Below are positions 1-64,000 of a stretch of DNA of 64,000 nt, piece after piece. The DNA comes from Paeniglutamicibacter sulfureus (GTDB lineage Bacteria > Actinomycetota > Actinomycetes > Actinomycetales > Micrococcaceae). A model generated the notes under the pieces. That model saw only the letters and a list, made by a program, of their open reading frames with translations, made no database searches and was not told the origin of the DNA. Where the stretch lies: contig NZ_JAULBL010000001.1 in NCBI RefSeq assembly GCF_030512175.1, forward strand, positions 806,001-870,000, read 5' to 3'. Every line of letters begins with the position of its first letter. Position 1 is the first letter of the stretch. A program made the position numbers and the translations under genes.

Positions 1-75
1 TCCTTACTAGAACATATTTTCTAATATTCATGAAAATATCTTCCAATTGTCGGCTACTGGTTCTAAAATTGAAGT

Positions 76-1482
76 ATGGCAACGACGTCATCGAGCGGTA
101 CCCCTTCTGACGGCACCACCGGTGGTGCCGTCAGGGACCTGGGCTACGATGCGCTATTGCACGACGGGGCGGACATGGACGCACTGGTTGCCGAACACTT
201 GGCCCGCACCGGCACCGACGGGATCCTGTCCCTGGCCGCCGCGGTGAACGGAGCCCCGGTACTGACAGGAACCCATGAGGCGGTGACCGCCGTCGGCGCA
301 CTGGAAACCTTGAAATGCGCCGCCACGGCGAAGCAGGCCGACCACAGCGTCGCCTACCAGGATTCCTTGGTCGCCGATCGACAGCGCGCCGGGGTCAGGG
401 AGAAAAACCCCGCATGGGGCTCAAGCGGGGACGTAGCCCTGATGCTGCATTTGTCCCCGAAAAGCGGAACCAAACGCACGAACGACTTCCGGATACTTGC
501 CGAAGACCTGCCACACTGCCACCAGGGGCTGCGCCGCGGCATCATGACTTGGGACCAGGCGCACGTGGTAATCAGCGGCACCCGGAGCCTCAAGATCGAA
601 AACCGGAGAATGATCGACGAGCTGCTGTGGGAGGACACCCACACCTGCTTCGAGGCCGGAACTGCGTCGCTGCGTGAGCTGGTCAACTACTGGGCCCTCG
701 TCCTTGAACCTGAAACCGCCGAACAAGAGGAAGAAGACGCCACCGAGAAGCGGTATGTCAGCGGCTACCAGGTGAACGAAAACACCGTGCGGATCGTCGG
801 TGACTTCCCGCTGGACCAGGGCGTTCCCATCCTGCAGGTCCTCAACCGCGAAATGGAACGCCCCCGGAAGCCCGGGGACGACCGCACCAACGCCCAGGTC
901 GCGGCAGACACCGTCTTCGAGGCGATCACCGACACCAAGGCCACCGGCTCCAGGCCGGTGGAGCTGTTGCTGATGATGGACCCGGAAAGCCTCACCGGTG
1001 CCAGTGATGAACCGGCACTGATCCCGGGCCACGGATACATCAGCGCCACCAGGGCCCGGTCACTGGTGGCCGGCGACCCAGAGCACCCACTGAACACCTG
1101 GTACCGGCGCCTCTATGCAGCCCCGGACACCGGCAAATTGGTCGCGATGGATTCGGCCGCCCGCAGCTTCGCCGGAAACCTCAAGCGCTTCATCACCCTC
1201 CGCGACCAACGCTGCCGCACCCCTCACTGCAACGGCCGCATCGAGGAACTCGACCACGTCGTGCAGGTTCGCCGCAACGGGAAGACCACCGAGATCAATG
1301 GTTCTGGCCGCTGTCGAACATGCAACCGGACCAAGGAAGCGCCCGGATGGCACGAGGAGCCTCTGCCCGGACGAGGCCGCCATTCCTTCAAAATCACCAC
1401 CCCGAGCGGCCACAGCTACACCTCCACGGCCCCGCCACCGCGGCCCGGCACCGGCAGTCGCCGGCCACCCCAGCGGATTTAG
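76..1482 (+). CDS. DUF222 / HNH endonuclease-domain protein (13E12 type)
   Basis: A 468-residue protein of the DUF222 plus C-terminal HNH architecture that is abundant and multicopy in actinobacteria; the cellular role of the family is not established. The HNH region is visible at the C-terminus: paired cysteines C380 and C385, the D393-H394 core, and a second pair C413 and C416 that would bind a structural zinc. The last 45 residues are Pro/Arg-rich. The ATG at 76 follows an AT-rich stretch with only a weak GAAG ribosome site, so the start is moderately sure. It stands alone; the next gene converges on it. Nuclease activity is inferred from the motif only. Confidence 0.85.
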   Translation: MATTSSSGTPSDGTTGGAVRDLGYDALLHDGADMDALVAEHLARTGTDGILSLAAAVNGAPVLTGTHEAVTAVGALETLKCAATAKQADHSVAYQDSLVADRQRAGVREKNPAWGSSGDVALMLHLSPKSGTKRTNDFRILAEDLPHCHQGLRRGIMTWDQAHVVISGTRSLKIENRRMIDELLWEDTHTCFEAGTASLRELVNYWALVLEPETAEQEEEDATEKRYVSGYQVNENTVRIVGDFPLDQGVPILQVLNREMERPRKPGDDRTNAQVAADTVFEAITDTKATGSRPVELLLMMDPESLTGASDEPALIPGHGYISATRARSLVAGDPEHPLNTWYRRLYAAPDTGKLVAMDSAARSFAGNLKRFITLRDQRCRTPHCNGRIEELDHVVQVRRNGKTTEINGSGRCRTCNRTKEAPGWHEEPLPGRGRHSFKITTPSGHSYTSTAPPPRPGTGSRRPPQRI

Positions 1483-1599
1483 CCGCCCGCCGCCACGGGC
1501 GGGAAATCCACACCCAACGCCACCGGGGATGCAGCCACGCATCCCCGGCACACCCATGGGCCCAGGGCTGCAGGAGGCCCTGAATAAGTCGGCGAGCGC

Positions 1600-2472
1600 C
1601 TACAACCCCAGCAGGAAGTCGATCGAGGCGCGGACATCGGTCTTGGCCGCGGCGCCGTCCAGGGCCGACTCCAGCACCGCATCCTGTTCCATGACATACC
1701 AACCCTCGTAGCCGGCATCCTTGAGCAGTCCGACGATCTCGGCGATCTCGCAGTCGCCCTGACCCAACGGCACGAACATGCCGTCCTTGACTGCCTGCAC
1801 GAATCCGAGCTCCCCGCTTGCCACCTGGGCGGCAATCCCGGAGCGCACGTCCTTCAGGTGGGCGATGCCAACGCGCGAAGCATGGTGGCGCACCAATTCC
1901 AGCGGATTGGTGCCACCCACCAGCAAATGGCCGGTGTCCAGGCAGATCTGCGCCGTGGTGGTTTCCAGCAGCCGCTGCACGCTGGCCGCCGATTCGACCA
2001 TGGTGCCCACATGCGGGTGCAACACGGCCAGGATCCCGACTTCGGCGGCCAGGTCCACCACTGCCTGGAGGTTTCTCTCGAACACCGCCCATTGCGCCTC
2101 GTCCATTTCATGGTGCGCCTCGTAGTCGCCGGTTCCGGCGTCCGCCGCCAGCACCAGCACGGAGGCACCCGCCACGGAGAACGCCTTCAATTCGGCCTCG
2201 ACCAGCGGCATCGGATCCACCGCCGGATCGTGGAGCACCACCGGCAGGAAACCACCCACCGCCTTCATCCCGTATCCCTCAAGGTGCGCGGCGCGTGCCG
2301 AGGGTTCGGTTGGCAGGAAACCGAGCGGGCCGAATTCGGTGGCCTTGATGCCCAGTTCCCGCATGTCCCCCAGTACTTGTTCGGGGCTTAGCTGCACTCC
2401 CCAATCGGCGGCCTCGCACACGCCCCAGGAAATCGGGGCGGCCGCGAGCTGGTTGGCGATGGTGGTGGTCAT
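1600..2472 (-). CDS. IolE-like sugar isomerase / inosose dehydratase family TIM barrel
   Basis: A 290-residue xylose-isomerase-like TIM barrel, closest in motif pattern to IolE-type inosose dehydratases. Visible signatures are APISWGV near residue 11, LDTGH at 177-181, HLKDV at 204-208, QGD at 237-239 and VMEQD at 259-263; these are the usual positions of metal and substrate ligands in the family. It lies 59 bp downstream of an IolG-like dehydrogenase on the same strand, the typical oxidise-then-dehydrate pairing of cyclitol catabolism. The true iolE of the core operon is at 39451-40386, so this is a paralogue, perhaps for another inositol isomer. An AAGGAA site precedes the ATG. The exact substrate is not predictable. 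Confidence 0.8.
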   Translation of the reverse strand: MTTTIANQLAAAPISWGVCEAADWGVQLSPEQVLGDMRELGIKATEFGPLGFLPTEPSARAAHLEGYGMKAVGGFLPVVLHDPAVDPMPLVEAELKAFSVAGASVLVLAADAGTGDYEAHHEMDEAQWAVFERNLQAVVDLAAEVGILAVLHPHVGTMVESAASVQRLLETTTAQICLDTGHLLVGGTNPLELVRHHASRVGIAHLKDVRSGIAAQVASGELGFVQAVKDGMFVPLGQGDCEIAEIVGLLKDAGYEGWYVMEQDAVLESALDGAAAKTDVRASIDFLLGL

Positions 2473-2531
2473 GGATGGGGTTCCTTAAGACGTGGGAGGC
2501 TGATTCGTTCTTGGTGTTGACAGGGTGGGTT

Positions 2532-3566
2532 CTAGGAGGCGGGAACCATGGCAACGGAAACCGGCGCCCCGGTGCGCAAGGACTCCTGGGCTGCGTCTGC
2601 GACCCGCGACGCGGCCACGGCGTCCCATGGCGAGCATGGGTTGTCCCGTTCGCCCAGTACATACTCGATGAAGGCCACGAGTTCGGCACGATAGGCGTCG
2701 TCAAAGCGCTCGATGAAGGTCTGGTGTGCGGTACCCGCGGGAAAAGCGACGCCTTGCTCGGCCGAACGCAGGGCTGACTTCTCGTCGAGTCCCACCACCA
2801 CCGTGTCCTTGGACCCCTGGATTTCCAGGCGCACGTCATGGCCGGCCCCGTTGTAGCGGGTGGCGATCGCAGTGGCCACGGTTCCGTCCTCAAAGGTCAG
2901 CACGGCCAGCGCGGTGTCCACGTCGCCCGCGGCTCCGATTCCCGGGTCCCCGTTGTTCGAAGCCTTGGCGTAGACTTCGACGATTTCCTTGCCGGTGATC
3001 CAGCGCAGGATGTCGAAGTCATGGACCGAGCAGTCGCGGAAGAGCCCGCCGGAAGAGGCGATGAACTCCAGGGAAGGCGGGAACATGTCCCCAGTGATGG
3101 CGCGCATCGAGTGGATCCACCCGATGTCACCGGCTTCGAGGCGGCGCTTGGCCTCTAGGTAGCCGGCGTCAAACCGTCGCTGGTGGCCGATCTGCACGCG
3201 TCCGCTCGCGGCGGCGATTTCCTCCAGCAACGGCAGGGCCGCTTCCACGTCGCCGGCCACGGGCTTTTCGCAAAAGACCGGCAGGTTCGCGGCGATGCCG
3301 GCCCGGATCAGGTCCGGATGCGTCATGGTCCCGGTGGCAATGAGCAACGCGTCCACCCCGGCATCGATCATTCCCTGCACGGAGTCGAAGAAGTTGGCGC
3401 CCAGCCCCTCGGCCACGGTGCGCGCGTAGTCGGCGGCGACGTCAGTGATCCACAGATTCACGTCCAGGCCGCGTTCGGCCAGCTGCGGGCGAAGCGTATT
3501 GAGGTTGTTGGCGTGCATGGTGCCGATGCGGCCGACTCCGATGAGCCCGAGGTTCAGTGTCTTCAT
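2532..3566 (-). CDS. Gfo/Idh/MocA oxidoreductase, inositol 2-dehydrogenase-like
   Basis: A 344-residue NAD(P)-dependent dehydrogenase of the Gfo/Idh/MocA family. The Rossmann glycine motif GVGRIG is at residues 10-15, the catalytic Lys is in E100-K101-P102, and the RDCSVHDFD stretch near 177-185 carries the conserved catalytic His/Asp pair. This pattern is that of IolG-type inositol dehydrogenases. The start overlaps the stop of the upstream oxidoreductase by 4 bp (ATGA), so the two are translationally coupled, and the IolE-like gene follows. It probably oxidises a cyclitol or sugar to its keto form; the isomer is unknown. Confidence 0.85.
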   Translation of the reverse strand: MKTLNLGLIGVGRIGTMHANNLNTLRPQLAERGLDVNLWITDVAADYARTVAEGLGANFFDSVQGMIDAGVDALLIATGTMTHPDLIRAGIAANLPVFCEKPVAGDVEAALPLLEEIAAASGRVQIGHQRRFDAGYLEAKRRLEAGDIGWIHSMRAITGDMFPPSLEFIASSGGLFRDCSVHDFDILRWITGKEIVEVYAKASNNGDPGIGAAGDVDTALAVLTFEDGTVATAIATRYNGAGHDVRLEIQGSKDTVVVGLDEKSALRSAEQGVAFPAGTAHQTFIERFDDAYRAELVAFIEYVLGERDNPCSPWDAVAASRVADAAQESLRTGAPVSVAMVPAS

Positions 3567-4618
3567 GGTTTCTGCTTCCGTTTGGCGGTGTCTGGGAATT
3601 CTATGCCGGTCTGGCGGCGGATCTCGTCGGCCAGTTCGAGTGTGGTCAAGGTGTCTTCCAGCGGACGCTGCGGCGTCTGCTGCAACCCCGCTGCGATGCT
3701 TCGGGCCACGGCTGCGGCCTCATAGTGCAGCCCCTCGAAGTGCGCTCCGGGGGTGTCCTCGTAGCGCAGTTCGCGCCCGTCAAAGTGGCGCAGCGTGAAG
3801 CCCCCGGGCATGTTGAAGGGGCCGTCGATGTGCAGTGTGGCCTCGGTTCCGGTGACCACTGCGTCGGTGGGGGTGAAATTGTAGAGCTGGGTGTTCACGA
3901 TGCCCTGTGCACCTGAAGAAAATCCCAGGACGGTGGAGAGTTGTGAGTTGACTCCCGCGGGGTGCGCGGTGCCGATGGCGGCAACGGTTTCGGGGGCGCC
4001 AAGAACCCGGGTGGCGAATGCCAGGGGGTAAGTCCCCAGATCCATCAGCGGTCCGCCGGCGAGCGCGGGGTCGAAGATCCGATGGCCGGGTTCGAAGTGC
4101 TCGCCGTATTCGGCCAACACATTCACCAGCGTCCCCAGGGCTCCCGATTCCAGTAGCTGGGTGATCACGTCGAACTTGGGCAGGAAGAAGGTCCACAGGG
4201 CTTCGGCGGCGAAGACGTTCTTGGCGCGGGCGGCCTGCACCATGGCGCGGACCTGTTCCGCGGTGATTCCCATGGGCTTTTCCACCAGTACGTGCTTTCC
4301 GGCCTCAATGGCGGTCATCGCCACGTCGAAGTGCTGGGGGTGCGGGGTTGCCACGTAGACGATGTCAACGTCCGGGTCCTGCGCCAATTCCTTGTAGCTT
4401 CCGTGGCTGGCTGGTATTGAGTGCTTGGCGGCGAATTCGGCCGCACGTGCGGCCGACCGTGAGCCGACGGCCGTGATGTTCTGTGTGGAGTGGGCCTTTA
4501 CCGACTCGGTGAATCGTTCGGCGATCCAGCCAGGACCGGCGATTCCCCAGTTCAGAATCGGTGCGTCTCGTGAATCGGGGACCCGGGATTCGGGAAGTGC
4601 GGCGGGGAATCCGCTCAT
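3563..4618 (-). CDS. Gfo/Idh/MocA oxidoreductase, dihydrodiol / xylose dehydrogenase-like
   Basis: A 351-residue Gfo/Idh/MocA protein. The N-terminal motif reads GIAGPGWIAERF (about 25-36) and the catalytic Lys sits in E113-K114-P115. The MDLGTYP stretch near 195 and the GPGWIA variant resemble the dimeric dihydrodiol dehydrogenase / D-xylose dehydrogenase branch rather than the IolG branch. A clean AGGAG site lies 5 nt before the ATG. It is 74 bp from the ABC ATPase gene and overlaps the next dehydrogenase by 4 bp, so importer and dehydrogenases appear to be one operon. Its partner dehydrogenase is of a different subfamily, which suggests sequential redox steps. Confidence 0.82.
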   Translation of the reverse strand: MSGFPAALPESRVPDSRDAPILNWGIAGPGWIAERFTESVKAHSTQNITAVGSRSAARAAEFAAKHSIPASHGSYKELAQDPDVDIVYVATPHPQHFDVAMTAIEAGKHVLVEKPMGITAEQVRAMVQAARAKNVFAAEALWTFFLPKFDVITQLLESGALGTLVNVLAEYGEHFEPGHRIFDPALAGGPLMDLGTYPLAFATRVLGAPETVAAIGTAHPAGVNSQLSTVLGFSSGAQGIVNTQLYNFTPTDAVVTGTEATLHIDGPFNMPGGFTLRHFDGRELRYEDTPGAHFEGLHYEAAAVARSIAAGLQQTPQRPLEDTLTTLELADEIRRQTGIEFPDTAKRKQKP

Positions 4619-4692
4619 GTGTACTCCTGTGCTTTCTGGCTTTGTCGACGTGGCTAATTGCTGGCTATGCTGGCTGCTGCCGGGACCGGAGG

Positions 4693-5634
4693 CTACGAGT
4701 GGCGCCCCGCGGCCGGGACATCTACGGTTTCGGCAACCTCTGCCTTGACCTCGGCCAGCACGTCGTCGTGTCCTCCGGTCTGCTCGAGCTCATGGGCAAG
4801 TTCAGCCAGTTCCGCGCCGCCGGCCATTTGGCTGGTCAGCTCGTCGATGGTGATGTCCTTCTTGTCGTAGTAGCCGATCGACTTGCCGCGCTTGAGCAGC
4901 AGGAAGCGGTCGCCGACGGGGAAGGCGTGGTGCGGGTTGTGGGTGATGAAGATGACGCCCAGGCCGCGGTCACGCGCCTGCAGGATGTAGCGCAGCACCA
5001 CACCGGACTGCTTGACGCCCAATGCCGCGGTGGGTTCGTCGAGAATCAGCACCTTGGCACCGAAATGCACTGCGCGCGCAATCGCGACACACTGGCGTTC
5101 GCCGCCGGAGAGTTGTCCGATGGGCTGCTCCACGTCCCGCAGGTCGATGCCCATGGCGGCGAGCTCGTCCTTGGTGATTTTCTTCATCTTCTCCACATCA
5201 AGACTCTTGAACGGGCCCACCCCCTTGGTGAGCTCCGACCCGAGGAAGAAGTTGCGCCAGATCGGCATCAGGGAGACGACGGCGAGGTCCTGGTAGACGG
5301 CTGCAATGCCGGAGTCCAGTGCCTCTCGCGGGGAATTGAGCTTGCGTTCGGCACCCATGATCTCCAGTGTGCCGGTGGTGTGCTGGTGAAGCCCCGCAAT
5401 GATCTTGATCAAGGTCGATTTGCCGGCCCCGTTGTCACCCAACACGCAGGTCACGCGTCCGGTGTCCACGGCCATGGTGACGCCGGTCAGGGCGATGATG
5501 TTGCCGTAGTGCTTGCCCACGTCCTTGAGCTCCAGCAGGTGCACCGGGGTGTGGGTGAGCGGGTCGGTCTGTTCCTGCAGCAGCGTCGCCTGGTCGATGC
5601 GTTCGAGGGCTGGGGAATTATTGGTGTTCGTCAT
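4693..5634 (-). CDS. Sugar ABC transporter ATP-binding protein (FrcA-like, single domain)
   Basis: A 313-residue ATPase energising the importer at 5663-9118. It has one nucleotide-binding domain: Walker [11 protein letters not shown]-loop VYQDLAV, signature LSGGERQ and Walker [10 protein letters not shown]. Most monosaccharide importers of this class use a double-domain ATPase; this is the shorter FrcA-like form, with a 70-residue acidic C-terminal tail. The reading frame is open upstream, but the ATG at 5634 has AAGGAG seven bases before it and is the better start. It lies 28 bp after the permease gene in the same operon. Confidence 0.9.
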
Positions 5635-5662
5635 GGGATTGGCTCCTTGGTTCCTTGCGCTG

Positions 5663-6718
5663 CTACTTGGTCTCGGCACGTTTCTTCACGACCAGATTCA
5701 CGATCGTGGCCAGCAGCAGCATTAGGCCCAGGAAGAACTTGAACCAGTCCGGGTTCCACTCGGCGTAGACGATGCCCTTGTTGGCCATGCCGAAGATGAA
5801 GGCGCCGATGGCCCCGCCCACTGCCGAGCCGTAGCCGCCGGTGAGCAGGCATCCGCCGATGACGGCGGCGATGATGTAGAGGAATTCGTTGCCGATGCCC
5901 TCACCGGACTGGACCGTGGCGAAAGCGAAAAGATTGTGCATTCCCAGGATCCAGGCACAGAAGCCCACCCCCATGAACAGTCCGATCTTGGTGCGGATTA
6001 CCGGTACACCCACTGCGCGTGCGGCATTTGCGTCGCCGCCCACGGCGAAGATCCAGTTGCCAATACGGGTTCGCAGCAGGATCCAGGAGGCCACTGCCAC
6101 CAAAGCGATCCAAATGAACACGGTGATCTTCACTTCGACCCCGGCGATGTTCACCGATGAGGCGAAGATCGCCCGTGCCGATTCGAACCCATCCATGTCG
6201 GCGATCGACGGGGTGGAAACCGAGCCTCCGATCAATCGGGTCAATCCCAGGTTCAGGCCGGTCAGCATCAGGAACGTGGCCAGCGTGACAATGAAGGAAG
6301 GAAGGTTGGTCTTGATCAAGATCCAGCCGTTGATGAATCCGACGGCCAGCGAGACGACGAGCGCGAGCACCACACCCACCCACACATTGGTTCCGAAGTA
6401 CCAAGAAAAGAGGGAAGCACTCAGTGCCGAGGAAATCACCGCAACGCCGGTGGAAAGGTCGAATTCTCCACCGATCATCAGCAGCGAGACGCCCACCGCC
6501 ATGATCCCGATGGTCGAGGACCCGTAAAGCACCGTGGCGAAGGATGAAGGCTGCAGGAATACAGGGGCCACGAAAGCGAAGAAAGCGAACATGGCAACCG
6601 CGCCGACGAGGGCACCGAATTCCGGGCGACCCAACAGCGTGGAGATGGCGCCTTTGGACGCCACCCGCTCATCGGCCACCTTGGGGGCGGTCGGCGGGGT
6701 GAGGAGTGTGTTCGTCAT
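5663..6718 (-). CDS. Sugar ABC transporter permease
   Basis: A 351-residue integral membrane protein with about ten hydrophobic segments, of the ribose/xylose/fructose importer permease family. The family-typical stretch [16 protein letters not shown] lies near 80-95 and the [14 protein letters not shown] region near the C-terminus. A ~30-residue soluble N-terminus precedes the first segment. It lies 72 bp downstream of the first solute-binding protein gene and upstream of the ATPase gene. Only one permease is present for two binding proteins. Confidence 0.9.
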
Positions 6719-6790
6719 GATGTGAATTACTTTCCGTTGGTCCGTGGTGGCGGTGGTTTAATCCACCGCCACCACGTGGGTCTTTGACTG

Positions 6791-7786
6791 TTAGCGGATA
6801 CCCTGTTCGGCGAATTCGAGGACCGCTGCGGCGTTGTCCTTGGAAATGATGGCCGGACCCGTCAGCACCGGCTGGCCGCCGCCGATCTCGAAACCGCCGC
6901 GGGTGTTCTGCCATAGCGCATCCACGGCGCCGTATCCCTGCAGCCAGGGCTGCTGGTCAACAGTGAAAAGGACGTTTCCGTCGACGATTTGCTGGGCGAG
7001 TTCGGGGTTCATGTCAAAGGACGCAACCTTGGCATCGGAATTGGCGCCGGCAACCGACTTCAGGATGGTCAGGGTGAACGGTGCGCCGAGCCCGATGACG
7101 ACATCGACGTCCTTGCTGGCCTGGAGCTTGGCCGTGACAGTTGACTGGACTTGGGTCATGTCGGTGCCTTGCACGTAGAGGATCTCCGATCCGGGGACCT
7201 TTTCCTTGACACCCGCACAACGATTCTCAAGGCCGACGTGACCTTGTTCCTGGATGACACAAACGGGGTGCTTGAAGCCGTCGGCCGCGAGCTTCTCGCC
7301 GACGGCCTCGCCTGCGAGTTTTTCATTGGAACCGAAGTGGGTGAAGGCGCCGAGTTCCTTGTAGCGGTCTTCGCCTGCGTTCAGGCTTACCACCGGGATA
7401 CCGGCATCGCGGGCCTTTTTCAGTGCAGACGCCAGCGCGTCGGGCTTGGCAAGCGTGACGGCTATGCCATCGACCTTCTGGTCGACGGCTTGTTCGATGA
7501 GCTGGGCCTGGCGTCCGCCGTCCGGGTCCGAAAGGTATTGCAGGTCGACGTTGTCCTTGACGGCCGCTTCCTCGGCACCCTTGCGCACGGTGTCCCAGAA
7601 GGTGTCACCGGGTGCAGCGTGGGTGATTAGGGCGACATTGATTTTCGGTGTCGCGGCAACAGCGCCTGCATCGCCACCATTGGCTGTTTCAGGTGCCCGA
7701 CCGCCGCCGCTTGAGCACGCTGCCAGGCCGAGGGCAGGGACAATGAGCGCTGCCACCGCGGCTTTGCGCCAGGAAAACTTTGACAT
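6791..7786 (-). CDS. Sugar-binding lipoprotein of ABC importer (copy 1)
   Basis: A 331-residue periplasmic-binding-protein-like lipoprotein of the ribose/galactose class. The signal peptide MSKFSWRKAAVAALIV ends in a lipobox LAAC, so the mature protein is anchored outside the membrane. The ATG at 7786 has AGGAG nine bases upstream; the longer upstream extension lacks a signal peptide and is rejected. Typical motifs are the N-terminal DTFWDTVRKGAE and the central VDGIAVTLAKP. It is a close full-length paralogue of the gene at 8123-9118, with the same length. Its promoter carries a TGTCAGGACA operator. Confidence 0.9.
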   Translation of the reverse strand: MSKFSWRKAAVAALIVPALGLAACSSGGGRAPETANGGDAGAVAATPKINVALITHAAPGDTFWDTVRKGAEEAAVKDNVDLQYLSDPDGGRQAQLIEQAVDQKVDGIAVTLAKPDALASALKKARDAGIPVVSLNAGEDRYKELGAFTHFGSNEKLAGEAVGEKLAADGFKHPVCVIQEQGHVGLENRCAGVKEKVPGSEILYVQGTDMTQVQSTVTAKLQASKDVDVVIGLGAPFTLTILKSVAGANSDAKVASFDMNPELAQQIVDGNVLFTVDQQPWLQGYGAVDALWQNTRGGFEIGGGQPVLTGPAIISKDNAAAVLEFAEQGIR

Positions 7787-8122
7787 TGCAAGAATCTCCT
7801 TGAGTCGTGGGCTCGCCTCGTTGATCCAAGACGGCCAAAGGGGCTCCAGCCAAGTGTCGGAGGCGCCATTGGCGCCAACAAGCTTTTCCCTTTTCATCGA
7901 TCATCGTGACTACAGTCACACATGTCAAGAGATTGTCAGGACATATTTACATCAGCTCTTATTTTGGGGTGATTGTTACGCACGCGTGAGGCCGCTTTAC
8001 GACGGGCGGAACACTACTCAAGTCGCGGAAAGTCGAGGAATTCTTGTGGCGCGACGCCCCGGGCCACCACGGCAACGGAGGTAGCAAAACGAGGACCCTC
8101 CGCCACCCGTCACCGTCTTCCG
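7787..8122. promoter_or_regulatory. 336-bp gap: terminator side of copy 2 and promoter of copy 1
   Basis: No convincing gene. It holds the minus-strand promoter region of the first binding-protein gene: the TGTC-N2-GACA operator at 7935-7944 and a TTGACA-like -35 at about 7924-7929 directly downstream of it on the minus strand. This places the operator against the promoter. The 5' leader to the start codon is long, up to about 130 nt. Confidence 0.5.
7935..7944. promoter_or_regulatory. IolR-type operator TGTCAGGACA (perfect)
   Basis: Inverted repeat TGTC-AG-GACA within the longer TTGTCAGGACATATTTAC. It lies 149 bp upstream of the copy 1 binding-protein start. On the minus strand it reads TGTCCTGACAATCT followed at once by a TTGACA -35-like box, the same arrangement as before copy 2. 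It matches KGWCHTRACA, the motif I recall for Corynebacterium IolR. Confidence 0.6.
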
Positions 8123-9118
8123 TTAGCGGAGGCCTTCCTCGGCGAACTTCAGCACGGCCTTTGCGTTGTCCGTGTCCACAATGCTCGGGCCAGTCGGCAC
8201 CGGCTGCCCACCACCAAGCGCAAAGCCGCCCACGGAATCGAGCCAAATCGCGTCGATCGACTCATAGCCCTGGAGCCACGGCTGCTGATCAACAGTGAAG
8301 AGGATCTCGCCGTCGACGATCTTCTGGGCCATTTCGGCATTCATGTCAAAGGATGCGACCTTGGCCGAGCTATTGGCTTCGGCAACTGATTTCAGCAGCG
8401 TCAGGCTGATGGGCGCACCCAGCCCGATGATGACGTCCACGTCTTTCGATGTTTGCAGCTTCGCGGTCGTCGTCGACTGCACCTGGGTCATGTCGGTGCC
8501 CTGGACGTAAAGCACCTCGGTGGCGGGGATCTTGGACTTCACCCCGGCGCAGCGCGCCTCGAGCCCCACGTGCCCCTGGACCTGGATGACGCAAATGGGC
8601 TTCTTGTAGTTCTCTTCGAGAAGCTTTTGCCCCACGGCCTCTCCGGCTGCACGTTCGTTGGAGCCGAAATTCGCGAAGGCACCCAACTCCTTGTAGCGGT
8701 CCTCGCCGCCGTTGAGGCTGGTGATGGGAATGCCCGCCGCCTTCGCCTTGGCCAAGGCGCCGGCCACGGCGTCCGGCTTGGCCAGGGTCACGGCGATGCC
8801 GTCAACGCCCTGGTCCACGGCCTGCTCGATGAGCTGGGCCTGGTTCCCGCCCTCGGGGTCACTGAGGTACTGCAGGTCGATGTTGTCCTTGGCAGCCGCG
8901 GCCTCCGCACCCTTGCGGACAATGTCCCAGAAGGTGTCCCCGGCCGGGGCGTGGGTGATCATCGCAACCTTGAGACGCGGGGTGTCGGCGACGGCACCCT
9001 GTGCCGAGGCGTCCGGCTCGGGGGCGCGCCCGCCCTGACTGGAACAGGCGGTGAGGCCGAGCGCGGGAATCAGCAAGAGCGCGGCCGAAGCCGTGCGCCA
9101 GGAAAATTTTCTGGACAT
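8123..9118 (-). CDS. Sugar-binding lipoprotein of ABC importer (copy 2)
   Basis: A 331-residue lipoprotein, exactly the same length as the downstream copy 1 and similar throughout, clearly a tandem duplicate. The signal peptide starts MSRKFSWRTASAALLL and ends in lipobox LTAC. The ATG at 9118 has GAGGAG nine bases upstream. Differences cluster in the linker after the lipobox and in scattered surface positions, while DTFWDIVRKGAE, VDGIAVTLAKP and VDQQPWLQGY are shared. It has its own promoter with the same operator. Two binding proteins feeding one permease suggest two related ligands. Confidence 0.9.
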   Translation of the reverse strand: MSRKFSWRTASAALLLIPALGLTACSSQGGRAPEPDASAQGAVADTPRLKVAMITHAPAGDTFWDIVRKGAEAAAAKDNIDLQYLSDPEGGNQAQLIEQAVDQGVDGIAVTLAKPDAVAGALAKAKAAGIPITSLNGGEDRYKELGAFANFGSNERAAGEAVGQKLLEENYKKPICVIQVQGHVGLEARCAGVKSKIPATEVLYVQGTDMTQVQSTTTAKLQTSKDVDVIIGLGAPISLTLLKSVAEANSSAKVASFDMNAEMAQKIVDGEILFTVDQQPWLQGYESIDAIWLDSVGGFALGGGQPVPTGPSIVDTDNAKAVLKFAEEGLR

Positions 9119-9261
9119 GGGAATGCTCCTCGAAATGAAAGTGAATTGATTGCGATTGCGATTGCCTCGGGAACTGGCAGGTGTGTGCGGCGGGACCTCG
9201 GGTCGGCCACTCGTTCGTTCACAATCGAGCATGATTTGTTAATTTTGAGAAGTCAATAGAT

Positions 9262-9271
9262 TGTCAGGACA
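9262..9271. promoter_or_regulatory. IolR-type operator TGTCAGGACA (perfect)
   Basis: Second perfect TGTC-AG-GACA copy, 144 bp upstream of the copy 2 binding-protein start. On the minus strand it reads TGTCCTGACAATCTATTGAC, nearly identical to the copy 1 promoter, so promoter and gene were probably duplicated together. The rest of the 9119-9361 gap is AT-rich leader without a gene. Confidence 0.6.
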
Positions 9272-9361
9272 AATATTTTTACCAATATAAAATGGCATGC
9301 CAAAGAAATGTCATTCATCTATTCAATGATTGGCGCGCCTTGTGCGCTTGGGCGCGGCCCC

Positions 9362-10387
9362 CTAGCTAGCCACCCTCGCAGTGGATCCGCGCACCACGAG
9401 CCAGGGTTCCACCAGGCATTTGGCCTCTACCTGCTCCGCTCCGTCGAAGCGCGCCAACAGTGCCAAACCGGCCTGCCGCCCGACTTCAAGGTTCAGGGCA
9501 TCCACCGTCGTAAGCCGCAACAGGTTGGAGGATGCCAGCGGGGAATTGTCGTAACCGAGGAGGGATATGTCCTCCGGAACCCGCAGCCCCAGGTCCCTGA
9601 TGGCCGCAGCCGCGCCCATGGCCATCGAATCGTTGGCCGCAAAAACAGCAGTCGTCTCGGGATTGGCCTGCAGCAGCATCTTGGTGAAGTGAAATCCGTC
9701 CTGCTCAGAAGTTCCCGCATCCCCCAGCACCACGGATTCAACCCCGGCCTCATGAAGCGCGTCGACAAATCCCGCGGCGCGCTCGCGCGCCGAACCGCCG
9801 CCGCCAGTCACATGGCCGATCTTCCGGTGCCCCAGGCCCAGCAGATGGTCGGCCGCCAGATTGCCTCCGCGCTTGTCGTCACTGGTAACGACGTCCGCCC
9901 CGGGAATCTGCCGGAGCCGGTTCCCGGCCAAGACGGAAGGCACGCCAATCCCATCGCCCATCTCCGGGCTCGGTTCGGAAGCAACGACGATGCCGTCGAC
10001 CCGCATGGCCAGAAACCCCTCCAATGGCGAAGCATCCACATGGGCATTGAACGACCTGTCGGCCACCGCCACCCGAATGCCGCGTTCGGCCAGGACCTCC
10101 TGCATGCCTTGCAGGAAGTCGACAAACCACAGATTTCGGTAATCGTCGATGATGACCCCGATGGTTCCGGTGCGACTTCCGGCTAGCGCGGCTGCAGCCC
10201 GGCTGGGTCGATAGTTCAGTTCGGCAATTGCGGCATCCACTGCCGCACGTCGTTCCGCCGAGACGTTGGGTGAACCGCGGAGCACCAGGGACACCAAGGA
10301 CTTGGACACCCCGGCCTGCTTGGCGACGTCGTAGATCGTTGGGCGCGACGCACCCTGGGGGCGGATGGACGCGGTTTTCTCGTTCAC
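9362..10387 (-). CDS. LacI-family transcriptional regulator
   Basis: A 341-residue LacI-family repressor. The N-terminal helix-turn-helix TIYDVAKQAGVSKSLVSLVL is followed by the hinge region YRPSRAAAALAG and a sugar-binding domain beginning GTIGVIIDDYRN. I place the start at the GTG at 10387 because GGAAGGAT lies 6 nt before it; the in-frame ATG 57 nt upstream has no ribosome site and would read through the operators. It is divergent from the oxidoreductase at 10527 and points toward the importer. A TGGAGCGCTCCA palindrome and a TGACAGGACA box lie in the shared promoter, consistent with autoregulation and a second input from the GntR regulator. Confidence 0.88.
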   Translation of the reverse strand: MNEKTASIRPQGASRPTIYDVAKQAGVSKSLVSLVLRGSPNVSAERRAAVDAAIAELNYRPSRAAAALAGSRTGTIGVIIDDYRNLWFVDFLQGMQEVLAERGIRVAVADRSFNAHVDASPLEGFLAMRVDGIVVASEPSPEMGDGIGVPSVLAGNRLRQIPGADVVTSDDKRGGNLAADHLLGLGHRKIGHVTGGGGSARERAAGFVDALHEAGVESVVLGDAGTSEQDGFHFTKMLLQANPETTAVFAANDSMAMGAAAAIRDLGLRVPEDISLLGYDNSPLASSNLLRLTTVDALNLEVGRQAGLALLARFDGAEQVEAKCLVEPWLVVRGSTARVAS

Positions 10388-10412
10388 TTTCAAATCCTTC
10401 CGGAAAAAAGAT

Positions 10413-10422
10413 TGACAGGACA
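10413..10422. promoter_or_regulatory. IolR-type operator, one mismatch (TGACAGGACA)
   Basis: Within TTGACAGGACATATGGAC, which matches 15 of 18 bases of the extended element at 7933-7950. It lies 26-35 bp upstream of the LacI GTG start, where a bound repressor would block transcription. On the minus strand it shares the TGTCCTG.CAATCT core with the two binding-protein promoters. Confidence 0.5.
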
Positions 10423-10444
10423 TATGGACAACCGTAGCGTTCAT

Positions 10445-10458
10445 ATGGAGCGCTCCAA
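10445..10458. promoter_or_regulatory. LacI-type palindromic operator TGGAGCGCTCCA
   Basis: The perfect 12-bp palindrome TGGAGCGCTCCA (10446-10457), with an A/A mismatch at the next outer pair, has the CG-centred form typical of LacI-family operators. It lies between the LacI gene and the divergent oxidoreductase at 10527. The same palindrome, extended to 14 bp, recurs at 46751-46764, 36 kb away, before a TIM barrel/SDR operon. Confidence 0.6.
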
Positions 10459-10526
10459 CAGTCTAGGGCATCATCAGCAAATGTCACCACCAGCCCCCCA
10501 CTTTTTAGTTTCCGAGGAGACACCCA

Positions 10527-11708
10527 ATGTCGAATGAAATCAGGGTTGCCGTCATCGGTGCCGGAATGGCCGGCAAGGCCCACGCCGCCGCCTTCCGCAG
10601 CGCCTCCACGCTCTACTCCCCCGTCCTGCCACCCATCAGGCTCGTCTCCATCGGGGACATGAACCCGGAATTCGGTTCGTTGGCCGCGCGCCGCTTTGGC
10701 TACGAACGCACGGACAGCAGCTGGCAGGCCATTGCCGAAGCCGACGACATCGATGTTGTCAGCGTCGTGATCGCCAACTCGCTGCACCGACAGGCCGTCG
10801 AGGGACTGCTGGCAGCCGGCAAGCACGTGCTGTGTGAAAAGCCGCTGAGCGACACCATGGATGACGCCCGCGCCATGGCCGAGCTCGCCTCCAAGGCCAG
10901 CGGGATCGCACGCGTCGGCTTCACGTTCCGCCGCACCCCAGGCATCGCCTACATCCGCGATCTGATCCGCACCGGCGTGCTGGGCGAAGTCCTGCACTTC
11001 AGCGGCCGCTACTGGACCGACTACGGATTCGATGCTGCAGCACCCATGAGCTGGCGCTACAAGGGCGGGGCCGGTTCCGGCGCCCTGGCCGACGTGGGAA
11101 GCCATCTGGCCTATGCCTCCGAGTTCCTTTGCGGCGACATCACCGCAGTCAGCGGCGGACGGCTGAGCACCGTCATCAAGGAACGCCCCCTGCCCCTGGG
11201 CGCCGTCATGGGCCACGACCACACCCCGGTCAGCGACACGTTCGAACCGGTGGAAAACGACGACTACGCCGCCTTCTCCGCGGAATTCGCCAACGGCGGC
11301 TCCGGCGGCTTCGAGGTTTCCCGCGTCGCCGCAGGCCACGCAAACTCCTTGATCTTCGAGGTGTTCTGCGCCAACGGGTCGGCCCGCTTCGACCAGCGCC
11401 GTCCCGCCGAGATCGAACTCTTCCTCAACGAGGGCGCCAGCGCACAAAACGGCTACCGCCAGGTCATCCTCGGCCCGGAGCACCCGTATCTGGCCGGCGG
11501 CCTGCCCATGGATGCGCCCAGCGTTGGATTCGGCCAGAACGAGGCCTTCGCCTACCAGGCACGTGCATTCCTCGAAGAGGTTGCCGGTGTATCCGAAGCG
11601 GAGTCGCTGCCGCGCTGCGCCACCTTCGAGGAAGGCGTGCGGAACATGGAGGTCCTGGCCGCGGTCGCCGCCTCGGCGCAGTCCAATGGAAAGCTCGTCA
11701 ACATCTAG
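10527..11708 (+). CDS. Gfo/Idh/MocA oxidoreductase (levoglucosan dehydrogenase-like length and layout)
   Basis: A 393-residue NAD(P)-dependent dehydrogenase. GAGMAG at residues 11-16 is the Rossmann loop and E104-K105-P106 carries the catalytic Lys; DVGSHLAY near 190 is the usual substrate-site segment. At ~390 residues with an insertion before the C-terminal sheet it resembles the longer branch that includes levoglucosan dehydrogenase, but the substrate is unknown. GAGGAG precedes the ATG. It is divergent from LacI and followed after 102 bp by a second oxidoreductase. A decayed homologue lies at 35737-36159. Confidence 0.82.
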   Translation: MSNEIRVAVIGAGMAGKAHAAAFRSASTLYSPVLPPIRLVSIGDMNPEFGSLAARRFGYERTDSSWQAIAEADDIDVVSVVIANSLHRQAVEGLLAAGKHVLCEKPLSDTMDDARAMAELASKASGIARVGFTFRRTPGIAYIRDLIRTGVLGEVLHFSGRYWTDYGFDAAAPMSWRYKGGAGSGALADVGSHLAYASEFLCGDITAVSGGRLSTVIKERPLPLGAVMGHDHTPVSDTFEPVENDDYAAFSAEFANGGSGGFEVSRVAAGHANSLIFEVFCANGSARFDQRRPAEIELFLNEGASAQNGYRQVILGPEHPYLAGGLPMDAPSVGFGQNEAFAYQARAFLEEVAGVSEAESLPRCATFEEGVRNMEVLAAVAASAQSNGKLVNI

Positions 11709-11810
11709 CGCAGCCCGGGGCCAACGTGCGGCGGCTGGCACAGAACGGTGCCCGCCGCCGCGGACCAACACATGCCAGGTGCCACGGCCCCGGCAAGCAC
11801 CTAAGGGGAT

Positions 11811-12893
11811 GTGACACCTGCCATGAACGAAGAACCCGATATCCGCATTGGATTGGTTGGCTACGGCTGGGGAGGAAGATACTTCCATGCCCCCGTCATC
11901 GAAGCCGCCGCCGGTGCCGTGTTGGCCGGTGTCGTGACAACCTCGGCTGCACGGCGCGCCGATCTGGCTATCGAGCACCCCGGGGTCCGTGCCCACGACT
12001 CCCTTGATTCCCTGGTGGCATCGGGGATCGATGTCCTGGTGCTCTCGGTGCCCGCCCCCGGGCGGGAAAACCTGGTCAGGGAGGCCTTGGGCTCGTGCGC
12101 AGTGGTGATCCTGGACAAGCCCTTTGCCATGGATGCCGGCCAGGCAAGGGAGTTGGCCGCATATGCCGAGGTTTCCGGGGCACGCCTTGGCGTCTACCAA
12201 AACCGTCGTTGGGACACCAACATCGCAACGCTAGGCGCGGTGCTTGCCGAGGGTCGGCTCGGTCCGGCGCACAGCCTGGAATCGGTGTTCGACCAAAACG
12301 AACCACGATCCGTCGAATCGGCCTCCAGCGGAGGAGCCCTGTTGGATCTGGGCAGCCACTTGGTGGACCAGGCGCTTTGGCTCTTTGGCCCGGTCGACAA
12401 CGTTGCAGCGGGCATGACGTGGACGCCCACCTCATGGGGAATCAACGACTCGGCGTTCACCATGCGCCTGGACCATGCCAGCGGCGTCACCAGCTGGCTG
12501 TCCGCGAACAAGCTGGCGGAACAGGGGCAACGGTTGCTCAGGGTTCAGGGTGCGGAAGGCCAGCTCACGATTCGGGGCAACGATATCCAAGCCGAGGCCC
12601 TGCTGGAGGGACGACGCCCAGCGGACAGCCACGCCAACTGGGGCTTCGACCCAGTCGAAGCCACTCTGGCCATCGGCGGCCGAACGGCGGGGGTGGCCTC
12701 GGCCCAGGGACGGTACCACGCCTACTACGAGTTGCTGGTCGATTCCGTGCGCTACCAGACACCCCTGCCGGTGTGCGCTTGCGAGGCCGTTGCCTGCGTG
12801 CAGGTTTTGGATGCGGCCCGGCTCAGCGCCACCCTGGGCGGCACCGAGGTCCCCGTACCGAAGGCGAAAAACGAACCGTGTCCGCAATGCTGA
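11811..12893 (+). CDS. Gfo/Idh/MocA oxidoreductase, scyllo-inositol dehydrogenase (IolW/YdgJ)-like
   Basis: A protein of about 360 residues opening with IRIGLVGYGWGGRYFHAPVI, the pattern of the NADP-dependent scyllo-inositol dehydrogenase branch. The catalytic triplet reads D102-K103-P104 instead of EKP; the Lys is kept. The start is uncertain: GTG at 11811 lies only 2 nt after AAGGGG, whereas ATG at 11823 lies 14 nt after it. The C-terminus ends CPQC. It probably reduces a keto-inositol or oxidises scyllo-inositol; this is family inference. Confidence 0.78.
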   Translation: MTPAMNEEPDIRIGLVGYGWGGRYFHAPVIEAAAGAVLAGVVTTSAARRADLAIEHPGVRAHDSLDSLVASGIDVLVLSVPAPGRENLVREALGSCAVVILDKPFAMDAGQARELAAYAEVSGARLGVYQNRRWDTNIATLGAVLAEGRLGPAHSLESVFDQNEPRSVESASSGGALLDLGSHLVDQALWLFGPVDNVAAGMTWTPTSWGINDSAFTMRLDHASGVTSWLSANKLAEQGQRLLRVQGAEGQLTIRGNDIQAEALLEGRRPADSHANWGFDPVEATLAIGGRTAGVASAQGRYHAYYELLVDSVRYQTPLPVCACEAVACVQVLDAARLSATLGGTEVPVPKAKNEPCPQC

Positions 12894-12968
12894 ACCCCTG
12901 ACCTGAACCGAGGGCGATGCACCCTCCTCCGCGAGCATCTGGACTGCTATGCTCAACTCAAGTTAGAA

Positions 12969-12978
12969 TGTCTTATCA
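12969..12978. promoter_or_regulatory. Possible IolR-type site before the GntR gene (TGTCTTATCA)
   Basis: One mismatch to KGWCHTRACA, 44 bp upstream of the TTG start of the GntR regulator, so autoregulation is possible. It lacks the wider flanking similarity of the strong sites and could be chance. Confidence 0.3.
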
Positions 12979-13021
12979 AACTATTCGTGCGGAATGCCGA
13001 CGGGTTTCATGGAGGAAACAA

Positions 13022-13762
13022 TTGAGCTTGGACCTGAATATCCAGATTGATCGTTCGTCTCCCGTGCCGCTGTACCACCAGATCGTCCAGGGCATCGAGA
13101 CCGCCATCCACGACGGAACCCTGGAAGCCGGCAGCCGCCTGGAGAACGAGATCGATCTTGCGCAGCGCCTGAACCTGTCGAGGCCAACCATGCGCAAGGC
13201 CATGGACGAATTGGTTCGTTCTGGGCTTCTGGTGCGCAAGCGCGGCGTGGGTACCCAGGTGGTGTCGAGCCAGGTGCGTCGGCATTTGGAGCTGTCCAGC
13301 CTCAACGACGACCTCGAACGTTCCGGGAAGACTCCGACCACCGAGTCGCTGAGCTTCAGCCACGGACCTGCCGACAAGCGCGTGGCCGACCTGATGAAGC
13401 TCCCGGCCGGGGTGCAGGTTTACCACTTCACGCGCCTGCGCAGCGTAGACGGCAGCCCGCTGGCGCTGATGGAAAACTGGGTGCGCGACGACATTGTCAC
13501 CATCGACGAGCAGTCGCTCAACGAGCACGGGCTCTACCAGATCCTGCGCGATGCCGGAGTGAATTTCCGACTCGCCAACCAGCGGATCGGCGCCATGATC
13601 GCCAACGACTACCAAGCCCCGCTGCTGAAGGTCGCTGAAGGCTCCGCCCTGGTGACCATGGAACGCACGGCTGTCGATGACACCGGCCGCAGTGTGGAGA
13701 CCGGCAGCCACGTGTACCGCGCTGATTCATACAGCTTTGAAATGACTCTCGTCCAGCGTTAG
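13022..13762 (+). CDS. iolR: GntR-family transcriptional regulator, IolR-like
   Basis: A 246-residue GntR regulator of the HutC type: winged helix over about residues 10-75 (LYHQIVQGIETAI, SRPTMRKAMDELVRSGLLVRKRGVGTQV) and a C-terminal UTRA effector domain (VYHFTRLR, GLYQILRDAGV, VYRADSYSFEMTL). The TTG at 13022 is the likely start because GGAGG lies 6 nt upstream; the longer frame from 12917 has no ribosome site. It sits 37 bp before iolB. The TGTC-N2-GACA boxes recurring before inositol genes match the motif I recall for C. glutamicum IolR, also a GntR protein, so this gene is the best candidate for their repressor. The symbol is by analogy. Confidence 0.8.
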   Translation: MSLDLNIQIDRSSPVPLYHQIVQGIETAIHDGTLEAGSRLENEIDLAQRLNLSRPTMRKAMDELVRSGLLVRKRGVGTQVVSSQVRRHLELSSLNDDLERSGKTPTTESLSFSHGPADKRVADLMKLPAGVQVYHFTRLRSVDGSPLALMENWVRDDIVTIDEQSLNEHGLYQILRDAGVNFRLANQRIGAMIANDYQAPLLKVAEGSALVTMERTAVDDTGRSVETGSHVYRADSYSFEMTLVQR

Positions 13763-13799
13763 AAATGCCGGGCACCACGAACCTCGAAAGGGCAAAACC

Positions 13800-14693
13800 T
13801 TGACAGATTGGGTATATCCGGCCGGAACAGCCATCGACGGAGCATGGCAAACATCCATCGGCGCAGCGGATTCGCAGCTGGATGTCGCCGGCTGGGCGCA
13901 CACCGGCATCAAGATTGCGCAGCTTTCACCCGGCGAATCACTATCGATGCCTGCAGCGGCGGAGGAACGCATCATCGTCCCACTGCAAGGGGCCTTCACC
14001 GCCGCGGTTGACGGTCAGGACCATGAACTTGCGGGGCGCTCCTCGGTGTTTCACGGGCCTTCGGACGTCCTTTACACCGGCATCAACACCGCGGTAACGG
14101 TCTCTTCGGTGGCCGGTGGCCGCTTTGCCGTCGCTCTTGCACCTGCCGAGGCCGCCTACCCCACACGACTGGTAACGGCGGCCCAGACGCCGGTGGAACT
14201 TCGCGGATCGGGCAACTGCTCCCGGCAGGTCCACAATTTTGGCACGCCCGCGGCGCTGGAGGCCGACCGTTTCATTGTCTGCGAGGTCATCACCCCGGCA
14301 GGCAACTGGTCTTCCTATCCACCGCACAAACACGACGAGGAAAAAGAGGGAGAAACCAACCTCGAGGAGATCTACTACTTCGAGACCCGGGTGGCGAAGG
14401 ATTCCCCGGCACCTGAGACAACCGACCCCATCGGATACGCCCGCGTCTACGCCTCGGATGGGCGACCCATCGACGTGACCACGGAGGTGCGCACCGGTGA
14501 CGTGGTCTTGGTTCCCTACGGCTGGCATGGTCCGGCCATGGCGGCCCCGGGCTACGACCTGTACTACCTCAATGTCATGGCCGGGCCGGGCCGGGTGCGC
14601 GAGTGGCTGATCAGCGACGACCCGCACCACGGCTGGGTCCGCGGCACCTGGAACGAGGAATCGATCGACCCACGTCTGCCTTTCACACCGTAG
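13800..14693 (+). CDS. iolB: 5-deoxy-glucuronate isomerase
   Basis: A 297-residue double-cupin protein matching IolB, which converts 5-deoxy-glucuronate to 5-dehydro-2-deoxygluconate between the IolD and IolC steps. Recognisable segments are YPPHKHDEE near 176-184 with metal-binding His and Glu, LEEIYYFE near 191, and VLVPYGWHGP near 236, all IolB hallmarks. The start is TTG at 13800 with AAAGGG about 7 nt upstream. It directly follows iolR and is separated by about 23 kb from the rest of the iol pathway genes, which lack their own iolB. A strong terminator follows. Confidence 0.93.
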   Translation: MTDWVYPAGTAIDGAWQTSIGAADSQLDVAGWAHTGIKIAQLSPGESLSMPAAAEERIIVPLQGAFTAAVDGQDHELAGRSSVFHGPSDVLYTGINTAVTVSSVAGGRFAVALAPAEAAYPTRLVTAAQTPVELRGSGNCSRQVHNFGTPAALEADRFIVCEVITPAGNWSSYPPHKHDEEKEGETNLEEIYYFETRVAKDSPAPETTDPIGYARVYASDGRPIDVTTEVRTGDVVLVPYGWHGPAMAAPGYDLYYLNVMAGPGRVREWLISDDPHHGWVRGTWNEESIDPRLPFTP

Positions 14694-14705
14694 GCACATG
14701 AAATC

Positions 14706-14744
14706 AAGGAGCCGGTTTCCCCATTGCGGGGAAACCGGCTCCTT
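14706..14744. terminator. Intrinsic terminator hairpin after iolB
   Basis: A perfect 17-bp inverted repeat (AAGGAGCCGGTTTCCCC and complement) with a 5-nt loop, followed by a T-containing stretch. It lies 13 bp after the iolB stop and ends the iolR-iolB unit; being symmetrical it may also serve the converging dioxygenase operon. A smaller hairpin, CCCTGTA-TCCC-TACAGGG, lies at 14803-14820. Confidence 0.8.
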
Positions 14745-14905
14745 GTTGTAGGTCCCGCTGCGGAAGAACGTCGCGCGGGAATTTTCAACTCACGGGGGAA
14801 GGCCCTGTATCCCTACAGGGTCTCCCCTTCCAACGACCCGTCAGGAGCCTCCGCGCCTGATTCAGGCCATGAGAAGTGGGCTATCCACAAGCGGGTCGCA
14901 GTTCC

Positions 14906-15838
14906 TCAAGCCACCTCGGGGGCCAATACGATGTCGAATCGCACCCTTGACCAGTCGCTGTCCTCGAGTTCGCGTCCGTCGGGCACCGGAGTGCCCGGGA
15001 GTTGGTGGTCGAAGTCCTTGACGAGGCTGTCCTTGACGCCAAAAACGGTGTCGGACTTGATCAGTTCGTCGCCGCGCACGAAAATATGCGTCACCAGGGT
15101 GCGGAAACCGGGGGCAGTCACCATGAAATGAAGATGCGATGCCCGCATGGGCGACCGGCCGGTGGCTTCCAGCATCTTGCCGACCGGGCCGTCGTGTGGA
15201 ATCGGGTACGGAGTTGGCGTCAGGCCCCAGAAGTTGTAGCTCCCTGCCTCGTCGCTAAAGAGGTGTGCCCGGCCCGAAACCCGGTCATCGGTGTACTGGA
15301 CATCGTAGAATCCGTCTTCATCGGCCTCCCACACCTCAATGCGTGCGTTGGGAATGGCGTTTCCCTCCACATCCTTGACGCTGCCTTCCACCCAGCAGGG
15401 CTGTCCGACACCGGCGCCGGCAATGTCGCCGCCATTGGCGATGAGGGGGGCATCGTCAACAAAGAACGGCCCGAAGACGGTGGCCTCGGTGGCGTTGCCC
15501 ACGGCTTCGTTGTTGACGTTGATCGTTTGCATGGAAGCGCCCAGAACATCCGAGAGCAGGATGAACTCCTGGCGCCGGTCGTCGGTGATGTGGCCGACCG
15601 CGGTGAGAAATTCAATGGACCTTTCCCACTCGGCTTCGGTGAGCCGGACCTCGCGGATGAAGGCGTGCAGGTGGCGCACCAGTGACTGCATCAATTGCTT
15701 GGTCCGCGGCTCGGTGCATTGTTCGAAAGACCGGAGAACATTTTCGATCAGTCGTACTTCAACGTCCATCTGCGCCGGGGAAATTGCCGCCCGGCGGGCT
15801 TCGTCCGCTGTGCGTGCTACTTCAATTGAACTGCTCAT
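14906..15838 (-). CDS. Intradiol dioxygenase, hydroxyquinol 1,2-dioxygenase type
   Basis: A 310-residue intradiol ring-cleavage dioxygenase with the N-terminal catechol-dioxygenase helical domain. The Fe(III) ligands of the family are visible: Tyr in DGFYDVQY, Tyr in TPTPYPIP, and the two His of [17 protein letters not shown] and VWEADEDG are typical. The sequence resembles hydroxyquinol dioxygenases more than catechol ones, and the maleylacetate reductase gene in the same operon supports that: the product of hydroxyquinol cleavage is maleylacetate. The ATG at 15838 has GAGGAGG upstream; the longer frame is rejected. It is the last gene of the minus-strand operon that begins with an ABC importer. 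Confidence 0.88.
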
Positions 15839-15880
15839 GTTGTTTCCTCCTCTTAGTTGGTGGCCATGCACCAAAGGTGT

Positions 15881-16819
15881 TTACGGCTGTGAAGCTTCAT
15901 CAAGAAGCTGCACTTCGGCTTCGGTGAGGGTCAGGTGCATGTTGGCCACCAGGGGCATCAGCTGTGCCACGGTGCGTGCACTGGCGATCGGCGCGGTGAT
16001 CCCGGGTTTTGCCCTGAGCCAGGCCAGGGCAATCGGGGCGAAGGGGCACGTCCGGTCGGCCGATACCTGCGCGAGGGCGTCAAGAACATTTTCTCCACGA
16101 GCCGTCAAATACCGGCCTGCGTCGGCGGCCCGAACGCTGTCGACCTCGGCCGTGCCACGATATTTCCCGGTCAGGAATCCGTGCGCGAGCGAATAGTACG
16201 GAAAGACGTCTAGGGAGTGTTTTTGCGCCAGCGGTAGGAGCGATGCCTCGACGTCGCGTTCCATGAGATTGTAGTGGGGTTCGAGGGCCACGGGAAGGGG
16301 GAAGCTTTCGCGTTCGCTGATCTCAAGCCACTGGGCGATCCGCTCCGGTGAATAGTTGGAGATGCCGATGGAGCGGATCTTGCCTTGGTCGACGAGCCCC
16401 GACATTGCCTCGATGCTTTCCACCAGAGGGGTGGACGGGTCATCGAAATGTGCGTAGTAGATGTCGAGGTAATCGAGCCCGAGTCTGGTCAACGATCCGT
16501 CGATGGCTGCGTTGATTGTCGCCGGAGCCATCCCCGAGAGCTGCGGATGGTGACTCACCTTCGAGGCCACCAGGATTTTGTCACGGTCATCGCGTTGCGC
16601 CAGCCACGACCCAATGATGGTTTCGGCCTCGCCGCCCGAGTTCCCTTCGGCCCAGAACGAGTACGAGTCAGCGGTGTCAATGAAGTTCCCGCCCATCTCC
16701 ACGTACCCGTCCAGGATCCGGTGGCAGACCTCGACATCGGCCGTCCAGCCAAAAACGTTGGTGCCGAGCACCAGGGGTGCTACCTTGATTTGTTGTGAAA
16801 CTGCTAGCTGTGAAGACAT
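15881..16819 (-). CDS. Aldo/keto reductase
   Basis: A 312-residue NADPH-dependent aldo/keto reductase. The catalytic tetrad is visible as Asp and Tyr in FIDTADSYS, Lys in VASKV and His in YYAHFDD; ISNYSPE and the C-terminal IASARTVAQL segment form the cofactor site. It lies between maleylacetate reductase (96 bp) and the dioxygenase (42 bp) in one operon. Classical hydroxyquinol pathways do not need such a reductase, so it may act on a carbonyl intermediate of the upper pathway. Substrate unknown. Confidence 0.85.
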   Translation of the reverse strand: MSSQLAVSQQIKVAPLVLGTNVFGWTADVEVCHRILDGYVEMGGNFIDTADSYSFWAEGNSGGEAETIIGSWLAQRDDRDKILVASKVSHHPQLSGMAPATINAAIDGSLTRLGLDYLDIYYAHFDDPSTPLVESIEAMSGLVDQGKIRSIGISNYSPERIAQWLEISERESFPLPVALEPHYNLMERDVEASLLPLAQKHSLDVFPYYSLAHGFLTGKYRGTAEVDSVRAADAGRYLTARGENVLDALAQVSADRTCPFAPIALAWLRAKPGITAPIASARTVAQLMPLVANMHLTLTEAEVQLLDEASQP

Positions 16820-16915
16820 GGTCCAACTCCAGAAAGTACGGGGGTGCGCCAGGAGCGCACAAGGGATGCTTGGCGCGCCGCGTCCCGACCTGAACGCCGC
16901 ACTGGTCTGAGGTGG

Positions 16916-17995
16916 CTAGGCCGAAGGATTTTCACGTGGCTTGTCCCCTGCCCAGGCATCACGAAGGATCCCTCGAACCGCGGCCAGATCAATGGGGCGG
17001 GGGTTGCCGTAGGAGTAGCTGGTGACTTCCTCGGCAATCCGCTCGATGTCTTCCTCGAGCATTCCCAGCTCGGCCAGCGACCGGGGGGCTCCGAGTTCCT
17101 CGGCCAGGTCCCACAATGCCAGTGCCGGATCCTCCACATCCCCCAGGGCCCGGGACAGTGCCTGTTTCGCCTGCGAGGCGGCCGGCTGGTTGAAGGCCAA
17201 CGCGTAGGGCAAGACCACCGTGTGGGTCTGGGCATGGGGAAGGTTCAGGGTTCCGCCCAGTGCGTGGCAGAGCTTGTGGTGAAGCGACATCGTCGTCGCC
17301 CCGAGGCAAGCGCCGCAGAGCCACGACCCGTACAGGGCATTGCTCCGGGCTTCCAGGTCGGCGGGGTCCTTCACGATGAAAGGCAGCGCCTCGACCAGGG
17401 CGCGGACCCCGTCTTCGGCCATCAGGGAGATGATGGGGGTCGCATCCGGTGCGTAGAGGGCTTCGACCGCGTGCGCAATGGCATTGATGCCGCTGGTCAC
17501 CGACATGGCTGCCGGCAATGTTGCGCTCAGTTCCGGGTCGTAGACGACGCTGCGCGGAAGCACCCGGGGATCCCTGCCGGTCTCCTTCCGTCCATTGGTC
17601 GTCAGGCCCCAGACGGGGGTCATTTCCGAGCCCGCATACGTTGTGGGAACGGCGACAATCGGCAGGTCGTGGTTCAGGGCGATGGCCTTGCCCAGGCCGA
17701 TGGCCGAGCCCCCGCCCACGGTGACGCAGCCGTCGGCGCCCACCCGTGCGGCCTCGTCGCTGGCGCGTTTCGCTGCTTCGGCGGGCACGTGCATCACCGC
17801 TTCGGCCAGTACGCCCACGGCGCGCGAGCCGAGTACCTGGGCGATTTGGTCTCCGGTGTCCTTCTGCTCGGGTGAGCACAGGACCAGGACCCGCTTCAGT
17901 CCTAGGTGGTCAAGCTCGGCCGGCAATTCGGAGAGCGATCCGGCTCCGAACCGGACTCGCATGGGAAGGGCGTCATAGGTGAATTGCGTGGTCAT
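16916..17995 (-). CDS. Maleylacetate reductase
   Basis: A 359-residue iron-containing-alcohol-dehydrogenase superfamily protein matching maleylacetate reductases, which reduce maleylacetate to 3-oxoadipate with NAD(P)H. Key segments are VTVGGGSAIGLGKAIAL (cofactor loop), PTTYAGSEMTPVWG, and the His-rich HHKLCHALGGTLNLPHAQTH region. With the dioxygenase at 14906 it completes the lower hydroxyquinol pathway. It begins 86 bp after the ABC permease gene, so it is probably cotranscribed with the importer. Genes for the 3-oxoadipate CoA-transferase and thiolase are not in this window. Confidence 0.92.
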   Translation of the reverse strand: MTTQFTYDALPMRVRFGAGSLSELPAELDHLGLKRVLVLCSPEQKDTGDQIAQVLGSRAVGVLAEAVMHVPAEAAKRASDEAARVGADGCVTVGGGSAIGLGKAIALNHDLPIVAVPTTYAGSEMTPVWGLTTNGRKETGRDPRVLPRSVVYDPELSATLPAAMSVTSGINAIAHAVEALYAPDATPIISLMAEDGVRALVEALPFIVKDPADLEARSNALYGSWLCGACLGATTMSLHHKLCHALGGTLNLPHAQTHTVVLPYALAFNQPAASQAKQALSRALGDVEDPALALWDLAEELGAPRSLAELGMLEEDIERIAEEVTSYSYGNPRPIDLAAVRGILRDAWAGDKPRENPSA

Positions 17996-18081
17996 TGAAT
18001 GGACTCCTCCAGGGGATACTTCGTATGCAAGGTGTTTCCGGGTCCGCCGTCGGTGGCATTCCGGAAGTGGTGTTCGCGGGT

Positions 18082-19314
18082 TTAGTGTGCCCCGGCGCGG
18101 CGCTTGTTCCAGATGTCAAAGGCCACCGCGAGCAGGAGCACCAGCCCCTTGACGACGGACTGCAGGGACTGGTCGATGCCCATCAGCTGCATGCCGTTGC
18201 TCATGACGGCCATGATCAGGCCTCCGGCCATGGCACCGACGACCTTTCCGACGCCACCGGTGACAGCGGCGCCGCCGATGAAGGCCGCCGCGATGGCATC
18301 GAGCTCGAACATGTTCCCGGCACCGGGCTGGGCTCCATTGGTGCGCGAGGAAAAGACGATGCCGGCCACGGCCGAGAGCAGTCCCATGTTGACGAAGATC
18401 CAGAAGTTCACGGCACGGACCTTGACGCCCGAGAGCGAGGCGGCGGCCAGGTTGCCGCCAATGGCGTAGATCTGGCGACCGAAAACGGTGTGCTGCATCA
18501 TCATGGTGTAGGCCATGATCAGGACGGCCAGCATGATCAACACGACCGGCAGTCCGCGCGCCGAGGCCAGCTTCCAGGCGAATGCCATCACGAGCACTCC
18601 CACGGCCAGGATCTTGAGGGCAAACATTGACAGGGGCGGGACCGGCTGGTGGTAGCCCATGCGGGCCTTGCGCGAGCGGTATTGGCTCACGGCGAACCCT
18701 GCGACACCGAGGGCGAAGACGACCAGGGTGAAGACGTCGTATCCGTTTCCGCCGAGCCACCCGTTGATGAATCCGGAGGCGATGACCCCGTATCCTTCGG
18801 GGAATGGTGAAAGCGAGACATTGTCTAGGACGAAGAGGGTCAGGCCCCGGAAGAGGAGCATGCCGGCAAGGGTCACGATGAAGGCCGGAATGCCGACGTA
18901 GGCTACCCAGAAGCCGTGCCAGGCACCGATCAGCAGCCCGGCGGCCAGCGCCGCCAGGACACCTACCCACCAAGGCATCCCGAACTTGATCACCGTGATG
19001 GCCGAGATGGCGCCGGTCAAGGCCACGACGGAGCCGACCGAGAGGTCGATGTGCCCGGCGATGATCACGATGACCATGCCGATGGCCAGGACCAGGATGT
19101 AGGAGTACTGCAGGACGATGTTGGTGATGTTGCCGGCCGACAGTGAAGCCCCGCCGGTGATGAGGGCGAACAGGGCGACCAGTGCCACGAGGGCGACATA
19201 GATCCCGCTGGTGCGCAGGTTGCGGGTCATGGCAAGGCGAACGTCGTCCATGCCGTTTTTTCGGGGAGGCGGTGCAACGGAGCCCATGGGTCCGCGCGGG
19301 GCTGTGACAGTCAT
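18082..19314 (-). CDS. Multiple-sugar ABC transporter permease (GguB/XylH type)
   Basis: A 410-residue membrane permease of the xylose/multiple-sugar importer class with about ten to twelve hydrophobic segments and the family segment [16 protein letters not shown]. It starts with ATG overlapping the ATPase stop by 4 bp (ATGA), so the two are coupled. It is followed by maleylacetate reductase, an unusual neighbour for a sugar permease. Confidence 0.9.
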
Positions 19315-20849
19315 CCTATTGCTTCCTTTTCTTTGGTCATGAGGGTCATGAGTCTTTCTTCAGTTGCTTCCGCTACCGGGAGTTCGCCGGTGATCCGTCC
19401 ACCGGAGAGCGCATAGATCCGGTCACAGGTGCCCAGCAGTTCCAGTAGGTCCGAGGAAATCACCACGACGGCCTTGCCTGATTCCACGAACTCGTTGATC
19501 AGGGTGTAGATCTCGAACTTCGCGCCCACATCGATCCCCCGGGTGGGTTCATCGATGATCAGCACCTCCGGGCCAGTCAGCAGCCACTTGGACAGGACGA
19601 CTTTCTGCTGGTTGCCGCCCGAGAGCTTCCCGACCACCGATTGGACGTTCGGGGCCTTGATCCGCATCGAATCCATCGAGTGCCTGGCGAGCTTCGCTTC
19701 CAGGTTCGCGTCCACGAATCCCCGCTTGGCCAGCTTGGGCAACGCCGCCCCGGAGATGTTGCGGGCAATCGTATCGAGCAGGTTCAGACCCAGTTGTTTC
19801 CGGTCCTCGGTCACATACGCCAACCCGTGGCCGATCGCCTCGGCCACCGTGCGGGGGGCAACGGGATTGCCGTGCATCAGCGCCTGTCCGGAGATGAAGC
19901 GACCGTAGGAGCGTCCAAAGACGCTCATGGCCATTTCGGTGCGCCCGGCACCCATGAGGCCAGCGATGCCCACGACTTCGCCGGCGCGCACCTGGAAGGA
20001 GGCACCGTCAACCACGAGCCTGTCCTGTTGCGGGTGGCGCACCGTCCAGTCCCGGACCTCCAGCACCACCTCGCCGGGGGTCGGGTTCCGTTCCGGGTAG
20101 AAGGATTCGAGGTCCCGGCCCACCATGCTGCGCACAATGCGGTCCACGTTGACCTCGGGCGCGGCCATGTCCAGTGTTTCGACGGTCTGTCCGTCACGGA
20201 TCACGGTCGTGCGGTTGGCCGTTGCCTCGATCTCGTTGAGCTTGTGCGAAATGATGATCGAGGTGATTCCCCGTTCCTGTAGTGCGCGCACCAGGCCGAG
20301 CAAATGGGCGGAGTCGTTGTCGTTCAGGGCCGCCGTCGGCTCATCCAAGATCAGGAGCTTGACGTCTTTGGCCAGTGCCTTGGCAATTTCCACCAGTTGC
20401 TGCTTGCCGACGCCCAATTGCGCGACCGGGGTCGTTGATTCTTCGTGGAGCCCCACACTCTGGAGCAGCTGCGTGGCCTCGGCATGGGTCCTGTGCCAAT
20501 CGATCAATCCCCCAGTGCGTCGGCGTTCGTTGCCCAGGAAGATGTTTTCGGCAATCGACAGGTGGGGAACCAACGCCAATTCCTGGTGGATGATGACGAT
20601 TCCTGCACGCTCGGAGTCACGGATGCTCGAAAATTCGCAGATTTCGCCCGCGAAGAGGATTTCACCCCCATAGGTACCATGTGGGTAGACGCCGGAGAGC
20701 ACCTTCATGAGCGTCGACTTGCCGGCGCCGTTTTCGCCACAGATGGCGTGTACTTCTCCGCGCTCCGCGGAGAAGGTGACATCCGCCAGTGCCTTGACAC
20801 CGGGAAAACTCTTGGTGATGGAACGCATTTCCAGTATGTAGTCAGGCAC
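19311..20849 (-). CDS. Multiple-sugar ABC transporter ATP-binding protein (GguA/XylG type)
   Basis: A 512-residue ATPase with two nucleotide-binding domains. The first has Walker [10 protein letters not shown], signature-like LGVGKQQ and Walker [11 protein letters not shown]. The second has the degenerate Walker [10 protein letters not shown] and the strong signature [15 protein letters not shown] with [10 protein letters not shown], the usual arrangement for carbohydrate importers of this class. The start is GTG at 20849 with an AGGA ribosome site. The binding-protein gene is 69 bp upstream. Confidence 0.93.
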
Positions 20850-20918
20850 GGCGCTGTCCTATCGCTTCTCTATACATGGGGATGGGGTGAGGGATTCCTG
20901 GTGGTCGGCAGGGACCCG

Positions 20919-22070
20919 TTAGAGCTGGCCGGCCTTGATCTGTTTCGTGGTGTAGTAGTCGGAGTCCACCAGGAGCTTCTTGATGTTGTCCTTGAAGACC
21001 ACGTCGATCGGCATGAGGTAGGACGGGACCGCTCCGGCACCGTTGTCATACGATGTCGTGTCGTTGAGCTCGGGCTCCTCGCCATTGAGCAGGGCCTGCG
21101 TCGCTTTCACTGCCTGGGCGGCCAGCAACTTGGTGTTCTTGAAGACCGTCGCGTACTGGACATCGTCGTTGATCAGCTTCACCGATGCGATTTCGGCGTC
21201 CTGGCCCGTGGTGATCGGCATGGGTTGTGTTGCCTTGTCATGCTTCGGTCCGTAGCCGGAGTTGCCCAGCGCCGTAATCGCTCCGCGCGCGACGCTGTCG
21301 TTGGGTGTCAGGACGGCATCAAGTGTTGTTCCGTCGGAGTAGCTGGAGGTGATCAAGTTGTCCATGCGGGACTGGGCTTCCTGCTGCGACCAGTCCTTGG
21401 TCGCGATCTGCGACAGCTTCGTCTGGCCCGACTTGATCACGATCGTGCCGTTGTCGATGTATTTCTGCAGCACGGACATGCCGCCGTCGTAGACGAAGGT
21501 TGCATTGTTGTCATCGAGCGATCCACCGAAGAGTTCGACGTTGAACGGGCCCTTGGCCTTTCCCTCGGACCCGTCCTTGTTCAGGATGCCCAGGCCCGTC
21601 AACAATGCCTTGCCCTGTTCGGCTCCGACCTTGTAGTTGTCAAAGGTGACGTAGAGGTCAACATCCGGGCTGTTCCGGATCAACCGGTCGTAGGAAATGA
21701 TGGGTATCTCGGCATTGACCGCGGCTTGGAGCTGCGGCGCCAGGGCCGTGCCGTCAAGCGGGGCAAGGATCAGCAAATCGGCGCCCCGCGTGATCATCTG
21801 GTCCACTTGCTGCTGTTGCGTGGGAATATCGCCGTTCGCATACTGCAGGTCCACTTGGTAGCCGAGGTCCTCCAGCCCCTTCTGGATGGCACGCCCATCG
21901 GTAATCCACCGCTCCTCGTCCTGGCTGGTCAGGGACACCCCGATGCGGGTGTCGGCCGGGTCCTGGCTCTGCACGTTTGTTGCCGCACCGCCTGCGCCCG
22001 TTCCGCCGCAACTTGAAACCAGCAAGGTTGCGGCCACTGCGGCACCAGCCAGAAAAATTCGTCTTTGCAT
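20919..22070 (-). CDS. Multiple-sugar-binding lipoprotein (ChvE type)
   Basis: A 383-residue solute-binding lipoprotein resembling ChvE-type multiple-monosaccharide binding proteins. The signal peptide MQRRIFLAGAAVAATLLV ends in lipobox SSC. Family segments are RIGVSLTSQDEERW, QVDQMITRGADLLILAPLDG and DAVLTPNDSVARGAI. The ATG at 22070 is preceded by GGGAG at 5 nt, so it is preferred over the slightly longer frame. It is the first gene of the operon that also encodes hydroxyquinol cleavage, and is divergent from the double IclR regulator. The class suggests a polyhydroxylated ligand rather than a free phenol. Confidence 0.9.
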   Translation of the reverse strand: MQRRIFLAGAAVAATLLVSSCGGTGAGGAATNVQSQDPADTRIGVSLTSQDEERWITDGRAIQKGLEDLGYQVDLQYANGDIPTQQQQVDQMITRGADLLILAPLDGTALAPQLQAAVNAEIPIISYDRLIRNSPDVDLYVTFDNYKVGAEQGKALLTGLGILNKDGSEGKAKGPFNVELFGGSLDDNNATFVYDGGMSVLQKYIDNGTIVIKSGQTKLSQIATKDWSQQEAQSRMDNLITSSYSDGTTLDAVLTPNDSVARGAITALGNSGYGPKHDKATQPMPITTGQDAEIASVKLINDDVQYATVFKNTKLLAAQAVKATQALLNGEEPELNDTTSYDNGAGAVPSYLMPIDVVFKDNIKKLLVDSDYYTTKQIKAGQL

Positions 22071-22159
22071 GTCTACTCCCAAAGTTTTAAACGAGCTGCT
22101 TGTCGTGGGTGCGTTGCCGCCAGGATCCTATGAAGACTTATAGTCACTAGTGGCATACA

Positions 22160-22176
22160 CTGGACAACGTGTTCAG
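22160..22176. promoter_or_regulatory. IclR-associated inverted repeat CTGGACA-ACG-TGTTCAG
   Basis: Seven-base arms with a 3-bp spacer and one mismatched pair, in the 252-bp gap between the binding-protein gene and the IclR gene. The same element, TTGGACA-CAC-TGTCCAA, is at 23960-23976 before the oxidoreductase operon. It probably coordinates both divergent units. The rest of the gap shows no gene. Confidence 0.55.
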
Positions 22177-22322
22177 ACAGTATCACATGATCTGGATCAC
22201 TGCGAGGGCTGTCGACGGAGAGCGTTGCCGGAATTTTCCCTTTCGAGAGGATCAGGCAAAATTGGACTCATCGGCTCCGCAGGAATGGGTAAGTCGTGAA
22301 GAGACAAGTCAAGGAGCAATAG

Positions 22323-23933
22323 ATGAAACCCGCAGCGAACATGATTCAGCTGGTCATGAAGGCGACGCAGGTGGTCGATGAAATCTCCAACCTCGGACCA
22401 TCGACATCGGCCGAACTGGCCAAGGCCGTGGATGAGCCCCGCCCCTCGGTCTATCGCATTGTTTCCGCCCTTGAGCAGGCGGGCCTGGTAAGGCGCTCCG
22501 AGGACGGACCGGTGGAACTCGGGACACGGATCCTGCATCTCGGGGAGGCCGCTGCAGATGCGCTGATGGACCGGGAAATCCTGGCCGGACAGCTCAACGC
22601 CGTCCAGCGCCAGCTCGGACTCACGGCATCCTTTTGGATCCCGCGCAAGGAGACCGCGGTATGCCTGGAGCAGGTCGACGCCACCGATGTCGACCTCTAC
22701 GGACTCTCCTCCGGACGCATCCTTCCCCTCTATGCGGGGGCGGCATCCCATGTGCTCCTGGCCTTCCAGCCCGAGGAAGTCCTAGACAGCGTGCTGGGCG
22801 CCGCGCCCTACCAACCCTTGTCGTCACGAACCCCGCTTGAGGCCGAAACGCTGCGGAAGCACGTGGAGGAAACCAGACGCCAAGGGTGGCGCCTGGAGGT
22901 CAATGAGGTCGTTGACGGGATTGCCGCCATCAGCTTCCCGGTGCTGAATCCCGATGGCACGGTGTTCGGTTCGCTCACGGCCGCCGGCCTGGTGGACCAG
23001 GTCCTCTCCCTGCAGGGCCAGGCCCGGGACGTGATCGCCCGGGCCGCGCAAACCCTGACCGAATCCATGCGCGACTTCGCGCCCCAACCCACTCTGCGCG
23101 TCCTGAGCACCACCCCCTCCAACAGCACATCGATCATCGCCAAGGCCAATGCGCTCATGGAGGCCCTGGCCAACGAGCGCGTCTGCACCTCCGCCCGACT
23201 GACCGAACTGCTCGACGAGCCGGTAAGTTCGGTCTATCGCATGCTTGCCACCCTCGGCGAAGCCGGCTGGGTCGAACAACTGGGGCCCCGCGGCGCCTTC
23301 CGGATCGGCAGCAAGCTCATCTCGCTGTCCGGCAAATTGCTCAACGATCTTGACCTGCGCCGCGCGGCGGTCCCGGTCCTTCGCTCGATCCATGAGGCCA
23401 CGGGCGAAACGGCCTTCATGTGCATCCGGCGCAACACCCGGGCCGTCTGCATCGAGCGCATCGACGGCAAGCGCGTGAACAGCCGCTTGCTGGCGCTGGG
23501 CGGCTCGCTTCCCCTGCATACCGGAGCGGCTCCCCGCGCCCTCTTGGCCTTCGAGGATCGACAGGCCTGGGAAAGCTACTTCGCCATCGTTTCGCAGAAC
23601 AACGACGTCCAATTCGATGTGCGCTCCCGGACGAAGTTCTACGCGGACCTCGAGGCGATTCGCTCTGCGGGGTACGCCATGAGCGACGACGAGCTGACCC
23701 CGGGCATTGCTGCCATCGGTGCCCCGATCTTTGACCACAAGGGCCACGTGGTCGCATCCCTGTCCGTTAGCGGCCTGCGCGAGGGCATCCTGGCGGAACC
23801 GGAAGGCGCCCAGAGCGTGATCGAGGTTGCCAGGGACGGTGCCCGCAGGCTCTCGGAGTATCTGGGTGCCCCGACCTCTGCGCTCGGCCATGAGCCTTCA
23901 CTGGTTGGCCAGCCTGTCCATTCCGTGACTTGA
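22323..23933 (+). CDS. Double-length tandem IclR-family regulator
   Basis: A 536-residue protein, about twice the usual ~250 residues of IclR regulators. It contains two complete copies of the family fold in one frame. Copy one (about 1-258) has a winged helix (TSAELAKAVDEPRPSVYRIVSALEQAGLV) and an effector domain (LPLYAGAASHVLLAF, VDGIAAISFPV). Copy two (about 270-520) has SARLTELLDEPVSSVYRMLATL, then LPLHTGAAPRALLAF and TPGIAAIGAPIF. An AAGGAG site lies 7 nt before the ATG. IclR proteins bind DNA as dimers or tetramers and often control aromatic catabolism; a built-in dimer would suit the paired TGGACA repeats in the two adjacent promoters. Confidence 0.9.
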   Translation: MKPAANMIQLVMKATQVVDEISNLGPSTSAELAKAVDEPRPSVYRIVSALEQAGLVRRSEDGPVELGTRILHLGEAAADALMDREILAGQLNAVQRQLGLTASFWIPRKETAVCLEQVDATDVDLYGLSSGRILPLYAGAASHVLLAFQPEEVLDSVLGAAPYQPLSSRTPLEAETLRKHVEETRRQGWRLEVNEVVDGIAAISFPVLNPDGTVFGSLTAAGLVDQVLSLQGQARDVIARAAQTLTESMRDFAPQPTLRVLSTTPSNSTSIIAKANALMEALANERVCTSARLTELLDEPVSSVYRMLATLGEAGWVEQLGPRGAFRIGSKLISLSGKLLNDLDLRRAAVPVLRSIHEATGETAFMCIRRNTRAVCIERIDGKRVNSRLLALGGSLPLHTGAAPRALLAFEDRQAWESYFAIVSQNNDVQFDVRSRTKFYADLEAIRSAGYAMSDDELTPGIAAIGAPIFDHKGHVVASLSVSGLREGILAEPEGAQSVIEVARDGARRLSEYLGAPTSALGHEPSLVGQPVHSVT

Positions 23934-23959
23934 CCCTCGCTCATGTGACGTGCAATACT

Positions 23960-23976
23960 TTGGACACACTGTCCAA
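23960..23976. promoter_or_regulatory. Perfect inverted repeat TTGGACA-CAC-TGTCCAA
   Basis: Perfect 7-bp arms with a 3-bp spacer, 26 bp after the IclR stop and 115 bp before the start of the oxidoreductase at 24092. It is the same element as at 22160-22176 and the best candidate binding site of the tandem IclR protein. Confidence 0.65.
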
Positions 23977-24091
23977 TAGATGCGACTAGGTCGGAGTATT
24001 CAACCTGGTTTCCGCATGGCCATGACCCACCAGGACCCGAGCCCCTTCGCAGAACGAAGCGGCTCGGGAAACAGCTACAGGAGAAAACTCG

Positions 24092-25192
24092 ATGAAACCT
24101 ATCGTTGTGGGACTACTGGGAATCACCCACCCGCACGCATCTGCCCGGGTCAGGGCATTGCGTGAAATTGAGAACGTGGAAGTGGTTGCCGCCGCCGACA
24201 CGGATCCACGGTTGGGCTACTTCGCCGAGAAATACGATGTCGAGCTTCGGGACATCGACGGGGTGCTCGACGACGAGCGCATCAACGCCGTCATGATCCA
24301 TTCCAAGAGCAAGGACATGGTCCCCCACGCCCTTCGCGCCCTGGCGGCCGGCAAGTCCGTGGTCGTTGAAAAGCCCGGCGGCGGAACGGTCGAGGACCTC
24401 CTGCAGCTGGCCGAAGCCGAACGAGGGGTCCCCTCGACCCAGGTGGTCCAGGTGGGCTACAACGTGCGCCTCGCCGAATCGATCACCCGGGCAAAGCAAC
24501 TGATCGATGACGGCGCCATCGGCGAGGTCGTCACAGTTTCGGCGCGTGGCGCGGCCATGGTAGGCGAGCATACCACCGAGCACCTGAACCAGCCGGCCGA
24601 CATGGGCGGGGTCCTATGGATCCTGGGTTGCCACATGCTCGATTCGCTGGTCCACATGTTCGGCGCACCGGAGTCCGTCAACGCCCGCGTACACAAGTCC
24701 ACGCGCCTCTCGGATGAAAAAAGCCGGGAAGATTCCGCATCGGTGCTGCTGAACTACCCCGACATGTCCGCCACTTTCAGCTTCGATGGCCACGACAAAC
24801 TCGAATGGTTCGAGAGCTCCCGCATTTTCGTCTACGGAACGCGAGGAATGCTCGAAATCGGCATTCTTCCCCAGCGTTTGCGCGTTTACCTGGACGAGCC
24901 CGCCGCAGGGCTGGCTGCAGGCTGGACCGAGTGGACGGAAAGCCATTTCACCCCGCCCTTCGCGCGGACCGAAAGCAACAAGTTCTCCGAACTTCCGGAG
25001 CTGGAGAACATCAGCAATTTCCGCACCGAGATGCGTGGCTGGGTCAACAGCATGCGCACCGGTGCACCGAATGTCGCCCCGGTATCCGATGCCCTGAGCG
25101 TGGCCCGCATCGTTGATGCCTGCTACCGCTCGAGCAACAACAACGGCGGCATGGCCAACATCGTCGAACCAACACTTATCGAGGTGCCATGA
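24092..25192 (+). CDS. Gfo/Idh/MocA oxidoreductase with atypical cofactor loop
   Basis: A 366-residue member of the Gfo/Idh/MocA family. The catalytic Lys lies in E93-K94-P95, followed by a GGGT stretch. The usual GxGxxG loop is replaced by GLLGITHPHA (7-16), so cofactor binding may differ from its paralogues. GCHMLDSLVHMFG near 188-200 gives the conserved His and Asp. ACAGGAGAAAACTCG precedes the ATG. The downstream TIM barrel start overlaps its stop, so they are translated together. It likely oxidises or reduces a polyol or keto-polyol imported by the divergent ABC system. Confidence 0.82.
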   Translation: MKPIVVGLLGITHPHASARVRALREIENVEVVAAADTDPRLGYFAEKYDVELRDIDGVLDDERINAVMIHSKSKDMVPHALRALAAGKSVVVEKPGGGTVEDLLQLAEAERGVPSTQVVQVGYNVRLAESITRAKQLIDDGAIGEVVTVSARGAAMVGEHTTEHLNQPADMGGVLWILGCHMLDSLVHMFGAPESVNARVHKSTRLSDEKSREDSASVLLNYPDMSATFSFDGHDKLEWFESSRIFVYGTRGMLEIGILPQRLRVYLDEPAAGLAAGWTEWTESHFTPPFARTESNKFSELPELENISNFRTEMRGWVNSMRTGAPNVAPVSDALSVARIVDACYRSSNNNGGMANIVEPTLIEVP

Positions 25193-26070
25193 GCATGCAG
25201 AACAACGAATCCATGAATCCGAACCCGCAGCTGATTGCCACGTGTTGGACCAGCGCCGGGGATGCCGCGCCGCTGGGCCCCACCGAATGCAGCCCGCTGG
25301 CCATTTCTGACCGCATCGCCGCCATTGCAGAAACCGGCTGGGCCGGCATCGGCCTGGTCCATGACGACCTGCTGGCGGCCCGCGACACCATCGGTTATGA
25401 GGAGCTTGGGCGGCAGATCAAGACCGCCGGCCTCGGCATCGTCGAGGTTGAGTTCATCAACGGATGGTGGACCACCGGTGCCGAACGCAAGGCCGCGGAC
25501 AAGGTCCAAGCCGAACTTTTCGAAGCAGCGATCCTGCTGGGCGCCAGGCACATCAAAGTGGGGGCCGGCAACGCCGACGAACCGCTGCCCCTCGAATTGA
25601 TGACCAGCGCATTCTCCGATCTTGCGGATCAGGCGGCCGAGGCCGGCATCCGCCTGGCCCTGGAAGCGACCCCCTTCTCCAACCTGCGCACCACCGCCGA
25701 GGCCATCCAGGTGGTGGACAAGTCCAACAGCGCCTCCGGCGGGCTGATGATCGACATCTGGCACACCGCCAAGTCGGGACTGTCCCACGAAGAACTGTGG
25801 GACATGGTTCCCATGGACCGCGTGTTTGCGGTGGAAATCGACGATGGTTTCCACACCACCGTTGGAACCCTGTTCGAGGACACCATCAACAACCGCGCAT
25901 ACTGCGGCAAGGGCGATTTCGATCCCGCAACCTTCGTCAGGCTGGCCATCGAGGGCGGCTACCAGGGGCCGTGGGGCGTGGAGATCATCTCCCGCGAGCA
26001 CCGGGAAACCCCCATGCGCGAAGGGCTCCAGCGGGCCTTCGACACAGCAATCGCCGCATTCCCCGCCTAG
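25189..26070 (+). CDS. Xylose-isomerase-like TIM barrel (sugar isomerase / dehydratase family)
   Basis: A 293-residue TIM-barrel protein of the family that holds inosose dehydratases, hydroxypyruvate isomerases and epimerases. Segments such as IKVGAGN, RLALEATPFSN, LMIDIWHTAKSG, VFAVEIDDG and WGVEIISREHR carry the Glu, Asp, His and Glu expected for a divalent-metal site. Its ATG overlaps the upstream dehydrogenase stop, and another dehydrogenase follows 89 bp later. A dehydrogenase - TIM - dehydrogenase set is typical of oxidation followed by elimination or hydration. The reaction is not identifiable from sequence alone. Confidence 0.8.
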   Translation: MSMQNNESMNPNPQLIATCWTSAGDAAPLGPTECSPLAISDRIAAIAETGWAGIGLVHDDLLAARDTIGYEELGRQIKTAGLGIVEVEFINGWWTTGAERKAADKVQAELFEAAILLGARHIKVGAGNADEPLPLELMTSAFSDLADQAAEAGIRLALEATPFSNLRTTAEAIQVVDKSNSASGGLMIDIWHTAKSGLSHEELWDMVPMDRVFAVEIDDGFHTTVGTLFEDTINNRAYCGKGDFDPATFVRLAIEGGYQGPWGVEIISREHRETPMREGLQRAFDTAIAAFPA

Positions 26071-26159
26071 CCACCACCGCCACCCGGGTGCACCGGGGTC
26101 CCTCTTCGCCACCCGACGAACCCAGGATCACGCTTCACCGTCCCTGAAAGGACCACAAC

Positions 26160-27176
26160 ATGACTTCACCACGCCCCCTGCGCATGGCACTTTTCGGCTC
26201 CGGCCGCATTGGACAGGTCCACGCCCGCAACCTTGCAGCCCACCCTGACATCGAGCTGGTACTGATTGCCGATCCGTTCATTGACGCCGCCCGCAAGCTT
26301 GCGGAACAGACCGGAGCACGCGCCGTGCAGGACCCGGATGAGGTGTTTGCCGAGCCCGGCCTGGACGCCGTGATCATCGGCTCGCCGACAAGCACCCACG
26401 TCGACCTGATCACCCGCGCAGCGGCCCACGGGCTCGCCGTCCTGTGCGAAAAGCCCATCGACCTGGATCTGGCCACCGTCATGGAATGCCGCGACAAGCT
26501 GAAAGACACCACGGTGCCCATCATGCTCGGCTTCAACCGCCGGTTCGATCCGAGCTTCGCTTCCATCAATTCCCGCGTCGCCGCCGGAGAGATCGGGTCG
26601 TTGGAACAGGTCACCATCATCAGCCGCGACCCGGCCCCGGCACCGCGCGACTACATCGAAACCTCGGGCGGAATCTTCCGTGACATGACCATCCACGACC
26701 TGGACATGGCACGCTTCTTCGTTGAGGACATCGTCGAGGTCACGGCGGTGGGCTCCAACCAGTTCAGCAGCGACATCGAGGAGCTCGGGGACTACGATTC
26801 CGCCGTGGTCACGCTGCGCGGCAGCCGGGGCGAGCTCATCACGATCACCAACTCGCGTCACTGCGCTTACGGATACGATCAGCGGCTGGAGGCCTTCGGA
26901 TCCGAGGGCATGCTTGAAGCCAAGAACATCACCCCGACCACGGTCCGCAAGTACGGCGCGTCCGGCACCGCCGAGGGCGAGGCCTTCATGCCGTTCTTCC
27001 TGGAGCGCTATGCCCAGGCCTACAAGGCGGAACTGGATGCCTTCGCCATGGCAATCCGTTCGGGGACGCCTTGCTCCCCAAGCTTCGAGGACGGGGTCGC
27101 CGCGCTGGTGCTGGCCGATGCGGCCCTCGAATCCGCGCGCACCGGCAAGACGGTGAAGCTCAAGCCCATCGCTTAG
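26160..27176 (+). CDS. Gfo/Idh/MocA oxidoreductase, IolG-like
   Basis: A 338-residue dehydrogenase close in pattern to inositol 2-dehydrogenases: GSGRIG at 13-18, E97-K98-P99, GFNRRFDPSF near 122 and RDMTIHDLDMARFF near 178-190 with the catalytic Asp/His. GAAAGGACC precedes the ATG. It is the last gene of the IclR-linked plus-strand unit and is followed by a very strong terminator. An IolG-type enzyme here suggests that the substrate of the whole regulon is cyclitol-like. Confidence 0.86.
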   Translation: MTSPRPLRMALFGSGRIGQVHARNLAAHPDIELVLIADPFIDAARKLAEQTGARAVQDPDEVFAEPGLDAVIIGSPTSTHVDLITRAAAHGLAVLCEKPIDLDLATVMECRDKLKDTTVPIMLGFNRRFDPSFASINSRVAAGEIGSLEQVTIISRDPAPAPRDYIETSGGIFRDMTIHDLDMARFFVEDIVEVTAVGSNQFSSDIEELGDYDSAVVTLRGSRGELITITNSRHCAYGYDQRLEAFGSEGMLEAKNITPTTVRKYGASGTAEGEAFMPFFLERYAQAYKAELDAFAMAIRSGTPCSPSFEDGVAALVLADAALESARTGKTVKLKPIA

Positions 27177-27199
27177 CAGTTTGGTGAACTGCCCATCGG

Positions 27200-27253
27200 C
27201 CACATGCCACGTGCGTGGTTTCCCGGTAGGGGAACCACGCACGTGGCATGTGG
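27200..27253. terminator. Long-stem bidirectional terminator
   Basis: An almost perfect 25-bp inverted repeat (CCACATGCCACGTGCGTGG... and its complement, one mismatch) with a short loop, 23 bp after the oxidoreductase stop. It separates two converging units, the IclR-linked operon and the IolG paralogue at 27342. Confidence 0.8.
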
Positions 27254-27341
27254 TTTCACACCGGTATGGCCGGCGGGTTCGGCGACGCCTGGTGAGGGTG
27301 CGTCGTGGTCCGCCACCCACATGAGGACAACACCGGCCCGC

Positions 27342-28334
27342 TCAGTAGGCAACAGGCACGAACTGTCCCCCGCGGCGCATCGATTCGACCATGGCCTCAC
27401 CGACCAGCGAGGCGTTCAGGCCGTCCGTGCCCGAGGCCAGCGGGTTCGGGGCGCCGTCGGTGATGGAACGGATCCAGTCCTGGAGTTCGGTCCTGTATGC
27501 CTCGGCAAATCGCGGCCTCCAGTCCGCGGGGTATTCCACGAAGTTCTTGCCGTCCCGGTTGAATTCGACGTTGGCAGGTTCGCGTAGCGACACCGTGCCC
27601 TCCTCGCAGACCACCTCGCATTGGGTCGAATAGCCGTGCCGGGCATTGAGGTACAACTCCAGGGTCGCCAACACGCCGTTCGCGGTCCTCAGCAGCATGA
27701 ATGCGGGATCTTGGAAGCCCTCGGCGTGTGCGCTGCCGGCACCGCCCGGGATCCAGGCAACCTCGGTGATGGCGCTGCCGAGCAGCCACGGCAACGAGTC
27801 CAGCTCGTGGATGGCCGAGTTCATGATCGCCGATTCGTTGCTGGTCCCCGGGGCAGATGAGACATTGCGGCTGACGCAGTGGACCATCAGCACCTTGCCC
27901 AGCGTGTCTTCCTCCACGATCCGGCGCAGGCGGAGATGCCCCGGGTCGAAGCGGCGCATGAATCCGACGCCCAACAGGCTCTTTCCCGCCCTCTGGCTGG
28001 CGGCACGGGCGGCGTCGACGATGGCGCGGCTGTCGGCGGCATTTTGGGCCAGCGGTTTTTCGCACAACACGTGTTTCCCTGCCCGCAAGGCTGCCAGGGC
28101 CAGCTCGGCGTGCGTGGAGTCATGGGAAGCGATCAGCACGGCATCGACATCCGGGTGGTTGATCAGCTCCAGCGCATTGTCGGTGCTGAATCCACCATGG
28201 GCGTGTTCCCTGGCGCGGGCCGCATCAATGTCGGCGACACCCGCCAATGAAGCTCCGCCGATGTTTTCGGCGAGGTTGCGGGCGTGGTCGGCTCCCATGA
28301 TGCCGGCCCCGATGACTCCTACGCGTACGGGCAT
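27342..28334 (-). CDS. Gfo/Idh/MocA oxidoreductase, IolG-like paralogue
   Basis: A 330-residue inositol-dehydrogenase-like protein: GAGIMG at 9-14, E92-K93-P94, GFMRRFDPGHL near 130 and NSAIHELDSLPWLLG near 177. It resembles the core operon IolG (GFMRRYDAEY) more than the other paralogues. The ATG at 28334 has AAGGA 7-8 nt upstream; an 11-codon longer frame lacks a ribosome site. It lies downstream of a LacI gene on the same strand, with a possible IolR-type box in between. Confidence 0.85.
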   Translation of the reverse strand: MPVRVGVIGAGIMGADHARNLAENIGGASLAGVADIDAARAREHAHGGFSTDNALELINHPDVDAVLIASHDSTHAELALAALRAGKHVLCEKPLAQNAADSRAIVDAARAASQRAGKSLLGVGFMRRFDPGHLRLRRIVEEDTLGKVLMVHCVSRNVSSAPGTSNESAIMNSAIHELDSLPWLLGSAITEVAWIPGGAGSAHAEGFQDPAFMLLRTANGVLATLELYLNARHGYSTQCEVVCEEGTVSLREPANVEFNRDGKNFVEYPADWRPRFAEAYRTELQDWIRSITDGAPNPLASGTDGLNASLVGEAMVESMRRGGQFVPVAY

Positions 28335-28429
28335 GGACTGTCCTTTGGGTTTGTGTGGATTGGGCACCGACCGAAAGCGTCAACCGGCATAGGAAGAGTC
28401 TTACCGCCTGCAATCACCGTGTCAATCAT

Positions 28430-28439
28430 TGTTCTGACA
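28430..28439. promoter_or_regulatory. Possible IolR-type site TGTTCTGACA
   Basis: Differs at one base from TGTCCTGACA and keeps the flanking TTGT...CAT of the strong sites; it is about 96 bp before the IolG-like gene at 28334. A wider ATTGT...ACAAT repeat overlaps it and may instead belong to the adjacent LacI regulator. Confidence 0.4.
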
Positions 28440-28464
28440 TTAAGACAATTTAGGCGCTTTGGTT

Positions 28465-29496
28465 CTACCGCGCGGAAGATGCAGGCATGTTGTAGGGCGT
28501 ATGGATGTCTATCGGCGAGCGCTCGGGCTCCCACGCGCCGGGCAGTGCACCGTGGTGGTGCATCAGCGCACGGCACGCTCCATGCATATCGGTGCGCAGG
28601 TTGTGCCCCAGGACCGCCTGCATCGATCCGCGGGCCAGCAACAGGGAATTCTCCTGGTTCAGGTCATGGCCAAGCAGAACGGTGCCATGTATTCCGTTCC
28701 GTTCGATGGCGCGGGCCAAGCCGGAGTTTCCGCCACCGATCGAATAGATCCCGGAAATGGCCGCATGCCTCGCATAGAGGTCCTCCAAGTGGCATTCGGC
28801 CGTTGCGTCGATTCCGTCCGAGTCCGGCAATTCATGGACTCTGCGTCCGGGTGCCAGCGCACGCATCGTGGCACGGAAGCCCATCTCCCGTTCCTCTTCG
28901 CCGCGGAAACTATCATGGCTCGCCGTCAGTGCGATGTCCCCTGGCCGTTCACCCAGCCAGGAACACATCAGGTAGGCGGCGGTGGAACCCGCGGCCCGGT
29001 TTTCCGGTCCCACATAGGCGATCCTTGCCGTGGAGGGCAGGTCGGTCACCACCGTCACCACCGGGATGCCCCGGGCGGCGAGCCGTTCGACGGCGTCGGC
29101 TATTTCCGGGGAATCGACCGCCTTGAGCAGCACTCCATGCGAACCCCTGCGGGCCACGGCATCCAGTTGCCTGGCGCATTCGACAGCACCCCAGCGTTCC
29201 CTCAGGTGGAAACGGGCCCGGAATGCGGCGGGGCGCAGCAACGGAAGCTCCGCTTCGAGGGCGCTGCGCAGGGCCCCACTGAAACGCGCGGGCGCATCAA
29301 CCACCAGGTCGATCACGAAGCTGCGGCCGGAAAGCTCCAACTGGGTTTGCTGGCTATCGAGTTCCGCGATGGCGCGCGTGACCTGGCCCACCGTCCCCCG
29401 GCGCACCCCCGGGCGCTCGTGCAGCACCCGGTCGACGGTGGCCACGCTGAGCCCCGCCTGTCTGGCGATCTCCTTGAGGGAAAACCGGTGAGCCAT
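28465..29496 (-). CDS. LacI-family transcriptional regulator
   Basis: A 343-residue LacI-type regulator: HTH SLKEIARQAGLSVATVDRVL with hinge-region homology, then a sugar-binding domain (HGVLLKAVDSPEI, GIPVVTVVTDLP, IYSIGGGNSGLA). The second domain is close to the LacI subgroup with periplasmic-binding-protein-like cores that often sense inositol or rhamnose-type ligands. The ATG at 29496 has GGAAGGGA upstream; the frame stays open far upstream, but that part is antisense to the dioxygenase gene. It is divergent from the PhyH-type gene at 29656. Confidence 0.87.
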   Translation of the reverse strand: MAHRFSLKEIARQAGLSVATVDRVLHERPGVRRGTVGQVTRAIAELDSQQTQLELSGRSFVIDLVVDAPARFSGALRSALEAELPLLRPAAFRARFHLRERWGAVECARQLDAVARRGSHGVLLKAVDSPEIADAVERLAARGIPVVTVVTDLPSTARIAYVGPENRAAGSTAAYLMCSWLGERPGDIALTASHDSFRGEEEREMGFRATMRALAPGRRVHELPDSDGIDATAECHLEDLYARHAAISGIYSIGGGNSGLARAIERNGIHGTVLLGHDLNQENSLLLARGSMQAVLGHNLRTDMHGACRALMHHHGALPGAWEPERSPIDIHTPYNMPASSAR

Positions 29497-29655
29497 TTTC
29501 GATCCCTTCCTGAGGTGTTTTTGAGGTGTTTGGGGCTGGTTCACCACGGTGCCACGAAAGCAGAATGGGATGCAAGGGCAACACAGCCCATCCACCAACC
29601 GGGATCTTCCCGGCGTCGCCCCGATTCCCCTTGAGTACCGTGAAAGGACCTCGCC

Positions 29656-30858
29656 ATGACCACCACCCCGATCCCGACCGACAGCGCCGCACGCTGGTTC
29701 CGAGCCGAGGACTGCAATCTTGATGACTTCAAGCGCATCACCTCCCAGTGCACGTCCCTGGCCGACTACCCGTATGCCGATGCCGTGGAACAGAATGTGC
29801 TCGTTTACGGACCCCGCCTGCATTCGTACCTTGAATCGACGGACGAACGCGCGGACGTCCAGGCGGAACTGGCCAAGGCGCTGACGGATGGTCCGGGCAT
29901 TGTGGTGTTCAAGGGAGCATTCCCCGATATTTCGGTCGTGGACCGCGCCACACTGGCCTTCAACAAGCTCATCGATGCCCAGAAGGCATCCGGCGTCCAG
30001 GGCGGCGACCACTTCGCCAAGCCCGGGGCAAACGACAGGATCTGGGGTGCCCTGGACAAGCTGGCGCTGGCCGACCCCGCGGTGTTCGCCGAATATTATT
30101 CCTCCGACATCCTTGCCCTGGTGTCGCAGGCCTGGCTGGGACCCAACTACCAGGTGACCTCCCAGGTCAACGTCGTCAACCCCGGGGGTGTGGCGCAGCG
30201 GGCGCACCGCGATTACCACCTGGGTTTCATGTCCGCAACGCAGGCCGGCGCCTACCCTGCGCATGCCCACCTGCTCACCCCGGCGCTCACCTTGCAAGGT
30301 GCCGTCGCGCACTGCGACATGCCGCTGGAATCCGGGCCGACCCTTTACCTTCCGCATTCTCACAAGTACGCGGCCGGCTACGTGGCATTCCACCGCGAGG
30401 ACTTCACCGAGCACTTCCTGCAGCACCATGCGCAGCTGCCCCTGGAGAAGGGAGACGCGGTGTTCTTCAACCCCGCACTCTTCCACGGTGCCGGCACCAA
30501 CGTTTCAACCGACATCAAGCGCATGGCGAACCTGCTCCAGGTCTCCTCGGCCTTCGGCCGCGCCATGGAAACGGTGGACCGCACGGCCATGAGCAAGGCC
30601 CTGTACCCGGTGCTGCTGGAACTCAAGTCCGCGGGGGCCTCCGAGGCCGCCCTGCACAACATCATCGCCGCCTCGGCGGAGGGCTACGCCTTCCCCACCA
30701 ACCTGGATCTGGACCAGCCGATCGGCGGGCTCGCCCCGCAGTCGCAGGCCGAGCTGGTGGCCGAGCACCTCGCGCGCTCCGGATCCCCGGCCGAGCTCAA
30801 CGAGGCCTTGGACGCACAGGGAGCCCGGCGCCTGGGCACCGGGTTCCCTCCGGCCTAG
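29656..30858 (+). CDS. Phytanoyl-CoA dioxygenase (PhyH)-family Fe(II)/2-oxoglutarate oxygenase
   Basis: A 400-residue protein of the PhyH superfamily. The Fe(II) site HxD appears as His-Arg-Asp in QRAHRDYHLGF near 182-184 with a distal His in FHGAG near 276 and a following Arg for 2-oxoglutarate. Such enzymes hydroxylate or demethylate small molecules. GAAAGGACC precedes the ATG. It is divergent from a LacI regulator and converges on a TIM barrel/IolG pair, inside a cyclitol catabolic island. Oxidative removal of a methyl group from an O-methyl-inositol is a speculative role. Confidence 0.8.
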   Translation: MTTTPIPTDSAARWFRAEDCNLDDFKRITSQCTSLADYPYADAVEQNVLVYGPRLHSYLESTDERADVQAELAKALTDGPGIVVFKGAFPDISVVDRATLAFNKLIDAQKASGVQGGDHFAKPGANDRIWGALDKLALADPAVFAEYYSSDILALVSQAWLGPNYQVTSQVNVVNPGGVAQRAHRDYHLGFMSATQAGAYPAHAHLLTPALTLQGAVAHCDMPLESGPTLYLPHSHKYAAGYVAFHREDFTEHFLQHHAQLPLEKGDAVFFNPALFHGAGTNVSTDIKRMANLLQVSSAFGRAMETVDRTAMSKALYPVLLELKSAGASEAALHNIIAASAEGYAFPTNLDLDQPIGGLAPQSQAELVAEHLARSGSPAELNEALDAQGARRLGTGFPPA

Positions 30859-30874
30859 CCTGGGATTGCCGGCT

Positions 30875-31645
30875 TCAGGAGAAAGCGTTCCTGAAGCCGG
30901 CAAGGGCTTCCTCCGGATCCCCGGAGGCCCAGCCCTCGAACCCCACGGGGCCCGAGTATCCCAGCGAGCGCAGCTCGGCCGCGATCGCCGGATAGTTGAT
31001 CTCCCCCGTGCCAGGTTCGCAACGTCCCGGCACGTCTGCCACCTGGACCTCGCCGAGATGGGGCAGGGAATCGCGCAGCAGCTGGATGAGGTTCCCCTCC
31101 CCGATCTGTGCGTGGTAGAGGTCAAGCATCATCTTCACGTTGGGGTGCCCCACGCCGGCCACCAGCGCCAGGGTGTCCTTGGCCCTCCCCAGCGGAATCC
31201 CGGGGTGGTCCAGGATCGTATTGAGGTTCTCGAGCACGAACACCACCCCGTGTTCGGCGCCGAGGGCACCGAGCTTCTCCAGCGTGCGCGAAGCGGTCAG
31301 CCACATTTCCCCGGTGGCGCGATGGCGCGGGTTTGCCGCCTGGCCGTCGATAAGTTCCGCGGGGTGGATGACCAGCCGCTCGATGCCCAGTTCCAGGGCC
31401 GTGGGGATCAGTTCCGCCGCGGTTCGCAGCACCTCCGCGCTTCCCTCGGGGTCGATGAGGCTTCCGGCGGAGTAGCCTGTCATCGAGCCGAAGTTCGCGC
31501 CCGTCGCTTTCAGGGCCGCGAGATCCCTGGTGCGCGAATCCCACATCTCGATCCCGAAGCCCAACGCGTGGAGCTTCTCCACGCGTTCGACGAAGGGAAG
31601 ATCGAGGAACACCATTTCCGCACAGACCGCCAAGTCAAGGCTCAC
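30875..31645 (-). CDS. Hydroxypyruvate isomerase-like TIM barrel
   Basis: A 256-residue xylose-isomerase-like TIM barrel of the Hyi/OtnI type, shorter than the ~290-residue IolE class. Metal-site segments are VVFVLENLNT, MMLDLYHAQIGEG, VQVADVPGRCEPGTGEINY and VGFEGW. The start is GTG overlapping the stop of the upstream dehydrogenase (GTGA), so both are coupled. It probably isomerises a keto or aldehyde intermediate made by that dehydrogenase; substrate unknown. Confidence 0.82.
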   Translation of the reverse strand: MSLDLAVCAEMVFLDLPFVERVEKLHALGFGIEMWDSRTRDLAALKATGANFGSMTGYSAGSLIDPEGSAEVLRTAAELIPTALELGIERLVIHPAELIDGQAANPRHRATGEMWLTASRTLEKLGALGAEHGVVFVLENLNTILDHPGIPLGRAKDTLALVAGVGHPNVKMMLDLYHAQIGEGNLIQLLRDSLPHLGEVQVADVPGRCEPGTGEINYPAIAAELRSLGYSGPVGFEGWASGDPEEALAGFRNAFS

Positions 31646-32730
31646 AGGACACCGCCCGTGGTTTCGCGCTCGAGCACCACGGGCGCACCCGTGCGCACGG
31701 ACTCGACACAGGCCAGGGCGATTTCCAGTGCGTCGATGGCTGCCTGCGCCCCGGGCGTGGGCACCGTCGGGGCCTCGCCAAGGCCCTTGCGCGCGGCGAT
31801 GAGGCGGGCGAAGTGCGCCAGTTCGTCGCGGTAGGCCTGGGCGAAGAGCTCGGTGTTCACGCGCGTGGTGGGCGCCAGCGCCCCGGCCGCGGTGTAGCTG
31901 CCGCTGTGGAGCTGCACCGGGTTGCCGGCCACGGCCATTCCCGCGGAACCGAAGATTTCCCCGCGCACGTCGTAGCCGTAGAGGGCGCTGAAGCTGGCCT
32001 CGGCCACGGCGATCGCTCCGTTGTCGTAGCGCAGCGTCACCACTGCGGTGTCCAGCAGACCCGCCTCGCGGTAACCGGGTTCGACCAGGGCATCGGCGAT
32101 GGCGCGCACCTCGGTCACCCTGGCACCCTCGTTGTACCAGTTCAGCGCGTCGAAATCGTGGATGAGGGTTTCGGTGAAGATGGTGTTGGGCTTGATGTGG
32201 CCTGCATTTGCGATGCCTTCGGCGACTCCCGGGTCGCGGGTCAGCGAGCGCATCAGCTGCACCTCGCCCAGGTCCCCGGCCTGGATACGCTTCTTGGCCT
32301 CGGCGAAGTCGGAGGCGAAGCGCCGGTTGAAGCCGATCTGGAATTCGACGCCTGCACGTTCAACGGCATCCAGGGCCGCGTGCAGTTCCTCGAGCCCGTG
32401 GCCGGCTGGCTTCTCGCAGAAGATGTGTTTTCCCGCGGCCGCAGCCTGGACTATCAGTGCCGAATGGACGGCCGAGGGTGCCGCGATGAGCACGCCGTCG
32501 ATATCGGGATCCGCGAAGAGATCGGCCGGGTCGGTGGTGTGCTTGGAAATGCCCAGCTCGGCGGCCAGCGCCGCCGCGGCTCCGGGAGCCGGATCGGCCA
32601 GGGCCTCGAGCCTCACCCCGGGCAGGTGGCCTGCCAGCGTGCGGGCATGGAAAGCACCGATCCATCCGCAGCCGATGACGGCAATGCGGATGGTTTCCTT
32701 GGCCGGGGGTACTTCAAGTGAGTATGACAT
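31642..32730 (-). CDS. Gfo/Idh/MocA oxidoreductase, IolG-like
   Basis: A 362-residue dehydrogenase with GCGWIG at 20-25, E106-K107-P108, IGFNRRFASDF near 137 and TLIHDFDALNWY near 187-198. The pattern is IolG-like. An AGGATG site precedes the ATG. It is divergent from the LacI regulator at 32847, with two CTAG-ended palindromes in the 116-bp gap, and followed by the Hyi-like TIM barrel with overlapping codons. Confidence 0.85.
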   Translation of the reverse strand: MSYSLEVPPAKETIRIAVIGCGWIGAFHARTLAGHLPGVRLEALADPAPGAAAALAAELGISKHTTDPADLFADPDIDGVLIAAPSAVHSALIVQAAAAGKHIFCEKPAGHGLEELHAALDAVERAGVEFQIGFNRRFASDFAEAKKRIQAGDLGEVQLMRSLTRDPGVAEGIANAGHIKPNTIFTETLIHDFDALNWYNEGARVTEVRAIADALVEPGYREAGLLDTAVVTLRYDNGAIAVAEASFSALYGYDVRGEIFGSAGMAVAGNPVQLHSGSYTAAGALAPTTRVNTELFAQAYRDELAHFARLIAARKGLGEAPTVPTPGAQAAIDALEIALACVESVRTGAPVVLERETTGGVL

Positions 32731-32752
32731 TGCGGGGTATCATCCTTCTATT

Positions 32753-32766
32753 CTAGAACGTTCTAG
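32753..32766. promoter_or_regulatory. LacI-type operator CTAGAACGTTCTAG (perfect palindrome)
   Basis: A perfect 14-bp CG-centred palindrome in the divergent promoter between the IolG-like gene (start 23 bp away) and the LacI gene at 32847. A near copy lies 57 bp further on. The arrangement is typical of a LacI repressor controlling itself and its neighbour. Confidence 0.7.
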
Positions 32767-32809
32767 TTTCTGCTTTCCCGGCAACTATGCCACACTGTGA
32801 AACAATCGT

Positions 32810-32823
32810 CTAGATCGTTCTAG
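32810..32823. promoter_or_regulatory. LacI-type operator CTAGATCGTTCTAG (one mismatch)
   Basis: A second copy of the palindrome at 32753-32766 with one mispaired position, 24 bp before the LacI start. The centre-to-centre distance is 57 bp, so looping or independent control of the two promoters is possible. Confidence 0.6.
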
Positions 32824-32846
32824 GTGAATACACGGAAGGCACCCCC

Positions 32847-33848
32847 ATGGCCCCGAGCACCCCCACGCCCCGACGCCCCACCCTTGCGGATGTGGCCCGG
32901 GAATCCGGCGTCTCCGTGGCTCTGGCCTCGATCGTCATGCGCGGTGCCGAGGGCGCCAGCGAGGCCTCACGCACCAAGGTCAAGGCCGCCGCGCTGGCGC
33001 TTGGATACCGGCCGGATTCGCGCGCGCGTTCACTGCGCAGCCACCACAACCGGACCGTCGGCGTGGCCCTGCGGCTGGGCGAGCCCGTGCATGCCGAGCT
33101 GGCCGATGCCCTGTACGCCGAGGCCGACGCCCGGGGCTATGAGATCATCCTGGGCGCGATCGGGGGCAATCGCGACGAGCGCCGCGTCATGGATACCCTC
33201 ATCGATGCGGGGGCGGAGGCCATCATCGGCATCTCCCTCACCCTCACGGCGGCACAAATGGCCCCGGTGGCCAGCCAGGTGCCGGTGGTCAGCCTGTTGC
33301 GCGGCTACCGCCAGCTGCCCTCGGTGCTCACCGACGAGGCCGCGGGAATCGACGAACTGGTGGCGCACCTGTTGCATCTCGGGCATCGCCGGCTGCTCCA
33401 TCTGGATGGCGGCCCCGCCGTGGCGGCCGCCCAGCGGCGCACCGCCTTCGAGCGGGCCGTGGCCCGCGCGGCGGGCAACGTCGCCGGAACCGTGCTCGGC
33501 GCCGGACCAGACGAGGCCACCGCCTTCGACGTGTTGGACGCATACCTGCGGGAGACCGCGGCCGACCAGCGGGCCACCGCGGTGCTGGCATTCAACGACA
33601 GGGCCGCACTGGGCGTCCGCAGGGCGATCGACCTGGCCGGCCTCCGGGTGCCCGACCAGATCGCGCTGACCGGGTTCGATGACAGCGAATTCGCCCGGCT
33701 GGCCCATGCCGACCTGACCAGCGTGCGCCAGGATGTCGCCGCGCTGGCCTCGGCCGCGCTGGCCGCGGCCACGTCACCCGGCGCAGCCTCCAGCCGGCAT
33801 GCCCCGCACCTGGTGGTGCGGGGCAGCAGCGCCACCTCAAAACATTGA
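32847..33848 (+). CDS. LacI-family transcriptional regulator
   Basis: A 333-residue LacI repressor: HTH TLADVARESGVSVALASIVM, hinge region YRPDSRARSLRS and an effector domain ending HLVVRGSSATS. GGAAGG lies before the ATG. It is divergent from the dehydrogenase/TIM pair and should control it through the CTAGAACGTTCTAG sites. It converges on the MFS transporter gene with a terminator hairpin between. Confidence 0.88.
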   Translation: MAPSTPTPRRPTLADVARESGVSVALASIVMRGAEGASEASRTKVKAAALALGYRPDSRARSLRSHHNRTVGVALRLGEPVHAELADALYAEADARGYEIILGAIGGNRDERRVMDTLIDAGAEAIIGISLTLTAAQMAPVASQVPVVSLLRGYRQLPSVLTDEAAGIDELVAHLLHLGHRRLLHLDGGPAVAAAQRRTAFERAVARAAGNVAGTVLGAGPDEATAFDVLDAYLRETAADQRATAVLAFNDRAALGVRRAIDLAGLRVPDQIALTGFDDSEFARLAHADLTSVRQDVAALASAALAAATSPGAASSRHAPHLVVRGSSATSKH

Positions 33849-33849
33849 C

Positions 33850-33871
33850 GGACCACCGATAGGGGCGGTCC
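33850..33871. terminator. Hairpin between converging LacI and MFS genes
   Basis: GGACCACC / GGCGGTCC arms, one mismatch, 6-nt loop, in the 37-bp gap between two converging stops; likely a shared terminator. Confidence 0.5.
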
Positions 33872-33885
33872 GGGTGCACCGTGAC

Positions 33886-35385
33886 TTACGCGTTGGCTTC
33901 GGCGTCTTCCGCCCGAACGAGGTAGATCGCGCCGGTGGAGACGTCGCCCTCGAGGGCCTCGAGGGTACGGCCGCGGGTCTCCGGGACCTGGGTGGCCACG
34001 AAGAGCAGGGCGAGCACACCGATCCCGGCGAAGAGGAAGAATGAACCGGTGATCCCGATCCCCGAAACCAGCGACGGGAAGAACAGGGCCAGGAAGCCGT
34101 TGGTGGTCCAGCCGAAGAACACGGAGATGCCGATGCCCAGGCCGCGCATGTGCAGCGGGAAGATCTCGGCCAGCCACACCCACACTGCGACATTCAGGAA
34201 GGTCTGCATCGAGAAGACGAACGCAACGACGAGAACGAGGATCACGATGGGACGGGCGGCGCTGCCCTCGGGCAGCAGCATGCCGGCAACACCGACCAGC
34301 ACGTGGCAAATAGTGGTCAGCGACAGACCGATCAGGAACGTCTTCCGGCGGTCCAGGCGGTCCATGTTGCGCAGGGCAATGACGCCACCGACCACGGCAA
34401 CCACACCGAAGGCGATATTCGCGAGCACCGCCTGCTGGGAGGACATGCCGGACTCCTCCAGCACGCGGGTGCCGTAATACATGATCGAGTTGATGCCGGT
34501 CAGCTGCTGGGCCATGGACACGCCGATGCCGACGAGAATGATGCGCATGAGCCACTTGTTCGTCACCACGGCCTTGATGCCGATCGGTTTGTTTCCCTTA
34601 TTCTCCGCGGCGGCGGTGCGCTCGACATCGTGCAGTTCGGCCAGGGCCCGTTCCGCGGGGCGCACGGTTTTCAGCACCCGCAGCGCCTCGGCGTAGCGGC
34701 GCTTCTCGACAAGCCAGCGCGGGGATTCGGGCATCCGCAGCATACCGATGAACAGTGCGACGGCCGGAACCGCACAGACGGCGAACATGATGCGCCAGAT
34801 GCCATCGATGGTGCCGCCAAGGGTCGCGGCGATGATCGCATTGACGACGAACGCGGACAGCTGGCCAACGACGATGGCAAGCTCGTTGCGCCCGGTGATC
34901 GACCCGCGGATCTCGTAGGGGGCGATCTCGGCCAGGTAGACCGGGACGACGGTGGAGGCGCCGCCCACGGCAATGCCCAGCATGATTCGCCCCGCCACCA
35001 GAATGGCAAAGCCGGCCGGTGAGAACGTGCCGGGTTCCGGGCCGCCCGGGGAGAAGATCACCAGCAGTGTGCCGACGAAGAACAGCACCGCCAGCATGAT
35101 GATGACCTTGCGGCGCCCCCACATGTCGGAAATCTGACCGCAGACCAGCGCGCCGAAGGCGGCGGCGAACACCAGCGAACTGATGACCACGCCGATCTGG
35201 ATCAGGCTCAAGCCCAGCTCCTCGGCCATCGGCCCCTCGGCGCCGTTGGCCACGCCGGTGTCGTATCCGAACAGGAGGCCACCGAAACAGGCGACGATCG
35301 AGATCAGTCCGATTCGCTTCCGATGCGGTCCCGGCGTCAATGGGGGCAGCTTTGCCCCCGCCAAGACCTGATGCTTTTCGGACAT
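33886..35385 (-). CDS. iolT: MFS sugar porter, IolT-like myo-inositol transporter
   Basis: A 499-residue twelve-helix sugar porter. Hallmarks are FGGLLFGYDTGVANG (34-48), DMWGRRK near 87-93, PESPRWLVEKRR near 225 and PETRGR before the C-terminus. The GGLLFGYDTGV start is characteristic of inositol/sugar proton symporters such as IolT. The ATG at 35385 has AAAGGAG upstream; the longer frame is unsupported. It lies about 1 kb from the core iol operon, and a TGTAAGGACA box 142 bp upstream is one mismatch from the IolR-type motif. Inositol as substrate is inferred from motif and context. Confidence 0.83.
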   Translation of the reverse strand: MSEKHQVLAGAKLPPLTPGPHRKRIGLISIVACFGGLLFGYDTGVANGAEGPMAEELGLSLIQIGVVISSLVFAAAFGALVCGQISDMWGRRKVIIMLAVLFFVGTLLVIFSPGGPEPGTFSPAGFAILVAGRIMLGIAVGGASTVVPVYLAEIAPYEIRGSITGRNELAIVVGQLSAFVVNAIIAATLGGTIDGIWRIMFAVCAVPAVALFIGMLRMPESPRWLVEKRRYAEALRVLKTVRPAERALAELHDVERTAAAENKGNKPIGIKAVVTNKWLMRIILVGIGVSMAQQLTGINSIMYYGTRVLEESGMSSQQAVLANIAFGVVAVVGGVIALRNMDRLDRRKTFLIGLSLTTICHVLVGVAGMLLPEGSAARPIVILVLVVAFVFSMQTFLNVAVWVWLAEIFPLHMRGLGIGISVFFGWTTNGFLALFFPSLVSGIGITGSFFLFAGIGVLALLFVATQVPETRGRTLEALEGDVSTGAIYLVRAEDAEANA

Positions 35386-35526
35386 GGGAACTCCTTTGTT
35401 GTGACCGGTTGAAGTGCGTGGGGTCGGTGGAAACTCGAGGATTCGAGGAGACCGGGAATGCGATCCGGGTGACCGGAGCATTGTGCTTCACCACCGAAGG
35501 GAGTGACGCGCTTCACGGAATCAATA

Positions 35527-35536
35527 TGTAAGGACA
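35527..35536. promoter_or_regulatory. Possible IolR-type site TGTAAGGACA
   Basis: Reverse complement TGTCCTTACA, one mismatch to KGWCHTRACA, upstream of the IolT-like gene. The adjacent CATTAC resembles the flank of stronger sites. Confidence 0.4.
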
Positions 35537-35736
35537 TTACGTCATTAGATTGTTCGATGCAATGGATCGCAAGAAATTCGCACCCAGAAAACCCCACCTC
35601 CGGGCCCCGGGATGGCCTCGGCGTCGGCGTTCAAATATGGATAACCCCTAGTGGAAGCGCGACGCCGCTTTGCCGCGGTGCAGAGCCCCGTCGAAAACGG
35701 GCAGGCAGACTTGTGCGGAGACGGCCTGGCTTCCGG

Positions 35737-36159
35737 CTACGGTGACCCTGACGCCCCGGTGACCGCAACGATAATCCCCATGTCGCGCACCCTCGGCGAA
35801 CGCTGCGCAGCACGGCTGCGATTCGCCCTCCGGCAGCCCGGCGACCTCCCCGGCGAAGGCGCGGGCCTGGTGACCCACGGTGGCCGGTGCGCCCGGACCG
35901 GCCCCGTCCCGGTGGAGCCGGGGCGCCGGCCACGCCGATTCAGTCCGTCCGGCGATGTACTGCGGGGAGGAACCAGGGCGTTTGAAACCGGAGCGATCGG
36001 CCCCTGCCTGCCCGAACCCGGACTTGCCCCGCCGGCCGGGACCAACCGGACTTCGGGGAGCCCAGATAAATACAGGATCTTGGCCGCGCGGTACACCACG
36101 GCACGGGCAGTGCCAGCCATGCCCGCGCCGATGACGGCGACTCCGACGGAATCGCTGAG
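35737..36159 (-). pseudogene. Decayed Gfo/Idh/MocA oxidoreductase remnant
   Basis: A ~420-bp relic of a ~1.2-kb gene homologous to the oxidoreductase at 10527. Reading down the minus strand from 36148, VGVAVIGAGMAGTARA...LPEVRLV aligns with VAVIGAGMAGKAHA...LPPIRLV at the N-terminus of that protein. From about 35870, QARAFAGEVAGLPEGES.P.CAAFAEG matches its C-terminal QARAFLEEVAGVSEAESLPRCATFEEG. A frame change then gives VRDMGIIVAVTGAS against VRNMEVLAAVAAS, ending at a stop at 35737. The middle ~250 residues, including the EKP motif, are gone and no start codon is left. The whole 35537-36428 stretch otherwise shows no gene. Confidence 0.75.
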
Positions 36160-36428
36160 GAAACCTCGTGGATGATGTGTTGATCTTGATGTGTGGTCCG
36201 CAGGCAGGAGAGCGACCCGGCTTTGGACTTGGCATGTTGCAACCGCTCCACGCTGGATTTCCAGTGCCGGTGATCACGGATTTCATGGAACGGCACGCTG
36301 CCAGGGGAACGTGCAGACAAGGGGCGGGCTCTCCGATATCCATGTCCGATGCCCGGCCTGCGGGCGCGCGCATAACAAGCGATACCGGACCGCCAACGGA
36401 AACGCATTGCCTCTTGTCGCAAACCGTT

Positions 36429-37394
36429 CTAGACGTCGGCCGGCTGCCAGTCCGGTGCCGCACGCAGCGCCACCTTGCCCAGCAGTGCGGCCGCCCGACG
36501 TACCCCTTCCTCGGAGTTGACCAGCACGTCCTCGTGCTCGATATTCAGCGTGCCGTCATACCCGGCAGCGCGCAGCTGGTACACGAAATCGGCCCAGAAG
36601 GCCTCACCGGCCGGATGTCCCAGGCCCAGCGTCACGTAGTTCCACGCTCGATCCTGCGGCAGCGTCATGGCCGTGCCGTCGTGCAGACCGTTGGCCGCGA
36701 CGATCGGCGCGTTCAGCCGCACGTCCTTGGCATGGACATGGACGATCGATCCGGCCAAGTCGCGAATCACGCTCGGGATATCGGCGCCCATGGCCATCAG
36801 GTGCGAGGGATCCAGGTTGACTCCGATTGACCCGCTGCCCACGGAATCGATCAGCCGCCGGGCGGTCGACGCGTTGTAGACCAGCTGCGCGAAGCACGGC
36901 TCGATGGCCAGTTGGACGGACTGCTCCGCGGCGAAGGACGCAAAATCCCTCCAGTACGGAATCGCGACCTGCTCCCACTGGTATTCCAAGATCGCCACGT
37001 TCTCCGGAGGCCACGAGCTGGTTACCCAGTTCGGTGAACTGTCCCCCGCCGCCGCGGGCAATCCGGACATGCATACGACGGTGGGCACCTCCATAAGTCG
37101 CGCCAGGCGGACCGTTTTGCGCAATACCGCGTCCTGCGCCGGACCCGACACCGGGTGCAGCTGGTTCCCGTTCGCGTTCAGTGCGCTGATGCGCAATCCG
37201 TGCTCGGCGACCTTGCGCAGGTAGTCCGCACGCGCCGTCTCGGAGTCCAGCAAACGGTCCAGGTCCAAGTGGGGCGCCTGGGACCAGTTGCCCGTGGGCA
37301 ACTCGATCGAGCTGAGTCCCAGGTCAGCGGCGATGTCCAAGACGTCATCGAAGCCGCGTGAGGACAGCGAGTCCGTGATCATTCCTATCTCCAC
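36429..37394 (-). CDS. Xylose-isomerase-like TIM barrel at the end of the iol operon
   Basis: A 321-residue TIM barrel, longer than IolE, related to the plus-strand protein at 46879: both share a CMSGLP / TMSGLP segment followed by S/TPNW, LDPSHL / LDASHL, VHVHAKDVR / FHAAAKDVR and NIEHEDV. These carry Glu, Asp, His and Glu ligands of a metal site. The GTG at 37394 has GGAAGG 9 nt upstream. It is 66 bp after iolH on the same strand, the last gene of the inositol operon. Role unknown; an epimerase, isomerase or lyase on a keto-sugar is possible. Confidence 0.8.
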   Translation of the reverse strand: MEIGMITDSLSSRGFDDVLDIAADLGLSSIELPTGNWSQAPHLDLDRLLDSETARADYLRKVAEHGLRISALNANGNQLHPVSGPAQDAVLRKTVRLARLMEVPTVVCMSGLPAAAGDSSPNWVTSSWPPENVAILEYQWEQVAIPYWRDFASFAAEQSVQLAIEPCFAQLVYNASTARRLIDSVGSGSIGVNLDPSHLMAMGADIPSVIRDLAGSIVHVHAKDVRLNAPIVAANGLHDGTAMTLPQDRAWNYVTLGLGHPAGEAFWADFVYQLRAAGYDGTLNIEHEDVLVNSEEGVRRAAALLGKVALRAAPDWQPADV

Positions 37395-37460
37395 GGCGGA
37401 GCACCTTCCCGTTACCGTGCTTGAGTCCAGCCCTTCGGGGCCGGGCGCAAGCGGTGATGA

Positions 37461-38345
37461 CTAGACTCGTGCGGCGTGGGCCGCGGCCACACTGCTGCGC
37501 ATGGTTTGCAGCTGGTACTTGGCGACTTCCTTGGCATTGTCGTTCTCGGCAAAGACGCACGAAACCATGACGGTTTCCTCGCGCGAGGTGAAACCGTTCT
37601 CCGCCAGGCCGCCGAAGAATTCCTCCCAGTTCACGTCTCCGTCACCAATCTTCAGGTGCTGGTGCACACGGACCGCGTTCCCCGGGGGGTTGGTGATGTA
37701 GCGCAGCCCGTGCGAGGCCTGGTGGTCCATGGTGTCGGCAACGTGCACCACACGCAGCCTCTCGCCGACGGCCGCCATGATGTCCAGCGGCTGATCCTTC
37801 ATGTGGAAGGTGTGTGCCGCGACGTAGGCGAAGGACAGGTTCGGGGAGTTGACCCCGCGGACCATGCGCCAGCCGGCCAGTCCTTCCTCCACGAAGTCGT
37901 CGGGGTGCGGGTCGAAGGCCACGTTGATGCCCTCGGACTCGAAGAGCGGGACAAGTTCCTCCATGGAACGGTAGAAGGCGGCCTCGGATTCCTCGGGTTG
38001 TTCCGGGCGGCCGGAGAACTCGGTGTTCATCTGGTTCACGCCCAGGTCCACGGTGATCTGGATGGCGCGCTTCCAGTAGCGCACTGCCGCCTCGCGCAGC
38101 ACCGGGTCCGGGGAGGACCACTTGTGCACCGGCAGCACCGAGGCGATCTCGACGCCGGCCTTCTTGCAGGCGGCCTTCAGGTCGGAGACCAGTGCGTCGT
38201 CGGCCTTGGGGTGCGTGAAGAAGGGCAGCAGGTCCTTGTGCGGGGTCAATTGCAAATACTTGTAGCCGAGTTCGGCGGCCAGCTCCGGGAATTCCAGCAG
38301 CGAGTGTGTGTGGTGGAACGGTGTCGGGTCAAGGGCGATCTTCAT
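37461..38345 (-). CDS. iolH: IolH-like sugar isomerase/epimerase
   Basis: A 294-residue TIM barrel matching IolH of actinobacterial and Bacillus inositol operons: opening KIALDPTPFHHTHSLLEFP, then LQLTPHKDLLPFF, FDPHPDDFVEEG, VHVADTMDHQASHGLRYI and VHQHLKIGDGDVNW. IolH is conserved with the pathway, but its reaction is not firmly established. AGGAACCACACC precedes the ATG, 23 bp after iolG. Confidence 0.88.
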   Translation of the reverse strand: MKIALDPTPFHHTHSLLEFPELAAELGYKYLQLTPHKDLLPFFTHPKADDALVSDLKAACKKAGVEIASVLPVHKWSSPDPVLREAAVRYWKRAIQITVDLGVNQMNTEFSGRPEQPEESEAAFYRSMEELVPLFESEGINVAFDPHPDDFVEEGLAGWRMVRGVNSPNLSFAYVAAHTFHMKDQPLDIMAAVGERLRVVHVADTMDHQASHGLRYITNPPGNAVRVHQHLKIGDGDVNWEEFFGGLAENGFTSREETVMVSCVFAENDNAKEVAKYQLQTMRSSVAAAHAARV

Positions 38346-38368
38346 GGTGTGGTTCCTAGGTGTTTCTG

Positions 38369-39382
38369 CTAGCTGTACAGGGCTGGCTTCTCGTTGAGTT
38401 TCACCGCGACGCGTTCGCCGGTGCGCTGGGCTTCGACACCGGCCTCGCAGCAGGCTGCGGTGGCGTAGCCGTCCCAGGCGCTGGGACCGCCGAGTTCACC
38501 GCGTGCGGCGGCGTCGACCCAGGCTTGGATCTCGGTGTCGTATGCGGCACCGAAACGCTCCTCGAAGCCGGGGGTCACCCGTCCGCCCCACTGGCCTGCG
38601 GTGCGCACATAGGGGCCCGCATCGTTGCCGATGGACACGATGCCGGTCTCGAAGGAAGCCTGGGTGGCGACCTCGTAGCCGAACTGGGCATTGACGTAGA
38701 TTTCCACGTCCGCCAGCACCCCGGATTCGGTTTCGATGAGCACGTGCTGTGGGTCGTGCTGCCCTTCCGGGGCGTTCTTGGTGGCCTTGCCCAGGCGTAC
38801 CTGCACCGAGGTGATTTCCTCGCCGGTGAAGAAGCGGATGGCGTCGAATTCGTGGACGACCGAGTCGTTGATCAGCATCTCGTTGGTGAAGCCGGCCGGG
38901 GTGTCGGGGTTGCGGTGCTGGTGGTGCAGCATCAGCAGTTCGCCCAGTTCGCCCGAGCGGATGAGCGTTTCCAGCTGTGCGTACTCGGCGTCGTAGCGGC
39001 GCATGAATCCGACCTGGATGCGCTTGCGGCCCAGCTTCGCCTCGGCCTGGACGATCCCCCAAGACGATGCGGCGTCGGGGGTCAGCGGCTTTTCGCAAAG
39101 GATCGGGATGTCGCGCTCCAGGGCCTTGAACAGGATGTCCTGGTGCAGGAAGCCGGGGGTGGCGATCAGGATCGCATCAACGTTCGCCGAGTCCAGTGCT
39201 GCCTGGGCGTCGGTGAGCGCCACGGCACCCTCGATCCCGGCGATGGCGGCGGAGGCCCGGGCCTCGTCGATGTCGACGACGGCGGCGACCTCAGCGCCGG
39301 AGATGCGGTGGTGCAGGCGTTGGATGTGGTCGGCGCCCATGCGTCCGGCCCCGATGACCGCTACGCGCAATGGTGAACTCAT
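38369..39382 (-). CDS. iolG: Inositol 2-dehydrogenase
   Basis: A 337-residue NAD-dependent dehydrogenase oxidising myo-inositol to 2-keto-myo-inositol, the first pathway step. GAGRMG at 11-16, E97-K98-P99, GFMRRYDAEYAQL near 127 and NDSVVHEFDAIRFF near 172-185 fit IolG. The ATG at 39382 has AAGGAA about 10 nt upstream; the upstream open frame is not coding. It lies between iolE and iolH in the core operon, making it the best candidate for the main inositol dehydrogenase among nine family members here. Confidence 0.92.
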   Translation of the reverse strand: MSSPLRVAVIGAGRMGADHIQRLHHRISGAEVAAVVDIDEARASAAIAGIEGAVALTDAQAALDSANVDAILIATPGFLHQDILFKALERDIPILCEKPLTPDAASSWGIVQAEAKLGRKRIQVGFMRRYDAEYAQLETLIRSGELGELLMLHHQHRNPDTPAGFTNEMLINDSVVHEFDAIRFFTGEEITSVQVRLGKATKNAPEGQHDPQHVLIETESGVLADVEIYVNAQFGYEVATQASFETGIVSIGNDAGPYVRTAGQWGGRVTPGFEERFGAAYDTEIQAWVDAAARGELGGPSAWDGYATAACCEAGVEAQRTGERVAVKLNEKPALYS

Positions 39383-39450
39383 GTTAGGTGTTTCCTTGTC
39401 CTTGGGGCCCGCGGGGGCGAAGCGTGGGGGTTCGGTGGTGTTCGGTTGTT

Positions 39451-40386
39451 CTAGCGCACGCGGGTGCGTGAGCCGCAGGAGAGCAGGTGAGCTGCGGTGC
39501 GCTTGGCAATGGGCATCGGCACCGAGAAGTCGATGACCGGGTACATGTCCTGCTCCACGATCCCGTACACCGGCTTGTCCAGGGCCTCGACGGCCTCGAT
39601 GACGGCGCGCAGGTCCGGCAGCCCGTTCGGCGGCTCGACCATGACCCCTGCCTTGTTGGCCGCCGCCCACGTCATGTTGGACTCGCGCACCTTGGCCAGC
39701 ACCACCGGGTCGATCTGCTTCAGGTGCAGGTAGCCGATGCGCTCGGGGTGATTGGAAATCAGCTCAAGCGAGGACGCTCCCCCGTATTCGGCGTGCCCGG
39801 TGTCCAAGCACAGGTTGGTGAAGGCCGGATCGGTGTGCTGCAGGAAACGCTCGATGTCGTCCTGCGCGCAGACGTGGGAGTCGGCATGGGAGTGGAACTG
39901 TTGCTTCAGCCCGAAGTCCTCGGCCAGGATCTTCCCCAGCCGGTCGTGGCCCTGGAACAGGGCATCCCAGCCACCTGCGGAGAGTTGCTCGTCCTCCACG
40001 GCTTCCCCGGTGACGTCATCGCGCCACATGGCCGGGATGACCACGATGTGCTCCCCGCCCATGGCGGCGGTGAGTTCGGCGACCCGGCGGGCCGGTTCCC
40101 AGGCCTCGTCCCAAGCCGCGGCGCTGCCGTCCAGTCCGCGGTGGAAGGCGGTGAACACCGTGCCGGCACAGACGTTCAAGTCGCGGGCCGCCAGTTCGTC
40201 GGCCAGGCGGGACGGATCGGTGGGCAGGTATCCGTAAGGTCCCAGTTCGATGGTCTTGTACCCGGATTCGGCGACCTCGTCCAGGAAGCGTTCCCAGGGC
40301 GTCTGCTTCGGGTCCTCCGGGAACCATACGCCCCAGGAGTCCGGCGCGGTGCCAATGATCAACTTGTTTTTGATGTCCAGCATCAT
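39451..40386 (-). CDS. iolE: Inosose dehydratase
   Basis: A 311-residue TIM barrel matching IolE, which dehydrates 2-keto-myo-inositol. Hallmarks are IIGTAPDSWGVWFPED at the N-terminus, ELGPYGYLPTDP, VCLDTGH-type CLDTGHAEYGG, YLHLKQIDP and YGIVEQDMYP. The first of two ATG codons at 40386 has AAAGG upstream. A 130-bp gap with a very stable hairpin separates it from mmsA. Confidence 0.93.
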   Translation of the reverse strand: MMLDIKNKLIIGTAPDSWGVWFPEDPKQTPWERFLDEVAESGYKTIELGPYGYLPTDPSRLADELAARDLNVCAGTVFTAFHRGLDGSAAAWDEAWEPARRVAELTAAMGGEHIVVIPAMWRDDVTGEAVEDEQLSAGGWDALFQGHDRLGKILAEDFGLKQQFHSHADSHVCAQDDIERFLQHTDPAFTNLCLDTGHAEYGGASSLELISNHPERIGYLHLKQIDPVVLAKVRESNMTWAAANKAGVMVEPPNGLPDLRAVIEAVEALDKPVYGIVEQDMYPVIDFSVPMPIAKRTAAHLLSCGSRTRVR

Positions 40387-40435
40387 GCGGACCTTTCGTT
40401 CATGAAGCGGGGGGGCTGCGAGGCAATTCGGGGTT

Positions 40436-40465
40436 CCGGCGGCGGGAGGCGTTTCCCGCCGCCGG
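40436..40465. other. Strong intercistronic hairpin in the iol operon
   Basis: A perfect 12-bp GC-rich inverted repeat (CCGGCGGCGGGA and complement, 6-nt loop) between mmsA and iolE, with a second CCC/GGG-rich hairpin at about 40467-40489. No T-run follows on the minus strand, so it is more likely an RNA stability or processing element or a partial terminator than a full stop. Confidence 0.5.
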
Positions 40466-40516
40466 TACACCCTCCCCCCAGGGGGGTGTTGGTCCCCGGG
40501 GGAGAACGGGGCGGTG

Positions 40517-42037
40517 CTAGTTGGAAGGGAACGCGAAGGAGGCGTTGGATTCTTCCTTGTGTTCGGGCCAGCGCTGGGTGACTGCCTTGCCGCGCGTGTA
40601 GAAGCGCACGCCGTCGGCACCGTAGATGTGGTGTTCGCCGAACAGCGAGTTCTTCCAGCCGCCGAAGGAGTGCCATGCCACCGGGACCGGCAGCGGGATG
40701 TTGACCCCGACCATGCCAACGTGGACGCGGCGCATGTAGGTGCGGGCGTCTGCGCCGTTGGAGGTGAAGATCGCCGTGCCGTTGCCGTACGGGTTGGCGT
40801 TGACGACCTCGATGGCCTCGGCCAGGGTGTTCACGCGGACGACGGCCAGGACGGGTCCGAAGACTTCCTCGGTGTAGGCGGTCATTTCGGTCTTGACCTT
40901 GTCGATGATGGTCGGGCCGACGAAGAAGCCGTTCTCGTGGTCGGCGACGACCAGGTCGCGGCCGTCGACGATGATCGCTGCTCCGGCTTCCTGCGCCTCG
41001 CCCACGATCTTTTCGATGCGGGTCTTGGAGGCGGGGGTGATGACCGGGCCCATGTCGGCCTCGGCGTCCAGGCCGTGGGAGACCTTGATGTCCTTGGCGC
41101 GGGCAACCAGCTTGTCCACCAGCACGTCCGCTGCGGGGCCGACGGCAACGGCCACGGAGATGGCCATGCAGCGCTGTCCGGCCGAGCCGAAGGCGGCGGC
41201 GGTGAGGTGGTCGGCGGCGAGTTCCATGTCGGCGTCGGGCATGATGACCGCGTGGTTCTTCGCCCCGCCCAAGGCCTGGACGCGCTTGCCGTTGGCGGTG
41301 GCCGTCTCATGGACGTACTTGGCGATGGGGGTGGAACCGACGAAGGAGATCCCGTCGATGAGCGGGTGGTGCAGCAGGCCGTCGACGGTTTCCTTGCCGC
41401 CGTGCAGCACCTGGAACACGCCGTCGGGCAGGCCGGCTTCCTTGAAGAGCCGCGCCATGAAGACCGCTGCGGAGGGGTCGCGCTCGGAGGGCTTGAGGAT
41501 GAAGGCGTTGCCCGCGGCGATCGCGACCGGCGCCATCCACAGCGGGACCATGACCGGGAAGTTGAAGGGTGTGATGCCCGCGACCACGCCGAGCGGCTGG
41601 CGGAAGGAGAACACGTCGATGCCGGTGGAGACCTGGTCGGAGTATTCGCCCTTGAGCGACTGCGAGATGCCGCAGGCGTACTCAACGACCTCCAGGCCGC
41701 GGCCGATCTCGCCGGCGGCGTCGGAGAGGACCTTGCCGTGCTCGGAAGTCACGATGCGGGCCAGCTCGTCGGTGTTGGCGGCCAGCAGTTCGCGGAACTT
41801 AAAGAGCACGGCGGTGCGCTTGGCGATGGAGGCGTCCCCCCAGGAATCGGCCGCGGCGCGGGCGGCAACCACTGTTGCCTCCAGGTCCCTGGCGGAGGCC
41901 AGGGCCAGGTTGGCGGTGACCTCGCCGGTGGCCGGGTTGTACACCGGCTGGGTGTTGCTGCTGTCGCCGGTGGTTTCGGCGCCGTTGATGAAGTGCTTGA
42001 TGGTGGTCACCGCGGTGGCCTGGGTGGTGGTGCTCAT
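40517..42037 (-). CDS. mmsA: Methylmalonate-semialdehyde dehydrogenase (acylating)
   Basis: A 506-residue CoA-acylating aldehyde dehydrogenase (MmsA/IolA), the last inositol step, turning malonate semialdehyde into acetyl-CoA. Opening IKHFINGAETTGDSSNTQPVYNPATGEV, NFPVMVPLWM, FVGSTPIAKYVHETA and FGSAGQRCMAISVAV with catalytic Cys near 290 are diagnostic. AGAAGGAAAG precedes the ATG at 42037; upstream open frame rejected. It lies 43 bp after iolD. Confidence 0.93.
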   Translation of the reverse strand: MSTTTQATAVTTIKHFINGAETTGDSSNTQPVYNPATGEVTANLALASARDLEATVVAARAAADSWGDASIAKRTAVLFKFRELLAANTDELARIVTSEHGKVLSDAAGEIGRGLEVVEYACGISQSLKGEYSDQVSTGIDVFSFRQPLGVVAGITPFNFPVMVPLWMAPVAIAAGNAFILKPSERDPSAAVFMARLFKEAGLPDGVFQVLHGGKETVDGLLHHPLIDGISFVGSTPIAKYVHETATANGKRVQALGGAKNHAVIMPDADMELAADHLTAAAFGSAGQRCMAISVAVAVGPAADVLVDKLVARAKDIKVSHGLDAEADMGPVITPASKTRIEKIVGEAQEAGAAIIVDGRDLVVADHENGFFVGPTIIDKVKTEMTAYTEEVFGPVLAVVRVNTLAEAIEVVNANPYGNGTAIFTSNGADARTYMRRVHVGMVGVNIPLPVPVAWHSFGGWKNSLFGEHHIYGADGVRFYTRGKAVTQRWPEHKEESNASFAFPSN

Positions 42038-42080
42038 GTCGGCTTTCCTTCTGTGGTGGGGGGGAAGTTGGTTGGGGGCA

Positions 42081-44027
42081 TTAGCCCAGGTAGTTTCGCT
42101 GGCGGGCCTTGTGCCCGGAGTAGGTCTGGAAGGCGGCCCGGGTACTCTCGAGGTCGGATTCGCCGGAGACCGGCACGTCCCACCAGGATTCGGAATCCGG
42201 GGCGTCCAGCAGCGGGTCGGATTCGACGTGGATGAGGATCGGTCCGCTGCCTTCCGGCGCCGCCTTGGCGGTGGCGATCGCCGCCGCGAGCTTGTCGATG
42301 GCGTCGGTGCCCGGTTCAATCCTGATGACGTTTACGCCCAGGGACTCGGCGTTGGTGGCCAGGTCGATCGGCAGCTTGGCCCCGGCGTCGAAGGAATGCG
42401 TTTTTGCGTCCAACTCACGGTATTGAGTGCCGAAGCGCTGGGAACCCAGGGATTCGGAGAGCGAGCCGATGGAGGCGTAGCCGTGGTTCTGGATCAGCAC
42501 GGTGATCAGCTTGATCCCCTCGGCCACCGCGGTGACCAGTTCGGTGTGCATCATCAGGTAGGAGCCGTCCCCGACCATGACCACGACATCGCGGTTTTCC
42601 GCCGCGCCGCGGGACGTTTCGTCGATGACCGCGCGCTTGACGCCCAGCCCGCCGGCGATCTCGTAGCCCATGCAGGAGAACGCGTACTCCACGTGGTAGC
42701 CGTGGGCGTCCTTGATGCGCCACATCTTGTGCAGGTCCCCGGGCAGGGAACCGGCGGCGCAGATGACCACGTCGCGTTCGTCCATGGCCCCGTGGACCGC
42801 GCCGATGATCTCGTTCTGCGCCGGCAGCGGGTTGTGCCGGGTGGCGAAGGCGGTATCCACGGTGGCGTCCCAGCGTTGCTTCTCGGAAGCGACCACGGCT
42901 TCCAGGTCGGCCCCGACCCGGTACCCGCCCAGGGCGGTGTTCAGTGCCACCAAGGCCTTGCGGGCATCGGCGACGATGGGCAGCGCCGTGCCGTGCTTGT
43001 AGGCGTCCAGCGGTGCGACGTTGATGTTGATGAAGCGCAGCCCGGGGTTCTGGAACGCGGTGCGCGAGGCGGTGGTGAAGTCCTCGTAGCGGGTGCCGAT
43101 GCCGATGACCAGGTCCGCCTCGGCGGCAAGCGCGTTGGCGGCGGTGGTGCCGGTGGAACCGATAGCGCCCAGGGAGTGCGGCGAGTCCCAGGCGATGGTC
43201 CCGACCCCGGCCTGCGTGTAGGCCACCGGGATGCCGGTTTTCTGCGCCAGTTCCAGCAGCGCATCCTGCGCGAAGGAGTACAGCACCCCGCCGCCGGCGA
43301 CGATCAACGGACGCTTGGCGGCCTTGATTAGCTGCGCGGCGCGGGCGATGTCATCGGCCTCGGGTTCGGGGCGGCGGATCTTCCAGTCGCGTTCGGCCAG
43401 GAATTCCTCGGGCACCTCGAACACCTCGGCCTGCACGTCCTGCGGCAGGGAGATGGTCACCGCGCCGGTCTCGACCGGGTCGGTGAGCACGCGCAGCCCG
43501 TTCATCATGGCGGAGAAGAGCTGCTCGGGGCGGTTGACCCGGTCGAAGTACTTGGACAGCGGGCGGAAGGCGTCGTTGACGGTGATGTCGTAGCCGTGGG
43601 AATGCTCGAGCTGCTGGAGCACCGGGTCCGCCGCGCGGGTGGCGAAGGTGTCGGAAGGCAGCAGCAGCACCGGCAGCCTGTTGGCCGTGGCCAGTGCCGC
43701 GCCGGTGAGCAGGTTCGAGGAGCCCGGGCCGATGGAGGTGGACACCGCGTAGGTGGCGCGGCGGCGGACGTGCCGGGCGTAGCCGACGGCCTGGTGCGAC
43801 TGGGCCTGCTCGTTGCGTCCCTGGTAGTAGGGCATCAGGGACGGGTCCCGCACCTGGAACTGCTTCAGCGCCTGGCCGACGCCGGCCACGTTGCCGTGCC
43901 CGAAGATGCCGAACATGCCCGGGATGAGCCGTTCGCGGTAGGCCTGCCCGCCAACGTTGTCCACGGTGTACTGCCTGCCCAGGAATTCCACGACGGCCTG
44001 GGCGACCGTCATTCTGCGTGTAGCCAT
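42081..44027 (-). CDS. iolD: 3D-(3,5/4)-trihydroxycyclohexane-1,2-dione hydrolase
   Basis: A 648-residue thiamine-diphosphate enzyme matching IolD, which opens the cyclitol ring to 5-deoxy-glucuronate. TVAQAVVEFLGRQY, FGIFGHGNVAGVGQAL, STSIGPGSSNLLTGAALA and VMVGDGSYLMMHTEL (ThDP motif, near 480) are typical. An AGGAG lies about 12 nt before the ATG; the ATG five codons on is an alternative start. It is 15 bp after the aldolase gene. Confidence 0.95.
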   Translation of the reverse strand: MATRRMTVAQAVVEFLGRQYTVDNVGGQAYRERLIPGMFGIFGHGNVAGVGQALKQFQVRDPSLMPYYQGRNEQAQSHQAVGYARHVRRRATYAVSTSIGPGSSNLLTGAALATANRLPVLLLPSDTFATRAADPVLQQLEHSHGYDITVNDAFRPLSKYFDRVNRPEQLFSAMMNGLRVLTDPVETGAVTISLPQDVQAEVFEVPEEFLAERDWKIRRPEPEADDIARAAQLIKAAKRPLIVAGGGVLYSFAQDALLELAQKTGIPVAYTQAGVGTIAWDSPHSLGAIGSTGTTAANALAAEADLVIGIGTRYEDFTTASRTAFQNPGLRFININVAPLDAYKHGTALPIVADARKALVALNTALGGYRVGADLEAVVASEKQRWDATVDTAFATRHNPLPAQNEIIGAVHGAMDERDVVICAAGSLPGDLHKMWRIKDAHGYHVEYAFSCMGYEIAGGLGVKRAVIDETSRGAAENRDVVVMVGDGSYLMMHTELVTAVAEGIKLITVLIQNHGYASIGSLSESLGSQRFGTQYRELDAKTHSFDAGAKLPIDLATNAESLGVNVIRIEPGTDAIDKLAAAIATAKAAPEGSGPILIHVESDPLLDAPDSESWWDVPVSGESDLESTRAAFQTYSGHKARQRNYLG

Positions 44028-44042
44028 TGCTTTGCGGTGCTC

Positions 44043-44966
44043 CTACTCGGCGGGGATGGTGGCGTGGTTCAACAGGGAAGCGGCGGTGGCCACCGCCGAG
44101 GCGACGTCGCCGTCTGCCGGGTAAAGCAGCGTGCGTCCGACCGTCAGGCCTTGGACTCCCGGCAATGCCAGTGCGGCCGCCCAGGTGGCGAACACCTCGT
44201 CGGGAGAGCCCTCAGGGTCCCCTCCCAGCAGCACGGTGGGCAACGTGGTGGCGGCCATGACGCGTTCCATGTCCGGGACCACCGGAAGCTTCATCCAGGT
44301 ATAGGCGCTGGTGCCGCCAAGCCCGGAGGCGATGCCCACCGACTTGATGACGGCGTCGGGACCCAGGTCGTTGCGGACCCGCCCGTTGTGCCATTCGGAG
44401 AGGAACGGCTCGACCATGGCGATGAGCTTGCGTTCGGCCAGCTCATCGATGGCGTGGGCGGTGGCCTCGAGTGTCACGGCGGTCGCGGGGTCGCCCAGGG
44501 CAATTCGGGTGAGCATCTTTCCGCCGTCGGCGCCGATGTCCGCCAGCGCCTGTGCGGTGTGGCCGGTGAAGCGGTCGTCGAACTCGTTGACGTATCCGGA
44601 GAGCCCGCCGCGGTTCATCGAGCCGAAAACCAGCTTGTGGTCCAGCGCACCGAGCAGCAGCAGGTCATCGAGGATGTCGGGGCTTGCCAGCACGCCGTCA
44701 ACCGCGGGGTTTTGCAGTGAGATCTGCAGCCTGTCGAGCAGGTCGCGGCGGTCGGCCATGGCCATCGTACGGTTGCCGACCGATAGTGCGCCGCGGGCCG
44801 GGTGGTCTGCGGCGATGATGAAGTTCTGCCTCCCGGTCCGCGCCCCCTCGTGGCGGATACGGGTGGCAGCCGCACGGGCCACGGCTCCCGGGTCCTCCAG
44901 GCGGATGGTGGTCAGGTGCGCGTAGCGGCGCGGGTCCTCGCGGTCGATGGCCGGGTTGTTGCTCAT
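44043..44966 (-). CDS. Cgl0159-family TIM-barrel aldolase of inositol operons (IolJ-like role)
   Basis: A 307-residue protein of the (beta/alpha)8 family found next to iolC in actinobacteria and related to class I DeoC/FbaB-type aldolases. Segments FIIAADHPARGALSVG, GVLASPDILDDLL, TWMKLPVVPDMERVM and GVQGLTVGRTLLYP support a Schiff-base barrel. No separate IolJ is present, so it probably cleaves 2-deoxy-5-keto-gluconate-6-phosphate to dihydroxyacetone phosphate and malonate semialdehyde. Its ATG overlaps the iolC stop by 4 bp, which fits coupled kinase and aldolase. Confidence 0.82.
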   Translation of the reverse strand: MSNNPAIDREDPRRYAHLTTIRLEDPGAVARAAATRIRHEGARTGRQNFIIAADHPARGALSVGNRTMAMADRRDLLDRLQISLQNPAVDGVLASPDILDDLLLLGALDHKLVFGSMNRGGLSGYVNEFDDRFTGHTAQALADIGADGGKMLTRIALGDPATAVTLEATAHAIDELAERKLIAMVEPFLSEWHNGRVRNDLGPDAVIKSVGIASGLGGTSAYTWMKLPVVPDMERVMAATTLPTVLLGGDPEGSPDEVFATWAAALALPGVQGLTVGRTLLYPADGDVASAVATAASLLNHATIPAE

Positions 44967-45961
44967 GGGGAGACCTCGATGGTTGCCGGCCCGGGTACGG
45001 TGCGGCCGCGTTCGGCCAACAGCGCGTTGACCTCGGATGGGGTGGGCATGTCGTCGGAGCAGGCCAGGCGGGAGGCGACAATGGCGCCTGCCGCGTTGGC
45101 GTAGTCCAGGACCTGTTCAAGGGGCCAGCCGGAGAGCAGTCCGTGGCAGAACGCACCGCCGAAGGAGTCCCCCGCGCCGAGGCCATTGACGGTCTGCACG
45201 GGAACCGGGGCAGAGACCACGCGTTCGGTGCGGGTCTTGGCCATGACGCCCTCGGGGCCGAGCTTGACCACGGCGATCTCCACGCCGGCGGCCAGCAGGC
45301 GGTCGGCATGCTCGTCGGGGGTGCCCTCGCCGACTGCCACCGCGCATTCCTTGTCGTTGCCGATGGCGACGGTGACGTGGGGCAAGACCTTGGCGACCTG
45401 GGCGCGGGCGGCTTCCTCCGATTCCCAGAACATGGGGCGGTAGTCCAGGTCCAGGACCGTGAACTGGTTTGCCGCCAGCGTCTCGCGTGTCCTGAGCTCA
45501 TGCGCGGCGATGTGGGCGCCTGCGCTTGGCTCCTGGCTGAGTCCGGTGACGGTGGACCAGAAGATCCGCGAGCTTCGGATGGCATCGACGTCCAATTCCT
45601 CGGCGGTGATCTTCCAGTCCGGTGCGGTGGGGAAGCGTCCGTAGAAGTAGAGCGGGAAGTCTTCCGGCGGCATGATGGCGCAGAAGGTGACCGGCGTCTG
45701 CAGCCCGGGGACCCGACTGACATGCCTGCGGTCAACCTGGAACTTGTCCAGCTCGCGCTCCAGGTAGCTGCCGAACTCGTCGTCACCAATCCGGGTGATG
45801 ACCGCGGTACGGCGCCCGTGGCGGGCTGCGGCCACCGCCACATTGGTTGGCGAACCACCCAGGTACTTGCCGAAGCTGTTAACCTCGCCGAGGGGAACAC
45901 CGATGTCGTTCGGGTAGACGTCGACGCTGATGCGTCCGATGGTGAGTACGTCGTGGGTCAC
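44963..45961 (-). CDS. iolC: 5-dehydro-2-deoxygluconokinase
   Basis: A 332-residue PfkB-family kinase, first gene of the core operon. VLTIGRISVDVYPNDIGVPL and the FGKYLGGSPTNVAVAAARHG segment are IolC-typical; the phosphotransfer motif is NGLGAGDSFGGAF with catalytic Asp. The start is GTG at 45961 with AAAGGAC about 11 nt upstream. Two overlapping IolR-type boxes lie 110-136 bp upstream. Confidence 0.93.
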   Translation of the reverse strand: MTHDVLTIGRISVDVYPNDIGVPLGEVNSFGKYLGGSPTNVAVAAARHGRRTAVITRIGDDEFGSYLERELDKFQVDRRHVSRVPGLQTPVTFCAIMPPEDFPLYFYGRFPTAPDWKITAEELDVDAIRSSRIFWSTVTGLSQEPSAGAHIAAHELRTRETLAANQFTVLDLDYRPMFWESEEAARAQVAKVLPHVTVAIGNDKECAVAVGEGTPDEHADRLLAAGVEIAVVKLGPEGVMAKTRTERVVSAPVPVQTVNGLGAGDSFGGAFCHGLLSGWPLEQVLDYANAAGAIVASRLACSDDMPTPSEVNALLAERGRTVPGPATIEVSP

Positions 45962-46071
45962 GCGGATCGACGTCCTTTCTTGTCTGGTTCCTGGCTGACC
46001 GGTTGCCCATCAGCCTCGAAGATCTCTGTGCTGTGAGTCAAGCCACAGGCAATACTCTGCACCATAAACTT

Positions 46072-46097
46072 TGTCCTGTCAAAGGTTTGTACTGTCA
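46072..46097. promoter_or_regulatory. Paired IolR-type operators before iolC
   Basis: TGTCCTGTCA (46072-46081) and TGTACTGTCA (46088-46097) lie 16 bp apart. Read on the minus strand, TTGTAAATATGACAGTACAAAC closely parallels TTGTAAGTATGTCAGGACAAAC before the tautomerase gene. A TTTGACA -35-like box and TTTATG follow, so a bound repressor would cover the operon promoter. Confidence 0.6.
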
Positions 46098-46147
46098 TAT
46101 TTACAACGAGCGTAACGTGACGGACGGCGGGATCGGACCATGCGCCC

Positions 46148-46564
46148 TCACGGCGCCTCCCCGGCGCCGGGAACTGCCAGCTCGCCGGTGGAATACTGGG
46201 CCCGGCCAAAACCAAACGACCAGTCCTCGGCACCGTTTTCCGAGTAACCGATGAAAACGTCCTCGCCGGCCACGCCGACGGCCCGGAGTTCGCGTGCGAT
46301 CGCGGCAAACAGCGCGGCCTTGGCCTCCCCGGAGCGCCCGCGCTGGGTGAAAACCTGGATCATCACCACCGCATCACTGCGGCCAAACCCGAGCCCGGCA
46401 TCCAGGGCGACGATCTGCCCGCGTGGATGCTCGGTCATGACGTGGAAGTAGTCACCCTCCGGGATGCGATACTCCCCCACCACCGCGGCATGGATCGCCC
46501 TGCTGAGCGCAGCCAACCCTTCGGGCGTGCGCCCCTCGGCGACATCAATGCGAATCATCGGCAT
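46148..46564 (-). CDS. Tautomerase-family protein
   Basis: A 138-residue protein of the 4-oxalocrotonate tautomerase-like fold: MPMIRIDVAEGRTPE, with Pro2 able to become the catalytic N-terminal base, and VMIQVFTQRGRS in the second half. GAGGGG lies about 8 nt before the ATG at 46564. It has its own promoter with a perfect TGTCCTGACA box 68 bp upstream, so it is likely coregulated with the inositol genes. It may assist keto-enol steps of cyclitol intermediates; no such role is established. Confidence 0.8.
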   Translation of the reverse strand: MPMIRIDVAEGRTPEGLAALSRAIHAAVVGEYRIPEGDYFHVMTEHPRGQIVALDAGLGFGRSDAVVMIQVFTQRGRSGEAKAALFAAIARELRAVGVAGEDVFIGYSENGAEDWSFGFGRAQYSTGELAVPGAGEAP

Positions 46565-46631
46565 GGGTCCGACCCCTCTTTCAGTTCAAGTCCACCGACC
46601 CGTCTCGGTCCGGCGGGTCCTGAAAACAGTT

Positions 46632-46641
46632 TGTCCTGACA
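46632..46641. promoter_or_regulatory. IolR-type operator TGTCCTGACA (perfect)
   Basis: Perfect inverted repeat in TTGTCCTGACATACTTAC; on the minus strand a TTGACT -35-like box lies just upstream, so the site falls in the -10 region of the tautomerase promoter. It is the closest match in the window to KGWCHTRACA together with those at 7935 and 9262. Confidence 0.62.
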
Positions 46642-46750
46642 TACTTACAAAGTCAAGAGTGAATTGTCATTCACCGCGCGAACGCCCCCCTTCCGCATCC
46701 ATGTATGGACAACGTGACCTTGTGTGGATATATTTTAGGTGCGTCACGTT

Positions 46751-46764
46751 TTGGAGCGCTCCAA
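46751..46764. promoter_or_regulatory. LacI-type operator TTGGAGCGCTCCAA (perfect)
   Basis: A perfect 14-bp palindrome sharing its 12-bp core with the site next to the LacI gene at 9362-10387. It lies 115 bp before the TIM barrel start. A regulatory link between the two distant loci is the simple reading. Confidence 0.62.
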
Positions 46765-46878
46765 GATTGCGTGTCAGTCTCCAGCTGCAGACGTCGCCCG
46801 CCACCGCGGCGGCGGTCATCGGCCGCCCCTACACGGACAGCTGCAAGCCCTTCCCCATCCAAGAAAGCTAGGAAAGCC

Positions 46879-47886
46879 ATGAAACTCGGTGTCTACAACG
46901 CCATCCTGCACGACCGTTCGCTACCCGAGGCGCTTGAAGCCATTGCCAAGGTTGGATTGACCGGCATTGAAATCAACACCGGAGGTTTCCTGCCGGCGGT
47001 GCACGTGCCGACGTTCGACGAGATCCTCTCCAGTGATATTGCCCGCGACGAATACCTGGGCCTCTTCGAGGGCACCGGCGTCTCGATCGCGGGACTCAAT
47101 TGCAACGGCAACCCACTGCACCCCAACCCTCTGATCGGCCACGCCCACGCCGAGGATATCCGTCGCTCCATCCGCCTGGCCGAACGCCTGGGCCAGGACC
47201 GCGTCGTCACCATGTCCGGCCTGCCCGGCGGGGAACCCGGCGCCACGACACCGAACTGGATCGTCAACGCCTGGAACTCCGCGGCACTTGACGTCCTTGA
47301 CTACCAAATGGGCGTGGCCGCCGACTTCTGGAAGGAAACCGACAAGCTCGCCGCCGACCACGGGGTGAAGGTGGCCCTTGAGCTCCACCCGCAGAACGTG
47401 GTCTTCAACCCGGCCGGCATCCGCGAGCTCGTCGAACGCACCGGTGCGACCCACGTAGGCGTCGAACTCGATGCCTCCCACCTCTTCTGGCAGCAGATGG
47501 ATCCCGTGGCGGTAATCCGCGACCTGGGCCCGCTGGTGTTCCATGCAGCCGCCAAGGACGTTCGCGTCAACCCGTCGGCCGCCATTTACGGGGTTTTGGA
47601 CAACCGCTTCCGCAAGCTCGACCCGTCCGAGCCCCGCACCAACCTGGGCGGCGACGAGTGGGCCAACGAGTGGCCGAAGGATGCCGCCTGGGACTTCGTG
47701 GCGCTGGGCAAGGGACACGACACCGCGTACTGGACCGAGTTCCTGCGCGCGCTGCAGGAGGTCGATCCCGAGATGTGGGTCAATATCGAGCACGAGGACG
47801 TGTCCCTAGGTCGCATCGAGGGCCTGGAAGTGGCCTCAGCCGTACTGCGCGAAGCCAACGCCACCCTGGAGGTTTCGGTCCGTTGA
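46879..47886 (+). CDS. Xylose-isomerase-like TIM barrel, LacI-linked
   Basis: A 335-residue TIM barrel opening MKLGVYNAILHDRSLPEALE. Related to the protein at 36429 (shared MSGLP, LDASHL, AAAKDVRVN, NIEHEDV). Metal ligands are suggested by VALELHPQN, GVELDASHLFW and the HAAAKDV His. AGGAAAGCC precedes the ATG; upstream open frame rejected. The stop overlaps the TTG start of an SDR gene, so both are coupled. An isomerase/dehydrogenase pair for a sugar or keto-sugar is likely; the substrate is unknown. Confidence 0.83.
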   Translation: MKLGVYNAILHDRSLPEALEAIAKVGLTGIEINTGGFLPAVHVPTFDEILSSDIARDEYLGLFEGTGVSIAGLNCNGNPLHPNPLIGHAHAEDIRRSIRLAERLGQDRVVTMSGLPGGEPGATTPNWIVNAWNSAALDVLDYQMGVAADFWKETDKLAADHGVKVALELHPQNVVFNPAGIRELVERTGATHVGVELDASHLFWQQMDPVAVIRDLGPLVFHAAAKDVRVNPSAAIYGVLDNRFRKLDPSEPRTNLGGDEWANEWPKDAAWDFVALGKGHDTAYWTEFLRALQEVDPEMWVNIEHEDVSLGRIEGLEVASAVLREANATLEVSVR

Positions 47887-48902
47887 TCGCCTGGGCGCGC
47901 TACCCGTACGAAGGCAAGGTCGTGCTGGTCACCGGCGCCGGCTCGGGCATCGGGCGCGGCATCGCCCAGGGGTTCCTGGAGCAGGGCGCATGCGTGGCGG
48001 TGCTGGGCCGCACCACCGACTCGTTGCGCACCACTGCCCAAGACCATCCGGAAGACCGGTCCCTGGTGCTGGCCTGCGATGTCACCGATCGCTCCGAGGT
48101 CGAGCGGTCCGTTGCCGAGTTGCTGGCACGTTTCGGCCGCCTGGACATCGTCGTCAGCAATGCCGGCTGGTGCGAACCCAGCGAACTCGAGACGTTCGAG
48201 GACGATGTCTGGGCGCGGATGCACGCTGTCAACGTGGACGCATTCATCTTCCTGGCCAGGGCGGCCCTGCCGGCGTTGAAGGCCAGCCACGGCAACGTCG
48301 TGGCCGTTTCCTCGGTCTCGGGAATACGCGGGGATTGGAACCAGTTCGCCTACAACGCCACCAAGGGCGCGCTCAACGCCATGGTCCAAAGCCTGGCCCT
48401 GGATCTGGGCACCCATGGGGTGCGGGTCAATGCCGTGGCCCCTGCCTTCACCGATACGCAGCTGACCCGCCAGAGGCTGGAGGACCCGGAATTCGCCGCC
48501 CGGCTGCTGGACAGGCTGGCCCTGGATCGGCCGGCGACACCGGCGGACATCGCCCGGACAGTCTTGTTCCTGGCCAGCCCGGACGCCGGTTACATCACCG
48601 GGGCCATTATTCCCGTCGACGGCGGAACGACCGTCTTCGGGAACGCCTCGCCCACTTTAGGACACAATGTCCGGAGGCCGGGTTCCACGACCGCGCGGAA
48701 CCCGCCTTCGGCGTTCCGGGTCTTCAGCCGCGGGGCAGCCGTGCCAGGTCAGCGGCACCGACGAGACCTGCATCCGGTCCCAGCTCGGCCCGGGCGATTT
48801 TCGCAAAGGGCCTATACCCCCGCCCGCTCAGCGCCTTTTGGTAGGCGCTGGTCGCCGTCTCGATCAGTGAGGGCGAGGCCGATCCCAGCCCTCCGCCGAT
48901 GA
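47883..48902 (+). CDS. SDR-family dehydrogenase with run-on C-terminus
   Basis: A short-chain dehydrogenase. TGAGSGIGRG is the cofactor loop, SNAG follows, and the catalytic Ser, Tyr and Lys are in AVSSVSGIRG and YNATKGALN. The TTG start overlaps the previous stop (TTGA) and has GGAGG about 10 nt upstream. The normal SDR end, IIPVDGGTTVFGN, comes near 48640 (about 255 residues), but no stop follows in frame until 48902. That adds about 80 Arg/Pro-rich residues antisense to the ROK kinase gene. A TAG lies one frame off at 48658-48660, so a one-base indel probably destroyed the original stop. Confidence 0.8.
   Translation: MIAWARYPYEGKVVLVTGAGSGIGRGIAQGFLEQGACVAVLGRTTDSLRTTAQDHPEDRSLVLACDVTDRSEVERSVAELLARFGRLDIVVSNAGWCEPSELETFEDDVWARMHAVNVDAFIFLARAALPALKASHGNVVAVSSVSGIRGDWNQFAYNATKGALNAMVQSLALDLGTHGVRVNAVAPAFTDTQLTRQRLEDPEFAARLLDRLALDRPATPADIARTVLFLASPDAGYITGAIIPVDGGTTVFGNASPTLGHNVRRPGSTTARNPPSAFRVFSRGAAVPGQRHRRDLHPVPARPGRFSQRAYTPARSAPFGRRWSPSRSVRARPIPALRR
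48679..48704. terminator. Hairpin between SDR and ROK genes
   Basis: CGGGTTCC / GGAACCCG arms with a 10-nt loop between the converging genes, just after the expected end of the SDR domain; a plausible bidirectional terminator. Its position supports the view that the SDR originally ended before it. Confidence 0.45.
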
Positions 48903-49683
48903 TCATGATTCCGGGGTCCAGCACAGCGGCAAGGTTCGCCAATCCCAGACCGAGCCATTCACCGGCCTCGGCGACGAGGTCGCCACATGCCGGATCTCCG
49001 GCTTCCGCCAGACGCGTGACCATTTCCCCAGTCACCGCAGAGGCGTCCCCGTTGGTTTCGGCCCGAAGCGCGTGGGCCACCGGGGAGTTGGAACCGGCCA
49101 GGGCCCGCCCCTCGCGTCCCAGCGCGTTGCCCGAGGCGTATTGTTCCCAGCACCCGCGGTTTCCGCAGGCACAGCGATGTCCGCCGGGAACCAGCGTCTG
49201 GTGTCCGAATTCCCCGGCGACGCCGAACCTGCCGCGCTGCAGCTTCCCGCCCAGGACGATGGCTCCGCCGATTCCGGTTCCCAGCGTCAGGCAGAGCATT
49301 TCGTTTTCGCCACGCGCCGCACCGAAGCGGTGTTCGGCCCAGCCGGCCGCATCGGCGTCATTGCTCAACATCACGGTGCGCCCCAGTGCGTCCTCAAGTC
49401 GTGCGCGCAGGGGTTCGTTGCGCCAGGCAAGGTGGGGGCTGAAGAGCACGGTGCTCCCGCTGGAATCCATCCATCCGGCCGCGCCCACACCGACCACGGC
49501 CCGGGGCGCCTGCTCACCGAGCTTTGTCACCAACTCGACAACCGTCGCCTCAACGGCGCGTGCATCGTGGCCGGGCGTGGGCCGACGGAGCCGGCCCATC
49601 ACTGTGCCGTCGCGGGTCACCAGACCTGCCGCAATCTTTGTTCCACCGATATCGACGCCGATGGCTAGGTCTTCCGCTGGCAT
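48724..49683 (-). CDS. ROK-family sugar kinase (glucokinase-like)
   Basis: A 319-residue ROK protein: GVDIGGTK at 9-16 for ATP phosphates, MLSNDADAAGWAE with catalytic Asp, TLGTGIGGAIVLGG, and the zinc motif CxCGxxGCxE (CACGNRGCWE, about 170-179). Its length and the absence of an N-terminal HTH fit a kinase rather than a ROK repressor. It probably phosphorylates glucose or a related hexose. AGAGGG precedes the ATG. The SDR run-on overlaps its 3' end by 179 bp on the other strand. Confidence 0.87.
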   Translation of the reverse strand: MPAEDLAIGVDIGGTKIAAGLVTRDGTVMGRLRRPTPGHDARAVEATVVELVTKLGEQAPRAVVGVGAAGWMDSSGSTVLFSPHLAWRNEPLRARLEDALGRTVMLSNDADAAGWAEHRFGAARGENEMLCLTLGTGIGGAIVLGGKLQRGRFGVAGEFGHQTLVPGGHRCACGNRGCWEQYASGNALGREGRALAGSNSPVAHALRAETNGDASAVTGEMVTRLAEAGDPACGDLVAEAGEWLGLGLANLAAVLDPGIMIIGGGLGSASPSLIETATSAYQKALSGRGYRPFAKIARAELGPDAGLVGAADLARLPRG

Positions 49684-49823
49684 GTGCCCTCTTCGGTTTT
49701 TGCGTGTGCAACGAACCCACGGTGACAGCCCGGCGTGGCGGTCAGGAATTTGGCCGGGGACAGTCGCGGACTTGGGGAAATTATCTTTAGTATCCTACCT
49801 TTTACCGCCGCTGGCCGTGGCAC

Positions 49824-51029
49824 TCATGCCAGTCCCCGTACACCGGAAATCGAACCGTCGTTGAGCTCCACCAAAATGCGCACTGCCTCGGACGGCTCGT
49901 CGACCAGGAAGACCATGTCCTCCATGGCCCGACCGCGGGCCAGGTCCACCAGCAACGGGTAGGCCGGCAGCGTCCGGGTCCAATAATCGATTCCCACCAG
50001 CACCATCGGGCTGATGCTGCCGGCCGCCCCGTAAAAGTTCTCGCAGGCGTCCTGGAAGATTTCCTGCACGGTCCCCGCGGCCCCGGGCATGAACACGATC
50101 CCTCCGGAACATTTTTCCAGCAGCACCGCCTCGCGGGTGGCATTGGCGAAGTACTTGGCAATGTGGGTGGCGAACATGTTCGGTGGCTCATGGCCGTAGA
50201 ACCAGGTCGGGATCCCCAGGTTCGCCAGCCCCACGGGCCAGCGTTCGCGCACGCGTGCGGCGGCCCGCGCCCAGCGGGTCACCGACGAGGCGAACCCGGG
50301 CTCGACCGCCAGCATTTCCAGCGCCTCGGCAAGGTTCTCGGTGCTGCCCGCGCCCAGATAGGCGCCCAGGTTCGCTGCCTCCATGGCTCCGGGCCCGCCG
50401 CCGGTGGCGACGATGAACCCCGCACCGGAGAGCGCGTAGCCGAGTCGGGCCGCCGTCGCGTAACCGTCGCTGCCGCGCTGTTGCGCATGACCTCCCATGA
50501 CGCCGACCAGCGGTGCATGGGCCAGTGCCCCGTCGCGGATCTGCGATTCCAGCCGCGCGCCGATGGCGTGGTCGTGCAGCGTGGAGGAAAGGGCCGCGTT
50601 CAACGCGTCGTGCGCCCCGGCCCCGTAGCGGTGCGAGAGCCAGGCGTAGATCCGCGCATCCGGGACCGTTTCGTAGGACCCGGTCTCCAACCCCGCATAA
50701 AGTTCGCCTCCGGAGTACAGTTCCCCGCGATAGGGATCGAAAGGCAGGCCCGGGATCTCGGGGAAAACCAGCGCCCCTCCCCCGCGCAAGCGGCGCTCGA
50801 TCTTGCCCTCGATCTCGCACCCCATGAACACCGAACCGGCGGCCCGCAGTTTTTCCAGCATCGCGCCCCGGGCACGCAGGTCAACGGATTGCACGTGCCA
50901 GCCGTGCATGGAAGCGGCCAGGCGTTTGTCGGTGAGGGCCAGAGCGGCCGCTGCGTGCCTGTCGAAATCGGCCAGCGACGCAATCTCGATGACGCGCGGG
51001 AGCGGGTGCAAGGCCGGAGTGCTGTCCAT
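49824..51029 (-). CDS. LOG-family Rossmann-fold nucleotide-binding protein
   Basis: A 401-residue protein whose C-terminal half carries LOG/lysine-decarboxylase-like features: LVGVMGGHAQQRGS, IVATGGGPGAMEAAN (PGGxGT-type loop variant) and FMPGAAGTVQEIFQDA. The ~170-residue N-terminal part has no motif I recognise. Related small LOG proteins are phosphoribohydrolases for nucleoside monophosphates. No clear ribosome site precedes the ATG, which might indicate a leaderless transcript. It is divergent from the SNF2 gene. Confidence 0.78.
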   Translation of the reverse strand: MDSTPALHPLPRVIEIASLADFDRHAAAALALTDKRLAASMHGWHVQSVDLRARGAMLEKLRAAGSVFMGCEIEGKIERRLRGGGALVFPEIPGLPFDPYRGELYSGGELYAGLETGSYETVPDARIYAWLSHRYGAGAHDALNAALSSTLHDHAIGARLESQIRDGALAHAPLVGVMGGHAQQRGSDGYATAARLGYALSGAGFIVATGGGPGAMEAANLGAYLGAGSTENLAEALEMLAVEPGFASSVTRWARAAARVRERWPVGLANLGIPTWFYGHEPPNMFATHIAKYFANATREAVLLEKCSGGIVFMPGAAGTVQEIFQDACENFYGAAGSISPMVLVGIDYWTRTLPAYPLLVDLARGRAMEDMVFLVDEPSEAVRILVELNDGSISGVRGLA

Positions 51030-51133
51030 GACATCAAAGACTAGGCGAATTTCACGGCCAGGGCCCGCATTGGTCGTCCACCTCCGCCCGGTCGCGGTTC
51101 GTGCTGGGGTGCCAGACGTGAAACGATAGGAGG

Positions 51134-54100
51134 ATGACCGAATCTGCTTTTCCCATGGTCGATGCGCGTGAAATCCTGCGTGTCGTTGGCGGTGTCTCCT
51201 TCACCCGCGGCAAGGTGCTGGCCACCGACGCCGCTCTGAGCGAGTTCCTGTGGGATCCGGATCAGCAGAACCTGTCCGGGACGGTGTCCGAGGACGGCGA
51301 ACCCGCTTGCGGCGTGGGCATCACGCTGGCGATGAAAAAGGGCGAGCGCGTCATCGACGACGCCACCTGCAACTGCGGCGATGCGCCCAAGTGCCGCCAC
51401 GTGGCCGCCGTGCTCATTTACTCCAATTCCATGCACCTGCGGGCCAAGGACGTGGTGTACCGCAACACCGCCGTCGCGGTCCCGGCGTGGCAGCAGTCCC
51501 TGCAGCAACTGCTTGCCCCGGCCCCGGCAGCCGCCAAGTCCCTGGGCGGACCCAACTCCAAGCACCCGGTGTTGCAGATGGGCCTGCAGTTCGAGCTGCA
51601 GGACACCACGCTTTCGGCACACCAGCAGTGGGCCCCGGGTTCCGGGGTGGGGCAGCTGAAGGTGGCCTCCCGGCGCTGGCGCCTGGGCGTGCGCCCGGTG
51701 GTGCGTTCCGGGTCCGACCGCTGGGCGCGGTCGAACCTGCGCTGGAACACCATCAGCTTCAAGACCTTCGGGTTGAACCTGGATGTCGAACAGCACCGCT
51801 GGTTCTGCCAGTTCGTGCCGCTCTACCGAGCCAAGGGCGAACTCTACTTCGGCGAGGACAACGACTGGCTGTACCTCGACGAGTATTCCTCGGCACTGCT
51901 CTGGGAGCTGCTGGCCGAGGCCAGGTCCCTGGGCGTGGCGCTGGTGGGAACCCGGACGTACACCAGGATCCTGCTGGCTTCCCCGGCCCAGGTGGCGCTG
52001 GGCACCCGCGCGGCCGAGGACGGCCTGGCGCTGGCCCCCTCGGTGTCCCTGGGCGGGCACGGCTTCATCCTCGATGCGCACACCGCCGCCGGTTCCATCG
52101 GCAGCCACGGCGTGTATGTTGCCAACGAGGACCAGAGCGAGATCTTCCTGGGCCAGGTCCCCGGCGGGCTCAGCCATAGCGAGCTGGCCATGCTGCACCA
52201 CCCCGAGACCCTGAACGTGCCGGCGGCGGAAACCGAGGAGTTCTTCTCCCGCGTCTACCCGCGACTGGCCCGCAAGTTGCGCGTGACCAGCCCCGACGCC
52301 TCCGTCGAGCTGCCCCCCGTGCTGCCGCCCAAGCTGGTGGCCAAGATCCGCTACGGCTCGCGGGAAACCGTCGACGTGGACTGGGTCTTCGACTACAACG
52401 GCATGGTCGTGGATGCCGCAGACCGCGACACCCTGGTGGAGTCCGCCCTGGAATCGGCGGTGCTGGAGATCCTGAACCGGCACCCCGCCTTCGAGTCCTC
52501 GGTGCTCGGGCCCCGGCATTTCCAGGGCCTGGAGGTCATCGACTTCGTGCGCCGCGTGCTGCCGGAGCTCACCGAGGTCCAGGACCTGGTGCTCTCGGAG
52601 GCCGGGACCCGCCCGGAATTCCACGAACTCACCGAGGCGCCGGAGCTGGTCATCACCACGGTGGAATCGGACCGCCGCGACTGGTTCGACCTGGGCCTGC
52701 TGATCTCCATCGGCGAGCGGCAGATCCCCTTTGCCGACATCCTGCGTGCCCTGATCCAGGGACACACCAAGCTGTTGATGCCTGACCGCAGCTACTTCTC
52801 CCTGGCCGATCCGCTCTTTGACAAGCTGCGCGCCCTGGTCTCCGAGGCCGGCGGGCTGCGGGACATGAAGGACAAGGAAGCGGACATCTCGCTGACCCCC
52901 TACCAGTTCTCCATGTGGGAGGAGCTGGAGGACCTGGCCTCCCGCATCGAGGGACCCGACGCGTGGGTGGGCGCGCTGAACTCGCTGGTGAACCTGAAGA
53001 CCACCGAGGTGGCCGACCTGCCCCCGACGCTGAATGCGACGCTGCGCCCCTACCAGGTGGAGGGCTTCGGCTGGCTGGCCACGCTGTGGCGCAACGGCCT
53101 GGGCGGGGTGCTGGCCGATGACATGGGCCTGGGCAAGACCCTGCAGACCCTGGCGCTGATCCTGCACGCGCACCAGGTGTGGGAGAACCCCGCGGCGTTC
53201 GAGGGCATCAGCGCCCAGGCCGGCGTGCGCGCTCCCTTCCTGGTGGTCGCCCCCACCTCGGTGGTCTCCAACTGGAAGGACGAGGCGGCGCGCTTCGCCC
53301 CGTCCCTGCGGGTCGTGGCCATCACCGACACCGAGTCGCGCGCCGCCGCCTCGCTGGCACAGTTGGCCAAGGACTACGACGTGGTCGTCACCTCCTACAC
53401 GCTGCTGCGCCTGGACGACGACGCGTATGCGGACATCCCCTGGGCCGGGCTGATCCTGGACGAGGCGCAGTTCGTGAAAAACAAGGCCACCAAGGCACAC
53501 CATGTGGCCAGGGACATGCCCGCCCGCTTCAAGCTGGCGATCACCGGCACGCCCATGGAGAACAACCTCATGGAGCTCTGGTCGATCTTCGCCATCGTCT
53601 CCCCCGGGCTCTTCCCCTCGGCCGTGCGCTTTGCGGAGAACTACCAGCGCCCCATCGAGCGCCAGGGACTGGCCGAGCCGCTGGTGCGCCTGCGCCGTCG
53701 GATCCGCCCGTTCATGTTGCGCAGGACCAAGGACGCGGTGGTCACCGACCTGCCGCCGAAGCAGGAACAGGTACTGCACGTGGAGCTGGGCGAGGAGCAT
53801 CGCCGGGTCTACGACACGCACCTGCAGCGCGAGCGCCAGAAGGTGCTGCGCCTGGTCGATGACATGGACAAGAACCGGTTTACGATCTTCCAGTCCCTGA
53901 CCCTGCTGCGCATGCTCTCGCTCGATGCCTCGCTGGTGGACCCGGAGTACGCGCACGTGCCCAGCGCCAAGCTCGATGTGCTCTTCGAACAGCTGGAGGA
54001 CGTGCTGGCCGAGGGCCACCGTGCGCTGATCTTCTCCCAGTTCACCTCCTTCCTGAAGAAGGCCGCTGACCGGTTGGATGCCGCGGGGGTGCCCTACGCC

Positions 54101-54466
54101 TACCTGGACGGGTCCACGCGCAAGCGTGCCGAGGTCATCGACTCGTTCAAGTCCGGGGTCGCCCCGGTGTTCCTGATCTCGCTGAAGGCGGGCGGCTTCG
54201 GGCTGAACCTCACCGAGGCCGACTACTGCTTCCTGCTGGACCCGTGGTGGAACCCAGCCGCCGAGTCGCAGGCCGTGGACCGGGCGCACCGCATCGGGCA
54301 GACCCGCAACGTGATGGTCTACCGGATGGTCGCCAAGAACACCATCGAGGAAAAGGTGGTGGCGCTGCAGGACTCCAAGCGCCAGCTCATCTCCTCGGTC
54401 ATGGACGAGGGCGCGGGCTTCGGCAAGGTGCTCAACGCGGACGACATCCGCGAGCTGCTGCGCTAA
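51134..54466 (+). CDS. SNF2-family helicase with N-terminal SWIM zinc finger
   Basis: A 1110-residue bacterial SNF2/HepA-type ATPase. A SWIM finger (CNCGDAPKCRHVA, about 79-91) is followed by a long middle region, then ATPase motifs DDMGLGKT near 662, SYTLLR, DEAQ near 775, ITGTPMENNLMELW near 805 and helicase C motifs near 965-1070 (LIFSQFTSFL, KAGGFGLNLTEAD, HRIGQTRNVMVYRMV). It probably remodels nucleic acid-protein complexes such as stalled RNA polymerase. AGGAGG abuts the ATG at 51134, so translation may start there without spacing or at the ATG seven codons on. Confidence 0.93.
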   Translation: MTESAFPMVDAREILRVVGGVSFTRGKVLATDAALSEFLWDPDQQNLSGTVSEDGEPACGVGITLAMKKGERVIDDATCNCGDAPKCRHVAAVLIYSNSMHLRAKDVVYRNTAVAVPAWQQSLQQLLAPAPAAAKSLGGPNSKHPVLQMGLQFELQDTTLSAHQQWAPGSGVGQLKVASRRWRLGVRPVVRSGSDRWARSNLRWNTISFKTFGLNLDVEQHRWFCQFVPLYRAKGELYFGEDNDWLYLDEYSSALLWELLAEARSLGVALVGTRTYTRILLASPAQVALGTRAAEDGLALAPSVSLGGHGFILDAHTAAGSIGSHGVYVANEDQSEIFLGQVPGGLSHSELAMLHHPETLNVPAAETEEFFSRVYPRLARKLRVTSPDASVELPPVLPPKLVAKIRYGSRETVDVDWVFDYNGMVVDAADRDTLVESALESAVLEILNRHPAFESSVLGPRHFQGLEVIDFVRRVLPELTEVQDLVLSEAGTRPEFHELTEAPELVITTVESDRRDWFDLGLLISIGERQIPFADILRALIQGHTKLLMPDRSYFSLADPLFDKLRALVSEAGGLRDMKDKEADISLTPYQFSMWEELEDLASRIEGPDAWVGALNSLVNLKTTEVADLPPTLNATLRPYQVEGFGWLATLWRNGLGGVLADDMGLGKTLQTLALILHAHQVWENPAAFEGISAQAGVRAPFLVVAPTSVVSNWKDEAARFAPSLRVVAITDTESRAAASLAQLAKDYDVVVTSYTLLRLDDDAYADIPWAGLILDEAQFVKNKATKAHHVARDMPARFKLAITGTPMENNLMELWSIFAIVSPGLFPSAVRFAENYQRPIERQGLAEPLVRLRRRIRPFMLRRTKDAVVTDLPPKQEQVLHVELGEEHRRVYDTHLQRERQKVLRLVDDMDKNRFTIFQSLTLLRMLSLDASLVDPEYAHVPSAKLDVLFEQLEDVLAEGHRALIFSQFTSFLKKAADRLDAAGVPYAYLDGSTRKRAEVIDSFKSGVAPVFLISLKAGGFGLNLTEADYCFLLDPWWNPAAESQAVDRAHRIGQTRNVMVYRMVAKNTIEEKVVALQDSKRQLISSVMDEGAGFGKVLNADDIRELLR

Positions 54467-54556
54467 TCCCTCCCCTTGTTTCGGGGCCACATGCCTGATC
54501 GAGGGGACGACGCCCGCCGGGCCTGCACCATGTTGCGCAGTGCAGGGCTTCCGGGC

Positions 54557-56731
54557 CTAGGAACGTTCCTGGGCGGCTTGCGGGACCCGCAGGCTGCCGT
54601 AGCGCTCCATCCGGTGCCAACGCAGGCGAACACCGGTGAACGCGGTGACCACCGACTGGATCACCACCAGGTACATCAGCTGCCGATAGACGAACTGCTG
54701 CAGCGGGAGCGTCCACAGGGCGTGCAGGGGCTCGCGGTCAAGCTTGAACGCATAGCCGGCCATGACCAGTTGGATCAGCAGGAAGAGGGTCCACACCACG
54801 GCGATCCGGAGCGGATCCAGGAAGACCAGCCCGTAGATGGCGAACACATCGACCACCGGCGCGAACAACGGAAGCAGCACCTGGAAGACCATCAGGTAGC
54901 CGATCCCCCGACGCCCGAGCTTGCCGGCAGGTCCCGACTGGGCCATGGCCCCGCGGTGCTTCCACATGGCCTGCAAGGTGCCGTAGCACCAGCGGTACCG
55001 CTGCTTCCACAGGGCGCCGAGGGTGGCAGGCGCCTCGGTCCAGGCCAGCGCCTCGTCCTCGTAGACGACGCGCCAGCCGTCGCGGGACAAGGCCATGGTG
55101 AGGTCGGTGTCCTCGGCCAGGGTGTCGTCGCTGACGCCGCCCACCCGGTCCAGTGCCTCGCGGCGGAACGCCCCGATCGCGCCGGGGACAGTGGGCATGC
55201 ATTCGGCGACGTCGAACAGGCGGCGGTCCAGGTCGAACCCGACGACGTATTCAATGTGCTGCCATGCGCCCAGGATGCCGCCGCGGTTGGCAATCTTGGT
55301 GTTGCCGGAGATGGCGCCCACCTTTGGATCGGCAAAACGCTGGAGCAGGAGGTGGACGGTGTCGGGCTCGAAGACGGTGTCGCCGTCGACCATCACCACC
55401 AGTTCGTGGTTGGCCGCCGCAATGCCGGCGTTCAAGGCGGACGGCTTTCCGCCGTTCTGCTTGCGGATGACCACCACTCCGGGCAGCCCGAGTGACTCGA
55501 CGATGTCGGCGGTGCCGTCGGTCGATCCGTCGTCAACGACGATGACCTCCACCGGGTGGTGCGAAGCGGCGATGGACCGCACTGCCGCTTCGATTCCGGC
55601 CGACTCGTTGTACGCGGGAACGATCACGCTGGCAGGTTCGAGGATCTCCTTGCGCATCGGCTGTTCGAACCACCCGCGGTCGCGCTCGGCCTCGCGGCCC
55701 AGCCGCTCGGCGCGTTTGTGCCGGGCGGCCACGACCATCACCAGAACGGCCCGCAACAGCGTCAACACCCCGGCCGCCACGAGCGCCCAGGAAATCGCCA
55801 CGACGACGGCCTCGGTGATCCTGATGCCCCACACAAAGGCATGGCCCGTGACGGTGTCGGCGGTGGATGCGGGCCGGCTGCTGTCCACGCCGATCGAGCC
55901 GCCGACCGTGGTGAAGCGATGGCCCTGGTCGGACGACCCTTCCAAGGCCGCATCAAGGGCGGCGAGGGTCTGGGACCTGTTTCCGCCGCCGTCGTGCATC
56001 AGGACGACTTCCCCGGCCGCTTCCAGCATGGTGAGCCGATCGGCGATCACCTCGGCGCCGGGGCGGACATTGTCGGCGCTGTCGTGGCTGCTCAGGACAG
56101 TGAGGTACCCGTCGTCCGCGGCGGTATCCATGAAGCTCCATTGGACCTGGGTGAGCGCCGCATTGTCGTAGCTGGCCGGCGGGCGCAAGAGGGTCGGGGA
56201 GTGCCCGGTGATCCCCGTGATGACTTTCTGTGCCCCGCGGATCTCAAGCTGGCGCCGCCAATCGGGCACCGCGGCTAGGTCGCTGTTCGTGAGCGTCTGG
56301 ATGCCGATCTCATGGCCCTCCGCAAACATGCGACGAATGAGCTCGGGGTGCCTGACGGCCGCGGAACCGGTCACGAAGAAGGTGGCATGGACACGGTGCT
56401 CGCGCAAGGTGTCAAGGATCCTCGGTGTCCACATCGGGTCCGGCCCGTTGTTGAACGTCAGGGCCACGGAGTCGGCGGACGGTGCGGTGGTGCGCACGCC
56501 CTCCCCCCGCGGATCCACAATGGGGCCACCCTCCAGGACGGCACCGGGGGTGTTTCCGGCGTTGGAGGCGCGCGCGGAACCGGGGGGAGCGTCACTGTCC
56601 ACCGGGTGGTTGATGTATCCCTGGATGGCCAAGGCCAGGCCCAGCGTCAGCATGACGGCCGACAGGAGAACCCAGTGCGCCCCGATCCCGTCGCTGCGTG
56701 CGGGGCGCCTGGAGCGGCGTCCCGAACTCAT
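54557..56731 (-). CDS. Degenerate NodB-like domain fused to family 2 glycosyltransferase
   Basis: A 724-residue membrane protein. An N-terminal transmembrane segment is followed by a NodB/polysaccharide-deacetylase-like domain (about 85-275), more membrane segments (about 300-330), a family 2 glycosyltransferase (VIVPAYNES, DDGSTDGT, DGDT, EDTDL, QRYRW) and C-terminal membrane helices. The deacetylase motifs are altered: TFDDGP reads TFNNGP near 92-97, and the His metal ligands of GNHTxTH read GIQTLTN, so it is probably not catalytic. The transferase motifs are intact, as in processive synthases of hyaluronan or chitin type. Start overlaps the upstream gene stop by 4 bp. Confidence 0.88.
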   Translation of the reverse strand: MSSGRRSRRPARSDGIGAHWVLLSAVMLTLGLALAIQGYINHPVDSDAPPGSARASNAGNTPGAVLEGGPIVDPRGEGVRTTAPSADSVALTFNNGPDPMWTPRILDTLREHRVHATFFVTGSAAVRHPELIRRMFAEGHEIGIQTLTNSDLAAVPDWRRQLEIRGAQKVITGITGHSPTLLRPPASYDNAALTQVQWSFMDTAADDGYLTVLSSHDSADNVRPGAEVIADRLTMLEAAGEVVLMHDGGGNRSQTLAALDAALEGSSDQGHRFTTVGGSIGVDSSRPASTADTVTGHAFVWGIRITEAVVVAISWALVAAGVLTLLRAVLVMVVAARHKRAERLGREAERDRGWFEQPMRKEILEPASVIVPAYNESAGIEAAVRSIAASHHPVEVIVVDDGSTDGTADIVESLGLPGVVVIRKQNGGKPSALNAGIAAANHELVVMVDGDTVFEPDTVHLLLQRFADPKVGAISGNTKIANRGGILGAWQHIEYVVGFDLDRRLFDVAECMPTVPGAIGAFRREALDRVGGVSDDTLAEDTDLTMALSRDGWRVVYEDEALAWTEAPATLGALWKQRYRWCYGTLQAMWKHRGAMAQSGPAGKLGRRGIGYLMVFQVLLPLFAPVVDVFAIYGLVFLDPLRIAVVWTLFLLIQLVMAGYAFKLDREPLHALWTLPLQQFVYRQLMYLVVIQSVVTAFTGVRLRWHRMERYGSLRVPQAAQERS

Positions 56732-57288
56732 GGCCGGGCCTCGCGTGTCGGCTTGGCGGTGGCCCGGCTCGGCTTGGTGTCACTTCGACCCGGGGCTGCT
56801 GCGCTCTTTCCGGGGGCGCTCTGCGCGACGGCGGTGCTTGGGGCAGGATCCGTCGGTTCGGCACTCGTCTGCGCTTCCGTACCTTCGGGATCGGCGCTTT
56901 CGGTTCGCTGTGCGGAGGCCGAGGTCTCTGCTGCGCTGCCCGGCGCGGATGTTCTCTGCTGTGGTGCGGCGGGACCCGGCGTTTTCCGAGCGGTGGATGC
57001 CTCTCGGGGCAGCGGTGCCGGCGATGGATTCGTGGAGGGTTGCTCCCGCAGCGCCACCGTTTCCGCTCCCGCGCCTGCTTCGGCCCGCGGAGGCAGTGGC
57101 GGAGCCGCAACCGTGGAACCTCCCAGCAAGGCGAACAGCATCACCAGGGCGTACATCGACATGAATCCCACGGTGATGACTCCGACCGTCAAGACCTGCT
57201 GTCGGCGTCTGCCCGACGGGTCGACAAAAATGGGTTCATGCGTTGCGGCGGACGGTGCTTGGGCATGGGGTTTAGTCAAGTCAGGCAT
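56728..57288 (-). CDS. Single-pass membrane protein with long Pro/Ala/Ser-rich outer tail
   Basis: A 186-residue protein of unknown function. One membrane helix (QVLTVGVITVGFMSMYALVM, about 31-50) is followed by a ~130-residue low-complexity Ala/Pro/Thr tail that should lie outside the membrane. The stop overlaps the start of the glycosyltransferase by 4 bp, so it may assist polysaccharide export or attach to the cell wall. The 178-bp gap upstream shows nothing I can name. Confidence 0.7.
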   Translation of the reverse strand: MPDLTKPHAQAPSAATHEPIFVDPSGRRRQQVLTVGVITVGFMSMYALVMLFALLGGSTVAAPPLPPRAEAGAGAETVALREQPSTNPSPAPLPREASTARKTPGPAAPQQRTSAPGSAAETSASAQRTESADPEGTEAQTSAEPTDPAPSTAVAQSAPGKSAAAPGRSDTKPSRATAKPTREARP

Positions 57289-57466
57289 CGGGATTTACTG
57301 TAGTACACGGCCCCAAAGGTCACAAAAGCATCACGATTGCAAGAAACGGTGCCCAAGGACACATGTTTGACCTGCGATTATGTCCTCCAAGCGCACCGGA
57401 GCCCGGCGGTGCAGCGGGGCCGCGGGCCACCGGGCAAGGTACTGGATTCGAGCCGGAGCCGTGTCC

Positions 57467-58510
57467 CTAGCCCAGGCGAATCATGACCTTGGAGGAACCC
57501 GAGGAGCGGTCGGCGGCGAGGTCGAATCCGGCCAGTGCCTCGGCGAGCAGGACCTCGTGCGTCATCAACGGTGAGACGTCCACGCCGGAGGCCATGAGGT
57601 CGAGCGCCTCGGAGATCTCATCGACAAAGCGGTAGGAACCGCGGTAGTCGATCTCGCGAGTCACGATGTTCCCCAGCGCCGCGGAGATTTCCCCGCCAGG
57701 CAGGTTTCCGACCTGCACCATGACCCCGCCGCGGCGCACCGCGGCGATCACGCCGCCCAGCGCCCGAGGGGCGCCGGAGGCCTCGATGGCCACATCCACG
57801 TCCTGCGGCAGGACTCCGCCTGACGCGGGGTTCACGCACTGATCCGCTCCCATCCGCGCGGCAATGTCCAGGGCAGCATCCGAGAGGTCCGCGGCAATGA
57901 CCGTGGCGGCCCCGGCCGCCTTGGCCGCCGCAACCGCCAGCGCGCCGATCGGTCCGGCGCCGTTGACCAGCACCGTCTTTCCCGCCACGTCTCCGGCGCG
58001 GGCCACCGCATGCAGCGCCACGGCGAAGGGCTCGGCCAGTGCCGCTTCCTTGAGCGAGACGCCCTCGGGCACGACGCGCAGCTGCTCGGGGCGCACCGCG
58101 CGGAGGCGGCTGAAGCCGCCCTGCTCGTGCGGTTCGAATGCCGCCGAGCCGAAGTAGCGCACCTCGGGCCACAGGTTGGTGCGGTCCGCGGTGTCGGCGG
58201 GCACCTGGTGCTCGCCAACCAGGGTTGCGGGGTGCATCGTCACGTTGCTGCCGATGCCGATCCCGCGCGCCGCCAGCGCCGCAGCGGCGTCGGGACCGAT
58301 TTCGGCGACCGTTCCGGAGACCTCGTGACCCAGGACCAGCGGGGCCGAGAGCACCGCGGTGCCCGAGGCGCCGGACTTCCAATAGGCGATGTCCGACCCA
58401 CAGATCCCGCCCCATTCCATGGCCACCAGGACCTGCTCGGCGCCGCAGACGGGATCCGCGATGTCCTCGACCCGCAGGTCGTCCTTGCCGTGCACAACAA
58501 CTGCCTGCAT
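57467..58510 (-). CDS. Zinc-type alcohol dehydrogenase, L-idonate 5-dehydrogenase-like
   Basis: A 347-residue medium-chain dehydrogenase. GGICGSDIAYW and GHEVSGTVAEIG mark the catalytic zinc site, VNGAGPIGALAVAAAKAAGA the NAD(P) fold. The four-Cys structural zinc lobe is absent. The pattern is like L-idonate 5-dehydrogenases. The ATG at 58510 has AAGGAG 9-10 nt upstream; longer frame rejected. It lies 37 bp after an Nramp-related transporter on the same strand, so the two likely import and oxidise one substrate, perhaps a sugar acid. Confidence 0.8.
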   Translation of the reverse strand: MQAVVVHGKDDLRVEDIADPVCGAEQVLVAMEWGGICGSDIAYWKSGASGTAVLSAPLVLGHEVSGTVAEIGPDAAAALAARGIGIGSNVTMHPATLVGEHQVPADTADRTNLWPEVRYFGSAAFEPHEQGGFSRLRAVRPEQLRVVPEGVSLKEAALAEPFAVALHAVARAGDVAGKTVLVNGAGPIGALAVAAAKAAGAATVIAADLSDAALDIAARMGADQCVNPASGGVLPQDVDVAIEASGAPRALGGVIAAVRRGGVMVQVGNLPGGEISAALGNIVTREIDYRGSYRFVDEISEALDLMASGVDVSPLMTHEVLLAEALAGFDLAADRSSGSSKVMIRLG

Positions 58511-58547
58511 GTGAGAGGTACTCCTTGATACTGCGCCGTGAGGCGGA

Positions 58548-59954
58548 TTAGAACATGTTGACAAGACCCATGACGCCGACGAAGAACACGGCGACTGCGG
58601 AGAGGACCAGCATGGCCGTGAAGGCCTTGCCGTCCTTGACACGCGGGTCTGTCTGCTTATGCGAGAGGTAGATGGTTGCCGCGGCGACACCCATCAGGAA
58701 GATGGCGTTGAGGATGCCGGCCAGGACAATCAGGGCCAGCGGAGAGGAGACGACGGTGCCAAACAAGCCCCAGACGATGGGGAGCACGATCATGATGACG
58801 CGCATCCAGCGGTCGCGCTGTTTGCGGTTGTTCCAGTCGAAGGCCCCGAACACAGCGAGGGTGTTGCCGACCTGGCGGCCGAGCGACGGAACGTTGGCGA
58901 TGATGGTCTTGAACAGCGCGATGCCGGCACCGACCAGGAACACCACGGCACCCCATTGGCCGACGTTGGTGGAGAAGATGGAGGAGATCGTTGTCATGAC
59001 CTCGTCGCCCTTGGGCTCCAGGCCCTGCGGGTGCAGCACCGCGGCACCGAGCATGTAGAGGGCGGCGGTGGATACGGTGTAGACGACCCAGGAGACCCAG
59101 GCATCGAGCTTCATCACGGAGATCCAGCCGCGGGCCCGCTTGACCCAGGCTTCGGAGCCGTCGTTGGGGCCGGTCCAGGAGGCGTAGCCCTTTTCCACAC
59201 ACCAGTAGGTGTAGGCGGTGATCTCGCCGGCACCCACACCGGTGAGGCCGAACATGGACAGGGCCACGCCGATGGAGCCCAGCGCGATCTGGAAGCGCAT
59301 GCCGTCGGCCAAGTCGCCGACGTTCCAGCTGAATTCGGTGCCTTGGATGGCGAAGACCATCACGACGGCGAAGATCGTCACCAGGAAGACCAGCACCGTG
59401 GAGATGCCCTCGACCACGACGTACTTGTTGCCCAGGTGGATCGCGATGGCGATCACCACCAGGATGGCCACCCAGGTGCCGATGGACAGGAACGAGTACG
59501 GGTCCGGCCCGATGGGCAGCAGCGAGGAGAACGCGAAGGCCGAGGCGGTGATGACACCGGCCTGGCTGGTCAGGAACTGCACGAACATCAGCAGGATGAG
59601 CCAGGCCATCCAGCCGCGCTTGCCGATCCGCGGCGGGACCTCGTCATAGCCGGTGACGGCGACCTTGCCGGTGGAAATGGACCAGCGGCCCAACTCGATC
59701 TGCACCCATACCTTGATGAAGGTGGAAGCCAGCACCAGCCAGAGCAGCATGAAACCTGCCTTGGCACCGAGCGTGGTGGCGGTGAGCAGCTCGCCGGAAC
59801 CGACGACGGCGGCCGATGTGATCATGCCCGGGCCAAGGAACTTGAACCTGTCCCGCCAGCGGGTGGGCGGGTCCATGATGGACCGGGGATCCAACGCGTA
59901 CGGGTCGACCGTTTCGTCGCCCAGCGGGCGCGACTCGGGGGTGGTGATAGACAT
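58548..59954 (-). CDS. Nramp-related membrane transporter lacking the metal-site motifs
   Basis: A 468-residue protein with about eleven membrane helices, opening FKFLGPGMITSAAVVGSGE. It has the Nramp (SLC11) fold pattern, but the TM1 metal-binding DPGN is replaced by GSGE and the TM6 MPH region reads GVGAGEIT. Divalent-metal transport is therefore doubtful. It is cotranscribed with an idonate-type dehydrogenase, which points to an organic substrate. The ATG at 59954 is preceded by AAAGGAG. Confidence 0.75.
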   Translation of the reverse strand: MSITTPESRPLGDETVDPYALDPRSIMDPPTRWRDRFKFLGPGMITSAAVVGSGELLTATTLGAKAGFMLLWLVLASTFIKVWVQIELGRWSISTGKVAVTGYDEVPPRIGKRGWMAWLILLMFVQFLTSQAGVITASAFAFSSLLPIGPDPYSFLSIGTWVAILVVIAIAIHLGNKYVVVEGISTVLVFLVTIFAVVMVFAIQGTEFSWNVGDLADGMRFQIALGSIGVALSMFGLTGVGAGEITAYTYWCVEKGYASWTGPNDGSEAWVKRARGWISVMKLDAWVSWVVYTVSTAALYMLGAAVLHPQGLEPKGDEVMTTISSIFSTNVGQWGAVVFLVGAGIALFKTIIANVPSLGRQVGNTLAVFGAFDWNNRKQRDRWMRVIMIVLPIVWGLFGTVVSSPLALIVLAGILNAIFLMGVAAATIYLSHKQTDPRVKDGKAFTAMLVLSAVAVFFVGVMGLVNMF

Positions 59955-60129
59955 ACCGCTCCTTTGAGGTGTGCAACCGGCCTTGAAAGGCCGAAATCAT
60001 CGGGGGTTCCCCCGCGGCCTCCTGTGCCAGCCGGGTATTGACCTCAATTGACGATCGCCGAGAGAACCAATAAGTATGATATTAGCCACGCACCTCGGAA
60101 ACAAATCTACGTCCGCTGCGGCCTCCAGA

Positions 60130-61185
60130 TTACGGAATGAGCATCACCTTGATGGCCCGACGCTCATCCATTGCCCTGTACGCCTCCGGAGCCTGCTCGA
60201 GATCCATGACCGAGTCGAAGACCAGGCCCGGGTTGATGCTCCCTTCCAGCACGTCGACGAGCAGTTCGGGAAGATAGGCGCGGGTACTGGCGGCCCCGCC
60301 AGCCACTGAGATGTTCTTGGAGAACAGCACTGACATCGGCAGCGGGTCATCCCCGTGCGGGACGCCCACGAAGCCCAGGGCACCGCCGGGCCGGGTGCAG
60401 CGCAACGCCTGGTCCATGGATTCGGCGGTGCCGACGCATTCGAGCACGGAGTCCGCCAGCACACCCCCGAGCAGCTCGCGCACCTTCGCCGCCGCCTCGG
60501 CGCCGCGCTCGGCGACAATGTCGGTGGCCCCGAACGCCCTGGCCAGTGCCGCGCGGTCGGAGTGCCGGGACATGGCGATGATGCGCGTGGCGCCCAGTCG
60601 CTTGGACGCGAGCACCCCGCACAAACCCACGGCCCCGTCACCGACCACCACCACGCTCCGGCCGGGTTCGACACGGGCCCCGAGGGCTGCGTGGTGGCCG
60701 GTGCCCATGACGTCCGAGAGCGCCAACAGCGACTTGGACAGCGCCTGGTCGGGCTCCGTGACCCCGGGGACCGCGACGAGCGTGCCCTCGGCATTGGGCA
60801 CCCGCACCATCTCGCCTTGCCCGCCGTCCACGGGCAGCCCGTGCTCGTCCACCCCGCCCCAATGGGCCCGGTGTTCGCAAGCGACCTGGACGCCGTGGCG
60901 GCACGGAGGGCAGGCGCCGCAGCTATTGGCCCAGGGCGCCACCACGAAGTCGCCCACGGTCAGGGTTGAAACCCCGTCGCCGACCGCCTCGATACGGCCG
61001 ATGAACTCGTGGCCGATGCGCCGGGGCCTGGGCGTTTGGCTGACCCCGCGATAGGGCCAGAGGTCCGAGCCGCAGACGCACGAGGCGGTGACGCGCACGA
61101 TGGCGTCGGTGTCGGCGAGCAATGTCGGCTCGGGGCAGTTTTCGACGCGGATGTCCCGCGGTCCGTGGATCAGGGTGGCGCGCAT
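60130..61185 (-). CDS. Zinc-dependent alcohol dehydrogenase family protein
   Basis: A 351-residue medium-chain dehydrogenase: CVCGSDLWPYRG and GHEFIGRIEAVG for catalytic zinc, the structural-zinc Cys cluster CGACPPCRHGVQVAC, and VVVVGDGAVGLCGVLASK for NAD(P). The ATG at 61185 has GGAGG 5 nt upstream. It is divergent from agmatine deiminase with a palindromic site between. The substrate is not predictable; the glutathione-independent formaldehyde- or butanediol-type dehydrogenases are possible relatives. Confidence 0.82.
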   Translation of the reverse strand: MRATLIHGPRDIRVENCPEPTLLADTDAIVRVTASCVCGSDLWPYRGVSQTPRPRRIGHEFIGRIEAVGDGVSTLTVGDFVVAPWANSCGACPPCRHGVQVACEHRAHWGGVDEHGLPVDGGQGEMVRVPNAEGTLVAVPGVTEPDQALSKSLLALSDVMGTGHHAALGARVEPGRSVVVVGDGAVGLCGVLASKRLGATRIIAMSRHSDRAALARAFGATDIVAERGAEAAAKVRELLGGVLADSVLECVGTAESMDQALRCTRPGGALGFVGVPHGDDPLPMSVLFSKNISVAGGAASTRAYLPELLVDVLEGSINPGLVFDSVMDLEQAPEAYRAMDERRAIKVMLIP

Positions 61186-61319
61186 GTGTTCCTCCGCAAA
61201 GTGGTGGGCCGGCAATGGTTCCACCCTATGCCCAGCCTGCTGCCGCTACTCGGATACCAGCGCTGGCTTCCCGCGGAGAGGCGCACACCCCTTGCGCACG
61301 CTCCGGTCAACCAGCATAA

Positions 61320-61340
61320 TAAATGAACGATATTCATTTA
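61320..61340. promoter_or_regulatory. Palindrome TAAATGAA-CGATA-TTCATTTA
   Basis: Perfect 8-bp arms with a 5-bp centre in the 229-bp divergent region between the dehydrogenase at 60130 and agmatine deiminase at 61415, 75 bp from the latter. AT-rich palindromes of this size are typical TetR-family sites; no TetR gene is in the window. Confidence 0.5.
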
Positions 61341-61414
61341 GCGTAATGGCCATCCCATGCACCTTGTCCGGCGCCGGCGTATCGCGCACCACCTACCAAG
61401 CAGGAGCACACACC

Positions 61415-62443
61415 ATGAGTTGGTCAATGCCCGCCGAGACCTCGGCCCAGAAGCGCGTCTGGATGGCCTTCCCCCACGAGGGATACACGCTGGGCGTCAC
61501 CGGGGCCGAGGCCCACGCGGCTCGCTCGACCTGGGCCAACGTCGCCCACGCGGTGGCCGGGTTCGCCCCGGTCGTCATGGTGGTGGACCCCGCCGACGTG
61601 GAAATTGCCGCACGCTATCTCGATGAGCGCATCGAGGTCCGCACGGCCGAGCTCAACGACGCCTGGATGCGCGACATCGGGCCGACCTTCGTTACCGACG
61701 AGCACGGCGGGCTCGCCGCGGTGGACTGGGTGTTCAACGGCTGGGGCGCCCAGGACTGGGCTGCCTGGGACAAGGACGAGAAGATCGGTGCCATCGTGGC
61801 CGAGTGGGCCGGCGCGCCCCGCATCGCCTCGACCCTGGTCAACGAGGGCGGCGGCATCCACGTCGACGGGCAGGGCACGGTGCTGGCCACCGAGACCGTG
61901 CAGCTGGATCCCGGGCGCAACCCCGGCATCACCAAGGCCGAGGTCGAGGAGGAGTTCGCGCGCACCCTGGGCGCCACCAAGGTACATTGGCTCCCGCGCG
62001 GGCTGACCCGCGACAGCGAGGAATTCGGCACCCGCGGACATGTGGACATCGTGGCGACCATCCCCTCCCCCGGCACCGTGCTGGTTCACATGCAGGAGGA
62101 CCCCGAGCACCCGGACTATGCGGCCAGCCGGGAAATCGCCGCGTCCTTCCGCGGCGCCACCGACGCCAGGGGCCGCGAATTCACCGTCATCGAGGTCCCT
62201 GCCCCTGCGACGCTGCGCGACACCGAGGGGTTCGTGGACTACAGCTACATCAACCACCTGGTCGTCAACGACGGGGTGGTGGCCTGCACCTTCAACGATC
62301 CCAACGACGAAAAGGCCCTTGCCGTCCTTTCCGACGCCTACCCGGGGCGCAAGGTCGTGGGCGTGGATGCCCGTGAGCTATTCGCCCGCGGCGGCGGCAT
62401 CCACTGCATCACCCAGCAGGAGCCGATGCCGACGGCGAAATGA
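61415..62443 (+). CDS. aguA: Agmatine deiminase
   Basis: A 342-residue agmatine deiminase family protein, which turns agmatine into N-carbamoylputrescine. WSMPAETSAQKRVWMAFPH, NDAWMRDIGPTFV, the NEGGGIHVDG segment, and the C-terminal ARGGGIHCITQQ with nucleophilic Cys are diagnostic. CAGGAG precedes the ATG at 61415. No carbamoylputrescine amidase lies next to it here. Confidence 0.92.
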   Translation: MSWSMPAETSAQKRVWMAFPHEGYTLGVTGAEAHAARSTWANVAHAVAGFAPVVMVVDPADVEIAARYLDERIEVRTAELNDAWMRDIGPTFVTDEHGGLAAVDWVFNGWGAQDWAAWDKDEKIGAIVAEWAGAPRIASTLVNEGGGIHVDGQGTVLATETVQLDPGRNPGITKAEVEEEFARTLGATKVHWLPRGLTRDSEEFGTRGHVDIVATIPSPGTVLVHMQEDPEHPDYAASREIAASFRGATDARGREFTVIEVPAPATLRDTEGFVDYSYINHLVVNDGVVACTFNDPNDEKALAVLSDAYPGRKVVGVDARELFARGGGIHCITQQEPMPTAK

Positions 62444-62696
62444 ACCCCTCTCGGGATGGCAAGGTCACTCGCCGTCACAGATGACCGTTTGTTGCTCCCC
62501 GCACGTCCGCGCTGGCAAAACGTCCCCGCTTCGCCGTAGGGTTGGATCAGCTTCACGAGTTCTGGTTGCCGCATAGGCATAGCTCCGACTAAAACAGACG
62601 CCAACCCCATAGTTGCACGGTGGGTGGTTCGGATGACGAAGCGGCCCTGTCGCGCATCCCGCACGAAAGGGCAAGGACAACGAACCCCAAGGACGT

Positions 62697-62990
62697 GTGC
62701 ACATCATGTACGGCCCCACCCTGACTTCCGCCCCCACGGATAACCCGCTTCCGCGCTTCACCGGCGACTGGATCGCCGCCTGGCTCCACCTCGACGCGGA
62801 CACCGACCTGCTGCACATTGGCGCGGGTCCCGACGAGTGGGTGCTCGAGGCACTGGCCCCGCGCAAGCTCTCGGCCGCATTGGTCGGCCGCGGCCCCGTC
62901 GAGGTCCAGTTCAACCCCGAGCTGCTGGTTCTCCTGCTGCCCGGGGCCCACGAACTGGTCGGCAGCTCGTTCTTCCGCCTGCGCGCCTGA
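62697..62990 (+). CDS. Small protein of unknown function
   Basis: A 97-residue frame, or 94 residues from the ATG at 62706. The GTG at 62697 lies 3 nt after AAGGA. The product is a balanced, soluble sequence (WIAAWLHLDADTDLLHIGAG, VEVQFNPELLVLLL) with normal high-GC third positions and no motif I recognise. It converges on the reductase gene with a hairpin between. The 253-bp stretch upstream, 62444-62696, shows nothing definite. Confidence 0.5.
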   Translation: MHIMYGPTLTSAPTDNPLPRFTGDWIAAWLHLDADTDLLHIGAGPDEWVLEALAPRKLSAALVGRGPVEVQFNPELLVLLLPGAHELVGSSFFRLRA

Positions 62991-63001
62991 CGCCCCGCCG
63001 G

Positions 63002-63029
63002 GCCTGGTGCTAGATGTCCAGCACCAGGC
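63002..63029. terminator. Hairpin at converging gene ends
   Basis: Perfect GCCTGGTGCT / AGCACCAGGC arms with an 8-nt loop, overlapping the reductase stop codon; probably ends both converging transcripts. Confidence 0.6.
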
Positions 63030-63978
63030 GCCCGCCCTTGCAACGCGACACGCAGATCATCATGGTGTCGCCGGCCTCCCGCTCCTGATCGCTGAGCAGC
63101 GAATCGCGGTGGTCGATCTCCCCCGCGACCACCGGGGTCTCGCAGGTCCCGCAGATGCCCTCCCGGCAGGAGTTCAGCACCTGCACCCCGACTTCTTCCA
63201 GTGCGGTGAGGATGCTGGTGCCCACCGGAACCTGCACCTGAAGGCCTTCGGTCGTCTCTACGGTGAATTCATGGTCTCCCGCGGCAGGCGCGCTCGCGGC
63301 CGCGTCGGCGACAAAGCGTTCAAAGTGGAACCGTGCGGGGTCCTGCCAACCGGTGGTGAGCGTGGCGATGTAGTCCAGCAGCGGGCCGGGGCCGCACACA
63401 TAGGCGTGGAATCCCGCCGCCGGGCCGCCGAGCAGCTCGCCCAGGGGATAGAGCCCGGATTCGTCGTCCGCGTGCACGTGGACCTTCTCGCCGTACTGTG
63501 CCAGTTCGCCGGTGAAGGCCATGGAGCTGCGGCTGCGCCCCAGATAGACAAGGCGCCACGGCACCCCGGAGGCCTCGGCCGCGCGCAGCATGGGCAGGAT
63601 GGGCGTGATGCCGATGCCCCCGGCGATGAACACGTATTCGGGTGCGGGCCCGAGCGCGAAATTGTTGCGCGGGCTCCTGACGCGCAGCTGCTCGCCGGGC
63701 TTCAGTTGGTCGTGGATGTAGGCGGATCCGCCGCGGCCGGCGGGCTCCCGCAACACCCCCAGCCGCCAGCGCGGCTCCCCGGGGGCGGAGCACAGGGAGT
63801 ATTGGCGCAGCAGCCCGTTGGGGAGCATGACGTCGATGTGCGATCCCGGACTCCAGTCCGGCAGGGCGAGCCCGTCCGGGCGGGCAATGCCCAGGGAGAG
63901 AACCGATTCGGATTCCCGCCGGATGTCCACCACGTCCACGACGAAGAACCCGTCCTCGCTCGTCTGGCTGGTCGCCAC
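63010..63978 (-). CDS. Rieske-type oxygenase reductase (VanB / phthalate dioxygenase reductase family)
   Basis: A 322-residue flavin and 2Fe-2S reductase: the FMN-binding RQYSLCS near 58-64, the NAD-binding IAGGIGITPILPML, then a C-terminal plant-type ferredoxin domain with CREGICGTC and a later Cys. This order (flavin, NAD, iron-sulfur) defines the class IA reductases that feed Rieske oxygenases such as vanillate demethylase. The GTG at 63978 has GAGGAACC 5 nt upstream. The partner oxygenase would be just beyond the window. Confidence 0.85.
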   Translation of the reverse strand: MATSQTSEDGFFVVDVVDIRRESESVLSLGIARPDGLALPDWSPGSHIDVMLPNGLLRQYSLCSAPGEPRWRLGVLREPAGRGGSAYIHDQLKPGEQLRVRSPRNNFALGPAPEYVFIAGGIGITPILPMLRAAEASGVPWRLVYLGRSRSSMAFTGELAQYGEKVHVHADDESGLYPLGELLGGPAAGFHAYVCGPGPLLDYIATLTTGWQDPARFHFERFVADAAASAPAAGDHEFTVETTEGLQVQVPVGTSILTALEEVGVQVLNSCREGICGTCETPVVAGEIDHRDSLLSDQEREAGDTMMICVSRCKGGRLVLDI

Positions 63979-64000
63979 CGGTTCCTCGATGATGTGCTTT

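Follow-up and report, generated by a model that had tools for sequence, protein, structure and literature searches.

Why would genes that resemble those for oxidizing inositol lie beside genes for opening the ring of hydroxyquinol (1,2,4-trihydroxybenzene)? The locus is part of a 64,000-nucleotide stretch of DNA from Paeniglutamicibacter sulfureus, which we analysed as a whole and call the window. A preliminary description listed nine genes; all nine are open reading frames at the positions given, and profile and PDB matches confirmed their families. The minus-strand arm, whose neighboring genes are indeed separated by gaps of under 100 bp according to their coordinates, encodes a hydroxyquinol 1,2-dioxygenase (HQD, RhcD2-like; 14906..15838), an aldo/keto reductase (15881..16819; PF00248), a maleylacetate reductase (MAR, RhcM2-like; 16916..17995), and a sugar ABC importer made up of a GguB-type permease (18082..19314), a GguA-type double ATPase (19311..20849), and a ChvE-type binding lipoprotein (20919..22082). 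The plus-strand arm encodes a divergent OxiC-like protein of the Gfo/Idh family (GFO1; 24092..25192), a Cg3390-like TIM barrel protein (25189..26070), and an OxiD-like, IolG-type dehydrogenase (IOLG; 26160..27176). These three genes had been described as the divergent unit, and they do belong to it, but its first gene had been missed: it encodes a 536-amino-acid tandem IclR regulator (IhtR/Cg3388-like; 22323..23933, plus strand) and sits between the two arms. Genes for the canonical inositol pathway are nearby. iolB adjoins the cluster (13800..14693, plus strand; 272.5 bits for TIGR04378, against a cut-off of 205), and the window also encodes the ring-opening hydrolase IolD (42081..44027, minus strand; TIGR04377, 814.6 vs. 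715 bits) and the kinase IolC (44963..45961, minus strand; TIGR04382, 360.9 vs. 300 bits).

We propose that the cluster is a catabolic module that converts a cyclitol to hydroxyquinol, and we rate this as slightly better than an even bet. A ring polyol would be imported by ChvE/GguAB (or, in relatives, by an inositol-type sugar porter) and oxidized to a ketone by the OxiD-type enzyme. The Cg3390-type TIM barrel, perhaps together with the OxiC-like protein, would then remove two waters, by enolization and beta-elimination, to give 1,2,4-trihydroxybenzene. HQD would cleave this to maleylacetate, which MAR would reduce to 3-oxoadipate. The tandem IclR repressor would bind TTGGACA-N3-TGTCCAA at both promoters and would be freed by trihydroxybenzene. 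We infer the dehydration steps, the role of the OxiC-like protein, and the substrate. Support for the module comes from linkage in 21 genomes, from HQDs in three places of their tree, from a second architecture, from operator-like sites shared by the two arms, from co-occurrence with iolD, from the lack of hydroxylase matches in the type-1 loci, and from the inositol-type genes next to TIM barrel relatives that have no HQD.

The co-occurrence that the preliminary description suggested looking for was found for a core of the genes. The unit of regulator, Gfo/Idh protein, TIM barrel, and IolG-type dehydrogenase (type 1) is present in 21 distinct genomes from Paeniglutamicibacter, Arthrobacter, Sinomonas, Rhodococcus, Mycobacterium, and Corynebacterium, with an adjoining HQD in 19 and MAR in 20. 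Because it is kept in so many distinct genomes, the layout is beyond chance. Among 295 genomes of the family, all 12 that carry the OxiC-like protein also carry the TIM barrel. In a second architecture (type 2; 7 loci), the TIM barrel, HQD, and MAR are accompanied by short-chain and zinc dehydrogenases instead; the zinc dehydrogenase comes closest to IolM, a scyllo-inosose dehydrogenase, but with a score of 134 of 450 bits. In a tree built with a quick method, the HQDs adjacent to the TIM barrel fall in three separate places (type 1, Corynebacterium, and most of type 2). All 26 cluster genomes that were tested carry iolD (25 above the cut-off and one as a fragment), as compared to 117 of the 295 family genomes, and iolD lies within 20 kb of the cluster in 7 of 19 type-1 genomes. 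Other parts of the locus vary. Of 20 type-1 loci in which the aldo/keto reductase was scored, 13 have it and 7 lack it, so this enzyme is dispensable. Nine of the 21 type-1 loci have a sugar-porter MFS protein as their importer. The window's operon has no IolT2-type MFS transporter and has the ABC importer instead, whose GguB component exceeds the cut-off of its curated model (NF040906; 511.7 vs. 450 bits) while GguA and ChvE score 809.5 vs. 810 bits (NF040905) and 449.3 vs. 460 bits (NF040907). PDB matches of the ChvE-type lipoprotein include 4wwh and 3urm.

The regulator contains two IclR units, with 30% identity between them, and is divergent to the transporter-MAR-HQD genes, as in the Corynebacterium glutamicum cluster. 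The shared inverted-repeat site noted previously is present: TTGGACA-N3-TGTCCAA occurs with perfect arms at 23960..23976 (TTGGACA-CAC-TGTCCAA) and with three mismatches at 22160..22176 (CTGGACA-ACG-TGTTCAG; CTGGACAACGTGTTCAG), so the promoters of both arms have operator-like sites in common. The window has 9 matches with up to three mismatches, as compared to 1.8 expected, and none of 100 shuffles reached 9. We take this motif to be the regulator's putative site. However, it was not found upstream of the oxiC-like gene in any of three Corynebacterium loci, which counts against our proposal. In C. glutamicum, the repressor Cg3388 is freed from the iolT2-side DNA by 1,2,4-trihydroxybenzene, the effector that was active at the lowest concentration; the listed compounds include no tetraol (PMC7764795). 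Cg3388 also responds to hydroquinone and indole (PMC7764795). Also counting against our proposal, Cg3388 stayed on its DNA when inositol was added, and rhcM2 RNA is reported to be comparable whether inositol, resorcinol, or indole is present (PMC7764795). The interpretation in the preliminary description stands in part: the cyclitol-type half and the hydroxyquinol-cleavage half form one conserved unit with common operator-like sites and no matched hydroxylase, and in C. glutamicum, OxiD and IolT2 act on inositols (PMC9603128) and the repressor responds to trihydroxybenzene (PMC7764795).

Alternatively, the TIM barrel might merely isomerize inososes (as an IolI-like enzyme for D-chiro-inositol) or act as the inosose dehydratase of the canonical pathway, while HQD and MAR separately salvage trihydroxybenzene or hydroquinone from plant phenols, with the transporter and repressor shared by history. 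Relatives of the TIM barrel that lack an HQD adjoin inositol-type genes and are within 6 kb of iolD in three genomes (G217, G207, and G234). In one Corynebacterium genome (G425), HQD is encoded only away from the cyclitol half, which counts against our proposal, and the response of Cg3388 to hydroquinone and indole would also fit salvage. Furthermore, C. glutamicum needs an unidentified isomerase to use D-chiro-inositol (PMC9603128). Its iol2 genes sustain growth on myo-inositol without iolG: they can be lost by themselves, but removing oxiC-cg3390-oxiD-oxiE from a strain that already lacks iolG abolishes this growth (PMC9603128). OxiD is thus able to supply the canonical pathway, which also counts against our proposal. 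Against the salvage reading, the HQDs that adjoin the TIM barrel come from three separate parts of their tree, and the second architecture keeps TIM barrel, HQD, and MAR together despite entirely different dehydrogenases. And operator-like sites at both promoters, with a repressor of the type that trihydroxybenzene releases, are easiest to understand if trihydroxybenzene is a product of the cyclitol unit. We consider this alternative rather unlikely.

Turning to the enzymes that would make trihydroxybenzene, IOLG scores 401.6 bits against TIGR04380 (cut-off 355) and is the sole one above the cut-off among 11 matches in the genome. Its top PDB match is 3euw (E = 1e-147), which is OxiD (PMC9603128). 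The Lys-Asp-His triad (EKP and RDMxIHD) is retained in 19 of 19 aligned proteins, and the YGY motif of the myo/D-chiro group occurs in the window's IOLG. By sequence, IOLG is an OxiD-type NAD-dependent myo/D-chiro-inositol dehydrogenase. GFO1 had been called a dehydrogenase as well. It does belong to the Gfo/Idh family, but it is probably not an ordinary dehydrogenase, because the catalytic aspartate and the GxGxxG motif are missing: among 24 aligned homologues, the aspartate's place is taken by isoleucine in 23 and by valine in one, and GxGxxG is replaced by an invariant GITHPHA. The TIM barrel belongs to the AP_endonuc_2 family, and its top PDB match is Lmo2234, followed by the QuiC dehydratase 5hmq. 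The IolE model TIGR04379 gave no match to it at 0.001, and it is absent from that model's 6 matches in the genome. It scores 58.1 of 1200 bits against the QuiC model NF042435, which was built on a two-domain fusion. Of ten QuiC active-site residues, five are identical (E134, D165, H168, R210, and E239, as in QuiC/QsuB), two are conservative, and three are changed (R64 to W, L97 to K, and L136 to T); the retained residues speak for our proposal and the changed ones against it. Our best reading is that dehydration of the cyclitol to hydroxyquinol would parallel the conversion of 3-dehydroshikimate to protocatechuate.

What might the substrate be? By our own chemical working, the regiochemistry asks for a ketone beside a CH2, as in 2-deoxyinosose, which could arise from a deoxy-cyclitol of the quercitol or viburnitol type, or from inositol via dehydration and re-reduction. 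Quercitol, the deoxy-cyclitol suggested previously, is a candidate that fits chemically and was chosen on formula and chemistry. However, the measured substrates of OxiD are ordinary inositols (PMC9603128), and chemical double elimination from inososes yields tetrahydroxybenzenes, not the triol (PMC5327690, PMC11467972). So we also considered that OxiD-type oxidation of myo- or D-chiro-inositol and double dehydration might give a tetrahydroxybenzene (the 1,2,3,5-isomer by our working), which HQD would cleave as 6-hydroxy-hydroxyquinol, with MAR reducing the hydroxylated maleylacetate. OxiD is active on both inositols (PMC9603128), and no extra reduction step would be needed. PDB matches identify the window's lower-pathway pair as HQD (PF00775/PF04444; closest to the hydroxyquinol 1,2-dioxygenase 1tmx, E = 5e-141) and MAR (3jzd, E = 1e-123; 3w5s, "Maleylacetate reductase", E = 5e-104). 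(The start of HQD is the ATG at residue 13 of the reading frame at 14906-15874; searches were run with 14906-15829.) An HQD relative from the same PDB search, 8r2x, is named 6-chlorohydroxyquinol dioxygenase, which would suit the tetraol. So would the tree of MARs, in which the window's protein is separate from 37 ordinary MARs and the MARs of types 1 and 2 group together in a clade of their own. However, the Corynebacterium loci have MARs of the ordinary clade, and the repressor's most sensitive effector is the triol. Also, there is no clear need for a tetraol route, because the cluster genomes already have iolD. We think that the tetraol is a doubtful product.

The preliminary description noted that no monooxygenase occurs here, and we found no hydroxylase-type matches in the part of the window from 3 to 37 kb. 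Five hydroxylase-type queries had no matches in 18 type-1 loci, and three of them, extended to all 21 type-1 loci (with that 3-37 kb part of the window), again had none. Since the cluster has no match to a ring hydroxylase, hydroxyquinol must have another source, which we propose to be a cyclitol. However, FAD-monooxygenase matches are present in just 24 of 41 ordinary HQD loci in the family. Because 17 lack one, it is in itself unremarkable that no FAD hydroxylase is nearby, and a hydroxylase can lie elsewhere. Still, it is improbable that such an enzyme supplies hydroxyquinol from another aromatic compound, with the inositol-like genes as bystanders, given 0 of 21 type-1 stretches with a match and two halves that share operator-like sites and stay together across several genera. 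Pairs of Gfo/Idh and TIM barrel proteins elsewhere perform 3-keto-glycoside lyase chemistry, and the TIM barrel's structural matches include 3-keto-glucoside lyase 8tct (rank 39) and DgpB-C 7drd (rank 47), but import of a hydroxyquinol glycoside, oxidation of its sugar at C3 by the Gfo/Idh enzyme, and splitting by the TIM barrel to release hydroxyquinol is very improbable, since a curated model identifies IOLG as an inositol dehydrogenase, its closest relative of solved structure is OxiD, the catalytic aspartate is missing from the OxiC-like protein, and the cluster is linked to inositol genes.

More broadly, the odds seem about even that Actinobacteria have a second, O2-dependent cyclitol route, in which a Cg3390-type TIM barrel and an OxiC-type protein form an aromatic triol (or tetraol) that HQD opens. 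If our proposal is correct, then these soil bacteria turn a saturated ring sugar alcohol into an aromatic compound for the sole purpose of breaking it down. Cyclitols could then be converted enzymatically to 1,2,4-trihydroxybenzene, and the principle of quinate-to-protocatechuate conversion would reach carboxylate-free cyclitols such as quercitols. It might also be a route for quercitol degradation, for which our literature search found none. And OxiC, Cg3390, and the iolT2-rhcM2D2 operon of C. glutamicum would have a function, which would account for a cluster whose parts (inositol dehydrogenases and a trihydroxybenzene-responsive repressor) were studied in separate papers.

The pathway had been called new. 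The cluster itself exists in C. glutamicum and was studied piecemeal, but our literature searches found no text that joins its inositol-oxidation half with its trihydroxybenzene-repressor half. The C. glutamicum genes iolT2-rhcM2-rhcD2, cg3388 (ihtR), and oxiC-cg3390-oxiD-oxiE (iol2) have the same gene set and divergent order as the window (PMC7764795, PMC9603128), and this set and order were also seen in two Corynebacterium loci (L128 and L130). Orthology is based on 3EUW, on the described features of OxiC, and on the Corynebacterium relatives; OxiC and GFO1 have both lost GxGxxG and the catalytic aspartate (to isoleucine). The window differs in that a ChvE/GguAB importer replaces IolT2 (an inositol importer in C. 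glutamicum; PMC9603128), an aldo/keto reductase is added, and MAR belongs to a different clade than the Corynebacterium MARs.

The canonical inositol pathway (IolG-IolE-IolD-IolB-IolC), whose genes are nearby in the window, has the IolG-type first step in common with the proposed route, but in the proposed route the ring would be aromatized, and a dioxygenase, not hydrolysis by IolD, would open it. The hydroxyquinol branch of resorcinol or nitrophenol degradation has the same lower enzymes, HQD and MAR, but the window's cluster has no matched ring hydroxylase. In the quinate/shikimate route, a dehydrogenase acts on an alicyclic plant polyol, a metal-dependent TIM barrel (QuiC/QsuB) aromatizes the product, and an intradiol dioxygenase follows. 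The proposed route would share the dehydrogenase, the aromatizing TIM barrel, and the intradiol cleavage, but with a substrate that lacks the carboxylate and with hydroxyquinol, not protocatechuate, as the product.

The window probably holds a single functional unit that couples the oxidation of a cyclitol to the cleavage of hydroxyquinol. Our best explanation is a catabolic module in which a cyclitol is oxidized, dehydrated to 1,2,4-trihydroxybenzene, and cleaved by hydroxyquinol 1,2-dioxygenase (HQD); taken as a whole, we give this slightly better than even chances. All nine genes in the preliminary description are open reading frames located where it placed them, and its assignments on the minus strand stand. 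The best match of HQD in the PDB is 1tmx (E = 5e-141), while catechol dioxygenases match at only E = 9e-28 or weaker. The iron alcohol dehydrogenase gene encodes maleylacetate reductase (MAR). The importer, described as a carbohydrate-type ABC system, is of the GguB/GguA/ChvE type by curated models (GguB scores above its cut-off, and GguA and ChvE are 0.5 and 10.7 bits below theirs).

The divergent plus-strand unit does contain the expected dehydrogenase-like, TIM-barrel, and IolG-like genes, but its first gene had been overlooked. This gene (22323-23933) encodes a 536-amino-acid regulator comprising two IclR proteins head-to-tail in a single chain, with 30% identity between the copies; across ten loci compared, conservation is stronger in the second. 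(A second match to the tandem gene, at 64-66%, lies close to the cluster in L042, at about 3, and in L043, at about 2392; L and G numbers are our handles for fetched loci and genomes.) The regulator is followed by GFO1 (a divergent Gfo/Idh protein), TIM (xylose-isomerase-like), and IOLG (inositol 2-dehydrogenase). IOLG is the only one of 11 matches in the genome to pass the IolG cut-off, and its best PDB match is 3euw (E = 1e-147; the runner-up has E = 3e-83). In GFO1 homologues, isoleucine (23) or valine (1) is found where the catalytic aspartate is expected. We also noticed that in this family (24092-25192 in the window), GITHPHA is invariant in place of GxGxxG, several histidines are invariant, and identities are higher than for IOLG; GFO1 may even have no redox function.

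The preliminary description suggested looking for conserved co-occurrence of these genes, and we found the regulator, GFO1, TIM, and IOLG together in 21 distinct genomes (type 1). HQD was searched for in 295 genomes of the family and matched in 37; stretches of up to 19 kb around the listed HQD sites outside the window were fetched and scanned with the window's proteins. Further loci came from a contig scan with a TIM alignment and from a search of 201 genomes of the genus of the Corynebacterium locus (GFO1 in 3). We excluded G168, which is of the same species as the window, and counted duplicates once (L091=L040, L092=L039, L093=L050, L094=L041, L097=L043, L104=L130, and L108=L089). HQD adjoins the cluster in 19 of the 21 genomes and MAR in 20, with the presence of HQD, TIM, and GFO1 being partly due to selection, since those searches located the loci. 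L095 is bounded by contig ends, so that HQD and AKR (aldo/keto reductase) cannot be scored there; an HQD fragment (77%) lies where another contig of that genome begins. In L129, from Corynebacterium genome G425, the cyclitol unit has no adjoining HQD or MAR, and the genome has HQD elsewhere as well as HQD fragments. (HQD pieces with stops lie at G425:C1:1152883-1153253.) Of the 21, 12 have an ABC importer and 9 an MFS sugar porter instead; AKR could be scored in 20 loci and was found in 13. In the family search, TIM occurs in 19 of the 295 genomes, among them all 12 that have GFO1 (the two genes being on separate contigs in G273). Separately, the window's own genome, G000, has a second HQD (L065 13066; G000:C9:1073353-1074225) that is 73% identical, with no MAR recognized in the fetched stretch.

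A second architecture (type 2) is found in seven loci (L045, L089, L105, L106, L107, L109, and L110, of which L105 and L106 are near-copies). These contain TIM (42-44% identical), HQD, and MAR (54-65%) along with short-chain dehydrogenases and a zinc dehydrogenase; the zinc enzyme of L045 has the scyllo-inosose dehydrogenase IolM as its best curated match, at 134 of 450 bits. GFO1 occurs in four of the seven, at 75-77%. We built trees with a quick method for 60 HQDs and 59 MARs, from 16 of the 21 type-1 loci (two of them from Corynebacterium), 6 of the 7 type-2 loci, and 38 (HQD) or 37 (MAR) of 41 ordinary HQD loci. The type-1 HQDs and the L045 copy form one group; both copies from Corynebacterium sit within the ordinary HQDs, and the remaining five type-2 copies form a distant clade. 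The type-1 and type-2 MARs group together, separate from all 37 ordinary MARs; the Corynebacterium copies are placed among the ordinary ones. It follows that the HQDs, and the Corynebacterium MAR too, were swapped or recruited separately. Despite this, the coupling to TIM persists.

The inverted repeat reported earlier is real: TTGGACA-N3-TGTCCAA is exact at 23960, ahead of GFO1, and a degenerate copy lies at 22160, ahead of the importer and the regulator. Corynebacterium aside, there are 18 type-1 loci: on the GFO1 side, 16 have a site with up to 3 mismatches and two have one with 4, and on the importer/regulator side, 17 have a site with up to 4 mismatches. When 300-bp pieces are drawn at random from the window, about 2.7% contain a site with up to 3 mismatches and about 11.8% one with up to 4. 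Same-genus loci are not independent because the pattern was derived from the window. The GFO1-side site was not found in the three Corynebacterium loci. Across the genome, 23960 is the sole exact site, and there are 24 sites with up to 2 mismatches, versus 9 for a reversed control. We infer that this motif is a putative operator bound by the IclR protein.

If hydroxyquinol were made from a phenol instead, a ring hydroxylase might be encoded nearby. As proxies, we used five queries from ordinary HQD loci (three FAD monooxygenases, an acyl-CoA-dehydrogenase-like protein, and a flavin reductase) rather than a domain scan of all open reading frames, and several stretches stop at contig ends. Consistent with the earlier claim that the cluster has no monooxygenase, none of three queries matched in the part of the window scanned (3-37 kb). 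None of 18 type-1 loci matched any of the five, and none of 21 matched three of them (in the window, at 3-37 kb). One of the seven type-2 loci, L110, has a weak match (28%) about 10 kb from its dioxygenase. In the 41 stretches from ordinary loci, 24 matched an FAD monooxygenase and 30 matched any of the five, some weakly. Since 17 of the 41 likewise have no FAD-monooxygenase match, the missing hydroxylase is supportive and not decisive. A PhyH-type oxygenase gene (29656-30858) is flanked by IolG-like genes; we rejected it as the missing hydroxylase, as among 29 loci it has homologues only in L091 and L092, from the same genus.

TIM had been called IolE-like, but it does not match the IolE model. 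Its nearest solved relatives are Lmo2234, QuiC (3-dehydroshikimate dehydratase), and IolI, and Foldseek with the predicted structure (mean pLDDT 75.9; residues 221-242 below 50) ranked Lmo2234, IolI, and QuiC first. We mapped ten QuiC/QsuB active-site residues from passages of PMC7442255 onto TIM by sequence alignment; shifting the numbering by 2 brings every one of the ten residue letters into agreement. Five pairs are identical (E134-E159, D165-D189, H168-H192, R210-R236, and E239-E265), two are conservative (Q191-E216 and S206-T232), and three are changed (R64-W93, L97-K123, and L136-T161). This mapping makes it plausible that TIM has the machinery for enolization and beta-elimination, and losing R64 would be in keeping with a substrate that has no carboxylate. 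We think it fairly likely that TIM aromatizes a cyclitol, giving a triol or a tetraol.

Keto-inositols aromatize via enolization and beta-elimination to tetrahydroxybenzenes, according to passages of PMC5327690 and PMC11467972. By our own working, a plain inosose would likewise give the tetraol. If the ketone adjoins a CH2, two such steps would give 1,2,4-trihydroxybenzene, while other positions of the ketone and CH2 would give pyrogallol. This requirement points to 2-deoxyinososes. Acid converts 2-deoxy-scyllo-inosose to hydroxyhydroquinone; in open-licence PMC, we found no paper with the two compounds together. A deoxy-cyclitol is only a tentative, rather doubtful candidate for the true substrate. 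Taking three waters from inositol likewise leaves the triol's formula, which means that inositol could serve if the dehydration product were re-reduced; AKR cannot be essential for this, as it is absent from 7 of 20 loci.

The cluster sits within an inositol region. iolB (13800-14693), iolD (42081-44027), and iolC (44963-45961) all score above cut-off, and the window also holds IolE-like, additional IolG-like, rhizopine-type ABC, and MFS sugar-porter genes. (Sugar ABC transporter genes lie near IolE-like and IolG-like genes at 4693-9232; the rhizopine-type binding protein (188 of 420 bits) is encoded at 6791-7897, and another protein with a similar start at 8123-9232.) All 26 cluster genomes have iolD (25 above cut-off and one fragment), versus 117 of 295 in the family. 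iolD is within 20 kb of the cluster in 7 of 19 type-1 genomes (G000, G126, G074, G111, G037, G163, and G176, four of which belong to one genus). TIM relatives (36-46%) occur in six loci without HQD, five of which adjoin a homologue of the rhizopine-type binding protein (65-68% to the window's copy), and iolD is within 6 kb of an HQD-free TIM copy in G217, G207, and G234. The patterns for iolD and for the HQD-free TIM relatives tie the system to inositol. In G176 (L123 5530-10323) and G163 (L124 5667-10572), a second TIM paralogue (about 68%) adjoins the cluster together with genes for an IolG-type protein and an MFS sugar porter, and iolD lies a few kb away.

The layout of the cluster is that of iolT2-rhcM2D2, cg3388, and oxiC-cg3390-oxiD-oxiE in Corynebacterium glutamicum. 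As described in parts of PMC9603128, myo-inositol raises the expression of two clusters, iol1 and iol2; iol2 is dispensable, and deleting iolG together with oxiC-cg3390-oxiD-oxiE abolishes growth on myo-inositol. Since iol2 supports growth on myo-inositol once iolG is deleted, TIM might be no more than an inosose isomerase. This raises the chances of the isomerase and lowers those of our best explanation, yet we consider the isomerase improbable. The passages of PMC9603128 also describe cg3390 as a "putative sugar phosphate isomerase", OxiD as an NAD-dependent dehydrogenase of myo- and D-chiro-inositol (PDB 3EUW), and OxiC, which has isoleucine for the catalytic aspartate and an incomplete GxGxxG, as not an inositol dehydrogenase. 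The OxiD and OxiC descriptions agree with our results for IOLG (the 3euw match) and GFO1 (isoleucine or valine at the aspartate's place). In passages of PMC7764795, rhcM2, and by inference iolT2-rhcM2D2 as a whole, is under repression by the IclR protein Cg3388; Cg3388 comes off DNA with 1,2,4-trihydroxybenzene above 0.05 mM, hydroquinone above 0.5 mM, or indole above 4 mM, and is barely released by 5 mM inositol or resorcinol. The relevant parts of PMC9603128 and PMC7764795 do not link iol2 and rhcM2D2 metabolically. In the open-licence PMC titles and abstracts that we searched, nothing connected cyclitol catabolism with hydroxyquinol or concerned the breakdown of quercitol by bacteria, and the combination of cyclitol aromatization with hydroxyquinol cleavage did not appear. 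Its components are already known (dehydrative aromatization from quinate degradation, and hydroxyquinol cleavage), and the cluster itself is partly described in C. glutamicum.
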